A stretch of DNA of 64,000 nucleotides from Bacteroidales bacterium (GTDB taxonomy: Bacteria; Bacteroidota; Bacteroidia; Bacteroidales; Muribaculaceae), in contig JAAVFL010000002.1 of assembly GCA_014800795.1 (NCBI GenBank), forward strand, positions 62,001 through 126,000, given 5' to 3'. How positions within the stretch are numbered: position 1 is the stretch's first letter; each line of letters begins with the position of its first letter. The notes beneath the pieces are model-generated. The model made no database searches, was not told the origin of the DNA, and saw only the letters and a program-made list of their open reading frames with translations. Shown one piece after another: positions 1 to 64,000 of the stretch. Both the position numbers and the translations under genes were made by a program.

Positions 1-43
1 AGGTAAAGCGGGCTGGAGAAGGGTGAGTTAGTGTCGGGTGCGT

Positions 44-3000
44 TCATCGAACCACAACCTTAGTGTTTACCGTGCCTGCTGTTACCATGTACACGCCTGG
101 AGCGACAGCGATGTGGCATGAAGCGCTTACGGCAGTGGCGGCGGCAGCGAGGCGTCCGTCAATTGCGAATACTTTCACCTCGGTGCCGTCGAATCCCTCG
201 GCTATAATCTCACCGAGCCCTCCGGTCACAGTGCCTGAGAGGGTGGTGCCGGCAGCTGCAACTCCTCCGTTGGGATCGTCGAGCACACCTACGGCGTCGA
301 CGATGCAGAGATGGTTTTCAGTCGGGTAGCTTGCGTCGAGATAGAGCTGAACCCACTTTTTGCCGCAAAGACCGTCGGGGAGGGTAAAGGTGACGGGCAC
401 TACAGCCTCGCCTGTAGCGGTGATGGTGCCGACTTCAACGATGCCGTCGGAGTCGTATGTCTCACCAAGTACTTTGAGCCCTGCGGCTGCTGCGCCTGTG
501 TAGACATTGAGCGTTACCTGCGGGCGCACGGCTCCTTCGGTCGAGAAACGGGGTATTCCGATGCGTCCGAGGTCGCCGGCGGTCGATCCGAGCCCAACGA
601 GGGCGTTTCCGTCATAGCCGCTGCTGAAGATATCGGCCATCGGTACGATGGTCCATGTGGCCTGATATGCTTCGGTGGGGGCATAGAATATCCAGGGAGA
701 GTATTCGAATTCTATATAGCCTTCCTCATCCTCGGTGTCGAAATCCTCGATCATGGGGAGCCGGTAGGGTGTTCCGAGTATGGCGTCGGCTATAGCTACC
801 AGATCGGAGCGTCCGGCGAGATTCGATGCCACGATGCCAACCAGATACTGGTCCTGAGGCGAACCGGCCTCTACCGAGAAGGTGTATGTGCGGGTTGTTC
901 CGAGATCTTCGATCAGCTCCCATCCTCCGCCGATGAACGATTCGTAGTAGCGGTAAGCGCCGTAGGTCACGGCTTCCGGATCGATGTATCCGCCCTCCAT
1001 ACCTTCAGCGGGGGTGTTCCAGGTCACGGTCATGGTGAGCATGTCGGGGCTTACCTCGGTCTTAAGGTCTGACACATAGGAGGGAATTGCCACTCCGGTA
1101 TATACCTCTACTGCCGATTCCTTGCCGCTTTCGTCGCCGACGCGGGGAACAATGGTGATGGTGTTCAATCCTTGGGCGGTCTCAACGGTAGCCGAAACCT
1201 TCTCGCCCGGGGCGCCGGAAACCTCCACGCTGTTGACACAGCTTACGGTGGCTGCAACAGTTGTTGCCGGATCGAGCGGGGCGCCGTAGTGGGTGGTGGA
1301 GGGGAGGGTGAAGCTGACGGTGGCGCTAAGCTCGCCGCCGGGAGCCGCCGTAGCCTCGATATCGGTCACCTCCGCCGGTCCGTTGGAGGTAAGTGTAGAG
1401 CGCGATACGCGTATGTTGGTTACCAGCACCCCTTCCTGGAACTCATCGGAAGTGGTGTGGAAAGCTATGTAGTAGTTGCCGGCGGCGGGCACATTGAAGG
1501 TAGCCTCGAATGTGGCGGGCTCGCGTGTTGGCTGGAAGGTGGGGAGTATGGCGGTTGTCATCGATTCAATATCGGGAGCCGCTCCTATGAGCACTTCAAG
1601 GAATTCGTCGGGCGACGAAGAGCTGCAGTTGCGCACATCGGCCGAGAATACATATGAATCGGTAGCCGAAGGAAATTCGATGGCTGGAAGTATCAGCCAG
1701 TCGTCCATCTTTCCTTTGCCGGGGGAGGTGAAACTTGACTTTAGCGCTTCCTGATATATGCTGTAGCTCCATGTACGGTCGTCGTTGTTGGCATCGATTA
1801 CGGTCATGGCATCGAAATCGGCTTGTGTCGGTTCGATGTAAACGTTAAGCTGGAGCGCTGCCCCGAGACCGACCTCGTTGGAGCATCCGGGGGCGGAACT
1901 CTTGCCGCCGCTGCTTGCAACCACGTAGGCTGCCGCACGCTTCAGGCCGCTTGCCACGGCTGCGGGGATATCTATGTGGGTCTCCCGGGTTGTTCCTATG
2001 CTTATGGGTTCGGGATCGTCCTGACGGAGATCAAGGAGGAATACCTCATATTCCAGTTCAGCAAGGTTCACGTATCCGCCGTTTACCCCTTCTGTAACCG
2101 GCGCCCAGCTCACCTGAGTGTTGCTCAGCGTTACGTCGGTTGGCGATGCGGGGGTATCGTTTCCTACAAAGAAGGTGTCGGACACGAAATCGCTGTCGGC
2201 GCCTCCGTTGGTGACATAGAAGCTGAATACATGCATACCCTCCTCAAGATTGCTGAAACGCACCTCGACCGACGTTCCTGGAGCGGCAATGCCCGACTGC
2301 ACTTTCGTGCCGTCGATCATGGCGTTCCATGTAAGGTTGCCGGTGAGATTTCCTCCGGCCACGAGGGTTTCAGGCATCGTAATGGTTACGGAGGGGTTGA
2401 GTGTACCCCCTTTGTTGTCAATGCCAGCAATGGCGGGAACTTCGGGTGTTGATGCTGTTGCGCGGCGGTCGGGCGACACGAAGAATACGAACTGCTCGTC
2501 GTAGGGGCAGGTTATCATACGCTTCATCGTGGCGTTCTTTATGTCGAGTGTATAGATGGCCGAGCTGCCGTCGTTGAACTGGGGGTTCCAGTAGAATATA
2601 TCCTCGTTGGGAGCGTAGCAGAGACCGCTGTAGACACTCTGGGTGTTTATTCCTTCGAGTGAATTAACCGCTGTCTGATTTCCGTACTTGTCGACAGTGA
2701 CGAATATACCTTCGGCTGTTACGCCGTAGAGTTTTTGGTCGTAGCGGTTGTAGGTGAATGACAGGCAGTCCTCATCGGTCTCCAACTCTTTCACGATTGT
2801 GATATTACCCGGATCGTTTATTGGCGCTTTCATGAACGCGAACAGGTAGTTCTTGCTCAAACCGTAGCCGTAGATGTATTTGTCGTCAGTGTTATAATCG
2901 GCGCAGAGGAAATAGCCGTTGTCGGTGCCGAGTTGCGTGGTACTCACCTCAAAACCGGTTTCAAAATCGATCTCAACATAGTAGTGTTCGCCGAGCGAAC

Positions 3001-3427
3001 CGTAATCGGTAACCACATAGTAGCCGCACAGTTTGCCGTCAATAAGCCATCCGCATTGCATCGGCAGCCCTATCTGACGGATAACCGGATCGGTCCATTT
3101 GAGTTCCGAGCCGGTGGGGGTAAGCTCATAGAGCCCGTACTTGACAGTAGGAGCGGACGACGACCATAGATTTCCGTATATGTTTGCGCCTCCGGCTGTA
3201 ACGCGGGCGGGAGCATCCGCTTTCATTGCCGGAGCTGCCAGCGAGCCTATGCGCGCCGATCCACCATGACGCAGTAGATTGGAGTTTGATCTTGGGTGCA
3301 TGCGCTGCTCTACACGCAGTCTGTTTGCCATGGCGCGCGAGCCGATCTCCTCGGGAGTCGCGGAGGCGGCCATGCAGGTCACAATGAGGAACAATGCGCT
3401 CAGAAATGTGGCAAGAGTTTGCTTCAT
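44..3427 (-). CDS. Secreted multidomain FN3 / choice-of-anchor J protein with C-terminal sorting-like domain
   Basis: A protein of about 1127 residues. It starts at the Met of MKQTLATFLSALFLIV, which opens a clean type I signal peptide ending near ASA. A longer in-frame start at 3487 exists, but it runs into the -7 promoter element at 3485-3492, so the shorter start is chosen. The N-terminal third reads like a beta-propeller-like region with repeated short Tyr/Asp-rich strands. The middle has fibronectin-III-like segments (VSWAPVTEGVNGGYV, VTWNTPAEGMEGGYI). Two jelly-roll segments resemble the choice-of-anchor J/cleaved adhesin fold, one of them with MDDWLILPAIEF. The last 65 or so residues (VKVFAIDGRL ... 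GVYMVTAG ... KVVVR) resemble type IX secretion C-terminal domains. Probably exported to the cell surface; substrate or partner unknown. No catalytic motif was recognised. Confidence 0.8.
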   Translation of the reverse strand: MKQTLATFLSALFLIVTCMAASATPEEIGSRAMANRLRVEQRMHPRSNSNLLRHGGSARIGSLAAPAMKADAPARVTAGGANIYGNLWSSSAPTVKYGLYELTPTGSELKWTDPVIRQIGLPMQCGWLIDGKLCGYYVVTDYGSLGEHYYVEIDFETGFEVSTTQLGTDNGYFLCADYNTDDKYIYGYGLSKNYLFAFMKAPINDPGNITIVKELETDEDCLSFTYNRYDQKLYGVTAEGIFVTVDKYGNQTAVNSLEGINTQSVYSGLCYAPNEDIFYWNPQFNDGSSAIYTLDIKNATMKRMITCPYDEQFVFFVSPDRRATASTPEVPAIAGIDNKGGTLNPSVTITMPETLVAGGNLTGNLTWNAMIDGTKVQSGIAAPGTSVEVRFSNLEEGMHVFSFYVTNGGADSDFVSDTFFVGNDTPASPTDVTLSNTQVSWAPVTEGVNGGYVNLAELEYEVFLLDLRQDDPEPISIGTTRETHIDIPAAVASGLKRAAAYVVASSGGKSSAPGCSNEVGLGAALQLNVYIEPTQADFDAMTVIDANNDDRTWSYSIYQEALKSSFTSPGKGKMDDWLILPAIEFPSATDSYVFSADVRNCSSSSPDEFLEVLIGAAPDIESMTTAILPTFQPTREPATFEATFNVPAAGNYYIAFHTTSDEFQEGVLVTNIRVSRSTLTSNGPAEVTDIEATAAPGGELSATVSFTLPSTTHYGAPLDPATTVAATVSCVNSVEVSGAPGEKVSATVETAQGLNTITIVPRVGDESGKESAVEVYTGVAIPSYVSDLKTEVSPDMLTMTVTWNTPAEGMEGGYIDPEAVTYGAYRYYESFIGGGWELIEDLGTTRTYTFSVEAGSPQDQYLVGIVASNLAGRSDLVAIADAILGTPYRLPMIEDFDTEDEEGYIEFEYSPWIFYAPTEAYQATWTIVPMADIFSSGYDGNALVGLGSTAGDLGRIGIPRFSTEGAVRPQVTLNVYTGAAAAGLKVLGETYDSDGIVEVGTITATGEAVVPVTFTLPDGLCGKKWVQLYLDASYPTENHLCIVDAVGVLDDPNGGVAAAGTTLSGTVTGGLGEIIAEGFDGTEVKVFAIDGRLAAAATAVSASCHIAVAPGVYMVTAGTVNTKVVVR

Positions 3428-3484
3428 ATTATGTGATTTGGAGATTTGGTTATCGGTTATTGATGTTCTGAATATTACAAGTCG

Positions 3485-3492
3485 CAAATATA
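3485..3492 (-). promoter_or_regulatory. -7 promoter element for the 44-3427 gene
   Basis: On the minus strand this reads TATATTTG, a perfect match to the Bacteroidetes -7 consensus TAnnTTTG. It lies about 58 bp upstream of the chosen start codon. No clear TTG/TTTG -33 box is seen at the usual 19-21 bp spacing, so this is a half-supported promoter. Confidence 0.5.
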
Positions 3493-3542
3493 GTACTTTT
3501 CTGTGATATTTTCACCATATATGCGCCGGAAGGATGTTAAGA

Positions 3543-3580
3543 AGTATAGAAATTCGGTAAGATTACCGAATTTACATACT
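3543..3580. repeat. Near-perfect palindrome between sulfatase and secreted-protein gene
   Basis: Arms AAATTCGGTAA (3550-3560) and TTACCGAATTT (3563-3573) match perfectly around a 2-base centre. Outer arms AGTAT and ATACT add five pairs after a two-base interruption. It lies downstream of the sulfatase stop and upstream of the next promoter. No T-run follows on the minus strand, so it could be an operator as easily as a terminator stem. Confidence 0.6.
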
Positions 3581-3631
3581 TTATTCAGCTGTTATAATGT
3601 TATACAGGATTAAATTTAGATTAGAAAACCT

Positions 3632-5182
3632 TTATTTCAGAGTTACTTCCTCGACGAAGGGGCGGTAGAAGCCGTCGGTCTCGCGGGTGAAGATCTCCTG
3701 AATACGGTGTAGGGTGAGGGTGTCGGTTTCGGCGAGGTTGCGGGTCTGGGCAGGATCGGCGGCGAGATCGAACAGGCCGTAGACGCCGAGATTGCCCAGC
3801 TCGTTGCCGGTAAGGTTGGTTGCCGGACCGGTGTAGGGCGGGAGGTAGGCGTAGTCGCCGGCGCGCAGCCCGAGTTTACCTTGGTTCTCTATTACGAGTT
3901 CGCCGCGGCCTGTCAGATCCTTGCCGAGGAATGTGGGGAGCATTGCGCGGCTGTCGAGGGTGTCGGATATCTCGCCTCCGACAAGATCGGCGAGGGAGGC
4001 GAAGAGGTCCATCTGGCATACGAGGGCATCGCTCACTACAGGCTCGATCTTCCCTTTCCAGTATATGCAGAGGGGAATGTGGGTGCCGCCGTCGAACAGG
4101 CTGTATTTACCTCCGCGCAGACCTCCGGCAGGGAGGTGTCCGGCAGCCTCCGCCAGTTCGCGGGCCTGATCGCGGTATCCGTCGTTGAGCACCGGTCCGT
4201 TGTCGCTGGTGAATATGATGAGGGTGTTGTCGAGCAGGTCGAGCCGGCGCAGTTCGTTCATCAGCTCGCCCACACACCAGTCGGCTTCGGCGATGGCGTC
4301 GCCGCGCGGACCGAGCCCTGTGGTTCCGGCGAAGCGCGAGTGGGGAGCGCGGGGCACATGCGGCTCATGCAGCCCGTAGTAGAGGAAGAAGGGGCGGTCG
4401 CGGTTCTCCGCTAGAAACTTCTTCACTTCGCCGGCGAAGTAGTCGGCCATATCTTCATCGACCCATCGTGCGGCCGTTCCCCCTTTCATGTAGCCGATGC
4501 GTGATATGCCGTTGACAATAGAGTTCTGATGTCCGTGAGCCCATTGCATGCGCAGCATTTCGGGGTTGGTGAGCGCCGTAGGTTCACCCTCGAAATTCTC
4601 GTCGTAGTTCACATAAATAGGGTCGTCTTTCTCAAGTCCTACAACAGAGCCGTCGCGCACAAAAACTGTGGGCACGCGGTCGTTGGTGGCGGCTATTATA
4701 CATGAATAGTCGAATCCGACCTCGCGGGCGCCCGGGCGTATGGTGTCGTTCCAGTCTACGTTGCCGTTGCCCATACCTAGATGCCATTTACCGATAGCGC
4801 CGGTTGTGTAGCCGGCTTTGCGCATCATTTTCGGCAGGGTTTCCTGCGAAGGGGATATCACCAGCGGGGCGTCGCCGGGGAGTATATGGATATCGTCGCG
4901 CCAGGGATACATACCGGTGAGCAATGCGTAGCGGCTCGGTGTCGAGGTCGATGATGATGCGTAGCCGTTGGTGAAGCATGCCCCTCCGCGTGCCAGACTG
5001 TCGATATTGGGGGTTGAGATAGTCTTCGAGCCGTAGAAGCTGACATCGCCGAAGCCGAGGTCGTCGGCAAGAATCACTATGATGTTCGGGGTGCGCGCAT
5101 CGCTTTTGATGTCGGCTGATTTGCGACATCCTGTCGCTGCCAGCGTCAGCGCCGCAGCCACGGTTATGAAGAATTTTCTCAT
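3632..5182 (-). CDS. Formylglycine-dependent sulfatase lipoprotein (S1 family, serine type)
   Basis: A 516-residue hydrolase of sulfate esters of the alkaline-phosphatase superfamily. Residues 1-19 form a lipoprotein signal with lipobox AATGC (Cys19). There is no acidic run after the cysteine, so a periplasm-facing location is plausible. Metal-binding Asp40-Asp41 lie in ILADDLGFGD. The modification motif is S80-T-P-S-R84: serine replaces the usual cysteine, so it needs an anaerobic sulfatase-maturating enzyme (not in this window) to form formylglycine. Further family segments are GKWHLG and FTSDNGP, and the length is normal. It is transcribed from its own promoter (5243-5273), away from the BspA gene. 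Substrate cannot be read from sequence; the neighbouring glycosidases suggest a sulfated glycan. Confidence 0.93.
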   Translation of the reverse strand: MRKFFITVAAALTLAATGCRKSADIKSDARTPNIIVILADDLGFGDVSFYGSKTISTPNIDSLARGGACFTNGYASSSTSTPSRYALLTGMYPWRDDIHILPGDAPLVISPSQETLPKMMRKAGYTTGAIGKWHLGMGNGNVDWNDTIRPGAREVGFDYSCIIAATNDRVPTVFVRDGSVVGLEKDDPIYVNYDENFEGEPTALTNPEMLRMQWAHGHQNSIVNGISRIGYMKGGTAARWVDEDMADYFAGEVKKFLAENRDRPFFLYYGLHEPHVPRAPHSRFAGTTGLGPRGDAIAEADWCVGELMNELRRLDLLDNTLIIFTSDNGPVLNDGYRDQARELAEAAGHLPAGGLRGGKYSLFDGGTHIPLCIYWKGKIEPVVSDALVCQMDLFASLADLVGGEISDTLDSRAMLPTFLGKDLTGRGELVIENQGKLGLRAGDYAYLPPYTGPATNLTGNELGNLGVYGLFDLAADPAQTRNLAETDTLTLHRIQEIFTRETDGFYRPFVEEVTLK

Positions 5183-5242
5183 GATAGTCTATAGGGTAGG
5201 TATATTCAAGGTGTGGTAAATACCTTAATCTTTTTTCCTCTG

Positions 5243-5273
5243 CAAAAATACGCTTTTCAATCCCGAAAAGCAA
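5243..5273 (-). promoter_or_regulatory. Promoter of the sulfatase gene
   Basis: The minus strand reads TTG (5273-5271), 20 bases, then TATTTTTG (5250-5243), which fits the Bacteroidetes -33/-7 pattern. The predicted transcription start is about 50 bases before the sulfatase ATG. The same block is duplicated at 6997-7021, where the final G of the -7 box is lost. Confidence 0.65.
5244..5268. repeat. Left copy of 25-bp direct repeat flanking the BspA-like gene
   Basis: Matches 6997-7021 in 24 of 25 positions, same orientation (core CTTTTCAATCCCGAAA). A separate 12-mer, ACAGGGCAACCG at 5291-5302, is the exact reverse complement of 6958-6969. Confidence 0.75.
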
Positions 5274-5306
5274 GTTTGTTATACACTTTTACAGGGCAAC
5301 CGCATC

Positions 5307-5350
5307 AAAAAAACAGTCACCATCGCGACGCCAGACGGCGCCGCGATGGT
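5307..5350 (-). terminator. Terminator of the BspA-like gene
   Basis: The outer stem ACCATCGCG (5319-5327) pairs with CGCGATGGT (5342-5350), and an inner CGCC/GGCG stem lies in the loop. Reading on the minus strand the stem is followed after five bases by a run of seven T (A5307-5313 on plus). It would end transcription coming from 6832. Confidence 0.6.
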
Positions 5351-5539
5351 ATGCTTTCACTGGAATTTCGGCTTGTACCTAAGAATAGAAGGCATACATT
5401 GTATCCTGAAAACAACGTCCCCCATATCAAGGCAGGAACTGCCGAGGTATGAGGGATATTATTTTCTGACCCCATGTCAGTGAGGTTAAGCGGTCGTCAT
5501 GCGTCTCGCTTAATGGGCGCTTCCCTGCGTCACATAGGG

Positions 5540-6832
5540 TTATTTTACTGCAATCTTATGCGATTTGCCGTTCTGGCGGATGATGTAGATTCCTGCAGGG
5601 AGCGCATCTACGGCGTCAGCTACTTTCACGCCCGAGAGGGTGAAGGCCTCTGCAGGAGCATTTGGGTCAACATCCGCTTCAATCTCCTCAACCCCGTTGA
5701 AATCGTATGCCTTTATGGTGTTGAACAGACACCACGGTTCCACTGAGGCAGCCTTGCTTACCCCTGCCTCCGGCAGATAGAGGGTAGCATTGGCGTACCA
5801 CCCTGCATCGAAAACATCTGAGCCGGCAGATATTGGATTCTCCGAATCGTAGTATACCTATGTTATATTAAAACAACAACTGAATGCGCCCTGTCCGATT
5901 TCAGTCACCGAGTTAGGAATGTCAATCGAGGTCAGCGAGCTACAGTTCCAGAATGCGCGCTGTCCGATCGAAGTCACCGAGTTAGGAATGTTAATCGAGG
6001 TCAGCGAGCTACAGTTCCAGAATGCGCTCTGTCCGATCGAAGTCACTGAGTTAGGAATGTCAATTGAGGTCAGCGATCTACAACCATTGAATGTGTAACG
6101 CTCGATCGAAGTCACTGAGTTAGGAATGTCAATTGAGGTCAGCGAGCTACAGTTTTGGAATGCGCTCTCTCCGATCGAAGTCACTGAGTTGGGAATGTCG
6201 ATCGAGGTCAGCGAGTCACACCACCCGAATGCGCTATGTCCGATCGAAGTCACCGAGTTAGGAATGTCGATCGAGGTCAGCGAGCTACACCACTCGAATG
6301 CGCAATATCCGATCGAAGTCACCGAATTTGGAATTTGATATGTCGAATCGGTCTTACCACACGGATATACTATCAGTATCTTCCGGTAACTATCAAAAAG
6401 CACACCTTCTATTGATGAGTAATTCTTGTTGCCATCCTGAACTGTAATTGAGGTCAGCGAGCTACAACCATAGAATGCGTAATCTCCGATCGAAGTCACT
6501 GAGTTAGGAATATCAATTGAAGTCAGCGAGGTACAGTACCCGAATGCGTAATATCCGATTTCAGTCACCGAGTTAGGAATGTCAATTGAAGTCAGCGAGC
6601 TACAGTACCAGAATGCGCTCTGTCCGATCGAAGTTACCTGATAGTTTTTAGCGTTGTAGACAACTGTTTCTGGAATTACCAGACGACCGTCTCCTGAGTA
6701 ACCTGAAAGCCCGGTTAATTCGCATTTGCTTTCGTCAAGAATACGAAACCCAAGACCCTCATAGGAAAATTCCTGAGAAAAGGCTGGCAGCGTAAAGATG
6801 GCTGTCAGTAAGAGCAGTAGAATCTTTTTCAT
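5540..6832 (-). pseudogene. BspA-like leucine-rich repeat surface protein interrupted by one amber codon
   Basis: The frame opening at 6832 encodes a signal peptide ([19 protein letters not shown]) and about ten BspA/LRR_5 repeats of the type [19 protein letters not shown]. It stops at a TAG (5858-5860) after [10 protein letters not shown]. The same frame continues without any shift for 105 further codons to a TAA/TGA-type end at 5540. It starts VYYDSENPISAGSDVF, passes through LYLPEAGVSKAA and ends in a sorting-like domain (FTLSGVKVADAV ... GIYIIRQNG). That continuation is the normal C-terminal end of this family, in which Glu (GAG) commonly occupies the TAG position. The full product would be about 430 codons. 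It is therefore one gene with a point nonsense mutation, or an assembly error, or a suppressed amber. If truncated, the protein loses its surface-sorting domain. Confidence 0.85.
5893..6640 (-). repeat. 69-bp tandem repeats encoding leucine-rich repeats
   Basis: A 69-bp unit (23 residues) recurs almost identically about seven times between 5893 and 6335 and again about three times between 6447 and 6640. The two blocks are separated by a divergent repeat containing [14 protein letters not shown]. The high DNA identity between units suggests recent expansion or gene conversion. Confidence 0.85.
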
Positions 6833-6957
6833 ACAGAGATTGTAGTTTTAATTTACAAATTAAATTATTATATGTCACAAATCACCTCTTTATAATGTTA
6901 AAAACTAAATTAACAAGGTTGCTACACTGTGTGCCATTTGTTTCAATGAATCCAATA

Positions 6958-7021
6958 CGGTTGCCCTGTACACTTTTCAATCCTTTTTCCCCCTGAAAAA
7001 ATACACTTTTCAATCCCGAAA
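6958..7021. repeat. Right-hand repeat block flanking the BspA-like gene
   Basis: Contains CGGTTGCCCTGT (6958-6969, inverted copy of 5291-5302), then CACTTTTCAATCC (6971-6983), then the second copy of the 25-bp block (6997-7021). The repeats bracket the BspA-like gene and sit just outside the terminator of the mannosidase transcript. Confidence 0.7.
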
Positions 7022-7025
7022 TGTT

Positions 7026-7069
7026 AAAAAGCGGCGTGGCTGTGTCGCAGAGGAGGACGCAGCCACGCC
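7026..7069 (-). terminator. Rho-independent terminator of the GH95-GH2 transcript
   Basis: GGCGTGGCTGTGTC (7033-7046) pairs with GACGCAGCCACGCC (7056-7069), 14 pairs with one G-T. On the minus strand it is followed by a T-run (A7026-7030). It lies about 40 bp past the GH2 stop codon. Confidence 0.85.
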
Positions 7070-7110
7070 GGTTTTCAGTGCAGTGATATGGGGGAGTGAG
7101 AGTGTGTGGT

Positions 7111-9747
7111 TCAGTTTCCTCCGAGAGGTTTGAATTCGCCGGAATTATCCATTACCGATGTTTCACCGGGAAGGGGAGTTGCGGCATGAACGTCGCCCAT
7201 CGATATGAATTTCAGCTGCGACCGGAAGTCGTTTTCGGCCAGAGGAGTCTGCACATGGATGGTGCGCGAGCTGCCAGGAAGTATATCGAAGTAGTTGTCG
7301 GAGAAGAAGTTGTCGATTCCGTCGAGTGACAGGAACACTCCGCGGGCGAACACGTCGGTGCCAACCGTGACATCGTAGCCGTCGGAGGCGGGGGTAATGT
7401 CGAGAGTAAGTTCTGGTTTCGTATAGTTCATGAACTTCTGTTTGTTGGCATAGGCTATGTTGCCGTATGTCCGGTCGCCGGTCTCGAAAGATGTGACGAA
7501 GATAACGTCGTTTTTGGTCAGACCGCCCAGAAGGTTATATACATTCTCGGCATATATCTGACGGGAAGTCAGCGGCTGAGCGGTATATTTGATCTTTTTC
7601 GAGGCAACCGGTGTGCCATCGAGCTTCATTGCTGTGAGTGTGAAGGTTCCCTTGGCAGGTGTGCGGCGGTCGGTCACGATGTTCACGGTGAGTGAATCGC
7701 CCATCACTACTGGCGACACGAGTATGTCGTCGTAAGCGGCGCGCGAGAAGTATTGCTGTGCTTTCCAGCGGCCGTAGTAGTCGCGTCCGGCCCAAGAGGC
7801 TACGGGCCAGCAGTCGTTGTGCTGCCAAACGAGTGTTCCCATGCAGTGGGGCATATCGCGTCGGTGGGCTTCAACTGCTGTCTTTATGGCGTCTCCCTGA
7901 AGTATCGAGCCTACATAAAGGAATGTGGGGAAATCATCGGGTTTGCGGAATTCCTGCTCCATGTATTCACGGATGAGGTTGTTGGCGTATGATCCGGCGC
8001 GCTGGTGTGCCATCATCACTTCTGAGTTTATGTCCCAGTCGCGTTCCTGGGGTGCGTAGATTTTCACCGACTCGAATTCCGGGAACGACTGGAAACCGTA
8101 TTCCGAGAAGAAGCGTGCCTTTTCCACGTTGTAGTGTCCGATTGAATCGCGGCCGTGCCATACCCCCCAGTAGTGGGCGTCGCCGTTGATGCCGTCGGAG
8201 GGGGTATCCTCGAAGGCGTAGGGCGATGACGGGCGATAGGCTATCCCGCCGCCATATTGCTCCACAACTTCGGGAAGCGTGCGGAAGTATATATCCTTGA
8301 ACTGCTTTGTGGTAAGGGAATCAACCCCTTTCTCCTGGTAGTATTTCAGGCGGTTGCCCCAGCCATAATATACATCCTGACATTCGTTGTTGCCACACCA
8401 CAAGGCTATGGAACAGTGGTTGCGGATACGCTTCACATTGTCGATGGCTTCCTGACGGATATTGGCCAGAAACGCTTCGTCGGCGGGGTATGTGGAGCAT
8501 GCGAACATGAAGTCTTGCCATACGAGAATACCGTTGGCGTCGCAGAGGTCATAGAAGTAGTCGTCTTCGTAGACTCCGCCTCCCCATACGCGTATCATAT
8601 TCATGTTCACGTCCTTGGCATCAAGCACATGTTTCTCATATTTCTCGCGGCTGATGCGTGGCAGGAAGTTGTCGAGGGGAATCATGTCTACCCCTTTGGC
8701 AAACACCGGTTTACCGTTGAGCTGAAAGTAGAGTGCGTGTCCTTGCGCGTCGGGATGGAAAACAAGTTGCAGATCGCGCAGTCCGATCTTATGATCGGTG
8801 CGTTCCACCTGCTTGTCGCCTACAGTGAGGGTTGTGGTGAATTCTGTGAGATTCGGATCTCCCAGTCCGTTGGTCCACCAGAGCCGTGGGGAGGCTACGG
8901 AGTAGTCGAGGCTGATGGTATTGAGACCTTTGGCGATGGGAGCGGTTTTCGATGCGACCTGTTTCCCGTCGGCCGTCACGGTTATTGTCGCTGCGGGGAT
9001 GTCGCTGTCGCTCTGTATCTCCACAACAGTAGACAGGTCTGCCTTGCGTTCGTTCACGTTTTTCTGGATATACTGTACGTCGGCAATGCGTTGCCCGCTC
9101 CATGTCTGAAGTTCCACGGGGCGCCAGATACCTGATGTTACCAGGCGTGGCCCCCAGTCCCATCCATAGTGGTATCCGGCCTTGCGGGCGAAGATGCTCA
9201 GCGTCTTGTCAAAGAGACCTCCGTTCTGGCTCTGGTCGGGGCCGGTGTTGAACGTATAGTCGTACATGTCATATTTGGGCAGATCCACTTTGATGGGTGA
9301 GTTGAAGTAGACCTCCAGAAGATTTTCCCCCTCTTTGAGAATTCCCTTTACGTCGCAGCGCCAGGTGCGGTGCATGTTGTCGGCCGCCAGAATCTGGTGG
9401 TGGTTCAGATATACGTTGGCGTATGTATCGAGTCCGTAAAAGACTATTTCCTGATTCTCTGCCTCGGTCTGGGCCGGAGATGCGGTGAATGTGGTCTCGT
9501 ACATCCAGTCTTCCTTGTCGACCCATTGAACGGCGCGCTCGTTGAGACGGAAGAATGGATCCTCTATTATTTCGTTAGCCATCAGGTCGGTATGTACGGT
9601 GCCCGGGACGGTGGCGGGATACCATATGTCGGCTCTGCCCTGCCGGAAACGCCACCCGTCGTGAAGTTTCACTGTGTCGACCGCAGCATCGGCGCCTGAA
9701 GCGAGAGCCATAAGCGCAACGGCAGTGATATATTTTGAAAGTTTCAT
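7111..9747 (-). CDS. GH2 beta-mannosidase
   Basis: An 878-residue exo-beta-mannosidase with a signal peptide (MKLSKYITAVALMALASGADA), probably periplasmic. The N-terminal sugar-binding domain has HDGWRFRQGR and PGTVHTDL, the latter typical of beta-mannosidases. An immunoglobulin-like domain and the TIM barrel follow. The acid/base is Glu455 in WCGNNE and the likely nucleophile is Glu549 in SEYGFQ. The length is normal for the subfamily. It lies 60 bp downstream of the GH95 gene and ends at a strong terminator, so both are probably one transcript. The likely substrate is the beta-mannoside core of N-glycans or plant mannan; host N-glycan use would fit the GH92 enzymes elsewhere in the window. 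Confidence 0.93.
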   Translation of the reverse strand: MKLSKYITAVALMALASGADAAVDTVKLHDGWRFRQGRADIWYPATVPGTVHTDLMANEIIEDPFFRLNERAVQWVDKEDWMYETTFTASPAQTEAENQEIVFYGLDTYANVYLNHHQILAADNMHRTWRCDVKGILKEGENLLEVYFNSPIKVDLPKYDMYDYTFNTGPDQSQNGGLFDKTLSIFARKAGYHYGWDWGPRLVTSGIWRPVELQTWSGQRIADVQYIQKNVNERKADLSTVVEIQSDSDIPAATITVTADGKQVASKTAPIAKGLNTISLDYSVASPRLWWTNGLGDPNLTEFTTTLTVGDKQVERTDHKIGLRDLQLVFHPDAQGHALYFQLNGKPVFAKGVDMIPLDNFLPRISREKYEKHVLDAKDVNMNMIRVWGGGVYEDDYFYDLCDANGILVWQDFMFACSTYPADEAFLANIRQEAIDNVKRIRNHCSIALWCGNNECQDVYYGWGNRLKYYQEKGVDSLTTKQFKDIYFRTLPEVVEQYGGGIAYRPSSPYAFEDTPSDGINGDAHYWGVWHGRDSIGHYNVEKARFFSEYGFQSFPEFESVKIYAPQERDWDINSEVMMAHQRAGSYANNLIREYMEQEFRKPDDFPTFLYVGSILQGDAIKTAVEAHRRDMPHCMGTLVWQHNDCWPVASWAGRDYYGRWKAQQYFSRAAYDDILVSPVVMGDSLTVNIVTDRRTPAKGTFTLTAMKLDGTPVASKKIKYTAQPLTSRQIYAENVYNLLGGLTKNDVIFVTSFETGDRTYGNIAYANKQKFMNYTKPELTLDITPASDGYDVTVGTDVFARGVFLSLDGIDNFFSDNYFDILPGSSRTIHVQTPLAENDFRSQLKFISMGDVHAATPLPGETSVMDNSGEFKPLGGN

Positions 9748-9807
9748 TATTATGATAGGTTTTTTCTGTTTAAGTAAGCAGTGGAAATTATTTTCAGAAC
9801 TTACTTG

Positions 9808-12201
9808 TTAAAAATTGATGGCGAGCAGATCCTCCGGTGCCATTTTTACTGAAGTCAGCCCGTTTTTGTCGGCTTTCACTTTGATTTCCGATCCGTTGAG
9901 GGATAGAGTGGCACCTTCGGGGAGAAGCATCCGGCACTCGGTTTGGGCTCCGGCTGTTATCCGGGCCTGACGCATGGCTCCTTCCGCCCAGTCGAGGTCG
10001 GCGGTCAGCGCTCCCTCCGCGCATATGCCTCTGACGCTTCCGGTATGCCATATAGCCGGAAGAGCCGGTAGGAACTCGATGAATCCGTCGTGGCTCTGGA
10101 GGAGCATGTCGCACATTCCGGCAACGGATGCTTCTGTGGCGTCGAAACTGAAAATGTCTTCTCCGGCTCCGGCGATTCCGGCGGGAGACACGGTCATCAG
10201 GTTCTCACGTGTGAAATGGCGGAACAGGTCCTGAAGCCAATAGTGCGCTTTTTCTCCGTCCTTTAGGAAGGAGTTGAAACATATCATGTTGGCCGCGCTC
10301 CATTCGGTGTCTTCCCATCCGTTGGCGGTGGTCTGGTTGGTGATTGTGGTGCGTGCGGCATCCATCAGGGCCGGTGTGCGGGTGTATGTGAGCTGTGCCA
10401 GAGGATAGAGTGTGAGCAGATGTGAGGTGTGGCGGTGTGCCGGATCCTGACGCGGGAATCCGTGCAGCCATTCCTGTACTTCCCCGTTGGCATCGGTTGT
10501 GATCGGGGGAAACTTGTCGAGATCTTTCTCAAGCTGCTTGCGGAACTCCTTGTCGACACCGAGAATCTTGGAACTTTCTATGCATGCGGTGTATATGTCA
10601 GCCACAATGCCACGGTCGATCGTAGGCATCATCGAGGCCGACAGGCCGTCTCCCTCGGGGGTCACGAATCCGTTTTCGGGAGAGATCGATGGCCCGGTGA
10701 CGAGGTAGCCCGTAGCGGGATCCTCTACCATGTAGCCATGGAAAAATTCGGCACATCCTTTCAGGAGCGGGTAGCCGATGTTGGCGAGATAATCGCGGTC
10801 GAGTGTATAGCGGTAGTGGCTCCACAGGTGTGTGGCGAGCCATGCGCCCGCGGTCACGTTAAGTCCCCAGTATATGGCTCCGTCGGGTGCGGTATATCCC
10901 CAGGGATTCACGCATGTGTGGGCTACCCATCCTTTGGATCCGTAAACCTTTTCGGCGGTTTCGCGGCCATATTTGTCAAGAAGGCCTACAAATGTAAATA
11001 ATGGCTCGTTTGTTTCTGCGAGGTTAGCTTTGTTGGCGCTCCAGTAGTTCTGCTCGATGTTGATGTCGAGGTGATAGTCGCATGTCCATGCCATGTGGCA
11101 GGCGCGGTTGTCGTTCCATATACCCTGAAGGTTGCTGCACAGTGGCGAGCCCGGGCGCGACGATGCGATCTGCATATAGCGGCCATACTGAAAGAAGAGG
11201 GCGTCGAAGTCTGCGTCCTTGGCTCCGTTCTTCACCAGATGCAGGCGCACATCGGTGGGAAGTTTGCTCATCTCTCCGGGTGTGCCGAGGTCGATGGCCA
11301 TGCGGTTGAACAGGGCGCTGTGGTCGGCGATATGTTCGGCCTTGAGGCTGTCGAATCCTTTTGTACGGGCTTTCGCCGTGGTGGCAGATGCGGTGGCCAT
11401 GTAGTCCGGATCGAACATGTCGGTGCGTATGTCGACATATGCGATGATTTCATCGGCATCGCAGACTTTCACTGTTTTTCCGGCGGGTGTCACGGTGCCC
11501 CCTTTCACGTCGAGGCGCAGATCGGTTGCGAAATTCACACCTCCCTCCCCGTGCATGGGGAAGTTTACTTTACCTTTGAGTGTGATACCGTCGGGAGCGG
11601 ATATAATGTCGGCATCGCGGAGAAGGTCGAAACCGAATTCCGATGTGAGTGCGCCTTTGCGGTCGGCGGTAAGGCGTATGGCAATTACATCGTCGGGATA
11701 ATCGCATATCATCTCGCGTGTGAACGTCACTCCCCCTTTTGTAAAGGTAGTGCGGCTGACGGCATCGGCAAGGTTAAGTTCGCGGCGGAAGCCGGTCAGT
11801 TCACCTTCCGGATATTGCGAGACGATAGTCAGATCGCCCAGAGGGAGATGTGTTCCGAAGTTCTGCCTGGTACCGGACAGGTTCTGTATGGTGAGGTCGT
11901 TGGCGGTTTTGTAATCGCCGTTGAAGAAGTGTGAGCGTATTTCGGCGAGCTTTTCCGGACCGCAGATGGTGTTCTGTATTGTATCGCGCTGTCCGGACCA
12001 CAGGGTGATTTCATTCAGTGCGACACGTTCCCGGTCGATGCCACCGTAAACTATGGCGCCGAGGCGTCCGTTGCCGAGGGGCGTTCCCTCCATCCAGTCG
12101 CGTGCGGGGGTCTGATACCAGAGAATATTGTCGGAGGCCGACACCGGAATGGCAGCTACGAGTGCGGCGGCTGCCAGAACTGCTTTTCCAATCAGTTTCA
12201 T
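9808..12201 (-). CDS. GH95 family glycosidase (alpha-L-fucosidase-like)
   Basis: About 797 residues. The start at MKLIGKAVLAAAALVAAIPVSA gives a good signal peptide; a start five codons earlier (12216) is possible. Family hallmarks are WYQTPARDWMEGTPLGNGRLGA at the N-terminus, the NLQGIWN and DINIEQNYW segments, SPENGF (the likely general-acid Glu), HRHTSHLLTLYP and MLLQSHDGFIEFLPALP. The family motif usually written FQIDGNFGG reads FSFDATEAS here: the Asp is kept but GNFG is lost. This is therefore a divergent member. Family activities are alpha-L-fucosidase and alpha-L-galactosidase, and the change may shift specificity. First gene of a two-gene minus-strand transcript with the GH2 gene. 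Confidence 0.88.
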   Translation of the reverse strand: MKLIGKAVLAAAALVAAIPVSASDNILWYQTPARDWMEGTPLGNGRLGAIVYGGIDRERVALNEITLWSGQRDTIQNTICGPEKLAEIRSHFFNGDYKTANDLTIQNLSGTRQNFGTHLPLGDLTIVSQYPEGELTGFRRELNLADAVSRTTFTKGGVTFTREMICDYPDDVIAIRLTADRKGALTSEFGFDLLRDADIISAPDGITLKGKVNFPMHGEGGVNFATDLRLDVKGGTVTPAGKTVKVCDADEIIAYVDIRTDMFDPDYMATASATTAKARTKGFDSLKAEHIADHSALFNRMAIDLGTPGEMSKLPTDVRLHLVKNGAKDADFDALFFQYGRYMQIASSRPGSPLCSNLQGIWNDNRACHMAWTCDYHLDINIEQNYWSANKANLAETNEPLFTFVGLLDKYGRETAEKVYGSKGWVAHTCVNPWGYTAPDGAIYWGLNVTAGAWLATHLWSHYRYTLDRDYLANIGYPLLKGCAEFFHGYMVEDPATGYLVTGPSISPENGFVTPEGDGLSASMMPTIDRGIVADIYTACIESSKILGVDKEFRKQLEKDLDKFPPITTDANGEVQEWLHGFPRQDPAHRHTSHLLTLYPLAQLTYTRTPALMDAARTTITNQTTANGWEDTEWSAANMICFNSFLKDGEKAHYWLQDLFRHFTRENLMTVSPAGIAGAGEDIFSFDATEASVAGMCDMLLQSHDGFIEFLPALPAIWHTGSVRGICAEGALTADLDWAEGAMRQARITAGAQTECRMLLPEGATLSLNGSEIKVKADKNGLTSVKMAPEDLLAINF

Positions 12202-12256
12202 GGGTTTGATATGCATGGTATATTTAAATGATATTGTTCTGTTGCGGAGGGCAGTG

Positions 12257-12288
12257 ATTGCGGGATGTGGATGGGAATATCCCGCAAT
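12257..12288. promoter_or_regulatory. Inverted repeat at the start of the GH95 transcript
   Basis: ATTGCGGGAT (12257-12266) and ATCCCGCAAT (12279-12288) form perfect 10-bp arms 12 bp apart. They sit immediately downstream of the minus-strand -7 element at 12290-12297. This fits an operator or a 5-prime leader hairpin. Confidence 0.55.
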
Positions 12289-12289
12289 G

Positions 12290-12297
12290 CAAAGGTA
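12290..12297 (-). promoter_or_regulatory. -7 element for the GH95-GH2 transcript
   Basis: The minus strand reads TACCTTTG, matching TAnnTTTG, about 90 bp before the GH95 start. No convincing -33 box is seen. Confidence 0.45.
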
Positions 12298-12547
12298 GTA
12301 TGGCAGATTTTATAAAAATTTCGTGCAACGGGCAAAAAATAGCATTAAAGCGCCAATCGGATATGTTTTTGAAAAAATAGCCCCGGCAGGTGCGGAACGC
12401 CCCGGTATGGCCTGTAGTCGCTATGGTGGGGCGTGTCGGCGGGGTAAATGTAACAAATGCGTCAAAAATGGCAGTAAGTGCGTCAGAAGCCCACAGGAAG
12501 TAGTAAAATTCGACATTTATTGTATTTTTAGATTTATAAGTGGTGAA

Positions 12548-12574
12548 TTGCGAGAGAACGAGTGTGTAATTTTG
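12548..12574 (+). promoter_or_regulatory. Candidate promoter of the FAS1/SusCD operon
   Basis: TAATTTTG at 12567-12574 is a perfect -7 match. A TTG at 12548-12550 lies 16 bp upstream, shorter than the usual 19-21. The leader would be about 135 bases. Confidence 0.45.
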
Positions 12575-12717
12575 CTTCCGAAAAAATACCGTGAATACGG
12601 CGGTTCCGGCCGCACCTCTTAGTAGTTTTTTCCTGAAAGAGCGGGCAGCGATGTCCGCTATAACGATGCCACGAAACACGAATAATACTTTCGCCTCAAA
12701 TCTATAACTCAATAAAA

Positions 12718-15327
12718 ATGCATTTCAAATCACACTCACATCTCTTGAAGTGCTTCTTGCTTTCGGCAACCGTTGCCTCCGGGCTGACGCTTGGCAGTTG
12801 CAAGGACGAATATCTGTATGACGACGAAGAGCCGCCCATGGAGCAACTTGGCGCGAGCATCTATGTGTACATGCAGAACGACGGACACTTTACACAGTTT
12901 CTGCGGCTGATCGATGATCTCGGCTACAGTGAGACCCTTTCACGCACCGGCAGCAAGACGCTGTTTCCGGCGCGTGACGATGCTTTTGAACGTTTCTACC
13001 GAAACAATCCCTACGGTGCCACATGCTACGAGGATCTCACACCCTCGCAAAAGCGTGCTATCATGAACTCCGCCATGATCAACATGGCGTATCTTGCTGA
13101 AATGCTCTCTAATGTAAAAGGAAACGGAGCCGCGGTGGAGGGCCTTGCCGTCCGTCGGTTTACCTCGGCCGGCATGCTCGACGACCTTGTCAAGGTCGAC
13201 GACAGCGAACTGTTTGCCAATCCGATGTGGAAACGTTTCGCCGAAAAGCCGCTGTATATGGTTCATGATGCTCCGATGCTTGTTCATTTCACTCCGAAGC
13301 AGATGACTACCATGGGAATGACCGAAGAGGATTTCTCGCTGATGCTCAACGGAGAGGAGTATGACGGTGGCACGATCTACGTGAACGGCATAAAGGTCGT
13401 TCAGACCGACATCATATGTAAGAACGGTTATATCCACGTGCTTGAGGATGTTCTTCTGCCTGCGGGAAGCATGGCTGATGCCATAGCCGACGCTCCTGAT
13501 GCTAAAATATTCTCACGTCTGCTCGACAAGTTCAGCGCGCCTTATTATGATGAATCGATCGATGCCCAGGTAAAGGAATTCTACAACGGTTCAAATCCGC
13601 TGCGCCCGTCGGTTGCCGGTGTCGATTCGATATTCACCAAGCGTTTCTTCAATGAACGCAGCTGCACGAATTCTCCTCTGGGCGAGTCTCTCTCGGGCTA
13701 TGGTCTGCTCTATTACGATCCCTCCGAGGCTACATATTCCCAGTCGGCGTCGGAACAGGATATGGGCACAATGTTCGTTCCTACCGATCAGGCCATGGAA
13801 GAGTTTTTCAACACAGGTAACGGATCTTATCTTCGCGAGGCTTACGGCTCATGGGAGAATGTGCCGACCGACATTCTCGCCACTTTCCTGAAGAATCATC
13901 AGAAACGCTCGTTCACGGCTTCACTTCCGCATGCATGGCCGACGCTTACCGATGAGACTTCGTATGCGATCAATATCAGTGCCGACAATGTGGTGCGTTC
14001 GGAAATAACCGGCAACGGTGTCGTATATTTCGTAAATACGGTTTTCCCTCCTATCGACTATCAGGGAGTGTACGCTCCGGTTCTTACAGCCGACAATACC
14101 CGGATAATGAAATGGGCCATCACCGACGACTGGAGCAACCTCAGCGATCTGGGCGCGATGCGTTATTACATGTATCTTCGCTCGATGGAGAATATGTATA
14201 ACCTTCTTGTGCCAACCGATGAGGCTCTGGCAAATTACCGCGATCCGATCTCGTGGGCTCGCGGAGGTGTGAACCGCGAGATATGGGAATTCCAGTATGT
14301 CGAGACAACGAACACCGTGCGTGCCGACGTATATGCGTCAGACGAGGCCGGTGTAAAAGGTGAATTCAAATATACTGTCACCAACAAGACAACCATCCGC
14401 AACCGTCTGCGTGATATCCTTGATCTCCATATAATCGTAGGGGATAACAGCGAAGGGGTCATGACAGGCTATATCGACGAGGGTAATGCCGGATATGTGC
14501 TTACCAAAGGTGGCGGAACTATCCGTACGCAGGGACGCGAGAACGCTCTGCGTGTCAGCGGTGCCGGCGATATGGAAGTCGGTTCGGAGGCTGCATCCGT
14601 TTTCATCGGCAATACCGGGGTGCCATGCCGTTACGATTCCGGCAACGGACGCACGTTCGTTATCGATCAGGTCGTTCACGATGCCTCCACAAGCGTTTAC
14701 ACTCTGCTTGGATCGCATCCTGAATACAAGGCGTTCTTCGACTTGTGTCTGGGCCACGACCAGGTGTTCTCGATGTTTGCCAACGATGCCGAGGTAGAGG
14801 AGATTTTCTCCAGCAAGACTACCAACTCCACCACCGGTGTAGGTATGATAGTGAACTTCTTCAATAACTTCCGCTATACGATATTCGTTCCCACAGCCGA
14901 GGCTCTTCAGCAGGCATTCGCCGATGATCCCGATCTCTACACATGGGAGGAGATAGCTCTCGACAGCGATTTTGTAAGCAAACGCCGCAAGGCGATCTAT
15001 CTGCTGCGGTTCATCCGTTTCCACTTTGTCGATAATTCGGCATTCATCACTGGTGCGCCCTACGGCCCTCTGCAGTACGAGACCGCCGCACGCAACGATT
15101 CCGACAAGTTCCACAAAGTATCGGTAGAGAGCGACGGCAGCGGTATGACGGTAACCAGCGTTGACAATCCTGCGTCGGTAGCCCGTGTGCTGACAACTTC
15201 AGGCCGTTACAACGATATGGCCCGCGACCTGATCGTGAACAACTCTGATGTGCGGCAGGCCACCGAGATTACGGCTTCTTCGCGTGCGGTAATCCATCTT
15301 ATCGACAAAGCTCTTAAATTCAATTGA
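12718..15327 (+). CDS. Four-domain fasciclin (FAS1) lipoprotein
   Basis: 869 residues with a lipoprotein signal ending in lipobox TLGSC. The residues after the cysteine are acidic (KDEYLYDDEE), which resembles the Bacteroidetes surface lipoprotein export signal. Four FAS1-like domains can be traced at about 45-250, 255-455, 460-660 and 662-869. Each has a late V-P-T-D/E-A or related segment (LFPARDDAF, FVPTDQAMEEF, LVPTDEALANY, FVPTAEALQQAF) and an ending with a buried hydrophobic strand and VL/VH. FAS1 domains in other organisms mediate adhesion. Here the gene heads an operon with two SusCD pairs, so it may be a surface binding protein that feeds the transporters. No enzyme motif is seen. 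Confidence 0.88.
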   Translation: MHFKSHSHLLKCFLLSATVASGLTLGSCKDEYLYDDEEPPMEQLGASIYVYMQNDGHFTQFLRLIDDLGYSETLSRTGSKTLFPARDDAFERFYRNNPYGATCYEDLTPSQKRAIMNSAMINMAYLAEMLSNVKGNGAAVEGLAVRRFTSAGMLDDLVKVDDSELFANPMWKRFAEKPLYMVHDAPMLVHFTPKQMTTMGMTEEDFSLMLNGEEYDGGTIYVNGIKVVQTDIICKNGYIHVLEDVLLPAGSMADAIADAPDAKIFSRLLDKFSAPYYDESIDAQVKEFYNGSNPLRPSVAGVDSIFTKRFFNERSCTNSPLGESLSGYGLLYYDPSEATYSQSASEQDMGTMFVPTDQAMEEFFNTGNGSYLREAYGSWENVPTDILATFLKNHQKRSFTASLPHAWPTLTDETSYAINISADNVVRSEITGNGVVYFVNTVFPPIDYQGVYAPVLTADNTRIMKWAITDDWSNLSDLGAMRYYMYLRSMENMYNLLVPTDEALANYRDPISWARGGVNREIWEFQYVETTNTVRADVYASDEAGVKGEFKYTVTNKTTIRNRLRDILDLHIIVGDNSEGVMTGYIDEGNAGYVLTKGGGTIRTQGRENALRVSGAGDMEVGSEAASVFIGNTGVPCRYDSGNGRTFVIDQVVHDASTSVYTLLGSHPEYKAFFDLCLGHDQVFSMFANDAEVEEIFSSKTTNSTTGVGMIVNFFNNFRYTIFVPTAEALQQAFADDPDLYTWEEIALDSDFVSKRRKAIYLLRFIRFHFVDNSAFITGAPYGPLQYETAARNDSDKFHKVSVESDGSGMTVTSVDNPASVARVLTTSGRYNDMARDLIVNNSDVRQATEITASSRAVIHLIDKALKFN

Positions 15328-15353
15328 TTTCAAACCAATCATATTTTCCCGAA

Positions 15354-18300
15354 ATGGAAAACATAAAATATACCATACTGGCACTTCTGATGGCCGCGCT
15401 CCCTTTTCTGGCTTTCGCGCAGGCCTCCGATATAGTGCGTGGAACGGTTGTCGATTCGGAAGATGAACCGATTATCGGTGCCACAATCCATGAGGTCGAC
15501 GGGAAGAACCGCGTTTACAATATGACGGTCACCGACATCAACGGTGAGTTCTCGCTTCAGGTGAAGAATCCCGCCAACCAGCTCAAGATATCGTATGTGG
15601 GTTTCAACCCCCAGGTAGTGAAGATCGCTCCTGTGGTGAATGTCACCCTTGAGGATGCCTCCACCCTTAAAGAGGTGGTTGTGACGGCTCAGCGTACGAT
15701 GAACGACGGCACAATGCCCATACCTCTGCGTGAGATTTCCGGCGCTACACAGAGTATCAACACCAAGGCTTTCGAGGGTGTGTCGGTGCAGTCGGTCGAC
15801 GATGCCCTGCAGGGACGTCTGGCCGGCCTGGATATCGTGAATGCTTCAGGCGACCTCGGTTCAGGCTCGTCGATGCGTATCCGCGGTTCCGGCTCCATCA
15901 ACTCCAACTCCACTCCTCTCATCGTGCTCAACGACATCCCTTACGAGAGTCATGTCGACAGCCAGTTCGATTTCAATAACGCCACTTCCGAGCAGTTCGC
16001 GAATCTTCTGAGCATCAACCCAGAGGATATCGAGGAGATCACGGTGCTTAAGGATGGTGCTTCGGCGGCTATCTACGGATCGCGCGGTGCCAACGGTGTG
16101 ATCATGATCAAGACCAAACGTGGTGTGAAGGGTCCGCCAAAGGTTCAGTATCTCTTCAAGTTCTCGGCCCACAGACAGCCGCGCGGCCGCAAGATGCTCA
16201 ACGGCGACGACTATACCATGTTGATGAAGCAGGCATATTTCAATCCCCGCCAGGACGAGAACGCCTGCGATATCCCTGAATTCAACTACGATCCCACCTT
16301 CTCGGAATACGAGCAGTTCAACAACAATACCGACTGGGTGGATGCCGTCACACAATACGGTTATACCTACGACAATACGGTCAATGTGACCGGCGGCGGC
16401 GACAAGGCCCGTTATCGCGTGTCGCTCGGCTACTACAATCAGTCGGGTACGATGATCAAGCAGCACCTCGACCGAATATCATCGCTTATGAATCTCGACT
16501 ATCAGGTGAACGACCGTCTGCGCTTCTCGACCGAGTTCTCGCTTACCCATACCAAAAACAAGCAGAACTACAAGGAATCATGGGATTCGGAAGGCTTGCT
16601 CGACATAGCCTACCGCAAGATGCCTAACGTGGGTATCTACCGTCAGGATGAGTTCGGCCGCGATACAAATGAATTCTACACTATCCGTCAGGATTCACGT
16701 CTGGACGACAACCAGAAGCAGCTGCTCAACCCGGTGGCACTGGCGAATCTCGCCAAGCACGACGAGACCAACATGCGCATCATTCCTACCCTGCGTCTGC
16801 AATATGAGATTCTCGATCCGGCAAAACACCGTCTGCGTTATGCCGGTTACGTTCAGTTCGACATCGAAAACAAGCGTGAAGACAAAGCGCTTCCCCGCGA
16901 GGTGACATCGCAGAACTGGTCGAGCAGCAATGTAAACCGAATGTACGGGCGCGAAGCCGAGAGCTTGAACGTACAGACAAAACACGACCTTCTGTTCGTG
17001 CCCAAGATAAACGATAAGAATTCGCTTATGGTATATGCCGCATGGGAGCTTACCACGGGTAACTCGCAGTATCAGGAGTTCCGCAAATACGGTTTGCCGA
17101 ACGGGGTGCTGAATCCTACAGAGGCCGGCTATGCCGACACTCAGGAGAGTGTGCGCAGCGAATGGCACTCGATGGCCTACATGGGACGCGTTCACTATGC
17201 TTTCGACAACCGCTACATACTTGACGCTACGGTTCGCCGCGACGGATCGACCCGTTTCGGTCCCGGTCATCGCTGGGGCACCTTCCCCGCCGTGTCGGTG
17301 AAGTGGAATCTTTCCGACGAGCATTTCATGGAGTGGAGCCGCGAGTGGCTCGACCTGTTCGGTATCCGTGCCGGCTATGGTAAGACGGGTCGTATGCCCG
17401 ATGCCGAGTACCTTCACTATGCACGCTACGGCAGCGGCGGCGGCAACTATATCGACATCCCTACCATGAAACCCTCTACAGTGCGTCTGTCGAATCTCAA
17501 ATGGGAGACCAACACCTCCTATAACCTCGGTTTCGACCTCAACATGTTCAATTACAAATATAACCTCGACGTCAATGTGTTCCATGAGAAGAACCGCGAC
17601 CTGCTTTTCTCTGATTTCACTATCCCGTCGTCGACAGGTTTCGGATCTGTGAAGTATATCAACGGCGGCTCGCTCGAGAAGAACGGCTGGGAGGTGAACT
17701 TCTACACGACCAATCTCGTAAAGGCCGGCGACTGGAGCTTCGACGTTAACTTCAACCTTGCCAACTACAACAGCAAGATTACCGAGCTTCTGCCGGCGAT
17801 CGCCGAGATGAACAAGGGTGAGTTCGATGGTAACAACGGTTCCTATCTGAGCCGTTTCCAGGTAGGAAATGCCTACGGATCTGTTTACGGTTTCCGCTAC
17901 AAGGGTGTCTACCAGTATTCGGAATACAACGAGAACGGCTCGTCGCCGGTAGTGCGCGACGCCTCGGGCAATGTGGTGCGCGACGCCTCAGGTAATCCGA
18001 TGTATATGACCTTCAAGGATGGTTACCGGTTCCGCGGCGGCGACGCCATCTATGAGGATGTGAACCACGACGGTGTGATCGATGAGCTCGATATCGTATA
18101 TCTGGGCAACTGTAACCCGAAATTCTATGGTGGCTTCGGATTTACCGTGCGCTGGAAGAATCTGTCTATGAATGCTTTCTTCAACTTCCGCACAGGCAAC
18201 AAGGTGGTGAATTACGCCCGCATGAATTCGGAGAATATGTACACCAACAATAACCAGAGCATTGCCGTGAACTGGCGCTGGCGTAAGGAGGGTGACCAGA

Positions 18301-18605
18301 CAGAGATGCCCCGCGCGCTTTATCAGTATGGCTACAACTGGCTCGGAAGCGACCGCTTCGTGGAGGACGGCTCGTTCGTGCGATTCAAATATCTCACCTT
18401 CAACTACGAGTTCCCCAAGAAGGTTGTGGAAAGCGTGAAATTGTCGCAGGTAAACATGTATCTGACACTCAACAATCTCTGGACCTGGACAAAATATACC
18501 GGTGTAGATCCGGAAATTTCTCCCAACCAGTACGGTATCGCCGAGGACCGCAGTAATACTCCGCGCTCGCAGTATTTCACCTTAGGTGTTACGGTAGGTT
18601 TCTGA
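15354..18605 (+). CDS. SusC/RagA-type TonB-dependent outer-membrane transporter (first pair)
   Basis: 1083 residues, started at the Met of MENIKYTILALLMAALPFLAFA, which gives a signal peptide; an upstream TTG start lacks one. A carboxypeptidase-regulatory-like domain (VRGTVVDSEDEPIIGATI) is followed by the TonB-box-like LKEVVVTAQ. The plug domain has SVQSVDDALQGRLAGLDI, IRGSGSINSNSTPLIV and ILKDGASAAIYGSRGANGV in its usual form (VLKDGASAAIYG here). The 22-strand barrel follows and ends in Phe. Partner is the SusD at 18638, 33 bp downstream. The cargo is unknown; the operon contains no glycosidase. Confidence 0.95.
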   Translation: MENIKYTILALLMAALPFLAFAQASDIVRGTVVDSEDEPIIGATIHEVDGKNRVYNMTVTDINGEFSLQVKNPANQLKISYVGFNPQVVKIAPVVNVTLEDASTLKEVVVTAQRTMNDGTMPIPLREISGATQSINTKAFEGVSVQSVDDALQGRLAGLDIVNASGDLGSGSSMRIRGSGSINSNSTPLIVLNDIPYESHVDSQFDFNNATSEQFANLLSINPEDIEEITVLKDGASAAIYGSRGANGVIMIKTKRGVKGPPKVQYLFKFSAHRQPRGRKMLNGDDYTMLMKQAYFNPRQDENACDIPEFNYDPTFSEYEQFNNNTDWVDAVTQYGYTYDNTVNVTGGGDKARYRVSLGYYNQSGTMIKQHLDRISSLMNLDYQVNDRLRFSTEFSLTHTKNKQNYKESWDSEGLLDIAYRKMPNVGIYRQDEFGRDTNEFYTIRQDSRLDDNQKQLLNPVALANLAKHDETNMRIIPTLRLQYEILDPAKHRLRYAGYVQFDIENKREDKALPREVTSQNWSSSNVNRMYGREAESLNVQTKHDLLFVPKINDKNSLMVYAAWELTTGNSQYQEFRKYGLPNGVLNPTEAGYADTQESVRSEWHSMAYMGRVHYAFDNRYILDATVRRDGSTRFGPGHRWGTFPAVSVKWNLSDEHFMEWSREWLDLFGIRAGYGKTGRMPDAEYLHYARYGSGGGNYIDIPTMKPSTVRLSNLKWETNTSYNLGFDLNMFNYKYNLDVNVFHEKNRDLLFSDFTIPSSTGFGSVKYINGGSLEKNGWEVNFYTTNLVKAGDWSFDVNFNLANYNSKITELLPAIAEMNKGEFDGNNGSYLSRFQVGNAYGSVYGFRYKGVYQYSEYNENGSSPVVRDASGNVVRDASGNPMYMTFKDGYRFRGGDAIYEDVNHDGVIDELDIVYLGNCNPKFYGGFGFTVRWKNLSMNAFFNFRTGNKVVNYARMNSENMYTNNNQSIAVNWRWRKEGDQTEMPRALYQYGYNWLGSDRFVEDGSFVRFKYLTFNYEFPKKVVESVKLSQVNMYLTLNNLWTWTKYTGVDPEISPNQYGIAEDRSNTPRSQYFTLGVTVGF

Positions 18606-18637
18606 TCCCGCCACGTAAAAAAAACAAGCTACTACCA

Positions 18638-20224
18638 ATGCAAAATCAAGTGAACACAATGATAAAGACACTCAGCAAGGCAATGTTGGCGGCTGTCGCC
18701 GCTATGAGCCTTACCGGTTGCGACGATTACTTCGATCTGCAGCCGAGCAACGAGATGGTTCTCGACGAGTTCTGGAAAAGCGAGGAGGATGTGTTGAGCG
18801 TTACAGGCTCATGCTACCGTACGATGCAGGAGGGCGACTTTCTGAAGCGCGCGCTGGTGTGGGGTGAGTTCCGCGGCGATAACGTGATTCTGTCGCAGAC
18901 CAATACCGACAACGATCTCCGCTATATAGCCAATCTCAACCTCCTTCCATCGAACTGGTATACAAACTGGGGCAAATTCTATGAAGTGATCAATCTGTGC
19001 AACACAGTTGAGTATTTCGCTCCCGGGGTGCGCGAAGAGGATCCCAATTTCACCCAGAGCCAGCTGAACGCATATCTGGCAGAGGTGAAGGGGCTGCGTG
19101 CGTGGAGTGCTTTCACTCTGGTACGCGCCTTCCGCGATATCCCCTTCACCACGGTTCCCACAATCGACGATACCGAGGAGTTCTCGCTTCCTCAGCGCGA
19201 TCCCGACGAGATTATCGATTTTCTGATTCAGGATCTGAAGGATATTGAGCCTTATGCGGCCTCGACTTATTCGAACCGCACATATACCAAAGGCCGTATC
19301 ACTCAGGCCGCCATCCGTGCCATCATTGCCGACATGTGTCTGTGGCGCGGACGCTATGATGAGGTTGTGGACTATTGCGACCGCATTCTCAACGATGCCA
19401 ACAATCCTCTGATTCTCGAAAGTTCCATGAGTTTCAGCCGCAACCTCTTTATCGACGGTATAAGCTCAGAGACTATTTTCGAGCTGCAGTTCAACCAGCA
19501 GAACAATATGATCAATTCGGTGGTGGGAGAGTATTACGCACTGCCAACTCAGGGTGGCAGCCAGAAGCTGACCGCAACCGAGATAGGCGACGAAACCAGC
19601 TCTCTGTTCGCAGAGACCGATATCCGCCGTAAGACAAGCATGTATTCCAACAGTGGAAACTGCATGATCCAGAAGTATGTAGGCTATCTTACCGCCAACG
19701 AACTTTCCGGAACCTCGAACATAACCAGCGCTTCGTACCATACGGGAGATATCAGTCCCCACTGGGCGAACTGGATCGTTTATCGCCTGCCGGATATTTA
19801 TCTGATGAAAGCCGAGGCACTTTGCGAATCGGGTACAGACTTGGAGGAGGCGTTCCGTCTGGCATGCATCACCTACGACCGCGCCAATCCCGAGGCGGGT
19901 GCCGGATCGCTGAGTTTCGAGAACTATTCGTCGCGTGAGGCTCTCCTTAACTTCATATTCGATGAGCGCCGCCGTGAGTTCCTCTTCGAAGGCAAGCGCT
20001 ATTTCGATATCCTGCGCCGCATATCGCATCACCGCGACCAGTTCCGCACGCTGGTGAGCACATATCTCGCGCCGAAGTATGCCGATCTCGACCAAAGCAC
20101 TGTAAGCTCGAAGCTGAGCGTGTACGACGCTCTGTTCGTTCCGATCAACGACAAGGAACTGCGTGCGAACCTGCTACTGGTTCAGAATCCGTTCTACAAG
20201 ACTTCAAGCGACATTTCCCACTGA
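18638..20224 (+). CDS. SusD/RagB-type substrate-binding lipoprotein (first pair)
   Basis: 528 residues. The lipobox SLTGC is followed by DDYFDLQPS, the normal SusD opening with acidic residues for surface display. An internal Met seven codons later gives a shorter signal peptide and may be the true start. The SusD fold is indicated by EVKGLRAWSAFTLVRAFRDIPF, IRAIIADMCLWRGRYDEVVDYCD and the C-terminal FDERRREFLFEGKRYFDILRR. It forms the lid of the transporter encoded at 15354. The ligand is not predictable. Confidence 0.95.
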   Translation: MQNQVNTMIKTLSKAMLAAVAAMSLTGCDDYFDLQPSNEMVLDEFWKSEEDVLSVTGSCYRTMQEGDFLKRALVWGEFRGDNVILSQTNTDNDLRYIANLNLLPSNWYTNWGKFYEVINLCNTVEYFAPGVREEDPNFTQSQLNAYLAEVKGLRAWSAFTLVRAFRDIPFTTVPTIDDTEEFSLPQRDPDEIIDFLIQDLKDIEPYAASTYSNRTYTKGRITQAAIRAIIADMCLWRGRYDEVVDYCDRILNDANNPLILESSMSFSRNLFIDGISSETIFELQFNQQNNMINSVVGEYYALPTQGGSQKLTATEIGDETSSLFAETDIRRKTSMYSNSGNCMIQKYVGYLTANELSGTSNITSASYHTGDISPHWANWIVYRLPDIYLMKAEALCESGTDLEEAFRLACITYDRANPEAGAGSLSFENYSSREALLNFIFDERRREFLFEGKRYFDILRRISHHRDQFRTLVSTYLAPKYADLDQSTVSSKLSVYDALFVPINDKELRANLLLVQNPFYKTSSDISH

Positions 20225-20269
20225 TTTCGTTCTCTCATTCCAAAAATCCCATATTTTATCTGAAAAACA

Positions 20270-22147
20270 ATGGAAATGACCAATATAAGAATCGCAATGC
20301 GCAAGGCCGGAACCTCTCTGCTGCTTGGTTCGCTGGCAGTATGCGGCGGTATGTTCGCGACTTCATGCGACGACGATGTGGATATGAACGACGAATCGTT
20401 CTATACCTTTACCGGTCAGACGGCATCGAGTTTCTGTCATGAGGACGGACGCTTCACCATTTTCTCGCAACTGCTCGACGATACCGGAACGGCGGGATTG
20501 CTCTCGACCTACGGATATTATACTCTTTTCGCACCGACCGACGAGGCGATGGAGGCTTATTTCACCAGAAACGGCATCAGCTATGCCTCCCTTACCGATG
20601 AGGAAAAGAGCGAGATGGTGTTCAATCATGTGGTGAAAAGCCTCGGCGTAAGCTATACTTCCGACTACTTCGAGGAGGGTTCGCTTCCGGAACCTACTAT
20701 GAGCGACAACTATATCACGGTATCGTATGATGTGGATGCTCTCGGTTCGGGTCTTACGGTTTATCTCAATAAGAATGTGCCTGTGATAGAGAAGGATGTG
20801 GAGGTTCACAACGGTGTTGTCCATGTAGTGGGCAATGTGATAGTGCCGGCTACCGACTTTATCACCGATGTGCTCGAACAGAACGAGACTACTTCATTCT
20901 CGCTTTTCGCGCAGGCTCTGCGTGCGACAGGGTTTTACCGCGCTATCGAACCGATACGCGATGAAAGTTATGTAGCTCCTTACCCTGATGGGGAGCTGAC
21001 ACGCGGCGAAAGCAAATTTCAGGTGCCGACTGTAAAGCGCTATGGTTTCACGGTATTCGCCGAGCCTGACGAGGTGTTTGCAAATGCAGGGATAACCACT
21101 ATCGAGGAGCTTGCCCGCTATGCCGAGACATACTACGGCACAGAAAACCGCGGCGATTACACCTCCGAGAACAATGCGCTCCATAAGTTTGTGGCTTATC
21201 ATATTCTCGACCGCCAGATGGGTACCAACGAGTTCCTCTACAGCGGCAGCACTACAGTGAGCTCGCGTATGAACGAGCGCTGCGAATACTACGAGACAAT
21301 GCTGACCTACCGCCTTATGGAGATCAAGGCCGGCAACCGTATCAATTACCGCACCAAGACACGCACCTGCGTAGGCATCAACGAGGCCGAGAGCAATCTC
21401 AGCGCGGTCAACGGTTTTGCCCACTGTCTCGACGCTATTCTGGTGTATGACGAGGATGTGATGGTAAACGAGGTGCTTAACAAGCGCATACGTTTCGATT
21501 TCTATAACATTCCCCCGGAACTGACAAACAACAATATCCGCTGGAAACTTATGAATCCCGGCTATTCTGGTTACGTGGTTCCGAATGATTTCTGCGGCGA
21601 ACATCTGCAATTCAGCGACGAGACCCAGATCACGATGTGGTCGTCGGAAGGGTGGACAAACTTCGAGGAGGATGAGCTTAAGCTCAACGGCTGGTATGAC
21701 TTCACTCTCCGTATGCTTCCTATGCCTCCGGGCTCCTACGAGGTGCGTATCGGTTACCGTCAGGAGAGCTGGCGCGGTATCGCCCAGCTGTTTGTCGACG
21801 GTGAGATACAGGGTATTCCCCGCGACCTCCGTATTTCAGGAACCGATCCCATGGTGGGTTGGATCGATGATACTGAGAATCCTGCCGTCGATTCGGAAAA
21901 TGACAAGTCGATGCGCAACCGCGGCTATATGAAGGCTCCGGCAAGCATCTACACACCTCAGGCAGGGGGCGTTTCCCTCCGCCGCATGAGCGCCTGCCTC
22001 CGCATCATCGTGGGTCAGTTCACCTGGCAGGAATACGGGCCTCACTTCCTGCGCGGCAAGAATGTGTACGACCCCAATCAGGAATTCCACGGCGACTATA
22101 TCGAGATTATCCCCGTAAGCCAGATCGACAAGGAGGATATCTATTGA
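20270..22147 (+). CDS. FAS1-domain lipoprotein with C-terminal beta-sandwich domain
   Basis: 625 residues with lipobox FATSC followed by the acidic DDDVDMNDE, predicting surface exposure. FAS1 domain 1 spans about 50-205 (YGYYTLFAPTDEAMEAYF ... VHNGVVHVVGNVIVP). FAS1 domain 2 spans about 205-425 (YGFTVFAEPDEVFANAGI ... NGFAHCLDAILVY). Residues 430-625 form a separate region rich in beta strands and aromatic residues (PMPPGSYEVRIGYRQ, AQLFVDGEIQG), like a ligand-binding jelly roll. It sits directly after the first SusCD pair and may be its accessory surface-binding protein. Function is unproven. Confidence 0.85.
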   Translation: MEMTNIRIAMRKAGTSLLLGSLAVCGGMFATSCDDDVDMNDESFYTFTGQTASSFCHEDGRFTIFSQLLDDTGTAGLLSTYGYYTLFAPTDEAMEAYFTRNGISYASLTDEEKSEMVFNHVVKSLGVSYTSDYFEEGSLPEPTMSDNYITVSYDVDALGSGLTVYLNKNVPVIEKDVEVHNGVVHVVGNVIVPATDFITDVLEQNETTSFSLFAQALRATGFYRAIEPIRDESYVAPYPDGELTRGESKFQVPTVKRYGFTVFAEPDEVFANAGITTIEELARYAETYYGTENRGDYTSENNALHKFVAYHILDRQMGTNEFLYSGSTTVSSRMNERCEYYETMLTYRLMEIKAGNRINYRTKTRTCVGINEAESNLSAVNGFAHCLDAILVYDEDVMVNEVLNKRIRFDFYNIPPELTNNNIRWKLMNPGYSGYVVPNDFCGEHLQFSDETQITMWSSEGWTNFEEDELKLNGWYDFTLRMLPMPPGSYEVRIGYRQESWRGIAQLFVDGEIQGIPRDLRISGTDPMVGWIDDTENPAVDSENDKSMRNRGYMKAPASIYTPQAGGVSLRRMSACLRIIVGQFTWQEYGPHFLRGKNVYDPNQEFHGDYIEIIPVSQIDKEDIY

Positions 22148-22172
22148 ATACTCATGAAATAATCCGATTGAA

Positions 22173-23753
22173 ATGAAAAAGATAACATATAACCTTATGG
22201 CTATGGCGGTGGCGGTATCGGCGCTTGGCTCCTGCTCTGACAAGTGGGACGACCATTACGCTCCCGAGGCTGCGGGCTCGTCCGACGCCACAGTCTACGA
22301 GATGATCAAGAACGATCCGGAGCTTGCTCTTTTCGGCAAGATGATAGATATAGCCGGTTACAGCGATCTGCTCAATACTTCACAGACCTTCACCGTTTGG
22401 GCTCCTTCCGACGCTTCTCTGGCATCGGTCGATCTGAGCGATACGGACGAAGTGAAGCGCATAGTCGCCAATCATATAGCGCGCTTCAATGTGTCGACGG
22501 CTAATCCGGCCGGCCAGGGAGTGAGGATGTATAATGGCAAGATGCTGTATTTCGAGGGTAATACCTTCGGTGGTGTGGCTATGGAGCGTAGCGATGTGCT
22601 TGCCCGCAATGGTGTTCTGCATGTTCTTACCGAGCGGATTCCCTATTCCTACAATATCCGCGAGTATATCGATACCCATGCCGAGACAACATCTATTTCA
22701 GAATTTCTGAGCCGTTTCGATGAACTGCGTTTTGATGAGGCTTCATCGATCCCTCTGGATATCGACGAGAACGGCAACACGGTATATGACTCGGTTAAGG
22801 TGCAGTATAACCGTCTGCTTGACCATCCTGTCTACGGGCTTGGCAACATTCTGTCGGAGGATTCCGTGTTCACGATGCTCGTGCCTGACAATAATGCGTG
22901 GCGTACGGCCTACGAGCGCATCCGTCCGCTTTACGAGGTGTTCGACGAGAATGAGGCTGTAGCCGATTCGGTCAGCGATGTGCAGACTTCTCTGGCAGTG
23001 ATGCGCGATTTCATATATCGTGCCCGCATCACATCTCCCTCCGGTAAAATGCGTGCCACATCCGGTACGGAGATTTCCGATATGGCGTCGTTCTTCGCAG
23101 GCGCGGAAAAGATCAATGCCAGCAACGGTATGATATGGCTTACATCTGATGTGAATTATCCTATGGAGGAGACGTTCAATCCGATAATCCGCGTGGAGGC
23201 CGAGGATCCGGCGGGGCGCGTGCGCGTGGGCAACACAACAATCTATACCCGTGTCATTTCCACCGACAACCAGTTCGCGTCCGAAATCAGTGAAGGTTCC
23301 TATATCGAGGTTCTTGGAGCGTCGGCGTCGACGCAGCCTGCCGTCACGTTCGATATTCCGAACACTCTTTCCGGTGAGTATGATATTTACGCGGTGTTCG
23401 TGCCGGCTTCGGTCGACGACGAGACCGTGACCGGCGAACAGACTTGTCTCAGCTTCATTCTCACCTGCAACAATGAGAATGGGAAGAAGACTGAAAAGGC
23501 TTTCTCAAGCGCAGATTTCGTAACCGAGCCAACGGCAATGACAACCATAAAGGTTGCCGAGGGCTACAAATTCCCGGTTTCGAATTATTACGACAATCTT
23601 TGGCTGATGGAGGACGGACACGATGCGAGCCTCATCAATACCACAACGAAGCTAAACGTGAAGACCAATGTGTCGAACTCGGAGTATAACAGCGGCAAAT
23701 ATGTGCGCCGCTTCCGCATCGACTGCATTTATCTGGTACCCACTCAAAAGTAA
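22173..23753 (+). CDS. FAS1-domain lipoprotein
   Basis: 526 residues with lipobox ALGSC followed by SDKWDDHY. FAS1 domain 1 is at about 35-155 (TFTVWAPSDASLASVDLSD ... ARNGVLHVLTERIPY). A second, more divergent FAS1 domain is at about 160-330 (SVFTMLVPDNNAWRTAYERI ... SNGMIWLTSDV). Residues 335-526 form a beta-rich tail (TFDIPNTLSGEYDIYAVFVP) similar in plan to the tail of the protein encoded upstream. It starts 25 bp after the preceding gene and lies 12 bp before the second SusC, so they are co-transcribed. Probably a surface binding partner of the second transporter. Confidence 0.85.
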   Translation: MKKITYNLMAMAVAVSALGSCSDKWDDHYAPEAAGSSDATVYEMIKNDPELALFGKMIDIAGYSDLLNTSQTFTVWAPSDASLASVDLSDTDEVKRIVANHIARFNVSTANPAGQGVRMYNGKMLYFEGNTFGGVAMERSDVLARNGVLHVLTERIPYSYNIREYIDTHAETTSISEFLSRFDELRFDEASSIPLDIDENGNTVYDSVKVQYNRLLDHPVYGLGNILSEDSVFTMLVPDNNAWRTAYERIRPLYEVFDENEAVADSVSDVQTSLAVMRDFIYRARITSPSGKMRATSGTEISDMASFFAGAEKINASNGMIWLTSDVNYPMEETFNPIIRVEAEDPAGRVRVGNTTIYTRVISTDNQFASEISEGSYIEVLGASASTQPAVTFDIPNTLSGEYDIYAVFVPASVDDETVTGEQTCLSFILTCNNENGKKTEKAFSSADFVTEPTAMTTIKVAEGYKFPVSNYYDNLWLMEDGHDASLINTTTKLNVKTNVSNSEYNSGKYVRRFRIDCIYLVPTQK

Positions 23754-23765
23754 AGACCCAATAAC

Positions 23766-26700
23766 ATGAAACGCATATTCAGAAATATATCCGGAAAATC
23801 AGTTCCCGTAGCGGCCGCTCTGCTGGCTGCATCTCTGGGCGCCGCTCCGGCGGCTATGGCCGACCATGAGGTGAAGGGTACCGTGACCGACGGCTCCACA
23901 GGCCGTCAGCTTGCCGGCGCACGTGTGACAGTTGTCGATGGCTCGGCTGCCGCTATGACAGGCGACGAGGGCCGATATTCCATTACAGCACCTTCCGGCA
24001 AGGTGATGCTGCGCATCGAGGCCCCGGGATTCAATCCGGTGATCGTGCCTGTGCGCGACAATGAAACTCTCGACATCAGACTTTACACCGCAACCAAGGG
24101 CGACAGCTTTTTCGACAGCGACGACCTGTTCTCGGCAACTTCGGCAGATTCTCGCTCGGAATTCGGAATCGGCGAGACAGCCGGCGACCAGAGCGTGGCC
24201 GATCTTCAGGGACAGCTCTTCAGCATCAGCCGCTCGGGCATGCCCGGTGCCGGACATGCTGTGTTCGTGGAGGGTCTCCACTCCATAAACTCCGGTTCAC
24301 AACCGCTTTATGTTGTCGACGGAGTGGAATGGAGCGTTACCGAAAGTGATTTTCAGCTTCTTTCAGGACATTATAACAATCCTCTGGCGCTTATAGATCC
24401 GAAAGATATAGAGAGTATCCAGGTGATGCGCAACGGAACAGCGATTTACGGTACGCGTGGTGCCAACGGTGTGATACTTATCAATACGAAACGTGCCCGT
24501 ACCGAGGCTACGGAGATCGAGGCATACGCGATGCTCGGTTTTCGTGAGAGGCCGAAAAGCATTCCCGTGATGAACGGGCAGCAGTATCGCCTGTATGTGT
24601 CGGACATAATGAGCGGCATGTTCGAGAATTCCTCTATGGTGAACCGCTTCGGCTTCCTCAACGATGATCCTTCGTCGGTAAGCTATGCCGCCAACCACAA
24701 CGATACCGACTGGATGGATCTTACCACACGCACGGGTCTGATGATGAACTACGGCGTGAGTGTCCGCGGCGGTGACGACCGCGCTCTCTACGGGTTCTCG
24801 CTGGGTTACGCCAAGAGCGACGGCAACGTGAAGGAGACTTCGTTCGACCGGCTTAACGTGCGCTTCAATTCCGATATCAATCTCTGGAAAGGCTTCAAGC
24901 TGCGCTTCGATATAGCTTTCGCCCAGGCGACATGGAATCTGTTCAGCGACGGTATCGACGAGGTAGGTTCCCCTTATTATCTCAGTCTTATCAAATCGCC
25001 TCTCTATCATCCGAATGTGATCTCAAACAAGGGTGAGGTGACACTGAAATATTCAGATGTCGACGAGCTTGGAGTAGGCAATCCGCTAAGCATTATCGAT
25101 CTCGGGAAGGGTGACAGCCGCAACTACCGGTTCAATCTGAATGCAGCTCCCCAATATCGTTTCAATGACAAGCTGATGATACAGGGTCTGGTAGGTTATA
25201 CCTTCGACAAGATCAAGGATAACTCTTTCCTGCCCGACTATGGTGTGGAAGATATAGCTCTTACTAACAGCAACGGCGAGGTGTACGCCACTATGAAAAA
25301 CAGGGTGCAGAACCTCATGAACCGCCATACGACTTTCATCACCAATATCTTTGGCGAGTACAGTCCGCTGAAAGGCTATACCAACAATCTCGACCTGCGT
25401 CTGGGATGGCGTTTCCGCAACGACACATACCGCATGGGCTACGGAGAGGGTCTGAATACAAGCTCCGACTACATGAACTCGATGGGTAACACCACCGCCA
25501 CTCTGCGCACTACCTACGGTTACGACTGGAAGGAGCGTGAGATGGCATGGTATCTCACCGCCGACTATGCGTTTATGAAGCGCTATCTTATCGGCGTGTC
25601 GGGCACTATGCAAACCTCGAACCGATTCGGCAAACATGCGGCCGGTGCCCCGGTGAGGCTTGGCGGCGTAAGCTGGGGGCTTTTCCCCTCGGTGAATGCG
25701 GCATGGATTCTCAGCTCCGAGGATTTCATGAAGAACCTGAGTTTCATCGACTTCGCCAAAATCCGCGTGGGATGGGAAATGACAGGCAACGGTAACCTGC
25801 CTGTTTATGCCAACCGCACATATTTCGGATCTGAACAGTTTACCAACAGCACGTTCGGTCTGGTTATACAAAATATAGGCAATGACCGCCTCACCTGGGA
25901 AACCACCAACAGCTTCCGTGTGGGTCTCGACATGAGCCTGTTCAGCAACCGATGGAACTTCAATTTCGACTACTATAACCAGCATACCCGCAATCTTATC
26001 GTGCGTAAGGAGATGCAGGATGTGGCCGGACTGGAGTATTTCTGGACCAATGGCGGCCGGCTCACCAACAACGGCGTGAACTTCGCCACAACAGTACGCG
26101 CTCTCGACCTGCGCGACTGGAAACTCGATGTCGGTGCTGCCATCGGCCACTATGTGAACCGTGTTAAATCGCTTGCCGACGGCTCGTTCATCACCGATAT
26201 AAACGGCGCCCAGATACTCACGGAAGAGGGTAATCCGCTCGGTGTATTCTACGGTTACCGCACCGAAGGGGTGCTGTCAACTTCCGAGGCTGCCAGCGAG
26301 GCAAATCTGCGCATACGCAATGCCAACGGTACGTACACCTCGTTTCAGGCCGGTGACATGCGTTTTGCCGACAACGGCGACGGCATAATCGATGAAAAGG
26401 ACCGCACGATCATCGGCGATCCGAACCCCGACTTCTTCGGAAACTTCAATTTCCGCCTGCAGTGGAAGAATCTCACACTCAGCACTCTGTTCACCTACAG
26501 CTACGGCAACGACGTTTACAACGCCCTCCGTGCGAGCCTCGAGAGCGGTTCCGGGATACAGAATCAGAGTGTGGCTCTGATGAACCGCTGGATGGTGAAC
26601 GGTCAGCAGACCGATATTCCCCGCGCTACCTACGGCGACCCGATGGGTAACTCGCGCTTCTCCGACCGCTGGATCGAGGATGGCAGCTACCTTAAGTGGA

Positions 26701-26915
26701 AGAGCATCCAGCTTACCTACGATATCCCCGTACGCTCTACCTTCCTTCAGGGTGTGTCGGTATGGGTTGCGGTCAACAATCTGTGTACATGGACAAAGTA
26801 TCTGGGTCCCGATCCGGAGTTCTACAGCGGTGTGTCGCCCCTGTATCTCGGTATCGACAACGGAATGACCGGCAGCTCGCGTGAGTTCAACTTCGGTGTG
26901 AAAATTAATCTCTAA
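23766..26915 (+). CDS. SusC/RagA-type TonB-dependent transporter (second pair)
   Basis: 1049 residues with a signal peptide ending AAMA. A carboxypeptidase-regulatory-like domain opens with VKGTVTDGSTGRQLAGARV. The plug is present (QPLYVVDGVEWS, IESIQVMRNGTAIYGTRGANGVILI), but the usual VVVGYG-like stretch before it is replaced by an acidic, Ser/Asp-rich segment (DSFFDSDDLFSATSADSRSE), so the TonB box is not obvious. The barrel contains the usual NGVNFATTVRALDLRDWKL and DWKERE-type strands and ends FNFGVKINL. The partner is the SusD 14 bp downstream. It differs clearly from the first transporter, so the two pairs probably carry different ligands. Confidence 0.93.
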   Translation: MKRIFRNISGKSVPVAAALLAASLGAAPAAMADHEVKGTVTDGSTGRQLAGARVTVVDGSAAAMTGDEGRYSITAPSGKVMLRIEAPGFNPVIVPVRDNETLDIRLYTATKGDSFFDSDDLFSATSADSRSEFGIGETAGDQSVADLQGQLFSISRSGMPGAGHAVFVEGLHSINSGSQPLYVVDGVEWSVTESDFQLLSGHYNNPLALIDPKDIESIQVMRNGTAIYGTRGANGVILINTKRARTEATEIEAYAMLGFRERPKSIPVMNGQQYRLYVSDIMSGMFENSSMVNRFGFLNDDPSSVSYAANHNDTDWMDLTTRTGLMMNYGVSVRGGDDRALYGFSLGYAKSDGNVKETSFDRLNVRFNSDINLWKGFKLRFDIAFAQATWNLFSDGIDEVGSPYYLSLIKSPLYHPNVISNKGEVTLKYSDVDELGVGNPLSIIDLGKGDSRNYRFNLNAAPQYRFNDKLMIQGLVGYTFDKIKDNSFLPDYGVEDIALTNSNGEVYATMKNRVQNLMNRHTTFITNIFGEYSPLKGYTNNLDLRLGWRFRNDTYRMGYGEGLNTSSDYMNSMGNTTATLRTTYGYDWKEREMAWYLTADYAFMKRYLIGVSGTMQTSNRFGKHAAGAPVRLGGVSWGLFPSVNAAWILSSEDFMKNLSFIDFAKIRVGWEMTGNGNLPVYANRTYFGSEQFTNSTFGLVIQNIGNDRLTWETTNSFRVGLDMSLFSNRWNFNFDYYNQHTRNLIVRKEMQDVAGLEYFWTNGGRLTNNGVNFATTVRALDLRDWKLDVGAAIGHYVNRVKSLADGSFITDINGAQILTEEGNPLGVFYGYRTEGVLSTSEAASEANLRIRNANGTYTSFQAGDMRFADNGDGIIDEKDRTIIGDPNPDFFGNFNFRLQWKNLTLSTLFTYSYGNDVYNALRASLESGSGIQNQSVALMNRWMVNGQQTDIPRATYGDPMGNSRFSDRWIEDGSYLKWKSIQLTYDIPVRSTFLQGVSVWVAVNNLCTWTKYLGPDPEFYSGVSPLYLGIDNGMTGSSREFNFGVKINL

Positions 26916-26929
26916 TCTCCTGATCAAGT

Positions 26930-28597
26930 ATGAAAGTTATGAAATTCAGACATATTATTCCGGCTCTTATGCTTGCCGCCGGCGCCCTGTCGCTCGGTTC
27001 GTGCGAGGATATGATGGATCTCGGCAGCGACGACTATGTGTTCGGGGAGGATAACCGCCTTGATTCCGCCAACGATTCACTGTATTCATCGGTCGGTATC
27101 CTGTCGCAGCTCCAGAAAGTAGGGGAGCGCTATGTTCTTCTGGGTGAGCTCCGCGGCGATCTTGTAACTGTTACTGAAAATGCTGATATGTCGTTGCGCG
27201 AGGTATCGGAATTCACCGCCGGCAGCGATAACGTCTATGCCGACCGCCGCGACTACTACAGTATAATCAACAACTGTAACTACGCCCTGGAGCGGATGGA
27301 TACCACCATTGTGGAGCATCAGAACAGGGTGATGGTTCCGGAATATGCCGCCATCCGCTGTATACGTGCGTGGACATATTTCCAGATGGGTCTTACCTAC
27401 GGCAGCGTGAAATATGTGGACAAACCTATTCTTTCGCTTGAAGAGAGCGAGATGGAGTATCCCGTAATCGGGCTCGACGATCTTGTCGACAGACTGATAG
27501 ATGATATATCGCGCTATGCCGCAGAAAAAACGCCCGACAATGGATTGGGATCGGTATATTTCCAGCCCCGTCTTCTGCTTGCCGACATGTTTCTATACCG
27601 CAACAGATATGCTGAAGCTGCCCGTCTGTACTATGAGTACATCAACGAGTCGCACCAGACAATGTCCTCATACTACAGCAACTGTTGGGAAACGGCTCAG
27701 GCTTCGGAAATCAAGACCCGTGAATTTTTAGGTTTTACCACCTACTATATCACCGGTATCCGCTATAATACGGATCTGCGTGCCGACCGTCCGAATCTGA
27801 TCAATCTCACATACAGCGACACACCTTCACTTGTCGCCGCACGCTGGTGGGTCGACGAGATGGCTGCTGTCACCCATTTCCACATCAACAATCAGGGAGC
27901 GCCTACCATTCAGGGATATCTCGAGGGTGACACCCGCGGACGCTTTGTTTTCGCCAATGGCCTCACTCAGGAGAGTGTCTCGGTAGGCTACGCAGGTGAG
28001 TCGGCTGAAACGCTTATCACCAAATATCGCAATCAGATCACCGATATCAACGATCAGCTTACCAATCCGTCGAACCCTCTCGCCTCGGGATGTATGATCA
28101 ACAGCCTTCCGCTCATGCGCCTGTCGCATGTATATCTGCGCTATGCCGAAGCTCTCAACCGTATGGGCAAACCTACCATGGCGTTCGCCGTGCTGAAATA
28201 TGGACTGAAGCCCGATGTGATGGCCGATCCCGAGAAGATAGATCCCGCTGAGCTTGAGGATAATCTCGCATGGACAAATTTCTCGTCGACCGACTACAGC
28301 GGCAGCTACGGTACGGCCTGCCACGGACGCGGTCTGGGTATCGATCTCCAGCAGTCGACTTATGTGATTCCCGAGTTCGACACTCCGGAGCAGACTATGG
28401 AATGGGTAGAGGATGAAATCATGTATGAGCTGGCGGCTGAAACTCAGTTCGAGGGCAACCGCTTCTTCGATCTGGTGCGTGTGAATGCTCACCGTGGCGG
28501 AACGGAATATTTCGCCGACCGTGTGAGCCGCCGCTTCGAAAACCGCGACGCGGCCCGTACCCGGTTGCTCGACCGAGCCAACTGGTGGATAAAATAA
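26930..28597 (+). CDS. SusD-like substrate-binding lipoprotein (second pair)
   Basis: 555 residues with lipobox SLGSC followed by EDMMDLGSDD. It has the SusD tetratricopeptide-like core (CIRAWTYFQMGLTYGSVKYVDKPI, PRLLLADMFLYRNRYAEAARLY), a variable middle with GRFVFANGLTQES, and the C-terminal MYELAAETQFEGNRFFDLVRVNAHRGG. It is the last gene of the operon. The next gene begins 268 bp later and is likely transcribed separately. Confidence 0.93.
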   Translation: MKVMKFRHIIPALMLAAGALSLGSCEDMMDLGSDDYVFGEDNRLDSANDSLYSSVGILSQLQKVGERYVLLGELRGDLVTVTENADMSLREVSEFTAGSDNVYADRRDYYSIINNCNYALERMDTTIVEHQNRVMVPEYAAIRCIRAWTYFQMGLTYGSVKYVDKPILSLEESEMEYPVIGLDDLVDRLIDDISRYAAEKTPDNGLGSVYFQPRLLLADMFLYRNRYAEAARLYYEYINESHQTMSSYYSNCWETAQASEIKTREFLGFTTYYITGIRYNTDLRADRPNLINLTYSDTPSLVAARWWVDEMAAVTHFHINNQGAPTIQGYLEGDTRGRFVFANGLTQESVSVGYAGESAETLITKYRNQITDINDQLTNPSNPLASGCMINSLPLMRLSHVYLRYAEALNRMGKPTMAFAVLKYGLKPDVMADPEKIDPAELEDNLAWTNFSSTDYSGSYGTACHGRGLGIDLQQSTYVIPEFDTPEQTMEWVEDEIMYELAAETQFEGNRFFDLVRVNAHRGGTEYFADRVSRRFENRDAARTRLLDRANWWIK

Positions 28598-28647
28598 ATT
28601 ATCCCGCACCGCCATAAGTGTAAACAACGACGAATTTTTTTTAATAC

Positions 28648-28760
28648 AAATACGCACGGGCTTGACGCAAATACGCCGAATGTCCGTGCGTATTTCCTAC
28701 AGAGACGAATTTTACAAAAAAATGGCGCATCTGTATTACAAAAAGCGGTGCTTATGCGCC
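28648..28760. promoter_or_regulatory. Two inverted repeats upstream of the FG-GAP gene
   Basis: AAATACGCACGG (28648-28659) pairs with CCGTGCGTATTT (28684-28695), and GGCGCAT (28724-28730) with ATGCGCC (28754-28760). Immediately after the second, CAATTTTG (28759-28766) is one base off the -7 consensus. The first may terminate the SusCD operon and the second may regulate the next gene, but neither role is certain. Confidence 0.45.
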
Positions 28761-28865
28761 AATTTTGCGTTGTGGAAAGGCACGCATACCATGAAAGCCA
28801 TCTCCACTCCACTCTGGATAATCGACCGTGAATAAACTATATTTTAAATAACCATTCTTTAACCG

Positions 28866-30929
28866 ATGAAAAATTCTACAAAACTTCTGGCACTCTCGGC
28901 TGCTGTTGCATGCGGTCTGAGCGCACAGGCGGAAGCAACATTCTCCGTCAGCTCCGCACAGTTCCCCGGACATCACCGCGGCGGTATCTTCGCAGGCGAC
29001 GTTCTCAACAACGACCGTATGGATATCTTCTACGGTGGCCAGTGGGACCCCGAACTTGAGAAGCCCGGTGTATGGGCATGGAATACCCTCGCCACATTCG
29101 CTTTCAACAACGGCAACGATGACTGGACTTTCGACCGCATCACTGCTGAAATGAACGAGGAGCCCAATATGGACGACGAGGGTAATGTTATTCTTGACGA
29201 AAATGGTGAACCCAGCTATAACTGGCACACTGTAGCTCCCAAGCACGGCGTAGGAAACAGCACCTATGGTCAGGTTCATTTCCTCGACTATGATAATGAC
29301 GGAAATCTCGACATGCTTGTTTTCGGCGAGAACAACGGTGACGACTGGGTTTCGCCCGACGAACTGAAGCGCAACCACCTCCGTCTGTACCGCAACAACG
29401 GCGACGGCACCTTCACTCTCGAAGAGAAAGCGCAGTTCCCCGTATGCAAGCCTCAGAAGAGCCGTCTCAGCCATGGTATCGCTGTCGGCGACTACGACCG
29501 CGACGGATATGTAGACTTCTTCGTTACCGGTGTCTATACCAACCGCAGCGACTACGAGATGGATGAGACAGAGCCCGAAGATATCTCTGTACTTTACCGC
29601 AACGTAAACGGTACAGGTGAGTTCGAGCGCATGGATATCGCCCACACACAGTTCCCCGTCACAACTTCGGCTGTAGAGGAAAAGGATGACGAAGGCAATG
29701 TTATCAATGTTGTTGTTCCGGCCCGCACTCTCGAGAACTGGTTCGTTCCCATCCGCGGCGAGGTTTATTTCGCAGACTTCAACAACGACGGCTGGCTTGA
29801 TATCGTTCAGTTCGGTGAGACCCACTATGAGAACGGCTGGCCCTATCAGGATCAGTTCGGTGGCAACGCATGCCGCGTCTACATCAACCATGAAGGTGAA
29901 TATTTCGAGGATGTAACTCCCGAGTGGGGTACAACAATGTACACTCTCCGCAACGGTTCCGGATCAGTGAACGACCTCGACGGCGACGGAATGCTCGACT
30001 TTTTCCATATCGGCTGGGGCGACAACGGTTATGCATGGGAAGCATTCCTCTACAGCAACACAGGTGAAGAGAGTGTGTTCGATCTTCCCCAGATGAAGGA
30101 CGACCTCGGTATCGACGGCGACGAAGAGAAGAAGGTTTTCATCCGCGATTTCGACGGCGATGGCAATCCTGATATCGTCTACACCAAGAAAGACAACACT
30201 ATCGTTATTTTCTACGGCTCAATGTCGGGCACATACGAGAAAGTTCAGCTCAGCAGCGACGATTTCGGTGCATACGAATATGGCGAAGTTGCCGATTTCA
30301 ACAACGACGGTCTCTCCGATATCCTTTATGCAGGCGACTGGGGCAACTTCAATCCCCGTCTCTACTACAACACCACTGATACTGAGGTTGCGGCTCCCGC
30401 AGCTCCCGAAAATGTAAGCGCAGAATGGGCCGACGGCAAACTCACTATTAGCTGGGATGAGGTTGACGGCGCCGCAGAGAACCGCTGGGCATACAACGTA
30501 TATGTAAAGGGTGCAAACGGCCTCTATACTCTCGTTCCCGCAAACATCGAGACCGGTTTCGTGAAGATCGCTCACGGTAAGCAGGTTGCTCTCCGTCCCG
30601 ATGTGACAAGCTACAGCATCAGTGTTCCCGAAGGCAGCTACACTGTAGGTGTGCAGACTATCGGTCTGCTCCATGAGACATACAGCACCTTCAATACATT
30701 CAGCGTTGTGCCTGACGGTATCGCGGCAACTGAAGTCGCAAAATCGACATTCGCAGTCAAGACCGATGCGGAGGGTGTGTTCGTGGAAGGCAATGGCGAG
30801 GCAGTGACTGTAGTCAACGCTCTCGGTCAGACAGTGGCAACCGGTGTTGCAGGCTCTCACATCGCAGTTCCCGCCAACGGAGTGCTGATGGTTGTCAAGG
30901 GCAACGAAACCGCTAAGGTTGTAAAATAA
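28866..30929 (+). CDS. Secreted FG-GAP/VCBS repeat protein with FN3 and C-terminal sorting-like domain
   Basis: 687 residues with a signal peptide ending AQA. At least six Asp-rich calcium-type loops occur (DYDNDGNLD, DYDRDGYVD, DFNNDGWLD, DLDGDGMLD, DFDGDGNPD, DFNNDGLSD), as in integrin-like seven-bladed propellers. A fibronectin-III-like domain follows (LTISWDEVDGAAENRWAYNV). The last 70 residues (VTVVNALGQTVATGVAGSHI ... VLMVVKGNETAKVVK) resemble a type IX secretion sorting domain. Arginine codons are almost all CGC/CGT, which is compatible with high expression. It stands alone, with its own terminator. Role is unknown; surface binding or adhesion is likely. Confidence 0.87.
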   Translation: MKNSTKLLALSAAVACGLSAQAEATFSVSSAQFPGHHRGGIFAGDVLNNDRMDIFYGGQWDPELEKPGVWAWNTLATFAFNNGNDDWTFDRITAEMNEEPNMDDEGNVILDENGEPSYNWHTVAPKHGVGNSTYGQVHFLDYDNDGNLDMLVFGENNGDDWVSPDELKRNHLRLYRNNGDGTFTLEEKAQFPVCKPQKSRLSHGIAVGDYDRDGYVDFFVTGVYTNRSDYEMDETEPEDISVLYRNVNGTGEFERMDIAHTQFPVTTSAVEEKDDEGNVINVVVPARTLENWFVPIRGEVYFADFNNDGWLDIVQFGETHYENGWPYQDQFGGNACRVYINHEGEYFEDVTPEWGTTMYTLRNGSGSVNDLDGDGMLDFFHIGWGDNGYAWEAFLYSNTGEESVFDLPQMKDDLGIDGDEEKKVFIRDFDGDGNPDIVYTKKDNTIVIFYGSMSGTYEKVQLSSDDFGAYEYGEVADFNNDGLSDILYAGDWGNFNPRLYYNTTDTEVAAPAAPENVSAEWADGKLTISWDEVDGAAENRWAYNVYVKGANGLYTLVPANIETGFVKIAHGKQVALRPDVTSYSISVPEGSYTVGVQTIGLLHETYSTFNTFSVVPDGIAATEVAKSTFAVKTDAEGVFVEGNGEAVTVVNALGQTVATGVAGSHIAVPANGVLMVVKGNETAKVVK

Positions 30930-30989
30930 TCTTCGGAAATGTTACTCCCGGTACGATAAGGTAAAAAAGTTATTAGGTTAATAAAGGAC

Positions 30990-31029
30990 GGTGCCGCATC
31001 CGGTTTACGGATGGCGGCACCTTTTTTTT
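30990..31029 (+). terminator. Rho-independent terminator of the FG-GAP gene
   Basis: GGTGCCGCATCCG (30990-31002) pairs with CGGATGGCGGCACC (31008-31021) with one bulged base and a 5-base loop. It is followed by eight T (31022-31029). It lies 60 bp past the stop codon. Confidence 0.9.
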
Positions 31030-31117
31030 ATGTAACGTTATCGCTGAATTGCTATTTTTGGAGCATAAGGGGCCTGTGTGGAGCATATGTTGCATTTATT
31101 GGAGAGAATATGGCTGA

Positions 31118-31144
31118 TTTGTGGCATTTTCATTGCTAATTTTG
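31118..31144 (+). promoter_or_regulatory. Candidate promoter of the glycosidase/regulator operon
   Basis: TAATTTTG at 31137-31144 is a perfect -7 match, with TTTG at 31118-31121, though the 15-bp gap is short. It lies 105 bp upstream of the first enzyme gene. The rest of the 320-bp gap from 30930 holds only the terminator. Confidence 0.45.
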
Positions 31145-31249
31145 TAGTGTAAAACCGGCGGTTGAAGAAGCCCTGATTGCAAAAATTTTCATATTTTTGA
31201 ATGAGGATTGTATGCCGGACTATCTGTAGTACCATTATCACATCTTACC

Positions 31250-33304
31250 ATGATGACTGAAAATCTGAAAATATCTTCCGGAGGAAAATTCCTGAGAATA
31301 CTGGCAGCCGGATTTCTTGCCGCCGCGTCTTTCCCTGTGTCCGATATCTCGGCAAAGACTTTTAACGAAGGTGAATGGACTCTTACGGTAGATGATGTGA
31401 CCGGAGCGGCAGATCTGTCGCGGTGTGGCCGCACGCTTCTGAAAGGGAGCTCCGCACGATGGGGGCTCGACAGTGTTTACACAGATTTCTCCGCCTGCCG
31501 CTCGGTCCGCAGTTCGCAGAGCCGTAATTCCGATATATATGGCGATGGATCTGTGGTGACGGTGACCGGAAAGGACGCCGACCACACCGTGACACGTCGG
31601 TTCTATCTTTATCCCGGAAAAGAGTTTGCCCTGACAGATTTTTCTGTGGAGAGTCCGTCGGGAGTTTCATACAACTATATGGCTCCGGTATGGATTACGG
31701 GAAGCTATGAGGCTTTCAGCCGTCCGGGCAATAGCGTTCTCTTCATTCCCTACGACAACGACGCATGGGTGCGCTACCGCATCACTCCGTTCGGCGAGCC
31801 GTCGCCCGAGAGCTATAATGTGACGGCGCTTCTCAATGCCGATACCCGCGAGGCGCTTGTGGTAGGAGCAGTCGAACACGATGTCTGGAAAACCGGTGTG
31901 AAGACGGCCTCTCAAGGGCCATTGGCTATCGATTCGCTCGCTGTGTACGGGGGAGCGTGGTCGGCTCTTACGCGCGACGTGCGTCCCCACGGAGCTGTTT
32001 CGGGCCGGAAAGTAAAATCACCGAAAGTGATGATCGGTGTGTTCGACGACTGGCGCGACGGTATGGAGACCTATGGTGACTTATGCGCAACTTACGCCCC
32101 ACGCATAGCTTCGCGCGGTTCGCGTCCGTTCGGATGGAACAGCTGGGGTAAGTTGCAGACGAAGGTGAATTTCGACAATGCCTCGCAGACCGGTGAATTT
32201 ATTCTCGACGAGCTTCAGCCTGCCGGATTCGTCAATGCCGACAGCACGGTCTATGTGGGTCTTGATGCTTTCTGGGATTTCGGTCTGAACGATGCGCAGC
32301 GCAAGGAGTTTGCAGACCTGTGTCACAGCCGCGGACAGAAAGCCGGTATCTACTATTGTCCCTTCACCGACTGGGGAAAGAATCCCGACGCTACTGTCGG
32401 CGAGGCTCCTCAATACAAATACAGCGATCTCTACCTTTACAGCGGCGATGATATCCTTACGTTCGACGGTGCCTATGCCCTCGATCCTACTCATCCAGGG
32501 ACCAAGGCACGTATAGCCCGTCAGCTCAAGGAGTTCATCGACTGGGGTTATGATTTTGTAAAGATCGATTTCATGGCTCATGGAGCCTATGAGGCCGACC
32601 GCCATTACAATCCGGCAGTCACAACCGGTACCCAGGCCTACAACGAGGGTATGGCATTCATCGATTCCATCGCCGACGGTAAGTTGTGGATCAATCTAAG
32701 TATAGCTCCTCTTCTGCCCGCCAATTATGCCCACAGCCGCCGCATAGGGTGTGATGCATGGGCCGACATCAACAATACGGAATATTCGCTCAACGCGCTC
32801 ACCTACGGATGGTGGCTCGATCATGTCTACCACTACAACGATGCCGACCATATAGTGATGGAGGGGGTGACTGACGGCGAGAACCGTGCGCGCCTCACCT
32901 CGTCGGCGATCACAGGCCTGTTCCTGCTCGGCGACGACCTCAGCGAGGGTGGCGATGAGGCCACCAAAGCGCGTGTGAGACGCACAGCCACCAACAATGA
33001 TATCAACGAGATAGCCCGCACCTGCAAGTCGTTCAGGCCTGTTGAGCCCGGCAAGGGAGACCGGGCGGCAGATTCGTTCTATTATGTCGATCCGGAGCGA
33101 GGTGTAATGTATGTGGCCCTGTTCAACTTCTCAGACAGATCGGTGAGCAAGGAGATACCCATGCATCGTCTGGGACTGAGCGACGGCGAGGAGTTTGCGG
33201 CCACTGAACTGTGGAGCCACGATCCCTGCACTCTGCATGGCACACTCGCCACGGAAATACCCTCGAAAGATGTGAAGGTTTACAGAATTGAAATGAATAA
33301 GTGA
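31250..33304 (+). CDS. Clan GH-D (GH27/GH36-like) predicted alpha-galactosidase
   Basis: 684 residues. The start is the Met of MMTENLKISSGG, followed by a hydrophobic signal (FLRILAAGFLAAASFPVSDISA); a longer frame start at 31208 adds no signal. An N-terminal beta-sandwich of about 270 residues precedes the barrel, which opens with PFGWNSWGK. Asp440 in FVKIDFM is the likely nucleophile and Asp502 in RRIGCDAWADI the likely acid/base. A C-terminal beta domain ends at KVYRIEMN. Alpha-galactosidase is the most common activity of this clan, but alpha-N-acetylgalactosaminidase or others are possible. First gene of a seven-gene plus-strand run. A paralogue follows 50 bp downstream. Confidence 0.85.
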   Translation: MMTENLKISSGGKFLRILAAGFLAAASFPVSDISAKTFNEGEWTLTVDDVTGAADLSRCGRTLLKGSSARWGLDSVYTDFSACRSVRSSQSRNSDIYGDGSVVTVTGKDADHTVTRRFYLYPGKEFALTDFSVESPSGVSYNYMAPVWITGSYEAFSRPGNSVLFIPYDNDAWVRYRITPFGEPSPESYNVTALLNADTREALVVGAVEHDVWKTGVKTASQGPLAIDSLAVYGGAWSALTRDVRPHGAVSGRKVKSPKVMIGVFDDWRDGMETYGDLCATYAPRIASRGSRPFGWNSWGKLQTKVNFDNASQTGEFILDELQPAGFVNADSTVYVGLDAFWDFGLNDAQRKEFADLCHSRGQKAGIYYCPFTDWGKNPDATVGEAPQYKYSDLYLYSGDDILTFDGAYALDPTHPGTKARIARQLKEFIDWGYDFVKIDFMAHGAYEADRHYNPAVTTGTQAYNEGMAFIDSIADGKLWINLSIAPLLPANYAHSRRIGCDAWADINNTEYSLNALTYGWWLDHVYHYNDADHIVMEGVTDGENRARLTSSAITGLFLLGDDLSEGGDEATKARVRRTATNNDINEIARTCKSFRPVEPGKGDRAADSFYYVDPERGVMYVALFNFSDRSVSKEIPMHRLGLSDGEEFAATELWSHDPCTLHGTLATEIPSKDVKVYRIEMNK

Positions 33305-33354
33305 CGGAGTTCGTATAAAAGCGGATTATCCGCGATTAAAAAACAAACGGAATT

Positions 33355-35802
33355 ATGAGATACAGAAATATATGTATGGCAGTGATGGCAGCGGCATGGA
33401 TCGGTGCGGCTGCCGCCGATGTGGAACTTCAGAAAGGTGATTGGCTTTTCGCATACGACAGCGCCGGGGGCAATCTGACTCTCAGCCGGTCGGGGAATGA
33501 GATTTTCAAGAATGTCACGGCTTCAGTAGTATGTAACCTTGACGGTTCGTCGGACGATATCACTATCGCCACAGGGGATGTGGCTCCGGAAGTGACGGTT
33601 GTCGCTGTTTCCGATGAATTCGGCGACGGGGAAGCTATGGAGCTGTCTTTCCGGAAAGATGGTGTCACCATGACACAGTCACTGGCTCTCTACGACGCCC
33701 ATCCATATTTCATAGCGAAAGTGACAGTAACCCCCGACAACGGAGGTATCATCCATTCGGGATATATGGTTCCGTTCGCTCTCGGCGATAAGATACAGCC
33801 GTTCTCATCGACATCGAACCGCATACTGTGGGTTCCCTTCGACAACGACGGCCATGGGGCCTACGACAGTTTCGCGATCCGGTCGACGGGTGACACCGAA
33901 TCGGTATCGCACGAAGTGAACTGTGTCTACAACAGCGACGACCGCTTCGGTCTGGTTGCCGGGTCGGTGGATCACGACAACTGGAAGAGTGGTGTCACCA
34001 TAACAGGACGTCTGCTCGCTCAGGTGTCGAAGTTTGAATGTCTCTCCGGTCTCAGCAACTATTTCACCCGCGATATGTTGCCTCACGGCAAGGTGAAGGG
34101 AACTTCGGTAAGCTCTGCGCGTTTCATGGTGGGGGCGTTCGACGACTGGCGCGAGGGGATGGATCAGTTTGCCGCGGCCAATGCCATTGTGGCTCCCCGG
34201 CAGGAATGGGCAGCCGGCAACCCTGTAGGATGGAGCAGCTGGGGCACCGCCCAGACCCGTGTGAATTTCGATGGAGTGGTGGAGACGGCCCGTTTCATCC
34301 GCGACGAGCTGTCGCCTCTGGGATTTCATGGTGCCGATGGCAAGTGTGTCATAAGTCTCGATGCTTTCGGTGAGGATAATATCCCGGCGATGAAAATGAC
34401 TCAGCTCTCGAAAAATGTGTTAGGCGACGGTACCACCTATACCTATCAGGGAGAGAAGTATGATGGGGTCAACATGACTTTCGGGCTTTACGGAGGTCCG
34501 TTCTGTTCGTGGGATTGGGTCTGGGACGGCACAGTGGAAGGGACAGGTAAAGACGGTATCCCCTCCTACAAAAACCGCGATATGCTTCTTAAGGTGAACG
34601 GAGAGCCTTACAAACTGCCATGCAACGGAGCTTACGCCACCGATCCCACCCATCCGGCCATGGAGGCGCTGATAAAGGCCATGTGTAAGAAATATGCGGA
34701 GCGCGGAGCGCGGTATGTGAAGATCGACTTCATGAACTGCGGTATTATTCAGGGCGACAGCTATTACAACCCCGACATCACTACCGCGGTGCAGGCCTAC
34801 AGCTACGGAATGAAGATTCTGCGCGAGGAGGCTGCCAAATACGACATGTATCTCGTGCTTGCCATGTCGCCGGCGTTCCCCTACGAATATGTTCACGGAC
34901 GGCGCACCTGCTGCGACCGTTTCAGTACCATAGGTGAGAGCGAATATGTAATGAACGCTACCAGCTACGGATGGTGGATGGATAAGCTTTACAGTGTCTG
35001 CGATCCGGATCAGCTCGTAATGATGCGCAACGACTACAATCAGCAGGAGACCGATGGTGAAAACCGTGTCCGCGCAACGACCGGCATGACTACCGGGGCA
35101 TACCTGTGGGGCGATAATTTCACCGATAAGATTACCGAGGATGACGGTTCGCGCCGTGGAAATCCTGAGGAAGCACGCCGCAGGGCTCTATATATCATGG
35201 GCAACAGTGACATTAACGAATATGTGCGTACTCATACGGGGTGTTTCATGCCTGTAGAGGGTAAAGGGGAATACAAGAGCCCCAACACCTGCGAGACAAC
35301 TTTCGTGCGCCACTGTCCGGAGGCCGATTATGTGGCTGTGTTCAATTTCAGTTCCACAAAAAGCTACAAGGGTAGCTATACGTTCGAGCGCCTCGGTGTG
35401 AATCCCGATACAGCAGGTGAGATAACCGAGTTGTGGTTCGGCACAGAGATAGCAGGCAACGGCGGGGAGCTTTCCTACGATGTCCCTGCGAAGGATGTGC
35501 GGGTGTACCGTATCGCCAATACCTCCTACAGCGGTATAGAGGCTCCTGAAGCCGATGCTCTGCCGGGCCGCAATTCGGGAGTGAACGTGATTTTCCAGCA
35601 TGGCGGAGGATGCAATGTGAAGTCGGCTGTAGCGATGCGCGGTGTGCGTGTCTATACTATGGACGGAATCCTGCTGGGTGAGGCGTCAGTAGCGGATGCC
35701 ACCAATGAGATTTCGTTCGCTACGGTGCCCGCGCGTCTGGCGATAGTGGAGGTGACTTTCGCCGACGGGACCCGCACGGCCTTGAAAACTGCTGCAAATT
35801 AA
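33355..35802 (+). CDS. Clan GH-D predicted alpha-galactosidase with C-terminal sorting-like domain
   Basis: 815 residues with a signal peptide (MRYRNICMAVMAAAWIGAAAA). It is a paralogue of the preceding protein: the same N-terminal sandwich, PVGWSSWGT, nucleophile Asp458 in YVKIDFM and acid/base Asp521 in RRTCCDRF. It also carries an insertion in the barrel (ENIPAMKMTQLSKNVLGDG). After the shared end (VPAKDVRVYRIA) there are about 90 extra residues with VRVYTMDGILLGEASV and VEVTFADGTRTALK, like a type IX secretion sorting domain. The upstream paralogue lacks this tail. So one copy may act in the periplasm and this one at the surface. The exact substrate is unknown. Confidence 0.83.
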   Translation: MRYRNICMAVMAAAWIGAAAADVELQKGDWLFAYDSAGGNLTLSRSGNEIFKNVTASVVCNLDGSSDDITIATGDVAPEVTVVAVSDEFGDGEAMELSFRKDGVTMTQSLALYDAHPYFIAKVTVTPDNGGIIHSGYMVPFALGDKIQPFSSTSNRILWVPFDNDGHGAYDSFAIRSTGDTESVSHEVNCVYNSDDRFGLVAGSVDHDNWKSGVTITGRLLAQVSKFECLSGLSNYFTRDMLPHGKVKGTSVSSARFMVGAFDDWREGMDQFAAANAIVAPRQEWAAGNPVGWSSWGTAQTRVNFDGVVETARFIRDELSPLGFHGADGKCVISLDAFGEDNIPAMKMTQLSKNVLGDGTTYTYQGEKYDGVNMTFGLYGGPFCSWDWVWDGTVEGTGKDGIPSYKNRDMLLKVNGEPYKLPCNGAYATDPTHPAMEALIKAMCKKYAERGARYVKIDFMNCGIIQGDSYYNPDITTAVQAYSYGMKILREEAAKYDMYLVLAMSPAFPYEYVHGRRTCCDRFSTIGESEYVMNATSYGWWMDKLYSVCDPDQLVMMRNDYNQQETDGENRVRATTGMTTGAYLWGDNFTDKITEDDGSRRGNPEEARRRALYIMGNSDINEYVRTHTGCFMPVEGKGEYKSPNTCETTFVRHCPEADYVAVFNFSSTKSYKGSYTFERLGVNPDTAGEITELWFGTEIAGNGGELSYDVPAKDVRVYRIANTSYSGIEAPEADALPGRNSGVNVIFQHGGGCNVKSAVAMRGVRVYTMDGILLGEASVADATNEISFATVPARLAIVEVTFADGTRTALKTAAN

Positions 35803-35830
35803 AAAAAATATCTACACGATTAACCTATCG

Positions 35831-38800
35831 ATGAAACTTCGACTGATACCGATACTGCTGATGATCGCCGGCTTCTTTATGCAGCCGGCGGTCTCCGCCC
35901 GTCAGAGTTTCTCAATTTCAAGTATTGAAAATACCGACGGACTGTCGTCGAATTTCGTGAAAACCGTGCATCAGGATAAGTTCGGTTTCATGTGGTTCGG
36001 AACCAAGAACGGTCTGAACAGCTTTGACGGCATAAATGTGAGACGCTACAATTGCTACGACAGCAACCTGCGCAGGGGCAACAACAATGTGAGTGCGATT
36101 GCCGAGCGCAACGATACGCTGTGGGTAGGCACCGACTGCGGCATATATATGTACGACATGCGTCGCGAGCGTTTCAGTTTTCTCGACATCAGGAGCCCCG
36201 AAGGTGTGGGTCCCGACAACTGGGTGGAGCGGATCATATGCCGGCCCGACGGAACGATATGGATGCTGCTGCCGAATCAGGGCATTTTCCGTCTGAAAAA
36301 TAACCGGATGAGCTATTACAGCGTCACTGATCATAACGGTGACAAAGGTAAACTGCCGCTGTGCATGACTATGCTCGGCGACAGGCTTTACGTAGGCTCT
36401 TCGACACAGGGACTGTACGTCTACGACGAGGATTCCGACCGTTTCCGCGAGGTAGGCACGCCGGAGGCGCGTCAGCAGCTTCGCCCTATGGTGATCTGTA
36501 TAATATCGCAGATTCATGAGCATGTCCTTCTTCTGGGCGACCAGAGCGGACATCTTACAACTTATGATACCCTTACAGGAGAGCTGCGGCGTCTGGCATC
36601 GTCGCAGGAGGGTAAGATCTATCTCCGTTCGTGTCTGCAGACCGGCAACGAGCTGTGGATCGGCAGTAATGCCGGTATATGCATTATCGATCTTACCGAC
36701 GGAAGCGAGACCCTTATCAATTCAGACACGATGGGGGAGAGCGGATTGTCGGACAACGGAATCTATTCCCTCTATCAGGACCGGGAGGGGAATATCTGGG
36801 CCGCGACGCTGTTCGGCGGGGTCAACTATCTTCAGCGGCGCGGACTGGTCTTTGAGAAGTATACGGGCGGAACATCCGAGCGGTCCCTGTCGGGCAAACT
36901 CGTCCGTGGTATGGCTGTTACCTCCGACGGCCGCATATGGGTAGGTCATGAGGATGGCGGTTTCGACTGTATCAACAGTTATACGGGCACACTTGACCGT
37001 GGGGTGGCCGATATACATGCCGATCTGGGTGTGCTGACAGTGAAAAGCTGCGGAAACACTATTTACGCCGGTCGTGTGCGCAACGGCATGGCGGTGTTGA
37101 GCGGCGATCATTCGCGTGTGGAGACACTTTGCAAGGATCTGCTGGGTGAGGATAACACTGTCTATGCCGTTCATGAAGATTCACACGGTAACCTGTGGGT
37201 AGGGCTTGAATGGGGGCTGTTCTGCCGTAAGGCCGGAACGGAAGAGTTCGTAAGACACGATGAGATCGGCTACGACTGGATCAACGATATCTATGAGACC
37301 CGCTCAGGCGACCTGTGGATCGCCACTATCGGAAGCGGTGCCTACCGGTATACACCCTCTACGGGCGAATATACCCATTTCGCGTTTGACGAGAGCTACT
37401 CCAACGGATTGCGGAGTAATTCGATAAGCGCTATAATGGAGGATAGCAAAGGGCGTATATGGCTGTCGACAGAGCGCGGCGGTCTCAGCCTTTTCAATCC
37501 GGATACATCGGATTTCACGACTTTCAGCATCGAGGAGGGGCTTCCCGATAATGTGGTCTACAATGTTTTGGAAGATAAACTCGGTTTCCTGTGGTTCGGA
37601 ACAAGCAACGGTCTGGTGAAATTCCATCCCGAAACGCATCAGATCAAGTATTTCTCGTCGCGTCAGGGCGAAATGGTAAGCAGTTATAACTATAACAGTG
37701 CCGTGGTGGATCAGGATGGACGGTTCTATTTCGGCGGCACCGGTGGCGTGATCACCTTCGATCCGCTGCGCGATAGCCAGCCCGACAGCCTTCCTCCTCT
37801 TTATCTGACCCATATGCGCATCGGTAACGAGGAGATATCACCTTCATCGGATAACTCTCTTCTGTCTGAAAACCTGCTGTATGCCGATAAGATCAGCATT
37901 CCACGCACGGGGGGTACTATCCGCTTCAGCGTAGCCTCACCCAATTATTCCAATCATCGTTCGGTGGAGTACAGCTACCGTCTGCTTCCGAACGACGATG
38001 AATGGATCCGTGTGGCTGATCCGCGTGATATATCTTTTACCGGTCTTACCCCCGGCGATTATACGCTTGAACTGCGGGTGGACAGCGGCTCGCTTTCTTC
38101 GACCCATCCCTATACTCTGTCGATCATACCGTCGTGGTATCAGACCTGGTGGGCATATCTGCTTTATCTGTTCATCTTAGGGGCTTTCATCATGTCGGCA
38201 TGGCGCTACTACCGCTGCCGTCAGGAGCGCGAAATGGTGAAGCGTGCCAATATGATGAGTATAAGAAAAGAGAAGGAACTGTACCAGAGCAAGATACAAT
38301 TCTTTACCGAGATAGCCCACGAAATCCGTACTCCGCTGTCGCTTATCGGTACTCCTCTGGAAGCTATCGACGAGATCGGCATATCAGACGAGCGGGTGAA
38401 GCGCTATCTCGGCACTATCCGGATGAATACCAACCGCCTGCTTGATCTTACAAGTCATCTGCTTGATTTTCAGAAGATCGATAGCGAGCAACATTCGCTT
38501 ACGTTTGCTAATGTGGACGTCAATGCGTTGGTTCATAGCGTGGTAAGCCGATTTGAGCCTACTCTGAGCCTCCGGGATAAGGAATTTACTGTCGAAATGC
38601 CCGTCCGTCCGGTTCTGGCAACCATCGACAAGGAAGCGATCACAAAGATTGTCAGCAATCTGCTCAACAACGCGATGAAATATTCGCTGAGGAAGATAGC
38701 CCTTGAACTGACGGTCGATGACAATAATTTCCGGATCACGGTAAGCTCCGACGGTGAAAGGATCGAAGGCGCGAACCGCCTGAAGATTTTCGAACCGTTC

Positions 38801-39844
38801 TTCCAGATAGATACGCAGGGACATTCCGGCGGAGTAGGAATCGGACTTCCGCTCTGTTCGACCCTTGCCAAGCTCCATAACGGTTCGCTTGTACTGGCGG
38901 AGGAGGGTAAGTTCGACAATACTTTCGTGCTTGAGATTCCACTTCGTCAGGAGGGTGTGGATGCAGAGGCTGAGCCGAGCCCGACAATGACTGAATATGT
39001 GATGGAGGATGAATCGGCATTCGAAGAGAACACCGTAGGCTACAGCATATTGCTGGTGGAGGATAACGACGAGATGCGTCAGTTCCTCTCCGAACAGCTG
39101 AGCAAGAATTTCTCCGTGGAGACCGCACCCAACGGAGTGGAGGCGCTGAAGATGCTCGGTGAGCATAAGTTCGATATGATCGTCACCGATATAATGATGC
39201 CGGAGATGGATGGCTACGAACTTTGCTGCAAGGTGAAGGAGAATGTGGATCTGTCGAATATCCCCGTGGTATTCCTTACGGCGAAAAACGATATCGAGAG
39301 CAAGGTGAAGGCGCTCAAATGTGGCGGAGAGGCATATATCGAGAAGCCTTTCTCGATAAAGTATTTCCGTCAGCAGATAATGTCGTTGCTCGACAACCGC
39401 CAGCATGAGCGTAAGGCATTCTTGAAGAAACCGTTCTTCACCGTCGACAATATGAAGCTCAATAAAGCCGACGAGGAGTTCATGAACAAAGTGATCAGTA
39501 TTATCACGGAGAACATAAGCGACGAGAATTTCAGCGTCGAGGCTATGGCCGATGCCTTCTGCATGAGCCGCAGCAGCCTGCTTCGCCGTATAAAGACCCT
39601 GTTCAATCTTTCGCCTGTGGAACTCATCCGCCTTATAAAGCTGAAAAAGGCCGCCGAGCTTATACAGGAGGGCAAATACCGTATCGGCGATGTATGCTTT
39701 ATGGTGGGTATCAACTCTTCGTCGTATTTCAGCAAGCTGTTTTTCAAACAGTTCGGAGTTACCCCGAAAGTATTTGAGAAGCAATGTCAGAAAAACAGCA
39801 ATCCATCGATGACTGCGAAAGACAAACTTGTGGTCCGCGATTGA
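35831..39844 (+). CDS. Hybrid two-component system sensor/regulator (HTCS)
   Basis: 1337 residues, one-protein regulator of polysaccharide utilisation loci. Signal peptide 1-22. The periplasmic part (about 30-690) has two beta-propellers of Reg_prop repeats (KFGFMWFGTKNGLNSFDG, KLGFLWFGTSNGLVKF), followed by a Y_Y_Y domain (about 720-755, LTPGDYTLELRV). The membrane helix is at about 772-790. HisKA carries His830 in FFTEIAHEIRTPLSL. The ATPase domain (930-1036) has NLLNNAMKYS and GVGIGLPLC. The receiver carries Asp1120 in MIVTDIMMPEMDG. The C-terminal AraC helix-turn-helix is at about 1210-1323. All key residues are present. Its position inside the glycosidase operon suggests it controls these genes, and perhaps the upstream SusCD operon, in response to a periplasmic oligosaccharide. 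Confidence 0.96.
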   Translation: MKLRLIPILLMIAGFFMQPAVSARQSFSISSIENTDGLSSNFVKTVHQDKFGFMWFGTKNGLNSFDGINVRRYNCYDSNLRRGNNNVSAIAERNDTLWVGTDCGIYMYDMRRERFSFLDIRSPEGVGPDNWVERIICRPDGTIWMLLPNQGIFRLKNNRMSYYSVTDHNGDKGKLPLCMTMLGDRLYVGSSTQGLYVYDEDSDRFREVGTPEARQQLRPMVICIISQIHEHVLLLGDQSGHLTTYDTLTGELRRLASSQEGKIYLRSCLQTGNELWIGSNAGICIIDLTDGSETLINSDTMGESGLSDNGIYSLYQDREGNIWAATLFGGVNYLQRRGLVFEKYTGGTSERSLSGKLVRGMAVTSDGRIWVGHEDGGFDCINSYTGTLDRGVADIHADLGVLTVKSCGNTIYAGRVRNGMAVLSGDHSRVETLCKDLLGEDNTVYAVHEDSHGNLWVGLEWGLFCRKAGTEEFVRHDEIGYDWINDIYETRSGDLWIATIGSGAYRYTPSTGEYTHFAFDESYSNGLRSNSISAIMEDSKGRIWLSTERGGLSLFNPDTSDFTTFSIEEGLPDNVVYNVLEDKLGFLWFGTSNGLVKFHPETHQIKYFSSRQGEMVSSYNYNSAVVDQDGRFYFGGTGGVITFDPLRDSQPDSLPPLYLTHMRIGNEEISPSSDNSLLSENLLYADKISIPRTGGTIRFSVASPNYSNHRSVEYSYRLLPNDDEWIRVADPRDISFTGLTPGDYTLELRVDSGSLSSTHPYTLSIIPSWYQTWWAYLLYLFILGAFIMSAWRYYRCRQEREMVKRANMMSIRKEKELYQSKIQFFTEIAHEIRTPLSLIGTPLEAIDEIGISDERVKRYLGTIRMNTNRLLDLTSHLLDFQKIDSEQHSLTFANVDVNALVHSVVSRFEPTLSLRDKEFTVEMPVRPVLATIDKEAITKIVSNLLNNAMKYSLRKIALELTVDDNNFRITVSSDGERIEGANRLKIFEPFFQIDTQGHSGGVGIGLPLCSTLAKLHNGSLVLAEEGKFDNTFVLEIPLRQEGVDAEAEPSPTMTEYVMEDESAFEENTVGYSILLVEDNDEMRQFLSEQLSKNFSVETAPNGVEALKMLGEHKFDMIVTDIMMPEMDGYELCCKVKENVDLSNIPVVFLTAKNDIESKVKALKCGGEAYIEKPFSIKYFRQQIMSLLDNRQHERKAFLKKPFFTVDNMKLNKADEEFMNKVISIITENISDENFSVEAMADAFCMSRSSLLRRIKTLFNLSPVELIRLIKLKKAAELIQEGKYRIGDVCFMVGINSSSYFSKLFFKQFGVTPKVFEKQCQKNSNPSMTAKDKLVVRD

Positions 39845-39902
39845 GAAAACCGTTAACTCTCTCCGAAGAGAAAACAATCAGAAATCAACAACAGAATAAA
39901 TC

Positions 39903-41849
39903 ATGCCTGAAAAATTTCGTAATATCCCGGCTCTGATGGTGCTTGCCGCTCTGGCAGGGGGCACGGCAGTGGCATCGGCCGCTGTCACGTTACCCCACTT
40001 TTACACCGACAATATGGTAGTGCAGCGCAACAGTGTCATCACTATTCCCGGTACGGCCGCTCCCGGTGTGGAAGTGACTGCATCGGCCGACTGGAACGGA
40101 GGTGTGTCATCCTCGGCGAAAGCCGATGCAGACGGACGTTTCGCTCTTAAGTTGCCGACACCCGATGCCGGAGGACCATACACGATAGTGGTGACCGACG
40201 GCGATGCTCCGGCTGTGCTTTCCAACGTTCTTTCCGGCGAGGTATGGCTCTGCTCGGGACAGTCGAACATGGAATTTCCTGTAAAGGGATGGACGCAGAT
40301 CATGAATGCCGATGAGGTTGTAGCGACCTCCAACCATCCTGAGATACGCCTGCTTCAGATTAAGAAAAACACTTCATATAAACCTCTGGATGATGCGGAG
40401 GTGAATATGGGCGGCTGGGTGGAGGCCAATCCGGCAGCGATGGATTTCTCGGCTATAGCCTATCTGTTCGCACTTCAGATGACCGATGAACTCGGGGTGC
40501 CGGTAGGGGTAGTCGACGCCACCTGGGGCGGTACCCCTGCCGAGGCATGGACACCATATGAATATTTCGACGGGGTGGCCGGATTCGAGGATGAACTCGG
40601 TTCGCTCAAACGCAGCAATTTCTCTAAAGAGGGACTTGTAGAAGACTATAACCGCCGCGTAGCCGAATGGAACAGGGGACTGGAGGGGATAGATGTGGCT
40701 TTTGACCGTGGAGTTATGCAGAGCGGAGAGCGGTGGGGAGAAATGCCTGTACCTGGCGAATGGGAAAACAGTGTTCTCAACGGATTCGACGGTATTGTAT
40801 GGGTTCAGCGTGAGGTGGAACTTCCCGCGTCGGCGGCCGGTAAGCCTCTCCTGTTCCACAGCGGACCGATCGACAACGAGGATATAACCTACTTCAACGG
40901 AGTGCAGGTAGGCGACGGCTCAAGCTGGAGCGATCCCCGCGCCTACGATGTTCCCGGACGACTTGTAAAGGAGGGCAAAAATGTGATATCCATCAGGATT
41001 ACCGATTTTGACGGCGGAGGTGGAATATGCGGCAGTGCCGACGATCTGTATGTTGAGGTCGACGGCAAGCGTTACCCTCTCGCAGGCAACTGGAACTATA
41101 CCGTGGCCGGAGATTTCCGCACGATGCCTCCGTATCCCACATCCGTGCAGGGATCGGGTTTCCCCACGGTGCTTTACAACGCCATGATCGCGCCCCTGAA
41201 TGTGATGCCGGTAAAAGGAGTGTTATGGTATCAGGGATGTGCCAACGTGGGGCGTGCCGAGCAGTATGCACCCCTTTTCCGTCAGCTGATCAACGGCTGG
41301 CGCGCGAAACGCGGCGAGGATATTCCTTTCTATTTCGTGCAGCTTGCCGGCTGGCTGCGACCGCAGCTTGTTCAGCCCGATTCGGAGTGGGCGGCTCTGC
41401 GCGACAGTCAGGCCAAGGCGCTCTCGCTTCCGAACACAGGTATGGCGGTGGCTATAGATCTGGGACATCCGGCCGACATTCATCCTGTCGACAAGCAGGA
41501 GGTGGCGCGTCGCCTCGGATTGCTGGCGCTTAACCGCACTTATGGAAAGGAGTGTGTCGATGCCGCTCCGGTGTGCGTCGCATCGGAGAGTGCCAACGGA
41601 AAGATGGTTCTTCGCTTCGATGGCAAGCTCGCTCCGAAAGCAGGGATAGTGACCGGTTTCATAATCGGAGATAAGGATGGAAACTTCGCTTCGGCGACAG
41701 CCCGCATGCTTGCCGACGATACGGTGGAACTCTCGTCGCCGCTCATCGCGGCTCCCGTAGTGGCGCGCTATAACTGGGCCGACTATCCCTTCGGAAGCCT
41801 TACAGGGGAAACCGGGTTGCCGGTGGCTCCGTTCGCAACAGACAAGTAA
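39903..41849 (+). CDS. Sialate O-acetylesterase-like SGNH esterase
   Basis: 648 residues with a signal peptide ending VASA. The SGNH/SASA hydrolase nucleophile is Ser121 in CSGQSNMEF. The C-terminal catalytic pair lies in DLGHPADIHPVDKQEVARRL (Asp-x-x-His). A galactose-binding-like beta domain is inserted at about 270-390 (ENSVLNGFDGIVWVQREVEL, FNGVQVGDG), as in the long family members. It removes acetyl groups from sialic acid or other acetylated sugars, exposing the glycan to exoglycosidases. It follows the HTCS by 58 bp and precedes the GH36 by 29 bp. Confidence 0.9.
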   Translation: MPEKFRNIPALMVLAALAGGTAVASAAVTLPHFYTDNMVVQRNSVITIPGTAAPGVEVTASADWNGGVSSSAKADADGRFALKLPTPDAGGPYTIVVTDGDAPAVLSNVLSGEVWLCSGQSNMEFPVKGWTQIMNADEVVATSNHPEIRLLQIKKNTSYKPLDDAEVNMGGWVEANPAAMDFSAIAYLFALQMTDELGVPVGVVDATWGGTPAEAWTPYEYFDGVAGFEDELGSLKRSNFSKEGLVEDYNRRVAEWNRGLEGIDVAFDRGVMQSGERWGEMPVPGEWENSVLNGFDGIVWVQREVELPASAAGKPLLFHSGPIDNEDITYFNGVQVGDGSSWSDPRAYDVPGRLVKEGKNVISIRITDFDGGGGICGSADDLYVEVDGKRYPLAGNWNYTVAGDFRTMPPYPTSVQGSGFPTVLYNAMIAPLNVMPVKGVLWYQGCANVGRAEQYAPLFRQLINGWRAKRGEDIPFYFVQLAGWLRPQLVQPDSEWAALRDSQAKALSLPNTGMAVAIDLGHPADIHPVDKQEVARRLGLLALNRTYGKECVDAAPVCVASESANGKMVLRFDGKLAPKAGIVTGFIIGDKDGNFASATARMLADDTVELSSPLIAAPVVARYNWADYPFGSLTGETGLPVAPFATDK

Positions 41850-41878
41850 ACTAATAATCATCATTATCATAACGGACA

Positions 41879-44023
41879 ATGAAACTCGACAGAATAGTTT
41901 TTGCTATGGCTGCGGCTGCCGGAACCATGCTTCCCGCTGCCGCCAACGTGCAGATTCCCGTGACAACACCTTCAACCGCCCTTGTGCTTCAGGTGGGTGA
42001 CAACGGACGCCTCTATCAGCAGTATTTCGGAAGAAAACTCGCCGACACCTCGGAATATGAACTCGCACCCCGCGGAGCCGAGGCATACATAACACACGGA
42101 ATGGAGGACTATTTCGAACCTGCGCTCCATATAAACCATGCCGACAATAATCCATCGACCGAATTGCGCTATGTATCGCACCGTTCGGAGGCGCAGTCTG
42201 ACGGTTCGACACTTACCACCGTCACCCTTACCGACCCCGAATACGGCTCGGAAGTGGATCTCTGCTACGTAACCTATCCCGATGTAGATATCATCAAGAG
42301 CTACACCGTGATCAGGAACGGCGAGAAGAAGCCTGTGGAGCTGGAGAAGTATGCATCGTCGATGCTTCATTTCGATGCTCCGGCATATTATCTGACACAG
42401 TTCAACGGCGACTGGATCAATGAGACCACCTGTAGCGAGGCGCCCCTTTCGTTCGGGAAGAAGACCCTTGACTCGAAACTCGGCACTCGTGCCGACATGT
42501 TCGTGTCGCCGTTCTTCCAGCTGTCGCTCGGAGAACCGGCCAGAGAGGAGGAGGGCGATATGCTTGTGGGTACCCTCGGATGGACCGGTAACTTCAGCTT
42601 TACCTTCGAGGTTGACAACAACGGCAAGCTACGTGTGATCTCGGGCATCAATCCCTATGCCTCGCAGTACACCCTCGGCAAGGGGGAGAGTTTCCGCACT
42701 CCTGAATTCATCTATACCCTCAGCGACGGTGGCCGGGGCAAGGCAAGTCGCACCTTTCACGACTGGGCACGCAAATATCAGGTGAAGAAAGGTATGGACG
42801 ACCGTTATACACTTCTTAACAACTGGGAGGCTACCTATTTTGATTTCAACGAGGATAAGCTGATTCAGCTTATCGGTGAAGCCAAGGAGCTGGGTGTCGA
42901 CATGTTCCTGCTCGACGACGGATGGTTCGCCAACAAATATCCCCGCCACAGCGATACTCAGGGGCTCGGCGACTGGGACGAAACCGCCGACAAGCTGCCC
43001 AACGGCATAGGGCGTCTCACCGAGGAGGCCAAGAAGCAGGGTGTGAAGTTCGGCCTGTGGATCGAGCCGGAGATGGTGAATCCCAAAAGCGAACTGTACG
43101 AACAGCATAAAGATTGGGTTATAACCCTTCCCAACCGCGACGAATATTATTTCCGCAATCAGCTTGTACTCGACCTGGCCAATCCGAAGGTGCAGGACTA
43201 TGTGTTCGGCATCGTCGACGGGCTCATGACCAAATATCCCGACATAGCCTTCTTCAAATGGGATTGCAACAGCCCTATCACCAATATCTATTCGAACTAC
43301 GAGAAAGAGAATCAGACACACCTGTATGTCGACTACGTGCGCGGTCTCTACAATGTGCTTGACCGCATCGCCGCGAAATATCCCGATCTCCGTATGATGC
43401 TCTGTTCAGGCGGTGGCGGCCGCACCGATTATGAGGGTCTGAAATATTTCACAGAGTTCTGGCCCAGCGACAATACCGATCCTGTTGACCGTCTGTTCAT
43501 CCAGTGGGGCTTCTCGCAGCTATTTCCCGCAAAGACACAGTGCGCCCACGTAACTACCTGGAACAAGAATGTGTCTGTCAAGTTCCGTACCGATGTGGCT
43601 ATGATGGGTAAGCTCGGTTTCGATATCAATCTCCACGACATGTCGGCCGACGACCTCAAATACTGCAAGAACGCCATCAAGGAATACAACCGCCTGAAAC
43701 CTGTGATTCTCGACGGCGACCAGTATCGCCTCGTCTCGCCCTATTCCGGTCAGCACGCATCTACGATGTATGTGGGCAAGGATCGGAAAAAAGCGGTGGT
43801 GTTCGCCTTCGATGTAGCTCCACGCAGTGTGGAACATCTCACGAATGTAAAACTCCGCGGTCTGGATCCGTCGGCAGTCTACGATGTTCAGGAAATTAAT
43901 CGCGCCGATGCTTCGAAAGGCGACGTGAAGAGCTATTCGGGCGACTATCTCATGACTGTGGGACTGCCGCTGTTCACAACGTCACGCATGAGCTCACGCA
44001 TCTACGAACTTACCCGTAAGTAA
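41879..44023 (+). CDS. GH36 alpha-galactosidase
   Basis: 714 residues with a signal peptide (MKLDRIVFAMAAAAGTMLPAAA). It has the normal GH36 layout: a large N-terminal beta-supersandwich, then a TIM barrel with FLLDDGWF and GLWIEPEMVNP, nucleophile Asp462 in FFKWDCN, CSGGGGR, and acid/base Asp531 in FWPSDNTD. A C-terminal beta domain ends the protein. Length and motifs are typical of bacterial alpha-galactosidases. Periplasmic by signal. It is the third predicted alpha-galactosidase in this operon and the only canonical GH36. Confidence 0.95.
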   Translation: MKLDRIVFAMAAAAGTMLPAAANVQIPVTTPSTALVLQVGDNGRLYQQYFGRKLADTSEYELAPRGAEAYITHGMEDYFEPALHINHADNNPSTELRYVSHRSEAQSDGSTLTTVTLTDPEYGSEVDLCYVTYPDVDIIKSYTVIRNGEKKPVELEKYASSMLHFDAPAYYLTQFNGDWINETTCSEAPLSFGKKTLDSKLGTRADMFVSPFFQLSLGEPAREEEGDMLVGTLGWTGNFSFTFEVDNNGKLRVISGINPYASQYTLGKGESFRTPEFIYTLSDGGRGKASRTFHDWARKYQVKKGMDDRYTLLNNWEATYFDFNEDKLIQLIGEAKELGVDMFLLDDGWFANKYPRHSDTQGLGDWDETADKLPNGIGRLTEEAKKQGVKFGLWIEPEMVNPKSELYEQHKDWVITLPNRDEYYFRNQLVLDLANPKVQDYVFGIVDGLMTKYPDIAFFKWDCNSPITNIYSNYEKENQTHLYVDYVRGLYNVLDRIAAKYPDLRMMLCSGGGGRTDYEGLKYFTEFWPSDNTDPVDRLFIQWGFSQLFPAKTQCAHVTTWNKNVSVKFRTDVAMMGKLGFDINLHDMSADDLKYCKNAIKEYNRLKPVILDGDQYRLVSPYSGQHASTMYVGKDRKKAVVFAFDVAPRSVEHLTNVKLRGLDPSAVYDVQEINRADASKGDVKSYSGDYLMTVGLPLFTTSRMSSRIYELTRK

Positions 44024-44055
44024 TATTCCTCTTCCTGAAATTTATTGAATTCCCC

Positions 44056-44088
44056 ATGGCGGGCGCCCGTAACAGGGCGCCCGGCCAT
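44056..44088. other. Strong GC-rich hairpin between GH36 and GH92
   Basis: CGGGCGCCC (44060-44068) and GGGCGCCCG (44075-44083) form a perfect 9-bp stem with a 6-base loop, extended by ATGG/CCAT outside. There is no T-run, so it may attenuate or stabilise the operon mRNA rather than fully terminate it. Confidence 0.65.
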
Positions 44089-44125
44089 CGGTATTGTGTA
44101 TTCTTTCCATATAAACCGAATTCTC

Positions 44126-46306
44126 ATGTTAAAGAAACAGATTGCATTGATAGCTGTGAGTGTGTCTGTTATCGCCGCGTATGGCGGAACACTGACGCAG
44201 TATGTCAATCCCTTTACAGGCACCGGTGCCATCGAAGGCGGCCTGTCGGGCAACAATTATCCCGGCGCTACCGTACCTTTCGGAATGGTGCAGCTCAGCC
44301 CCGATACCCATCCGGCTCCCGACTGGTTCAACGCTTCGGGTTATGATTACAACGATAGCTCGATTTACGGGTTCACCCATACCCGTCTGAGCGGTACGGG
44401 TGCCTGCGATCTGATCGACATATCGTTGTTCCCCACAACGTGCGATGCCACCTCATCCTCGTTCTCGCACGATAATGAGACCGCTTCACCGGGGTATTAC
44501 CGTGTGTTGCTCGACGATGAGGGGGTGACAGCCGAACTAACGGCCACACCACGAACCGGTATACACCGCTATACCTATCCCGAAGGTTCGGAGGCACACA
44601 TACTGCTCGACCTTGAGCGTTCGGCGCAGAAGGGAAGCTGGGATAGAAAAATAATTAATTCGCAGTTGCGCGTCGAGAATCCGACAACCTTGTCCGGTTA
44701 TCGCGTTATAACCGGTTGGGCGAAGCTCCGCAAGGTTTATTTCGTAGCGGAATTTTCCGAGCCTTTCGAATCGGTGGAACTCTTCGACGGCGGTTCCTCG
44801 CGCGGAAATGCTACTGTGGCCAACGGCCGCGAACTACGCGGCAAGTTCGCGTTTGCGGCTCCCGACCGTAAGGTGACGGTGAAGGTGGGGCTCTCGGGTG
44901 TGTCTGTCGACAATGCCCGCGAGAATCTGCACGCCGAAGCACCCCATTGGGATTTTGACCGCTATGCGGCTGAAGCAGATGCAGCATGGGACCGCGAGCT
45001 CGCGGGCATAGAGGTGACCGGTGACCCGGAGAAGATGCAGACATTCTACACCGCACTGTATCACACCATGATCCAGCCCAATACCTTCAGCGATGTCAAC
45101 GGCGAGTATATGACACCGCAGTATTCCGTTGGCCGGGTGCCCGAGGGGGAGACGCAATACACCACTTTCTCTCTGTGGGATACATACCGCGCCGCCCATC
45201 CGCTCTATTCGCTGATAATGCCTTCGCGCAATGCCGATTTCGTAAACAGCATGCTTCGTCATTACGATGATTACGGATACCTTCCGATATGGCATCTCTG
45301 GGGGCAGGACAACTACTGCATGATCGGGAACCATGCTATCCCCGTGGTGGTCGATGCAGTGATGAAGGGTACACCCGGAATCGATGCCGAACGTGCATAT
45401 GAAGCCGTGAAGGGCTCGTCGGAGCAGACTCATCCCAATTCGCCGTTCGAAGTATGGGAAAAGTATGGCTATATGCCCGAGCCGTTGCAGACACAATCGG
45501 TATCCATTACTCTTGAAATGGCTTTCAACGACTGGTGTGTGGCTCAGCTTGCCCGTAAGCTTGGCAAAGATGAGGATTACAAGAAGTTCAGCCGCCGCGC
45601 AGGGTTCTACGCCAATCTCTACGATCCGCAAACCGGATTCTTCCGCGGTAAGGATGAGAACGGTAACTGGCTCGAACCTTTCGATCCGCTTAAATATGGT
45701 GCAAACGGAGGCTATCCCTATACAGAGGGGAACGCGTGGCAGTATTTCTGGTACGTCCCTCAGGATGTGGACGGGTTCATAGCTTTGGCCGGTGGTCAGG
45801 ATGCCTTTGAAAAGAAACTCGATACATTCTTCACCCTTACCGAATCGAGCGGCGAGAAGAACGATAATATATCGGGTATGATCGGTCAGTATGCCCATGG
45901 CAACGAACCGAGTCATCATGTGGCATATCTCTATAACGATGTCAACGCTCCCGAGAAGTGTCAGAAACTCGTTCACCGCATCATGAATGAGCTTTACAAC
46001 AACTCAAGTTCCGGCTATGCCGGCAATGACGACTGCGGCGAGATGTCGGCCTGGTATGTTTTCAGCGCTCTCGGTTTCTATCCGGTCAATCCCGCCGGGG
46101 GGGAATACTATCTCGGAACTCCCGCCTTCGACAGCTGTACGATCAATCTTGCCGACGGAAAGAAATTTACTGTCAATGCCCGCCGTAAAAAGCCCGACAG
46201 CTACCGGGTGAAGAGTGTGCGCCTTAACGGAAAACCTTACAAAAGTCTCCGCCTGTCGCATGATGATATAATGGCAGGGGGTACTCTCGATTTCATACTT
46301 GACTGA
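44126..46306 (+). CDS. GH92 alpha-mannosidase
   Basis: 726 residues, started at MLKKQIALIAVSVSVIAAYG (signal peptide); an upstream in-frame ATG at 44045 would place the GC-rich hairpin inside the coding region. The N-terminal domain has the family opening YVNPFTGTGAIEGGLSGNNYPGATVPFGMVQLSPDT. The catalytic barrel has HLWGQDNYCMIGNHA, TEGNAWQYFWYVPQD (likely general-acid Glu), GNEPSHHVAYLY and GNDDCGEMSAWYVFSALG (likely base Asp residues). GH92 enzymes are calcium-dependent exo-alpha-mannosidases acting mainly on N-glycan high-mannose arms. No lipobox, so probably periplasmic. A second GH92 begins at 62752. Confidence 0.95.
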   Translation: MLKKQIALIAVSVSVIAAYGGTLTQYVNPFTGTGAIEGGLSGNNYPGATVPFGMVQLSPDTHPAPDWFNASGYDYNDSSIYGFTHTRLSGTGACDLIDISLFPTTCDATSSSFSHDNETASPGYYRVLLDDEGVTAELTATPRTGIHRYTYPEGSEAHILLDLERSAQKGSWDRKIINSQLRVENPTTLSGYRVITGWAKLRKVYFVAEFSEPFESVELFDGGSSRGNATVANGRELRGKFAFAAPDRKVTVKVGLSGVSVDNARENLHAEAPHWDFDRYAAEADAAWDRELAGIEVTGDPEKMQTFYTALYHTMIQPNTFSDVNGEYMTPQYSVGRVPEGETQYTTFSLWDTYRAAHPLYSLIMPSRNADFVNSMLRHYDDYGYLPIWHLWGQDNYCMIGNHAIPVVVDAVMKGTPGIDAERAYEAVKGSSEQTHPNSPFEVWEKYGYMPEPLQTQSVSITLEMAFNDWCVAQLARKLGKDEDYKKFSRRAGFYANLYDPQTGFFRGKDENGNWLEPFDPLKYGANGGYPYTEGNAWQYFWYVPQDVDGFIALAGGQDAFEKKLDTFFTLTESSGEKNDNISGMIGQYAHGNEPSHHVAYLYNDVNAPEKCQKLVHRIMNELYNNSSSGYAGNDDCGEMSAWYVFSALGFYPVNPAGGEYYLGTPAFDSCTINLADGKKFTVNARRKKPDSYRVKSVRLNGKPYKSLRLSHDDIMAGGTLDFILD

Positions 46307-46332
46307 CATATTCTCCCGATATTTTCTTTCTG

Positions 46333-48042
46333 ATGAGATTTTATAGAATCATATTGCCGTCGGTTCTGCTTCTTGCAGGCATACCGTCGGCTTTTTGCGT
46401 GTCTTCAGCCCGAGGCGGTGTGAAGATAATAGAGGTGAAGCCTTCGGCAGGGGATGCCACAGGGCGGTTTGCGGCTGCGGTGGAGCGTGCCTCCCGTGAA
46501 AATGGGGCGCATGTCGAGATAAGACTTACCGCCGGAGCTACCTATCATATTTCCCGTGCAAAAAGCCACAGTGCGCTTTATCATATATCGAACACTACCT
46601 CCGCCGATGAGAATCCCGATCCGGTAAAACATATCGGATTACTGTTGAAAAATCTGCGGAACGTAACGTTCAACGGTATGGGTGCCACGATCGTGACCCA
46701 TGGCGAGATGACCCCGTGGGTGGTAGACAGTTGTGAGAATGTGACGCTGAAAAATTTTACTGTTACGGCGGCTGATCCGTCTGTTCCTGAAATGACGGTG
46801 ACAGAAGTTGGCGACAGCTCCTTGACCGTATCTGTCCACCCCTTTTCGCACTATCGTATAGATAATGACGGGAAACTCTTCTGGATGGGTGAAGGATGGG
46901 AATTCACCGGTGGTATCGCGCAGCAGTACAGTCCGAAAACTCTCACCACATGGCGCACCGATGAACCTCTGGCAAGGGCCGTATCCATCGAGGAAACAGC
47001 TCCTGCTACTCTGAAACTGGTTTATCACTGCGGGGAACGTCCGGATACGGAGCCTGGAAACGTTTACCAGATGCGCCACTCTTTCCGTACTGAGGTGGCG
47101 GGTTTTGTGAACTGCAGCAGTGATGTGCGGCTTGACAGTCTTACCCTCCGCTTCATGGGTAACTTCGGTATCGTGGCCCAGAACAGTCGTAATCTGGCGT
47201 ATCGCTCCCTTACATGCGCACCTGATCCCGATAGCGGACGCACATGTTGCGGATTCGCCGATTTCCTTCAGATATCCGGTTGCGGCGGCAGGATATCTGT
47301 TACCGACAGCTATTTCGCAGGTGCGCACGATGATCCGATCAATGTGCATGGCACTCACATGAAGGTATGCGATGTAGCCGGAAACAGGCTTAAGGTAAGG
47401 TTTATGCACGGACAGACGTTCGGTTTCGAGGCTTTTTCCGCCGGCGACAGCATAGAGCTTGTGAATGCCGATAATCTGCGTGCTTTCGCGTCGGCACGCC
47501 TTGTCGGTGCAAGGATGGATGGTGATTACGAGATGACGTTGGTTGCCGACAGGGAGTTCACACCCGAAGAGATTGCCGTGTGCTGTGATGCCGTTGTTGA
47601 AAATATCAGCTGGTGCCCCGATGTGACGATAGCCCGCAATTATTTCACCCTCACCCCTACGCGGGGTATTCTTATCACTACGCGAGGGAAATCTGTTATC
47701 GAGGATAATACGTTTTTCCGCATACCAATGCCCGCTATTCTGGTTGCCGACGATGCCAGAAGCTGGTATGAGTCGGGGCCTGTGCGCAACCTTACTATAA
47801 GGCATAATAGGTTTATCGGCTGTGCGGCTCCGGTGATAAGCGTTTCTCCGGAGATTCATGGTGAGCGCCCTTCTGAAGAGATGCCGGTTCACAGCGGCAT
47901 CTCGGTGGTGTCGAACAGTTTTGAAGACACCCGCGGTGTTCCGCATGTGTTTATGCGCGCCACATCTTCTTCTGTAGTCGAGGGGAATGTGTCGGCAGAA
48001 CCGTTCGCCGTGTGGCTCGAAAACTGTCAGCCGATCCGCTGA
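46333..48042 (+). CDS. GH110 alpha-1,3-galactosidase
   Basis: 569 residues with a signal peptide (MRFYRIILPSVLLLAGIPSAFC). The protein is a right-handed beta-helix with GH110 features: GATYHISRAKSHSALYHIS near the start, KNLRNVTFNGMGATIVTHG, and YFAGAHDDPINVHGTHMKV. Asp310 (FADFLQ) and the pair Asp333-Asp334 keep the same 23-residue spacing as the catalytic Asp set I recall for characterised GH110 members. The family cleaves terminal alpha-1,3-linked galactose by inversion, as on blood group B or linear alpha-Gal structures. It is the last gene of the operon. This is the best single clue that the operon targets host-type glycans. Confidence 0.9.
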   Translation: MRFYRIILPSVLLLAGIPSAFCVSSARGGVKIIEVKPSAGDATGRFAAAVERASRENGAHVEIRLTAGATYHISRAKSHSALYHISNTTSADENPDPVKHIGLLLKNLRNVTFNGMGATIVTHGEMTPWVVDSCENVTLKNFTVTAADPSVPEMTVTEVGDSSLTVSVHPFSHYRIDNDGKLFWMGEGWEFTGGIAQQYSPKTLTTWRTDEPLARAVSIEETAPATLKLVYHCGERPDTEPGNVYQMRHSFRTEVAGFVNCSSDVRLDSLTLRFMGNFGIVAQNSRNLAYRSLTCAPDPDSGRTCCGFADFLQISGCGGRISVTDSYFAGAHDDPINVHGTHMKVCDVAGNRLKVRFMHGQTFGFEAFSAGDSIELVNADNLRAFASARLVGARMDGDYEMTLVADREFTPEEIAVCCDAVVENISWCPDVTIARNYFTLTPTRGILITTRGKSVIEDNTFFRIPMPAILVADDARSWYESGPVRNLTIRHNRFIGCAAPVISVSPEIHGERPSEEMPVHSGISVVSNSFEDTRGVPHVFMRATSSSVVEGNVSAEPFAVWLENCQPIR

Positions 48043-48083
48043 CCGGTATTGAGCAAGTAACACGCCGGTAATTATGAACTTCG

Positions 48084-48116
48084 GCGACTGTCTGACTACT
48101 ACAGTCAGACAGTCGC
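48084..48116 (+). terminator. Perfect 14-bp stem-loop after GH110
   Basis: GCGACTGTCTGACT (48084-48097) and AGTCAGACAGTCGC (48103-48116) pair perfectly around a 5-base loop, 42 bp past the GH110 stop. Only a weak T content follows, so it may act as a terminator or as an mRNA 3-prime stabiliser. Confidence 0.6.
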
Positions 48117-48312
48117 TATCTATTAATAACCACCACATTCTATAAGTAAACGCTCTTTTGCTCTGTAGCAATCCTGCATTATTACTGTACATCGTTATTC
48201 TGTTGCTTTCCCCGCTCTAATAGCTTATTGCTCTAATGCCCTTCCGCCCTCTGCTCTCCTGTCCGGTATAGCCTTCAGGGAGGATAGGGAGCCGGATAGA
48301 GTAAAAAAGAAA

Positions 48313-48340
48313 GCCTCTGAAAAGTAATCTTTTCAGAGGC
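48313..48340 (-). terminator. Bidirectional terminator, mainly for asnS
   Basis: GCCTCTGAAAAG (48313-48324) and CTTTTCAGAGGC (48329-48340) pair perfectly with a TAAT loop. An A-rich run lies on the left (T-run for minus-strand asnS) and TTTT on the right. Apart from this and the 48084 stem-loop, the 348-bp gap 48043-48390 shows nothing. Confidence 0.88.
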
Positions 48341-48390
48341 TTTTCTGTGGGTCTGTCTGACAGACATTACTGTTGTCTCCCTTGCGGAAA

Positions 48391-49785
48391 TCAGAATTCG
48401 GCTGATTTGGGGGTGCGGGGGAAGGGGATTACGTCGCGGATGTTGGTCATGCCGGTTACGAATAGCACCAGACGCTCGAAGCCGAGACCGAAGCCTGAGT
48501 GGGGCACGGTTCCGAAGCGGCGTGTGTCGAGATACCACCACATGTCTTTCATCGGGATGCCGAGCTCTTCGATGCGTCCCATAAGTTTATCGTAGTTTTC
48601 CTCGCGCTCCGATCCACCGATGATTTCACCGATAGCGGGGAACAGTACGTCCATGGCGCGTACGGTGCGTCCGTCGTCGTTGAGCTTCATGTAGAATGCC
48701 TTGATCTCCTTGGGATATCCGGTGAGGATGACGGGGCGCTTGAAGTGTTTCTCCACGAGGAAGCGTTCGTGTTCGCTCTGGAGGTCGACGCCCCACGATA
48801 CGGGAAATTCGAATTTATGACCGGAGTTCACGAGGATGTCGATGGCTTCGGTATAGCTCAGGCGCACGAATTCGCCGGCGATCACTGATTCGAGGCGTGT
48901 GATGAGTTCCTTGTCGTAGTGTTCGGCGAGGAATTCGATATCTTCGCGGCAGTGGTCGAGGGCGTAGCGGATGCAGTATTTGAGGAAATCTTCGGCGAGA
49001 TCCATGTTTTCATCGATGTCGATGAAGGCAACTTCCGGCTCTATCATCCAGAACTCAGCCAGGTGGCGGGGAGTGTTGGAGTTTTCGGCGCGGAATGTCG
49101 GGCCGAAGGTGTAGATGGCTCCCAGTGCGGTGGCTCCGAGTTCACCTTCGAGCTGACCGCTCACGGTGAGTGCGGTGGGTTTGCCGAAGAAGTCGGCCGA
49201 GTAGTCGACGGCTCCCTCTTCTGTCCGGGGAATCTCGTTGAGCGGAAGGGTCGTTACCTGGAACATGGCTCCTGCACCCTCGCAGTCGCTGGCGGTGATA
49301 AGGGGAGTGTTGAGGTAGTAGAATCCACGTTCCTGGAAGTAGCGGTGGATGGCGAAAGCCAGTGTGGAGCGCACGCGCAGAACGGCCGAGAAGGTGTTGG
49401 TGCGGGGGCGCAGGTGTGCTATCTCGCGGAGGAATTCGAGCGAGTGGCCCTTCTTCTGCAGCGGATAGTTTTCCGGGTCGGCTGTTCCGTAGAGTTCAAC
49501 GGAGCGGGCCTGAATCTCTATTGACTGTCCTTTTCCTTGACTTTCCACAAGCAGACCGTTGACACACACGGCCGAACCGGTGGTGAGCGGTTTGAGCTGC
49601 TCATCGGTGAATGCGTTCATGTCGAACACAATCTGTATGTTGCGAATTGTGGATCCGTCGTTCAGGGCCACGAACTGCACATATTTGTTGCCACGGTGGG
49701 TGCGTACCCATCCTTTGACGCATACCTCCTGACCCAGAAGCTCTGCGGAGCGGGCGAAGAGGTCGGAAATCTTTGTTCGTTTCAT
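48391..49785 (-). CDS. asnS: Asparaginyl-tRNA synthetase
   Basis: 464 residues, class II synthetase that charges tRNA-Asn in the cytoplasm. The N-terminal OB-fold anticodon-binding domain ([24 protein letters not shown]) is followed by the catalytic core: motif 2 region [25 protein letters not shown], and motif 3 [27 protein letters not shown]. The length is standard. It begins 20 bp after the pseudouridine synthase stop codon, so the two are likely co-transcribed. Confidence 0.98.
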
Positions 49786-49805
49786 CTGTGTTCTCTGAAA
49801 TAAAG

Positions 49806-51500
49806 TTACTCGAAAGAGCCCATCTTGAGGTAGTTCACCTCATCCTGGGTAAGATAGCGCCAGCGTCCGCGGGGCAGGTTCTTCTTCGTAAGGCCTGCGA
49901 AGTATACGCGGTCGAGCTTGGTTACGTGGTAGCCGAGCGATTCGAATATTCGGCGCACGATGCGGTTGCGGCCGGAGTGAATCTCGATTCCGGCCTGGTT
50001 GCGGTCGGTTTCGGTGGCGTAGCTTATGGCATCGGCGTGGATAGGTCCGTCCTCAAGCTCTATGCCGTCGGCTATGCGCTGCATATCCTCTTCGGCGATA
50101 TCTTTGTCGGTCCATACGTGATAGATCTTTTTCTTCACGTATTTGGGGTGGGTGAGTTTTGAGGCGAGGTCGCCGTCGTTGGTGAGCAGAAGCACACCGG
50201 TTGTGTTGCGGTCGAGACGTCCTACGGGGTAGATACGTTCGTCGCATGCGCCTTTCACAATGTCAAGCACGGTTGTGCGGCCGTTGGGGTCGTCGGAGGT
50301 GGTCACGCAGTCCTTCGGTTTGTTGAGCAGGATGTAGCATTTGTTTTCCAGAGCCACAACCTTTTCGTCATATTCCACGGTGTCGGTGTGGGAGATCTTT
50401 GTTCCGAGTTCGGTCACAACCTCTCCGTTGACCTTCACCAGACCCTGCTGGATGTATTCGTCGGCTTCGCGGCGCGAGCATATGCCCGAGTTGGCCATGA
50501 ATTTGTTCAGGCGTATCTTTTCGTCCGGATCGGGTACCGGCATTTCGTATTCTATGCGTTTCGGACGGGGTGTGAAGCTTTTTCCCTGAGCGGGGCGGCC
50601 GCCTTTCATGAAGCGGTTGCCCTGACCGGGCCGGTTGTTATAGCCTCCCTGCTGTGGCCGGTTGTTGCCGTAGGGACGCTGCTGTCCGTAGTTGTTGCGT
50701 GGCTGGTATCCACCCTCCTGGCTGCGGTTGTTGTATCCTCCCTGCTGGTTGCGGTTATTGTTGTAGGGTCGCTGTTGTCCGTAGTTGTTGCGTGGCTGGT
50801 ATCCACCCTCCTGGCTGCGGTTGTTGTATCCACCCTGCTGGTTGCGGTTATTGTTGTAGGGTCGCTGCTGTCCGTAGTTGTTGCGTGGCTGATATCCACC
50901 CTCCTGGCTGCGGTTGTTGTATCCACCCTGCTGGTTGCGGTTATTGTTGTAGGGTCGCTGCTGACCGTAGTTGTTACGGGGCTGCCCATAGTTGTTGCGT
51001 GGCTGATATCCGGTCTGGGGCTGCTGTGCGGCTCCTTCGGCAGTTCCGTCAGTTGATGTTGTTGCGGTAGCTCCTTCTGAGGTTTCTCCCATGGTATCGG
51101 GAACCTGCGGGCGTGGCTGGGGGTTGTAGGGTCGCTGCTGATTGTAGCCGCCCGGACGTCGGTTCTGGAATCCGCCCTGATTGTTGTAGCGGTTGTTGTA
51201 TCCACCCTGCTGGTTGCGGTTATTGTTGTAGGGTCGCGGCTGACCGTAATTGTTACGCTGTTGTCCGTAGTTGTTGCGTGGTTGCCCGTAGTTGTTGCGT
51301 GGCTGGTATCCTCCCTGCTGGCGTGGCTGATATGTGCCCTGCTGATGGTCACTATCTTCTGCAGCGTGAGAGTTTTCGGCGCTGTTGAAATTGCGGGTCT
51401 CGTAATGGTTTTCAGATTGGGGGCGTGGAGTCGTGTCACCCAGTCCTACGGGTTGCCCGATGCGCGGGCGTTTAGGCTTTTTAGCTTCGTTAGCTTCCAT
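49806..51500 (-). CDS. rRNA pseudouridine synthase (RsuA/RluB family) with long disordered N-terminal extension
   Basis: 564 residues. The C-terminal 245 residues are a normal RsuA/RluB-type enzyme: an S4 RNA-binding domain ([22 protein letters not shown]), then the catalytic domain with Asp430 in [19 protein letters not shown] and [18 protein letters not shown]. The N-terminal 320 residues are low-complexity, made of Asn, Gln, Gly, Arg and Tyr in repeats such as [18 protein letters not shown], and have no signal peptide. Such extensions are often seen on this enzyme in Bacteroidetes and resemble RNA-binding, condensate-forming segments; their function is not shown here. Encoded upstream of asnS. 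A start further downstream would remove the extension, but no better start is visible. Confidence 0.95.
50701..50979 (-). repeat. Three 93-bp tandem repeats within the pseudouridine synthase gene
   Basis: A 93-bp (31-codon) unit begins at 50701, 50794 and 50887 with very few base changes. Shorter degenerate relatives extend to about 51330. Repeat number may vary between strains without changing the frame. Confidence 0.85.
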
Positions 51501-51737
51501 GTCTTTTACAAAAAATCAATGTAGTTATGCCAACCGTTGAGTCAAGGCTGCCTCGCGGCAATCTCAATAGTCAAAAAATCTACAATAATTGAATTTATAA
51601 TTGTTGAACTTAGTTGTAATTACTCTTCTCGGTAACTGTTAGCAATCCCTTTATTCTTTATGTTGGTAAACATTAGCCCTTGACAGGGGCGCCTTGTATG
51701 CGGGAGCGCTTTTCCGTGGCTTCACAGAAAGTTAACA

Positions 51738-51769
51738 CAAAAGTAACTGAAAATGCCGAAACTCCCAAA
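51738..51769 (-). promoter_or_regulatory. Promoter upstream of pseudouridine synthase-asnS
   Basis: The minus strand reads TTTG (51769-51766), 20 bases, then TACTTTTG (51745-51738), matching both boxes. The start codon at 51500 is about 230 bases downstream, giving an unusually long leader. The 381-bp gap 51501-51881 contains no other credible gene. Confidence 0.6.
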
Positions 51770-51881
51770 AATAATTTAAGAATTTTTTGCCAAGGCGATG
51801 GTCTGCGATATGCGATATGCAGCCGGGCGAACAATCGGTTGAATAAAAGCCGTCGGGGGCGGAGGCGGGTTTGATGTTCTC

Positions 51882-52856
51882 TCAGTTCTCGCGGTCGATG
51901 ATGTAGTCGAGCAGGGCGGTAAGGGCATCGGTGATGTCGGACTGCGGGAAGCGGCTCAGGAGCGCCACTGCCTCGTCGCGCATGCTGTGCATGGTGGCGC
52001 TGGCATATTCTATGCCGCCGCCGGCTATAGCGAAGTCGATAAGCGTGGCTACCTCTTCGGTGCTTAGCGAATCCTTGCGTGCGAGCGCCACCATTTCGTG
52101 GTGGCGGGGGTGGGTAGTGTCTTCCAGAGCATGGATCAGCGGAAGGGTCACTTTCCCCTCGCGCAGGTCGTTGCCTGTGGGTTTCCCTATTTTTTCGTCC
52201 GAGAAGTAGTCGAATATATCGTCCTTGATCTGGAAACAGAGTCCGAGCAGGCGTGCGTATTCGCGGAGCGTGTCGAGCCGGTCGTCGTCTACATCCACGC
52301 CGTAAGCTCCCACTTCGACACACGAAACGAAAAGCGATGCTGTCTTGCGGTAGATTATATTGAGGTATGTAGGTTCGTCAAGGGCGTTGTAGCGTGCGTT
52401 GTATATCTCGTCAAGCTCACCGATGGAGAGCAGACGGCCGAGATTTGAAATGGAATGGATAATGCGGATATCGTTTGTGTCGGCTCCCTGAAGCAGGGCG
52501 TTCGACAGGAAGAAATCGCCGACAAGAACCGCCAGATGGTTGTCCCACAGGCCGTTGATTGTGGCAGATCCGCGGCGGGTAACGGTGTCGTCGACAACAT
52601 CGTCGTGGATCAGCGAAGCATTGTGGAGAAGTTCCACAGCTGTAGCTCCGCCCACTACTTTGTCGTTCACCTCGCCCAGCAGCCTTGCGCTCAGCAGAAC
52701 GAGAATCGGACGTATCTGTTTGCCTTTCTTTTCGAGATAATGGTGTATGACGCTATTCATCAGCGTATTGGGCGAATCGAGCGCCTGCAGTATGCGGTCG
52801 TTGAGGCGCTTGAGGTCGGGTGCCAGTGTCTGTTGAATAGTCTGAAATGGAGTCAT
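51882..52856 (-). CDS. Polyprenyl diphosphate synthase
   Basis: 324 residues from MTPFQTIQQTL; a start seven codons earlier (52877) is also possible. An all-helical prenyltransferase that elongates isoprenyl chains, probably for the menaquinone side chain. The first Asp-rich motif is D85-D-V-V-D89 (LIHDDVVDD), preceded by GKQIRPILVLLSARLL. The second is QIKDDIFDYFSD, followed by GKPTGNDLREGKVTLPLIHAL. Chain length cannot be read from sequence. It is divergently transcribed from trmB. Confidence 0.93.
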   Translation of the reverse strand: MTPFQTIQQTLAPDLKRLNDRILQALDSPNTLMNSVIHHYLEKKGKQIRPILVLLSARLLGEVNDKVVGGATAVELLHNASLIHDDVVDDTVTRRGSATINGLWDNHLAVLVGDFFLSNALLQGADTNDIRIIHSISNLGRLLSIGELDEIYNARYNALDEPTYLNIIYRKTASLFVSCVEVGAYGVDVDDDRLDTLREYARLLGLCFQIKDDIFDYFSDEKIGKPTGNDLREGKVTLPLIHALEDTTHPRHHEMVALARKDSLSTEEVATLIDFAIAGGGIEYASATMHSMRDEAVALLSRFPQSDITDALTALLDYIIDREN

Positions 52857-52897
52857 TATTTCTAACGAGGGATGCATTATCTCTGGTTTACAGCGTA

Positions 52898-52905
52898 CAA
52901 AGTTA
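52898..52905 (-). promoter_or_regulatory. -7 element for the prenyl diphosphate synthase gene
   Basis: The minus strand reads TAACTTTG, matching TAnnTTTG, about 40 bases before the chosen start. No -33 box is evident. Confidence 0.4.
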
Positions 52906-52918
52906 CATACTTTTTTCG

Positions 52919-52926
52919 TAATTTTG
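52919..52926 (+). promoter_or_regulatory. -7 element directly in front of trmB
   Basis: TAATTTTG ends only four bases before the trmB ATG at 52931. If used, the transcript would be leaderless or nearly so. No -33 box is clear. Confidence 0.4.
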
Positions 52927-52930
52927 TGGC

Positions 52931-53683
52931 ATGGGAAAGAATAAACTGAAAAAATTCCGGGAGATGGAGACGCTTGACCGCGTGTTCCAGTATCCGTTCG
53001 GCGTGTTGCGTGAAAAAGGTTTCCCCCTTCGTGGACGTTGGAACAGCGACTGTTTTCACAACGATGGCCCGATAGTTCTCGAACTGGGTTGTGGCAAAGG
53101 TGAGTACACCGTCGGGCTTGCCGAGCGTTTCCCCGACAAGAATTTCATAGGCATAGATATAAAGGGCGCCCGCATGTGGACAGGCGCATGCCAGGTCCGT
53201 GACCGCGGGCTGACTAATGCAGCTTTTCTCCGCACCAACATCGAACTTCTGCCTCATTTCTTCGCTCCCGGCGAAGTGAGCGAGATATGGATTACTTTCC
53301 CCGATCCGCAGATGAAGAAGGTGCGTAAGCGTCTTACTTCCACGGGTTTCCTACAACTTTACCGTCGGATTATGAAAGATGGCGGTACAGTGAAACTGAA
53401 AACAGACAGCCCGTTCCTGTTCACATATACCCGTCTGCTTACGGAACTTAACGGAATTGTTCCGGAAGTATGTACCGACAACCTTTATGCCTCCGGTCTT
53501 GCCGACGACATACTTCAGATCCGCACCTACTACGAGCAGCAGTGGCTCAGCCGCGGCCTCACTATAAAATATATCGCCTTCCCGCTGGCGCAGGATGGCG
53601 CCCTCGAAGAGCCTCAGGACGAAATTCCGCTCGATACATACCGTAGCTTCTCGCGCGGGCATGTGGAACGTGAAGAGCAGTAG
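52931..53683 (+). CDS. trmB: tRNA (guanine-N7)-methyltransferase
   Basis: 250 residues. It methylates guanine 46 of tRNA using SAM. The SAM-binding motif is VLELGCGKGEYTVGLAERFP, then NFIGIDIKGARMW. The family signature EIWITFPDPQMKKVRKRLTS and the late LKTDSPFLFTYT are present. The N-terminal MGKNKLKKFREMETL with lysines is usual in Bacteroidetes members. It is the first of a run of plus-strand housekeeping genes. Confidence 0.96.
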   Translation: MGKNKLKKFREMETLDRVFQYPFGVLREKGFPLRGRWNSDCFHNDGPIVLELGCGKGEYTVGLAERFPDKNFIGIDIKGARMWTGACQVRDRGLTNAAFLRTNIELLPHFFAPGEVSEIWITFPDPQMKKVRKRLTSTGFLQLYRRIMKDGGTVKLKTDSPFLFTYTRLLTELNGIVPEVCTDNLYASGLADDILQIRTYYEQQWLSRGLTIKYIAFPLAQDGALEEPQDEIPLDTYRSFSRGHVEREEQ

Positions 53684-53738
53684 AGCTTGAGAGCAGGAAC
53701 AATAGAGTTCGGAAACTCAAAAAATTACCAATAACTAA

Positions 53739-54863
53739 TTGACAACAGCCTCAGTGGACCGTTTATATCCCCAACTGATTCTCGACGCACTTAAGAATGT
53801 GCGTTATCCCGCCTCCGGTAAAGACATTGTATCGGCCGGAATGGTGGAAGACGACATACGCATCGATGGCAATAAGGTAAGCTTCTCACTGATTTTCGAC
53901 AAGCCTACCGATCCGTTCATAAAGTCGCTTGTAAGAGCTTCGGAAGCCGCCATCACGACTTATATTTCTCCCGAGGTTGAGATAAAGGGAAATATCTCCA
54001 TGAAAACCCGCATGCAGGCTCCTGAACCGGCTCCCCGTCCGTTGGCCCATGTGAAAAACATTATAGGTGTCAGCTCCGGAAAGGGTGGTGTCGGCAAGTC
54101 GACAGTGGCGAGCAATCTTGCTGTGGCGCTTGCGCGCGAAGGTTATAAGGTAGGGTTGCTCGATGCCGATATCTTCGGCCCGTCGATGCCTAAGATGTTC
54201 GGTGTTGAGGATGCCGAACTGTACATGCACCGTGTCGACGGTCGCGAACTTATAATTCCCCATGAAAAGTATGGGGTGAAGCTTCTGTCGATCGGTTTCC
54301 TCGTTGACCGCAACGCTCCCGTGCTCTGGCGCGGCAGTATGGCGTCGAACGCCCTCCGTCAGCTTATCTCCGATGCCGATTGGGGTGATCTCGACTATTT
54401 TGTGATCGATATGCCTCCGGGCACGAGCGATATACATCTTACTCTGGTTCAGACTATCGGTATAACGGGTGTTGTGATCGTGTCGACTCCCCAGCAGGTG
54501 GCGCTCGCAGATGCCCGCAAGGGTATCGCCATGTTCACCGGCGAAAAGGTGAATGTTCCTATTCTCGGTATAGTGGAGAATATGGCGTGGTTTACCCCCG
54601 CCGCCCATCCCGACGAGCGTTATTATATATTCGGACGCGAGGGTGCCGTAAACCTTGCCCGTGAACTCGGGGTGCGCCTGCTCGCGCAGATTCCCCTCGT
54701 GGCCGATGTATGCGAGGATGGAGACAGCGGGTCGCCCATCGCTCTGAAAGATTCGGTTATGGGGCATGAGTTCATGCATCTTGCCCATGAGGTTGTCGAT
54801 GCTGTCGACGAGCGCAACAGCCAGTTGCCTCCGACAGAAAAGGTGGAAGTGAAAAAGAAATAA
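53739..54863 (+). CDS. mrp: Mrp/ApbC-type iron-sulfur cluster carrier ATPase
   Basis: 374 residues with an apparent TTG start at 53739; a stop codon lies directly upstream, and a GTG five codons later is the only near alternative. The N-terminal DUF59/MIP18 domain (about 1-95, KNVRYPASGKDIVSAGMVEDD) is followed by a P-loop ATPase with the deviant Walker A SGKGGVGKST and FVIDMPPGTSDIHLTL. The CxxC metal-binding pair of many Mrp proteins is absent: the region reads ENMAWFTPAAHPDERYYIFG, as commonly seen in Bacteroidetes. It likely carries Fe-S clusters to apoproteins. Confidence 0.93.
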   Translation: MTTASVDRLYPQLILDALKNVRYPASGKDIVSAGMVEDDIRIDGNKVSFSLIFDKPTDPFIKSLVRASEAAITTYISPEVEIKGNISMKTRMQAPEPAPRPLAHVKNIIGVSSGKGGVGKSTVASNLAVALAREGYKVGLLDADIFGPSMPKMFGVEDAELYMHRVDGRELIIPHEKYGVKLLSIGFLVDRNAPVLWRGSMASNALRQLISDADWGDLDYFVIDMPPGTSDIHLTLVQTIGITGVVIVSTPQQVALADARKGIAMFTGEKVNVPILGIVENMAWFTPAAHPDERYYIFGREGAVNLARELGVRLLAQIPLVADVCEDGDSGSPIALKDSVMGHEFMHLAHEVVDAVDERNSQLPPTEKVEVKKK

Positions 54864-54901
54864 TCCGGGCGAATGTGTCCATCTTCCCATATCCTACAGC
54901 C

Positions 54902-55327
54902 ATGGTAAAAATATTGATTATCAACGGACCGAATCTCAACCTGCTCGGGGTGCGCGAACCCGAAATCTACGGGCGTGTCTCCATGGACGACTATCTGAAG
55001 GCTCTCGCCGTTGATTATCCCAACGTGGATATAGATTACTTTCAGAGCAATCACGAGGGGGAGCTTGTCGACCGCCTTCAGGAAGCGGGATTCGATGAAT
55101 CGCTCCACGGCATTATCCTGAATGCAGGGGCATATACCCACACCTCGCTCGCCCTCTACGACGCGATTAAAGCCATAGAGCGTCCGGTGGTGGAGGTTCA
55201 CATTTCCAATCCGCAGGCGCGGGCCGAGGAGATTCGTCATCGCTCGCTTATAGCCCCCGCATGCCGCGGAACCATCGCAGGATTCGGCATGGACAGTTAT
55301 CGCCTTGCCATAGAATCGCTACTCTGA
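54902..55327 (+). CDS. aroQ: 3-dehydroquinate dehydratase, type II
   Basis: 141 residues, started at the Met of MVKILIINGPNLNLLG. The upstream extension to 54875 does not look like protein. It is the third step of the shikimate pathway. Motifs: INGPNLNLLGVREPEIYG (catalytic Tyr), FQSNHEGELVDRLQEA, ILNAGAYTHTSLALYDAI, and VEVHISNP with the catalytic His. The usual dodecamer-forming length. It lies between mrp and the O-methyltransferase, with 12 bp to the latter. Confidence 0.97.
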   Translation: MVKILIINGPNLNLLGVREPEIYGRVSMDDYLKALAVDYPNVDIDYFQSNHEGELVDRLQEAGFDESLHGIILNAGAYTHTSLALYDAIKAIERPVVEVHISNPQARAEEIRHRSLIAPACRGTIAGFGMDSYRLAIESLL

Positions 55328-55339
55328 ACAGCCGCCTCT

Positions 55340-55978
55340 ATGGAGACCGCAGATCTTGACCAATATATACTCGACCACATATCGCCGGAGCCAGAGAACC
55401 TCAGGCGTCTGGGGCGCGACGTGCATCTCCGTCTGCTCTATCCGCGCATGTGCTCAGGGCATCTTCAAGGGCGCCTGCTCACAATGCTTACCGCCATGAT
55501 CTCGCCGCGGCGTGCCCTCGAGATCGGCACCTATGCCGGATATTCCGCACTCTGCATCGCCGAAGGGCTCCCTGAGGGGGGAACACTCGATACTGTGGAG
55601 ATAGACGACGAGATGGAACTGTTCATACGCCGGAGGCTCGGTGAATCCCCCTACGGCAATCGGGTCGCACTCCACATCGGTGATGTCGCGGAGGTGGCGG
55701 CCTCATTGTCTCCGGGCTACGATATGGTGTATATGGATGCCAACAAACGCACCTATCTCGCTACTTTCAACACTATCCTGCCTCTTGTGCGTCCGGGAGG
55801 TTTTATCCTTGCCGACAACACTCTCTGGGACGGGAAGGTGACCGATACGGCAGCGAACCATGACCCGCAGACACGAGGAATCGCCGAGTTCAACGACGCC
55901 ATAGCCGCCGACCCGCGTTTCGATAAAGTGATTCTCCCGCTGCGCGACGGGCTGACCCTTATCCGTGTGAAATCATGA
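55340..55978 (+). CDS. SAM-dependent O-methyltransferase (class I, caffeoyl-CoA-type fold)
   Basis: 212 residues. The SAM-binding motif is ALEIGTYAGYSALCIAEGL. The metal-site and catalytic acidic residues are in YDMVYMDANKRTYLATF and GGFILADNTLWDGKV, as in the bivalent-metal-dependent O-methyltransferase family. It overlaps ribF by four bases (ATGA), so the two are translationally coupled. The acceptor substrate is unknown. Confidence 0.92.
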   Translation: METADLDQYILDHISPEPENLRRLGRDVHLRLLYPRMCSGHLQGRLLTMLTAMISPRRALEIGTYAGYSALCIAEGLPEGGTLDTVEIDDEMELFIRRRLGESPYGNRVALHIGDVAEVAASLSPGYDMVYMDANKRTYLATFNTILPLVRPGGFILADNTLWDGKVTDTAANHDPQTRGIAEFNDAIAADPRFDKVILPLRDGLTLIRVKS

Positions 55979-56886
55979 GAGAGAAAGCAACCGCCACCCC
56001 ACGCCGTATAGCTGTTGTCGGTATGTTCGACGGAGTGCATGCCGGTCACCGTCATCTGCTTTCGCAACTGAAGGAGGAGGGACAGAAGATCGGGCTTTCA
56101 CCAATGGCCATTACCTTCTCCAACCATCCGCTCGAACTTATAGCGCCGGAGAAAGCTCCGGAATTGCTCACATCTCCCGGCCGGAAACGCCGGCTTATCG
56201 AGGAGTTAGGGGTGGAATGTGAGATGATCCCTTTCGATGAAAGGTTACGCACCACCACTGCTGCGGGTTTTCTCCGTACGCTGCGTGAACACTATGGGGT
56301 TGAGGCACTGGTGATGGGCTTCAACAACAGATTCGGTCACGCCGCTCCGCGCGATTTCAATGAATACCGCCGTCTCGGTGAAATATGTGGCGTCAACGTC
56401 GTGCCTGCTACGGAATATGCTCCGGATGGCAGAAAAATCAGTTCTACCGAGATACGCAGGCTTATAGCCGAGGGCGATGTTGCCACGGCAGCCTCGCTGC
56501 TCGGTCGCCCGTATACGATTGAAGGGATCGTGGAGGAGGGAAAACAGCTCGGGCGCACTATCGGATTTCCTACCGCCAACCTTCGTCCCGCCGATCCCCG
56601 TCAGCTTATTCCCAAGGGGGGAGTATATGCAACCTCGGCTCTCGGCTACCCCGCCATGACAAACATCGGTTCGCGTCCTACGGTCGACACCGCCGGCACT
56701 CCCACTATCGAGACACACATAATCGGCATGGATGCCGACCTCTACGGCAAGCCCCTCGCCATCGCTTTTCATCGCCGTCTGCGCGATGAGCGCCGTTTCC
56801 CGTCAATCGAAGCTCTTCGCTTTCAGCTCGCAGCCGACCGCGCCGCCGCTATGGAGGCTTATAAATCCGACACCCCGCCAACTTGA
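55975..56886 (+). CDS. ribF: Bifunctional riboflavin kinase / FAD synthetase
   Basis: 303 residues. The N-terminal FMN adenylyltransferase domain has VVGMFDGVHAGHRHLL, ITFSNHPLEL, VMGFNNRFGH and KISSTEIRRLIAEGDVATA. The C-terminal riboflavin kinase domain has RPYTIEGIVEEGKQLGRTIGFPTAN and GVYATSALG. It makes FMN and FAD from riboflavin. Its stop codon lies inside the first unit of an 8-bp tandem repeat (56883-56922). Confidence 0.97.
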   Translation: MREKATATPRRIAVVGMFDGVHAGHRHLLSQLKEEGQKIGLSPMAITFSNHPLELIAPEKAPELLTSPGRKRRLIEELGVECEMIPFDERLRTTTAAGFLRTLREHYGVEALVMGFNNRFGHAAPRDFNEYRRLGEICGVNVVPATEYAPDGRKISSTEIRRLIAEGDVATAASLLGRPYTIEGIVEEGKQLGRTIGFPTANLRPADPRQLIPKGGVYATSALGYPAMTNIGSRPTVDTAGTPTIETHIIGMDADLYGKPLAIAFHRRLRDERRFPSIEALRFQLAADRAAAMEAYKSDTPPT

Positions 56887-56922
56887 CATCTTGACAATTT
56901 GACAGTTTGACAATTTGACATC
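56883..56922. repeat. 8-bp tandem repeat TTGACANN, five copies
   Basis: TTGACA begins at 56883, 56891, 56899, 56907 and 56915, exactly every 8 bp. The variable dinucleotides TC, AT, GT, AT, TC are mirror-ordered. The ribF stop TGA lies in the first unit, and the next gene starts 26 bp beyond the array. Confidence 0.9.
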
Positions 56923-56947
56923 TTGTCCCTCCAAAAAAATAAATCAA

Positions 56948-57694
56948 ATGCCGATAAAATTCAGTTCAGCTCCCTCATACTTCTGGCTCAACGCATGGGT
57001 ACTTGCCAATGTCATAGAGATTGCCACGCAACGCTTCTGCGATCGGTTTGTTGATTACAAGATTGATCCAGGTCGCCGTCTCTATGATCAGATGACGCAG
57101 GCTGCCCGCTCCATTAGAGCCAACATAGCTGAAGGGTCCGGACGTCATGAGACATCTTTGGAAACCGAAATGCGCCTTACCGATGTGGCACGTGCAAGTA
57201 GCCATGAGTTAATGGGTGATTTCATGAACTATATGATGCGTCACTCCTTGTCGGCATGGGCAACAAGCGATAGCCGTTTCCAGAGTGTAATAAATCTTCA
57301 GCTTGACAGACCGGCTTATGGTGAGAATTTTATATCGGATGCCATAGAACATGTCTCAAAACAATGCGCGCGGTTTGACTGCTTCTTGGAGAGGGGCAGT
57401 GCTTCCGATGCCTCCAACTGTCTTGTAGTGCTATGTCTTAAAATCAATGCGATGCTGACCGGTATGCTCTTAGCTCAACTTCGCGACTTCAAGCAACAGG
57501 GTGGCTTCGCGGAAAACTTGACTCAAGCCCGCCTTGAAGTCCGTAAAGACATGGCGGCATCCGAAGGAGCTCCTGATTGTCCGCAATGTGGTAAACCTAT
57601 GCTTCGTCGCACTATCATGCGTGGAAGCAGACAAGGACAACAATTCTGGGGTTGTCCCGACTATCCCAAATGTGGCGGAACACGAAATATATGA
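56948..57694 (+). CDS. Four-helix bundle suffix-domain protein with topoisomerase-type zinc finger
   Basis: 248 residues from MPIKFSSAPSYF. The first 110 residues form a four-helix-bundle domain like those encoded by 23S rRNA intervening sequences (LYDQMTQAARSIRANIAEGSG). A helical middle follows. The C-terminus is a C4 zinc finger of the topoisomerase I type: CPQCGKPM ... FWGCPDYPKCGGTRNI. The fused layout matches the four helix bundle suffix family. Probably binds nucleic acid; no cellular role is known to me. It follows a tandem repeat and has more mixed codon use than its neighbours. Confidence 0.88.
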   Translation: MPIKFSSAPSYFWLNAWVLANVIEIATQRFCDRFVDYKIDPGRRLYDQMTQAARSIRANIAEGSGRHETSLETEMRLTDVARASSHELMGDFMNYMMRHSLSAWATSDSRFQSVINLQLDRPAYGENFISDAIEHVSKQCARFDCFLERGSASDASNCLVVLCLKINAMLTGMLLAQLRDFKQQGGFAENLTQARLEVRKDMAASEGAPDCPQCGKPMLRRTIMRGSRQGQQFWGCPDYPKCGGTRNI

Positions 57695-57760
57695 GGTAGT
57701 TCTATTTCATGTCTCCACCCCCTCCTTCCTACTTTTTTTGAAAAAATAATGTTCAGGTAA

Positions 57761-57790
57761 TTGGTTTATCAATATTAATGATTAACTTTG
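57761..57790 (+). promoter_or_regulatory. Promoter of the ADP-ribosylglycohydrolase-fold gene
   Basis: TTG (57761-57763), 19 bases, then TAACTTTG (57783-57790) match both Bacteroidetes boxes. The -7 box overlaps the operator at 57788-57807. The predicted leader is about 70 bases. Confidence 0.75.
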
Positions 57791-57807
57791 CGCAATCGTT
57801 TGCGCAA
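57788..57807. promoter_or_regulatory. LacI-type operator overlapping the -7 box
   Basis: Two TTGCGCAA palindromes (57788-57795 and 57800-57807) flank TCGT. The whole 20-bp site is a near-perfect palindrome centred on a CG step, as is typical of LacI/GalR-family operators. Position over the -7 box and start site suggests repression. Confidence 0.7.
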
Positions 57808-57865
57808 CATGTATCCATATTGATTTTTCAACTTTTTTATACCTTAAAACTATATCTTTCAGAAA

Positions 57866-59422
57866 ATGAGTAGCTTCAGTATTCCGGCATGGCTCCGCAA
57901 GGAAGTCTTAGCGATGGGGGCAACCGTTATGTCGCTTTCGGTTGTAACATCTTCATGTACCAAAGCGGAAGCAGTTCCGGATGAATTCACCATCACTAAA
58001 GAAAATCTCCTTGATAAAATCAAAGGAGGATGGGCCGGCCAGGTACTTGGATGCACCTATGGCGGTCCGACCGAATTCGTGTATCGTGGAACGATGATGC
58101 AGGACTATATTCCCATCAGATGGGACGACGGCTTCACAAAGCAGATGCTTCAGAACAATCCCTCGCTCTACGATGATATCTACATGGATCTCACGTTTGT
58201 AGATGTGATGGAGCGTTACGGCATCGACGCTCCGGTCGATTCCTTTGCGGTAGCTTTTGCCAATGCCGGCTACTATCTCTGGCACGCCAATCAGGCAGCC
58301 CGCTACAATATCCAGCACGGCATAATGCCCCCGGCATCCGGCCACTGGAAGAATAATCCTCACGCCAACGATATCGACTATCAGATCGAAGCCGACTACG
58401 CCGGTCTGATGTGCCCGGGTATGCCCAACTCCGCATCGGAAATCTCCGATAAGATCGGTCATATCATGAACTACGGCGACGGTTTCTATGGGGGAGTGTA
58501 TGTAGGCGCCATGTACTCGCTGGCATTCATATCCGATGATATTGAATTTATCGTTGAGGAAGCCCTCAAGACTATCCCCGCCGAGAGCGATTTCCATAAA
58601 TGTATGGCCGACGTGATCGCATGCCACAGGAAGAATCCCGACGACTGGAAGCAGGCGTGGTTCGAATGCGAGCGAAAATGGACAACCGACGTAGGCTGCA
58701 CCGAAGGCGTTTACATGCCTCTCGACATCGATGCTACAATCAACAGTGCTTATGTGATTATCGGTCTGCTTTATGGCGACGGCGACTTCGAGAAGACACT
58801 CGATATCTCCACCCGCTGCGGACAGGACTCCGACTGTAACCCGGCCACTGCCGGCGGTATCCTCGCCACTGTGCTCGGCTATAACAACATTCCCGAGAAG
58901 TTCAAGGTAACCCTTGGCGACGGAGCCGAAGACATCAACTTCGCATACACCGATATCTCGCTCAACAAGACCTATGATCTCAGTTTCAAGCATGCTCTTC
59001 AGATGGTGGAGCGCAACGGCGGTAAGGTCGAGGGCGACGACGTTGTAATCAAATGCCAGAAACCGGTGGCCGTGCCCTACGAAAAGAGTTTCGAAGGAAT
59101 CAAGCCTGCCGGCAAACAGGGGCTGCACCGCAATATGCCCTCCGAGGGCGATATAACGGTTACACTCGACTGTTCGGGTGTCGTATTCGCAGGTTATGTG
59201 GATTGCAGTGATAAAAGCTATGTGGCGGAGGTAGAAATGTATATCGATGGTGAGCTTGCCGAGACCGCGCAGCTACCGGCATCGTATCGCACCCGTCGTC
59301 TCGATCTCTTCTGGAAATACGACTTGCAGAAGGGTCCGCACACTTTCACTTTCAAATGGCTTAATCCTCAGGAGGGCGCTACAGTCCGTTTCACTGACAT
59401 AATCCTCTACGATCCCGAATGA
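57866..59422 (+). CDS. ADP-ribosylglycohydrolase-fold lipoprotein
   Basis: 518 residues with a lipoprotein signal ending VVTSSC; no acidic run follows, so a periplasm-facing location is possible. The ADP-ribosylglycohydrolase fold is shown by KGGWAGQVLGCTYGGPTEF, YDDIYMDLTFVDVMERYG and RCGQDSDCNPATAGGILATVLG (Asp321, Asp323), which give the two-magnesium site pattern in modified form. Residues 410-518 form a beta-sandwich tail (VTLDCSGVVFAGYVDCSDKS, GPHTFTFKWLNP), like a sugar-binding module. An exported location argues against reversing cytoplasmic ADP-ribosylation; a glycan or nucleoside substrate is possible. Controlled by a LacI-type operator. Confidence 0.87.
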   Translation: MSSFSIPAWLRKEVLAMGATVMSLSVVTSSCTKAEAVPDEFTITKENLLDKIKGGWAGQVLGCTYGGPTEFVYRGTMMQDYIPIRWDDGFTKQMLQNNPSLYDDIYMDLTFVDVMERYGIDAPVDSFAVAFANAGYYLWHANQAARYNIQHGIMPPASGHWKNNPHANDIDYQIEADYAGLMCPGMPNSASEISDKIGHIMNYGDGFYGGVYVGAMYSLAFISDDIEFIVEEALKTIPAESDFHKCMADVIACHRKNPDDWKQAWFECERKWTTDVGCTEGVYMPLDIDATINSAYVIIGLLYGDGDFEKTLDISTRCGQDSDCNPATAGGILATVLGYNNIPEKFKVTLGDGAEDINFAYTDISLNKTYDLSFKHALQMVERNGGKVEGDDVVIKCQKPVAVPYEKSFEGIKPAGKQGLHRNMPSEGDITVTLDCSGVVFAGYVDCSDKSYVAEVEMYIDGELAETAQLPASYRTRRLDLFWKYDLQKGPHTFTFKWLNPQEGATVRFTDIILYDPE

Positions 59423-59469
59423 AAAAATAACAAGGGCGATTAAAGTAAAACAGAGTGCTTGACATGGGA

Positions 59470-59511
59470 AAGGTGATTAAGGCAACTTAAAAAGTTTGCC
59501 TTAATCACCTT
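59470..59511 (+). terminator. 16-bp perfect stem-loop after the ADP-ribosylglycohydrolase-fold gene
   Basis: AAGGTGATTAAGGCAA (59470-59485) and its exact complement (59496-59511) are separated by 10 bases. It lies 48 bp past the stop codon. The region after is AT-rich without a clean T-run. Likely a terminator or 3-prime stabiliser. Confidence 0.6.
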
Positions 59512-59537
59512 GATTATTTATTATTGAGTATAAATCT

Positions 59538-59723
59538 TAAGTAAGTCGTGAAAATTATTTTATACTTTCAGGGAGTGTATTTTTGAGCGACTTTCGCTCG
59601 AAGATGAAGGAGTGTAGATGTCTACACGACTGAAGATGAGAGTGAAAAGCGCCAAAAAGATGCCGCTGAAAGTGTAAAATATCTATTTTGAACATATATG
59701 TAATAATTTTCATGACTTACTTA
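59538..59723. mobile_element. MITE-like structured element with nested inverted repeats
   Basis: The 22-bp ends (59538-59559 and 59702-59723) are inverted copies with one mismatch. Inside them a second pair (59555-59571 and 59666-59682) matches 15 of 17. The interior holds hairpins GAGCGA-CTT-TCGCTC (59585-59599) and GTGTAGA-TG-TCTACAC (59612-59627), and GAAGATGA twice (59600 and 59632). No coding frame is seen. It sits between convergent genes, ending 8 bp before the stop of the next gene. It may be a non-autonomous mobile element, a structured RNA or a bidirectional terminator. No clear target-site duplication is seen. Confidence 0.55.
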
Positions 59724-59731
59724 TAGGATAT

Positions 59732-60781
59732 TTAGTACATCGGGGTGAAGGGAGCCGACTTCTTCAGGTGGTCGTTGGCGCACCCTACGATCTGGGTCTC
59801 CTTCGAGGTGTCGAGCTTGAGCACCGGAGCGCCGGGGTAGAGATCGAGTTTCATAAGATCGATGTAGTACATGCCGGGGTTGGTGACGATGTCGAAGTAG
59901 TATCGGCGGTCGCGCAGCTGAGCGTATGAACGCCATTGGGTAGAGGATAGGTTGGGCTCACCTTCTATCATGTAGGTATAGGGCACAGATGCATCTTCTA
60001 CGATAGAGCGGGTGATGTTGACAGCCAGCGAGGGGTCGTCCACCTCCTTCACATGGTGGGCGAAATAGTTGGCACGCACGCAGCGGCTGGGGCTGGTGAC
60101 TGTGCCGGGAAGCATGTTTTTGCCGCCGATATTTTCCCAATAGTCGATGATAGCGGTCATTGCGGGCCAGTTGGGATCGTTGGTCATGGCGCGGTAATCG
60201 CCCATGTCGTAAACCTTCACTTCGCCGTTGTCGAACTCGAGGATAGCCGACTGTCCGCTGGCATCGGTTATGCCCCAGTGGAGGGCGGATACAGTACCGT
60301 TGTCGAACGTAGCTCCACCGATCGAGAAGTTGTGGGTTTTGAGTACATCCACTACCTCGGCGGTAGTGGCGTTCATATCGAGAAGCCACCCTACGAACAC
60401 AGCCAGCGACATCGGGGGGCGATCTTTGGTGTCGGCATTGTTATATACCGTACCCTTGCAGAACAGGCCGTTGATCACAAGGCCCATCTCGTTCATGCCT
60501 TCGGTGATTCCGCCGTCATAGCCCACGGCGTAAACCGCTCCGTATTTCGAAGTCCACTCTACGGCTCCGGGCGCGTCCGATCCTTTCTTCGCTATGCCGC
60601 GGGGATAAACATACAGATTCGTAGGGATAGGGGTCTTCCAGTCGAGCGACCGACCGACCACCATCAGAGAATCAAGACCTTTATATAGCACTCGCGAGCA
60701 GGCTGCGGCATCCGACGGAGCCATTCCGGCTGCTGCAAGCACCAATGCACTTGCCATAGCCGATTTGATGAACTTTTTCAT
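59732..60781 (-). CDS. Choloylglycine hydrolase / penicillin V acylase family amidase
   Basis: 349 residues, started at MKKFIKSAMASALVLAAAG; the upstream extension to 60880 is not protein-like. The signal peptide ends at AAA, exposing Cys28 as the N-terminal nucleophile. Arg44 and Asp47 in GRSLDW lie 16 and 19 residues after it, the spacing of bile salt hydrolases. ITEGMNEMGLVINGLF and SPSRCVRANYF carry further expected active-site residues. Probably periplasmic. Substrate may be conjugated bile acids, penicillin V, or N-acyl amides; sequence alone does not decide. It stands alone on the minus strand. Confidence 0.92.
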   Translation of the reverse strand: MKKFIKSAMASALVLAAAGMAPSDAAACSRVLYKGLDSLMVVGRSLDWKTPIPTNLYVYPRGIAKKGSDAPGAVEWTSKYGAVYAVGYDGGITEGMNEMGLVINGLFCKGTVYNNADTKDRPPMSLAVFVGWLLDMNATTAEVVDVLKTHNFSIGGATFDNGTVSALHWGITDASGQSAILEFDNGEVKVYDMGDYRAMTNDPNWPAMTAIIDYWENIGGKNMLPGTVTSPSRCVRANYFAHHVKEVDDPSLAVNITRSIVEDASVPYTYMIEGEPNLSSTQWRSYAQLRDRRYYFDIVTNPGMYYIDLMKLDLYPGAPVLKLDTSKETQIVGCANDHLKKSAPFTPMY

Positions 60782-60884
60782 TACAGTATATTTTTTTGTT
60801 ATTATTTCGTTATAAATCCCTCTTGTAATGATAACACATGTCGGTTCATATAGGTTTATGCCGTAGCCGAACTCGCTCACATTT

Positions 60885-60916
60885 TTTGCGTATTAGCCGC
60901 AAAAACGCTAATTTTG
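60885..60916 (+). promoter_or_regulatory. Promoter of the glycerophosphodiester phosphodiesterase gene
   Basis: TTTG (60885-60888), 20 bases, TAATTTTG (60909-60916): a full consensus match. An inverted repeat, TTTTTGCG (60883-60890) and CGCAAAAA (60898-60905), lies in the spacer and could be an operator. Confidence 0.8.
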
Positions 60917-60963
60917 TAGCTACAGGCATTATAGATTTACCCCGATATCAAAAAACGTATCCA

Positions 60964-61755
60964 ATGAATTTCCTTAAACTGACCGTTATTGCCGCTGTTA
61001 TGGCATCGGCTACCATGGGTGTTAAAAGCGCGACCACCGACAACTCACTGCAAACCCCGCAGGTAATCGCCCACCGTGGATTCTGGAAATCGGAAGGGGC
61101 TGTGCAGAATTCGCGTGCCTCTTTGAAAGCTGCTCTCGCGCTTGGGGTATACGGATCGGAAACCGATGTGTGGATCACCACCGACGGACATCTTATGGTG
61201 AATCACGACCCCACATTCGACGGCGTACGCCTTCAGGATGAATCTTCCGACATATGCACAGCCCTCACCCTCGGCAACGGTGAGAAAATGCCGCAGCTTT
61301 TCGAGGAGCTTGCCATTGTGTCGGAAAGCGGATCGCCGACAAAACTTATACTTGAGGTCAAGGATCACGGTAACCGTACAAACGACGTGCGCGCGGCCAA
61401 GGCTGCCGTGGCTGCCGTGCGTGCCGCCGGCCTGCAGGATAGGGTTGACTATATATCGTTCAGTACCGATGCATGCGAGACAATCATCGCCGAGGATCCC
61501 GATGCCCGCGTCGGCTATCTGAAGGGTGGATTCGCACCTGCTGAGCTTCATAAGAAAGGATATTCCTCCATCGCTTACCATATGAACGAGCTCCGCAACA
61601 ACCCTGCATGGGTGAAGGAGGCTCACGATTTAGGTATGAAAGTGAACGTATGGACAGTCAACACTCCCGAAGAAATGGCGGAGATGCGCGACAAGGGGGT
61701 GGATTACATCACTACCGACGATCCTCTCACTCTCATCTCTATTCTTGAAAAGTAA
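60964..61755 (+). CDS. Secreted glycerophosphodiester phosphodiesterase
   Basis: 263 residues, started at MNFLKLTVIAAVMASATMGVKS (signal peptide); the upstream extension overlaps the promoter. GDPD barrel: VIAHRGFW (His37, Arg38), GSETDVWITTDGHLMVNHDPTFDG with the metal-binding Glu/Asp and second His, LILEVKDHG, and the C-terminal KVNVWTVNTPEEMAEMRDKGVDYITTDDP. It hydrolyses glycerophosphodiesters to glycerol-3-phosphate and alcohol, probably in the periplasm. Confidence 0.95.
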   Translation: MNFLKLTVIAAVMASATMGVKSATTDNSLQTPQVIAHRGFWKSEGAVQNSRASLKAALALGVYGSETDVWITTDGHLMVNHDPTFDGVRLQDESSDICTALTLGNGEKMPQLFEELAIVSESGSPTKLILEVKDHGNRTNDVRAAKAAVAAVRAAGLQDRVDYISFSTDACETIIAEDPDARVGYLKGGFAPAELHKKGYSSIAYHMNELRNNPAWVKEAHDLGMKVNVWTVNTPEEMAEMRDKGVDYITTDDPLTLISILEK

Positions 61756-61813
61756 TGTTCATTCACTTTATTAATATATAAATTCCACTAAACAACCAAT
61801 TATTTTACAGATT

Positions 61814-62719
61814 ATGAGAAATTTAGCTACGTTGGCACTCGCTTCTCTCTCAATTTTTTCTATGGGAGCGGCTGCTCCAGTCGCATCTCCCGGCAAATAC
61901 CACGAACCGATCGGGATCGAGCGTCAGTGGCGTCACTATCATCCGGGCAAAATCAATTTTCAGATAACCTCGCCGGAAAAGGATGGAGCGAAGATTTACA
62001 GCAGCATAGTGTCTGACCCCGATTCCTATATCACCGACAATGCCCGTCGTGTGATTCAGACACTGTATTTTTCACCTGCCGACAGTATTCCGGATATCCG
62101 TGTGATCGACTACGTGGTCCGCGATTTCGACGGTATCTCTTACAAGAGTGGTGGAGGCGACAATGTGCGCATCGACTACAGCACCGACTGGATCGAGAAG
62201 AGCTTTGCCAATAATGACACTCTGAAGCTCGACTATGAAACCCGCGGTGTGATATACCACGAACTTACCCATGCTTTCCAGCTCGAGCCGAAAGGTTGCG
62301 GAAGCTACGACGGCAAGAGCCCCTACTGGGCGTTTATCGAGGGCACGGCCGATGCGGTTCGTCTGGCATGCGGCTGTTTCGAGCAGGATTTCGCTTCGAA
62401 GGACCGTCCCCGCGGAGGCAACTGGATGAGCGGCTACCGCATCACGGGCTATTTCCTCTACTGGCTGAACCAGAACAAAGACAAGGATTTTATACGCAAA
62501 TTCAACCGCACGGCGCTGGATGTCGTACCTTGGTCCTGGGACGAGGCTATGTACCATATCCTCGGACGTGATGAAAAGAATTCGGTAGCTTCGCTCTGGA
62601 ATGAATATATGGCCGCTGTCGGCGACGAGGAGGATGCAGCGAGAGCGCAGCCGGTTGTTGCTGAAGATCAGCAACCTGCCGAAAGAAAACACAGGAAAGG
62701 GAAACACCACCGTAAATAA
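61814..62719 (+). CDS. Basic secretory protein family metallopeptidase
   Basis: 301 residues with a signal peptide ending GAAA. The zinc motif H149-E-L-T-H153 lies in RGVIYHELTHAFQLEP. IEGTADAVRL and GGNWMSGYRITGYFLYWLNQ are typical of the plant-type basic secretory protein family (BSP). The C-terminal 40 residues are charged and lysine-rich (AERKHRKGKHHRK), likely disordered. Probably an exported protease. It lies 58 bp after the phosphodiesterase and 32 bp before the GH92, so these three may be one transcript. Confidence 0.88.
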   Translation: MRNLATLALASLSIFSMGAAAPVASPGKYHEPIGIERQWRHYHPGKINFQITSPEKDGAKIYSSIVSDPDSYITDNARRVIQTLYFSPADSIPDIRVIDYVVRDFDGISYKSGGGDNVRIDYSTDWIEKSFANNDTLKLDYETRGVIYHELTHAFQLEPKGCGSYDGKSPYWAFIEGTADAVRLACGCFEQDFASKDRPRGGNWMSGYRITGYFLYWLNQNKDKDFIRKFNRTALDVVPWSWDEAMYHILGRDEKNSVASLWNEYMAAVGDEEDAARAQPVVAEDQQPAERKHRKGKHHRK

Positions 62720-62751
62720 TCATTTTTGAACTGTCTGAACCTGTATAGGAA

Positions 62752-64000
62752 ATGAAAATAATATCCTGGATGTCGGTGGGCTTGCTGATCATCGCCGCCG
62801 GATGCACGTCCGGCCACCCTGAGGCAGATGAGCCTTCCGCCGACCTTACCCAATATGTGAATCCCCTCATCGGAACTTCGGGCTTCGGCAATGTTTATCC
62901 CGGGGCTCAGGTCCCGTTCGGTGGCATACAGATAAGCCCTGATACGGACTATGACGACTACGACACTGCGGCGGGCTATAAGTATGATCACCCCACGGTG
63001 TTGGGATTCAGCCTCACACACCTCAGCGGAACGGGTATCCCTGATCTCGGCGACTTTCTTTTCATGCCCGGAACCGGAGCTTTGACCCTCGATCCCGGTA
63101 CGCATGAAAATCCCGACGGCGGCTACCGTTCGCGTTACAGCCACGGGCGTGAGACTGCATCGCCCAACTATTATGCACTCGAACTCGACGATTACGGTAC
63201 GAAGGCGGAGATGACCGCAGGAAAGCGTGCGGGTATACTGCGCTTCACTTATCCTCAGGCCGACAGCGCATGGGTGTTGCTCGATCTCAACCATACTCTG
63301 CGCCACAAATGTGAGTGGGCCAATCTGCGTATAGAGAACGACTCGACCATTACGGGCTATAAGCTAGTGAACGGCTGGGGACCGGAACGCCACGTTTATT
63401 TCGCGGCTACCTTCTCGCGTCCGGTAGCGGATGCACGCATCTACAAGCAGAATGAGCCGGTGATCTACAATACGAACCGTTTCCGCAGCGACAAAGAGGC
63501 TTATGGCGAGAATATCAAATTCGCCCTCAACTTCGCAGCCGAGGAGGGTGATACCGTCGAGGTGCGGACAGCTGTGTCGGGCGTGAGCGTGGCAGGTGCC
63601 CTCGCCAATCTCAAAGAGCTGGAGGGGAAAAGCTTCGACAGCCTGCGGGCTGAGGGTGTCGCCGACTGGAATTCACAGCTCGCCAAGTTCGATATCGAGG
63701 GTGATCAGATTCAGAAAGAGACATTCTATACCTCGGTATACCATGCTTTCCTTCACCCGTTCATCTTTCAGGATGCCGATGGCAGCTACCGCGGTCTTGA
63801 CAAGAATATACACACCGCCGACGGATTCAACAATCTGACGGTGTTCTCGCTATGGGATACATATCGCGCGCTCCATCCGCTGTTCAACCTCGTGCAGCGC
63901 GATGTTCAGGCCGATATAGCGAACTCTATGCTCGCCCACTACGATCAGAGTGTGGAGAAGATGCTCCCCATATGGTCGTTCTACGGCAATGAGACATGGT
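62752..64000 (+). CDS. GH92 alpha-mannosidase, lipoprotein, truncated by the window edge
   Basis: The first 416 codons are present and the frame is still open at the end of the window. Lipobox IAAGC is followed by TSGHPEADEPSADL. The family opening QYVNPLIGTSGFGNVYPGAQVPFGGIQISPDTDYDDYDTAAGYKY is clear, and WVLLDLNHTLRH and TVFSLWDTYRALHPL also match. The catalytic Glu and Asp segments lie beyond the edge. It differs from the GH92 at 44126 in being a lipoprotein, so its site or linkage preference may differ. Start at the ATG behind AGGA. Confidence 0.93.
   Translation, partial: MKIISWMSVGLLIIAAGCTSGHPEADEPSADLTQYVNPLIGTSGFGNVYPGAQVPFGGIQISPDTDYDDYDTAAGYKYDHPTVLGFSLTHLSGTGIPDLGDFLFMPGTGALTLDPGTHENPDGGYRSRYSHGRETASPNYYALELDDYGTKAEMTAGKRAGILRFTYPQADSAWVLLDLNHTLRHKCEWANLRIENDSTITGYKLVNGWGPERHVYFAATFSRPVADARIYKQNEPVIYNTNRFRSDKEAYGENIKFALNFAAEEGDTVEVRTAVSGVSVAGALANLKELEGKSFDSLRAEGVADWNSQLAKFDIEGDQIQKETFYTSVYHAFLHPFIFQDADGSYRGLDKNIHTADGFNNLTVFSLWDTYRALHPLFNLVQRDVQADIANSMLAHYDQSVEKMLPIWSFYGNETW

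Follow-up and report, generated by a model that had tools for sequence, protein, structure and literature searches.

Which role do three fasciclin-domain (FAS1) lipoproteins play when they are encoded together with two SusCD transporter pairs? The question is raised by a gut bacterium (Bacteroidales, Muribaculaceae), in which seven same-strand ORFs at 12718-28597 of the window, i.e. the whole stretch of 64,000 nucleotides that was analysed, follow each other in the order FAS1A–SusC1–SusD1–FAS1B–FAS1C–SusC2–SusD2. Three of these ORFs match Pfam Fasciclin, two match the SusC plug together with CarboxypepD_reg, and the remaining two match SusD families; the adjacent susC and susD genes of a SusCD-type polysaccharide utilization locus (PUL) thus occur twice. 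The intergenic gaps are 26, 32, 45, 25, 12 and 14 bp, with the ATG at 15354 adopted as the start of SusC1 (the longest ORF starts at a TTG at 15324). The tight spacing of seven genes reported in the first-pass annotation is therefore borne out, with gaps of 12 to 45 bp between same-strand ORFs. The features of the cassette are:

12567..12574, + strand: possible Bacteroidales-type -7 element TAATTTTG 5' of FAS1A (pattern match only)
12718..15327, + strand: FAS1A, lipoprotein, probably with four FAS1 domains (Pfam Fasciclin 77.7 bits; profile matches; lipobox LGSC-KDEYLYDDEE)
15354..18605, + strand: SusC1, TonB-dependent transporter (Plug, CarboxypepD_reg)
18638..20224, + strand: SusD1, lid lipoprotein (SusD_RagB 81.7 bits)
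20270..22147, + strand: FAS1B, two FAS1 domains and a C-terminal CBM-like jelly roll (Fasciclin 74.8 bits; AF2; fold matches)
22173..23753, + strand: FAS1C, two FAS1 domains and a C-terminal CBM35/CBM6-like jelly roll (Fasciclin 41 bits; AF2; fold matches)
23766..26915, + strand: SusC2, second TonB-dependent transporter (Plug, CarboxypepD_reg)
26930..28597, + strand: SusD2, second lid lipoprotein (SusD_RagB 39.6 bits; lipobox LGSC-EDMMD)

Scans of the window for sigma-70 promoters and terminators gave results at chance level, and the sole remainder is the match upstream of FAS1A to TAnnTTTG, which we take to be a Bacteroidales-type -7 motif. A pattern count yielded 31 TANNTTTG sites in the window versus 20.5 expected.

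All three FAS1 proteins exceed the Pfam Fasciclin cut-off of 22 bits, and the models of FAS1B and FAS1C also match FAS1 structures, which places them in the FAS1 superfamily; an NCBIfam search provided a name for none of the three. In FAS1A, the profile is matched at residues 44-249 (probability 98.5%), 251-446 (about 88%) and 659-868 (95%), while a third domain is scarcely matched (residues 488-509, 29%). The four FAS1 domains that had been ascribed to this protein are thus likely, not proven, and FAS1 repeats but no sandwich were seen in it, the structure models covering FAS1B and FAS1C. For the latter two, the claimed pair of FAS1 domains and the terminal beta-sandwich are reproduced by the AF2 models, which predict tandem FAS1 domains followed by a jelly roll at residues about 404-616 of FAS1B (pLDDT 90.4) and about 336-525 of FAS1C (pLDDT 89.5).

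Fold comparison of the models indicates that the sandwiches share the jelly-roll fold of CBM35/CBM6 and resemble CBM35, CBM22 and CBM6, and the match list also contains Cry toxins and a laminin domain. Jelly rolls have other functions too, which speaks against a firm assignment of glycan binding. In contrast to CBM35, CBM6 and CBM22 themselves, the nine C-terminal domains tried had no match to the Pfam CBM families up to E 10, and they are therefore classed as CBM-like only. The sandwiches of FAS1B and FAS1C have no sequence resemblance to each other. Residues E342, E344 and D517 of FAS1C, candidate ligands of a structural calcium site as in CBM35/CBM6, are present in 39 of 39 sequences.

The N-termini, read by eye, contain a lipobox-like cysteine followed by acidic residues in the three FAS1 proteins and in both SusD proteins. 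This cysteine is present in all aligned sequences (75/75 FAS1B, 39/39 FAS1C, 29/29 FAS1A), and at least two of the six following residues are acidic in 72/75, 33/39 and 25/29, respectively. By sequence pattern and position, the FAS1 proteins are thus export-type acidic lipoproteins encoded beside susD, as is typical for surface glycan-binding proteins (SGBPs). The acidic lipoprotein signals noted at first pass are confirmed as a sequence pattern, and the view that FAS1 proteins occupy the usual places of SGBPs is upheld by their position and by their conserved linkage to SusCD.

This linkage extends far beyond the gut bacterium. Of the 14 genomes in the family sample that carry FAS1, 10 have the complete order. 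It was also found in 31 of the 78 named loci scanned and, beyond the order Bacteroidales, in 7 of 9 loci, which were located via SusD1 and not via FAS1 (the best 9 of 12 genomes other than our own; G642, G673 and G717, below 300 bits, were left out). The 78 loci were kept from the 515 relatives listed, contain FAS1B by construction, and overlap with the family sample: some share a genome, at least four contigs are in both sets, L088, L089, L091, L093, L094, L119 and L160 and apparently equal G477, G006, G002, G070, G038, G369 and G255, respectively. Sorting by hand linked 49 of these 78 to SusCD, among the matches listed. Eight loci (L203-L210) were chosen since FAS1 had already been seen near SusD. 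Conversely, at least 60 of 73 SusD1 places are linked to FAS1, a count that comprises all SusD1 places and a part of the FAS1 places, those with no nearby SusD1 match being left out. The occurrence of the module is patchy: SusD1 was detected at E<=1e-60 in 12 of 149 genomes of the family, 53 of 393 of the order and 13 of 395 of the phylum sample (own genome counted each time), and in the family sample these matches are confined to FAS1-bearing genomes. Variants lack FAS1C (L119, L157, G369) or are rearranged (L160, G255b, G466); no FAS1A was recognised in G255a, and ORF picking yielded no SusD1 in L092. The seven-gene order is beyond chance. A chance neighbourhood or local oddity was rejected, because the order recurs in genomes of the family, of the order and from outside the order. 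Conservation of the linkage in related genomes had been set beforehand as a test, and the linkage is kept. The earlier statement that FAS1/SusCD neighbourhoods occur in Bacteroidales was correct and understated, as the whole seven-gene order reaches beyond the order.

The pairwise distances of the seven proteins correlate (r 0.86–0.96), and together with the trees this indicates that they have been inherited together. Joint inheritance of linked genes does not in itself demonstrate a physical complex. SusC1 and SusC2 are each monophyletic: SusC1 groups in a single clade with 27 further SusC1 proteins from cassettes, and SusC2 is found in its own, separate clade (SH-aLRT 100 for each), against a background of only six SusC rows, among which long branches were met. 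A recent tandem duplication of one SusCD pair was rejected on the basis of these separate clades. Because the same set is found in the same order in distant relatives within the bacterial class, the cassette has the appearance of an ancient apparatus for nutrient uptake that is spread among them.

Adhesion proteins of the TGFBIp/periostin type are the best-known carriers of FAS1 domains and also the top fold matches of the FAS1B and FAS1C models. The FAS1 proteins might therefore be adhesins for host matrix or mucus that are merely co-expressed with uptake genes. In the available text of a review, bacterial FAS1 has been linked to host interaction (PMC6032426), and the high transcription of FAS1 in a flavobacterial mussel symbiont was taken as a sign of adhesion in that of another study (PMC10199937). 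However, in contrast to TGFBIp/periostin tandems, the FAS1 proteins described here are bacterial lipoproteins that are tied to SusCD and have a CBM-like end in FAS1B and FAS1C, the cassette is also present in records of Paludibacter, Prolixibacteraceae, Marinilabiliaceae and Geofilum rubicundum (a cultured carrier, strain JCM 15548, locus L129), and the joint inheritance of seven proteins is more in keeping with a single machine than with an adhesin added to it. An adhesin role is thus very improbable, and the adhesion-coupled or host-matrix-directed system suggested in the first-pass annotation is unsupported.

The FAS1 proteins could also be structural bridges that join two unlike SusCD pairs in one complex and have no ligand of their own. 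The fixed order in which the three FAS1 proteins and the two distinct SusCDs are encoded, and their joint inheritance, would agree with this, as would the motif NDKxMRNRGYMKGP, which is kept in the FAS1B sandwich although the flanking enzymes differ. Yet some cassettes contain tandem duplicates of FAS1B (L116, L125), and in 29 of the 78 loci, among the matches listed, FAS1B-like genes occur with no SusCD in the examined stretch; FAS1B is therefore not tied to this transporter. A pure bridging function seems quite unlikely to us.

The genes around the cassette are as follows:

3632..5182, - strand: sulfatase with a lipobox-like cysteine, putative locus member (Pfam Sulfatase; N-terminus)
7111..9747, - strand: GH2, beta-mannosidase-like (Pfam)
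9808..12216, - strand: GH95, divergent from FAS1A (Glyco_hydro_95_cat 457.8 bits; neighbourhoods)
28866..30929, + strand: FG-GAP repeat protein with a DUF6383-like C-terminus, below the cut-off of that family (Pfam)
31208-33304 and 33355-35802, + strand: two GH27-like proteins (Melibiase_C the sole domain matched)
35831..39844, + strand: hybrid two-component sensor/regulator (Reg_prop, Y_Y_Y, HisKA, HATPase, Response_reg, HTH_18)
39903..41849, + strand: SASA-type acetylesterase (Pfam SASA 64.9 bits)
41879-44023, + strand: GH36 (Pfam)
44045-46306, + strand: GH92 (Pfam)
46333-48042, + strand: GH110-like (Pfam, GLAA-B beta-barrel domains)

Within 20 kb of the cassette there are eight glycoside hydrolases or esterases, the hybrid two-component sensor and the sulfatase. 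The absence of enzymes noted at first pass holds for 12718-28597 and fails beyond it, with GH95 and GH2 upstream and the row from the two GH27-like proteins to the GH110-like protein downstream. With GH95, GH2, GH36, GH92, the GH110-like protein, SASA and the hybrid sensor providing enzymes and regulator, the cassette and its neighbours are a PUL. An endo-acting surface enzyme was not recognised at the locus. The neighbouring exo-enzymes mostly carry type-I-like signal peptides; that of the GH110-like protein ends near a cysteine and is ambiguous.

The flanking enzymes change between cassettes. GH95, which we take to represent the alpha-L-fucosidase/galactosidase family, also lies near the cassettes of G312, G477 and L211 (outside the order, with GH88), GH115 and a sugar kinase lie near two further loci (L213 and L212, respectively), and GH43, GH29, GH51 and GH88 near others. 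A survey of representatives and 75 of the 90 listed neighbour proteins (family-type and some near-duplicate neighbours were left out) pointed to no single substrate; fucose-, arabinose-, uronate- and sugar-kinase-related genes appear. Por_Secre_tail (type IX secretion) is present in 17 of these 75 neighbours and in seven places of the own genome; a search for SprA_N had no match anywhere, controls included, and is uninformative on type IX secretion. Genes without an obvious link to glycans adjoin several distant cassettes, as read from short flanks, and the enzymes are unconserved; a single glycan class is therefore unproven. The same observations, including the amidase, DUF4301 or ABC genes that adjoin cassettes in several ruminant-gut records, would suit a RagAB-like import of a non-glycan (peptide, glycopeptide or cofactor), to which nearby CAZymes would be incidental. 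However, the PUL-type enzymes are, where present, glycan-active and recurring (each of the 12 cassette-bearing genomes in the family has GH95 next to FAS1A), and FAS1B and FAS1C carry CBM-like domains, so that we regard non-glycan import as unlikely.

Glycan uptake is thus the preferred reading: the cassette is probably one conserved outer-membrane module of two SusCD pairs and three FAS1 lipoproteins in a PUL setting, with FAS1B and FAS1C as SGBPs. Observed directly were gene order, conservation, co-inheritance, lipoprotein-type signals, predicted folds and neighbouring enzymes, and the following mechanism is proposed. The three FAS1 lipoproteins would work at the cell surface for both SusCD transporters, which differ from each other and are of the "pedal-bin" type. 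FAS1B and FAS1C would be lipid-anchored, with tandem FAS1 as stalk or docking scaffold, and the distal CBM35/CBM6-like jelly rolls, for which we infer glycan binding, would grip the glycan and pass it to the lids; tandem FAS1 replacing the usual spacer of SGBPs is the best reading. FAS1A may be a scaffold that is probably docked on the transporters. The type-I-like signal peptides of the exo-enzymes suggest import of largely intact branched oligosaccharides or glycopeptides, perhaps with terminal fucose and alpha-galactose, which GH95, GH2, the GH27-like proteins, GH36, GH92, the GH110-like protein and the acetylesterase would trim in the periplasm, with the hybrid sensor presumably controlling import and trimming.

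The levan and dextran utilisomes of Bacteroides thetaiotaomicron (SusCD, SGBP and GH), as outlined in the available text of PMC7618045, share the SusCD core and the surface lipoproteins encoded alongside; the cassette, in contrast, has two SusCD pairs that differ from each other, three FAS1 lipoproteins with putative FAS1 stalks and no recognised surface hydrolase, and a physical complex of its products would be a prediction. SusE/SusF and DUF1735-type proteins are likewise PUL-encoded lipoproteins with an N-terminal spacer and a variable C-terminal module, but their spacer is an Ig-like beta-sandwich in the portion available of PMC11216935 and tandem FAS1 here. A literature search on fasciclin/FAS1 found no description of the seven-gene FAS1–SusCD module.

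The rhamnogalacturonan-II locus BT1024-BT1030 of B. thetaiotaomicron, with two SusCD pairs, was considered as a possible instance of the same cassette. Locus-tag searches yielded little, and this candidate was dropped, since the one relevant entry, in the accessible text of PMC10434189, gives BT1026 as a DUF4957 protein and so argues against a FAS1C at that place.

A SusCD system is commonly understood as a single transporter pair whose accessory proteins change rapidly. In the cassette described here, two unlike SusCD pairs and three FAS1 proteins have retained their arrangement both within Bacteroidales and in families beyond it, while the enzymes around them changed. A more far-reaching view, which we put forward tentatively and hold to be possible rather than probable, is a class-wide "double utilisome", in which the two SusCD pairs and the three FAS1 proteins would form one obligate complex on a FAS1 docking scaffold and catch a conserved class of branched glycans as a stand-alone importer, with enzymes swappable or absent from the locus. 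In its available text, the utilisome work leaves open whether the parts of complex PULs are interchangeable or assemble into a single machine with several transporters (PMC7618045), a question that the cassette makes directly testable. The conserved order of the two SusCD pairs and the three FAS1 proteins suggests that FAS1, mostly known from adhesion, probably also takes part in the uptake of nutrients by bacteria.

The seven-gene set FAS1A-SusC1-SusD1-FAS1B-FAS1C-SusC2-SusD2 and its tight packing, as described in the first-pass annotation, were confirmed by the ORFs, Pfam domains and spacing in the window, which stems from a genome (G000) of 2.72 Mb and 99% completeness. The further claim that no enzyme is present is correct within 12718-28597, but not beyond, where Pfam reveals enzyme genes flanking both sides:

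Upstream, beyond GH95 and GH2: sulfatase
Upstream of the cassette, divergent: GH95, GH2
12718-28597, plus strand: the seven-gene cassette
28866-30929, downstream, same strand as the cassette: FG-GAP protein
Downstream, same strand as the cassette: two GH27-like proteins, hybrid two-component sensor, SASA esterase, GH36, GH92, GH110-like protein
Past 48042, opposite strand: tRNA synthetase, pseudouridine synthase and polyprenyl synthetase genes

The end of the locus was set at 48042 because of the opposite-strand genes that follow. The FG-GAP protein has a DUF6383-like C-terminus that, by eye, finishes in a type IX sorting-like pattern, and its position after SusD2 recurs in several relatives. 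An ORF of 1147 aa at 44-3487 had no Pfam match.

The expectation that FAS1 genes lie next to susC/susD in other genomes was borne out by the full gene order in 10 of 14 FAS1-bearing family genomes, 31 of 78 loci from named genomes and 7 of 9 loci read outside the order, the first two sets partly overlapping. The 14 family genomes were found in a sample of 149, and FAS1 was absent from all nine other congeners listed. FAS1B is doubled within the full order in G114, and G073 has an extra FAS1B fragment; the counts include G006, whose FAS1B was missed by ORF picking and located separately. The cassette genes of G127 are divided between two contigs, while in G101 the contig stops inside SusC1 and FAS1A is spread over two ORFs. 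G076 and G034 contain a different arrangement, so that the family has two types of FAS1-SusCD locus; in the second, one SusCD pair is followed by a single short FAS1 protein of about 240-250 aa (L036 on G076:C1, L037 on G034:C12). A SusD1 profile matched 12/149 family genomes at E<=1e-60, all 12 with FAS1, and gave no match in the FAS1-bearing G076 and G101. Every one of the family's 12 cassette genomes has a divergent GH95 gene next to FAS1A, and the remaining enzymes are variable.

The 78 loci were kept from a FAS1B-alignment scan of named genomes and hence bear FAS1B by construction. SusCD linkage was found in 49, and the full-order records (FAS1B runs collapsed) include Prolixibacteraceae, Paludibacter, Dysgonamonadaceae, Prevotellaceae and Geofilum rubicundum titles. 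A further 18 loci are linked to SusCD without showing the full order. Thirteen of them reach a contig or stretch end; the other five are without FAS1C (L119, L157), have a rearranged gene order (L160), are without the first SusCD (L134) or are without an annotated SusD1 (L092). FAS1B lacked SusCD within the available stretch in 29/78 loci (L095, L101-L103, L128, L130, L154, L158, L163 and others). These FAS1B-like lipoproteins are mostly from ruminant-gut Bacteroidaceae records; several adjoin NAD synthase and a ClpB-like gene, and L154 has five in tandem.

In the order sample, the SusD1 profile matched 53 of 393 genomes. FAS1 is located at most 1.5 kb downstream of at least 60 of 73 matches of >=300 bits, and of 1 of 12 matches of 200-300 bits. 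Among 11 stretches read for gene order, G477 has a complete cassette, G312, G365, G289 and G531 keep the order up to where the stretches are cut, G369 lacks FAS1C, and G466 and G255b are rearranged; FAS1A was not recognised in the G255a stretch, and those of G427 and G328 are too short for judging gene order. Eight second-tier loci of the order, chosen for FAS1 already seen nearby, agree with the seven-gene order as well: six are complete, L210 has FAS1A in two ORFs, and L208 is cut by a contig end.

SusD1 matches were present in 13/395 phylum-sample genomes, the own genome included. The other 12 belong to three families of the same class, not of the same order. In the nine best-scoring of these 12, gene order was read and SusC1-SusD1-FAS1 was found in every locus. 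L218 and L219, also outside the order, are variant cassettes with two SusD1-like SusDs and only two FAS1 proteins seen; L218 adjoins a BNR-repeat (sialidase-like) protein.

In a tree of the transporters of 28 cassettes, SusC1 and SusC2 each fall into a clade of their own (SH-aLRT 100 for both), and the inner branching of the two clades is similar by eye. The pairwise distances of the seven proteins in 25 cassettes are correlated (r 0.86-0.96 among proteins); linked genes inherited together would give such a correlation without physical contact. Of the seven proteins, SusC1 is the best conserved, with a mean pairwise identity of 0.52, and FAS1C the least, with 0.33. In SusC1, the window and L088, the G477 copy from another family by sample labels, share 80% identity and group together ahead of the Duncaniella copy. 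The FAS1B of L088 is 69% identical to the window FAS1B, versus 41-63% for same-family copies, which makes a transfer of the whole locus probable. GH95, GH2, FG-GAP, GH27-like, sensor and SASA genes are common to the window and G477. The whole locus seems to move between families. Window-type loci in other families of the order (L179-L183; G312, G477) have GH95 and the sensor, and G477 has most of the enzyme set.

Among 75 proteins neighbouring the cassettes in L100-L165, 17 contain a type IX secretion sorting domain, nine Glyco_hydro_cc and seven an H-type lectin domain. In L100 one protein directly upstream of FAS1A combines all three, and its relatives adjoin FAS1A in several other loci. Distant cassettes adjoin GH43, GH51, GH88, GH115 or sugar-kinase genes, and some have no such glycan genes in the flanks read.

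FAS1B and FAS1C are proposed to act as surface glycan-binding proteins, with FAS1 in place of the Ig-like spacer that SusE/F and DUF1735 proteins have (PMC11216935). FAS1A would serve as a scaffold. The two unlike SusCD pairs would take up branched glycans or glycopeptides that are large and still mostly intact, and exo-enzymes would then trim these in the periplasm. Signal peptides of the GH and SASA enzymes look type-I-like by eye (that of the GH110-like protein is ambiguous and ends near a Cys), and trimming by them is thus probably periplasmic. The enzyme set of G000 suggests terminal fucose and alpha-galactose residues of the kind found on host glycoproteins. GH95 enzymes are active on plant glycans too, and enzyme neighbours differ at distant cassettes, so that we keep this reading as an inference.

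No description of FAS1 proteins in SusCD loci was found among the papers listed by searches of the open journal literature, judged by titles, abstracts and passages; two of the lists covered 20 of 121 and 20 of 45 matches. One paper takes a flavobacterial symbiont's FAS1 protein as a sign of adhesion, beside and unlinked to a discussion of SusCD (PMC10199937), and passages of another mention fasciclin for an Acidaminobacter bin only (PMC7661554). A fasciclin review gives a single FAS1 domain as typical of prokaryotic members, and SusCD is absent from its bacterial section (PMC6032426). Taken together, the module is a genuine variant of the SusCD uptake system, old and widespread with a patchy distribution. 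It is ordinary in its enzymes and unusual in its design of two transporters and three FAS1 proteins and in its kept gene order.
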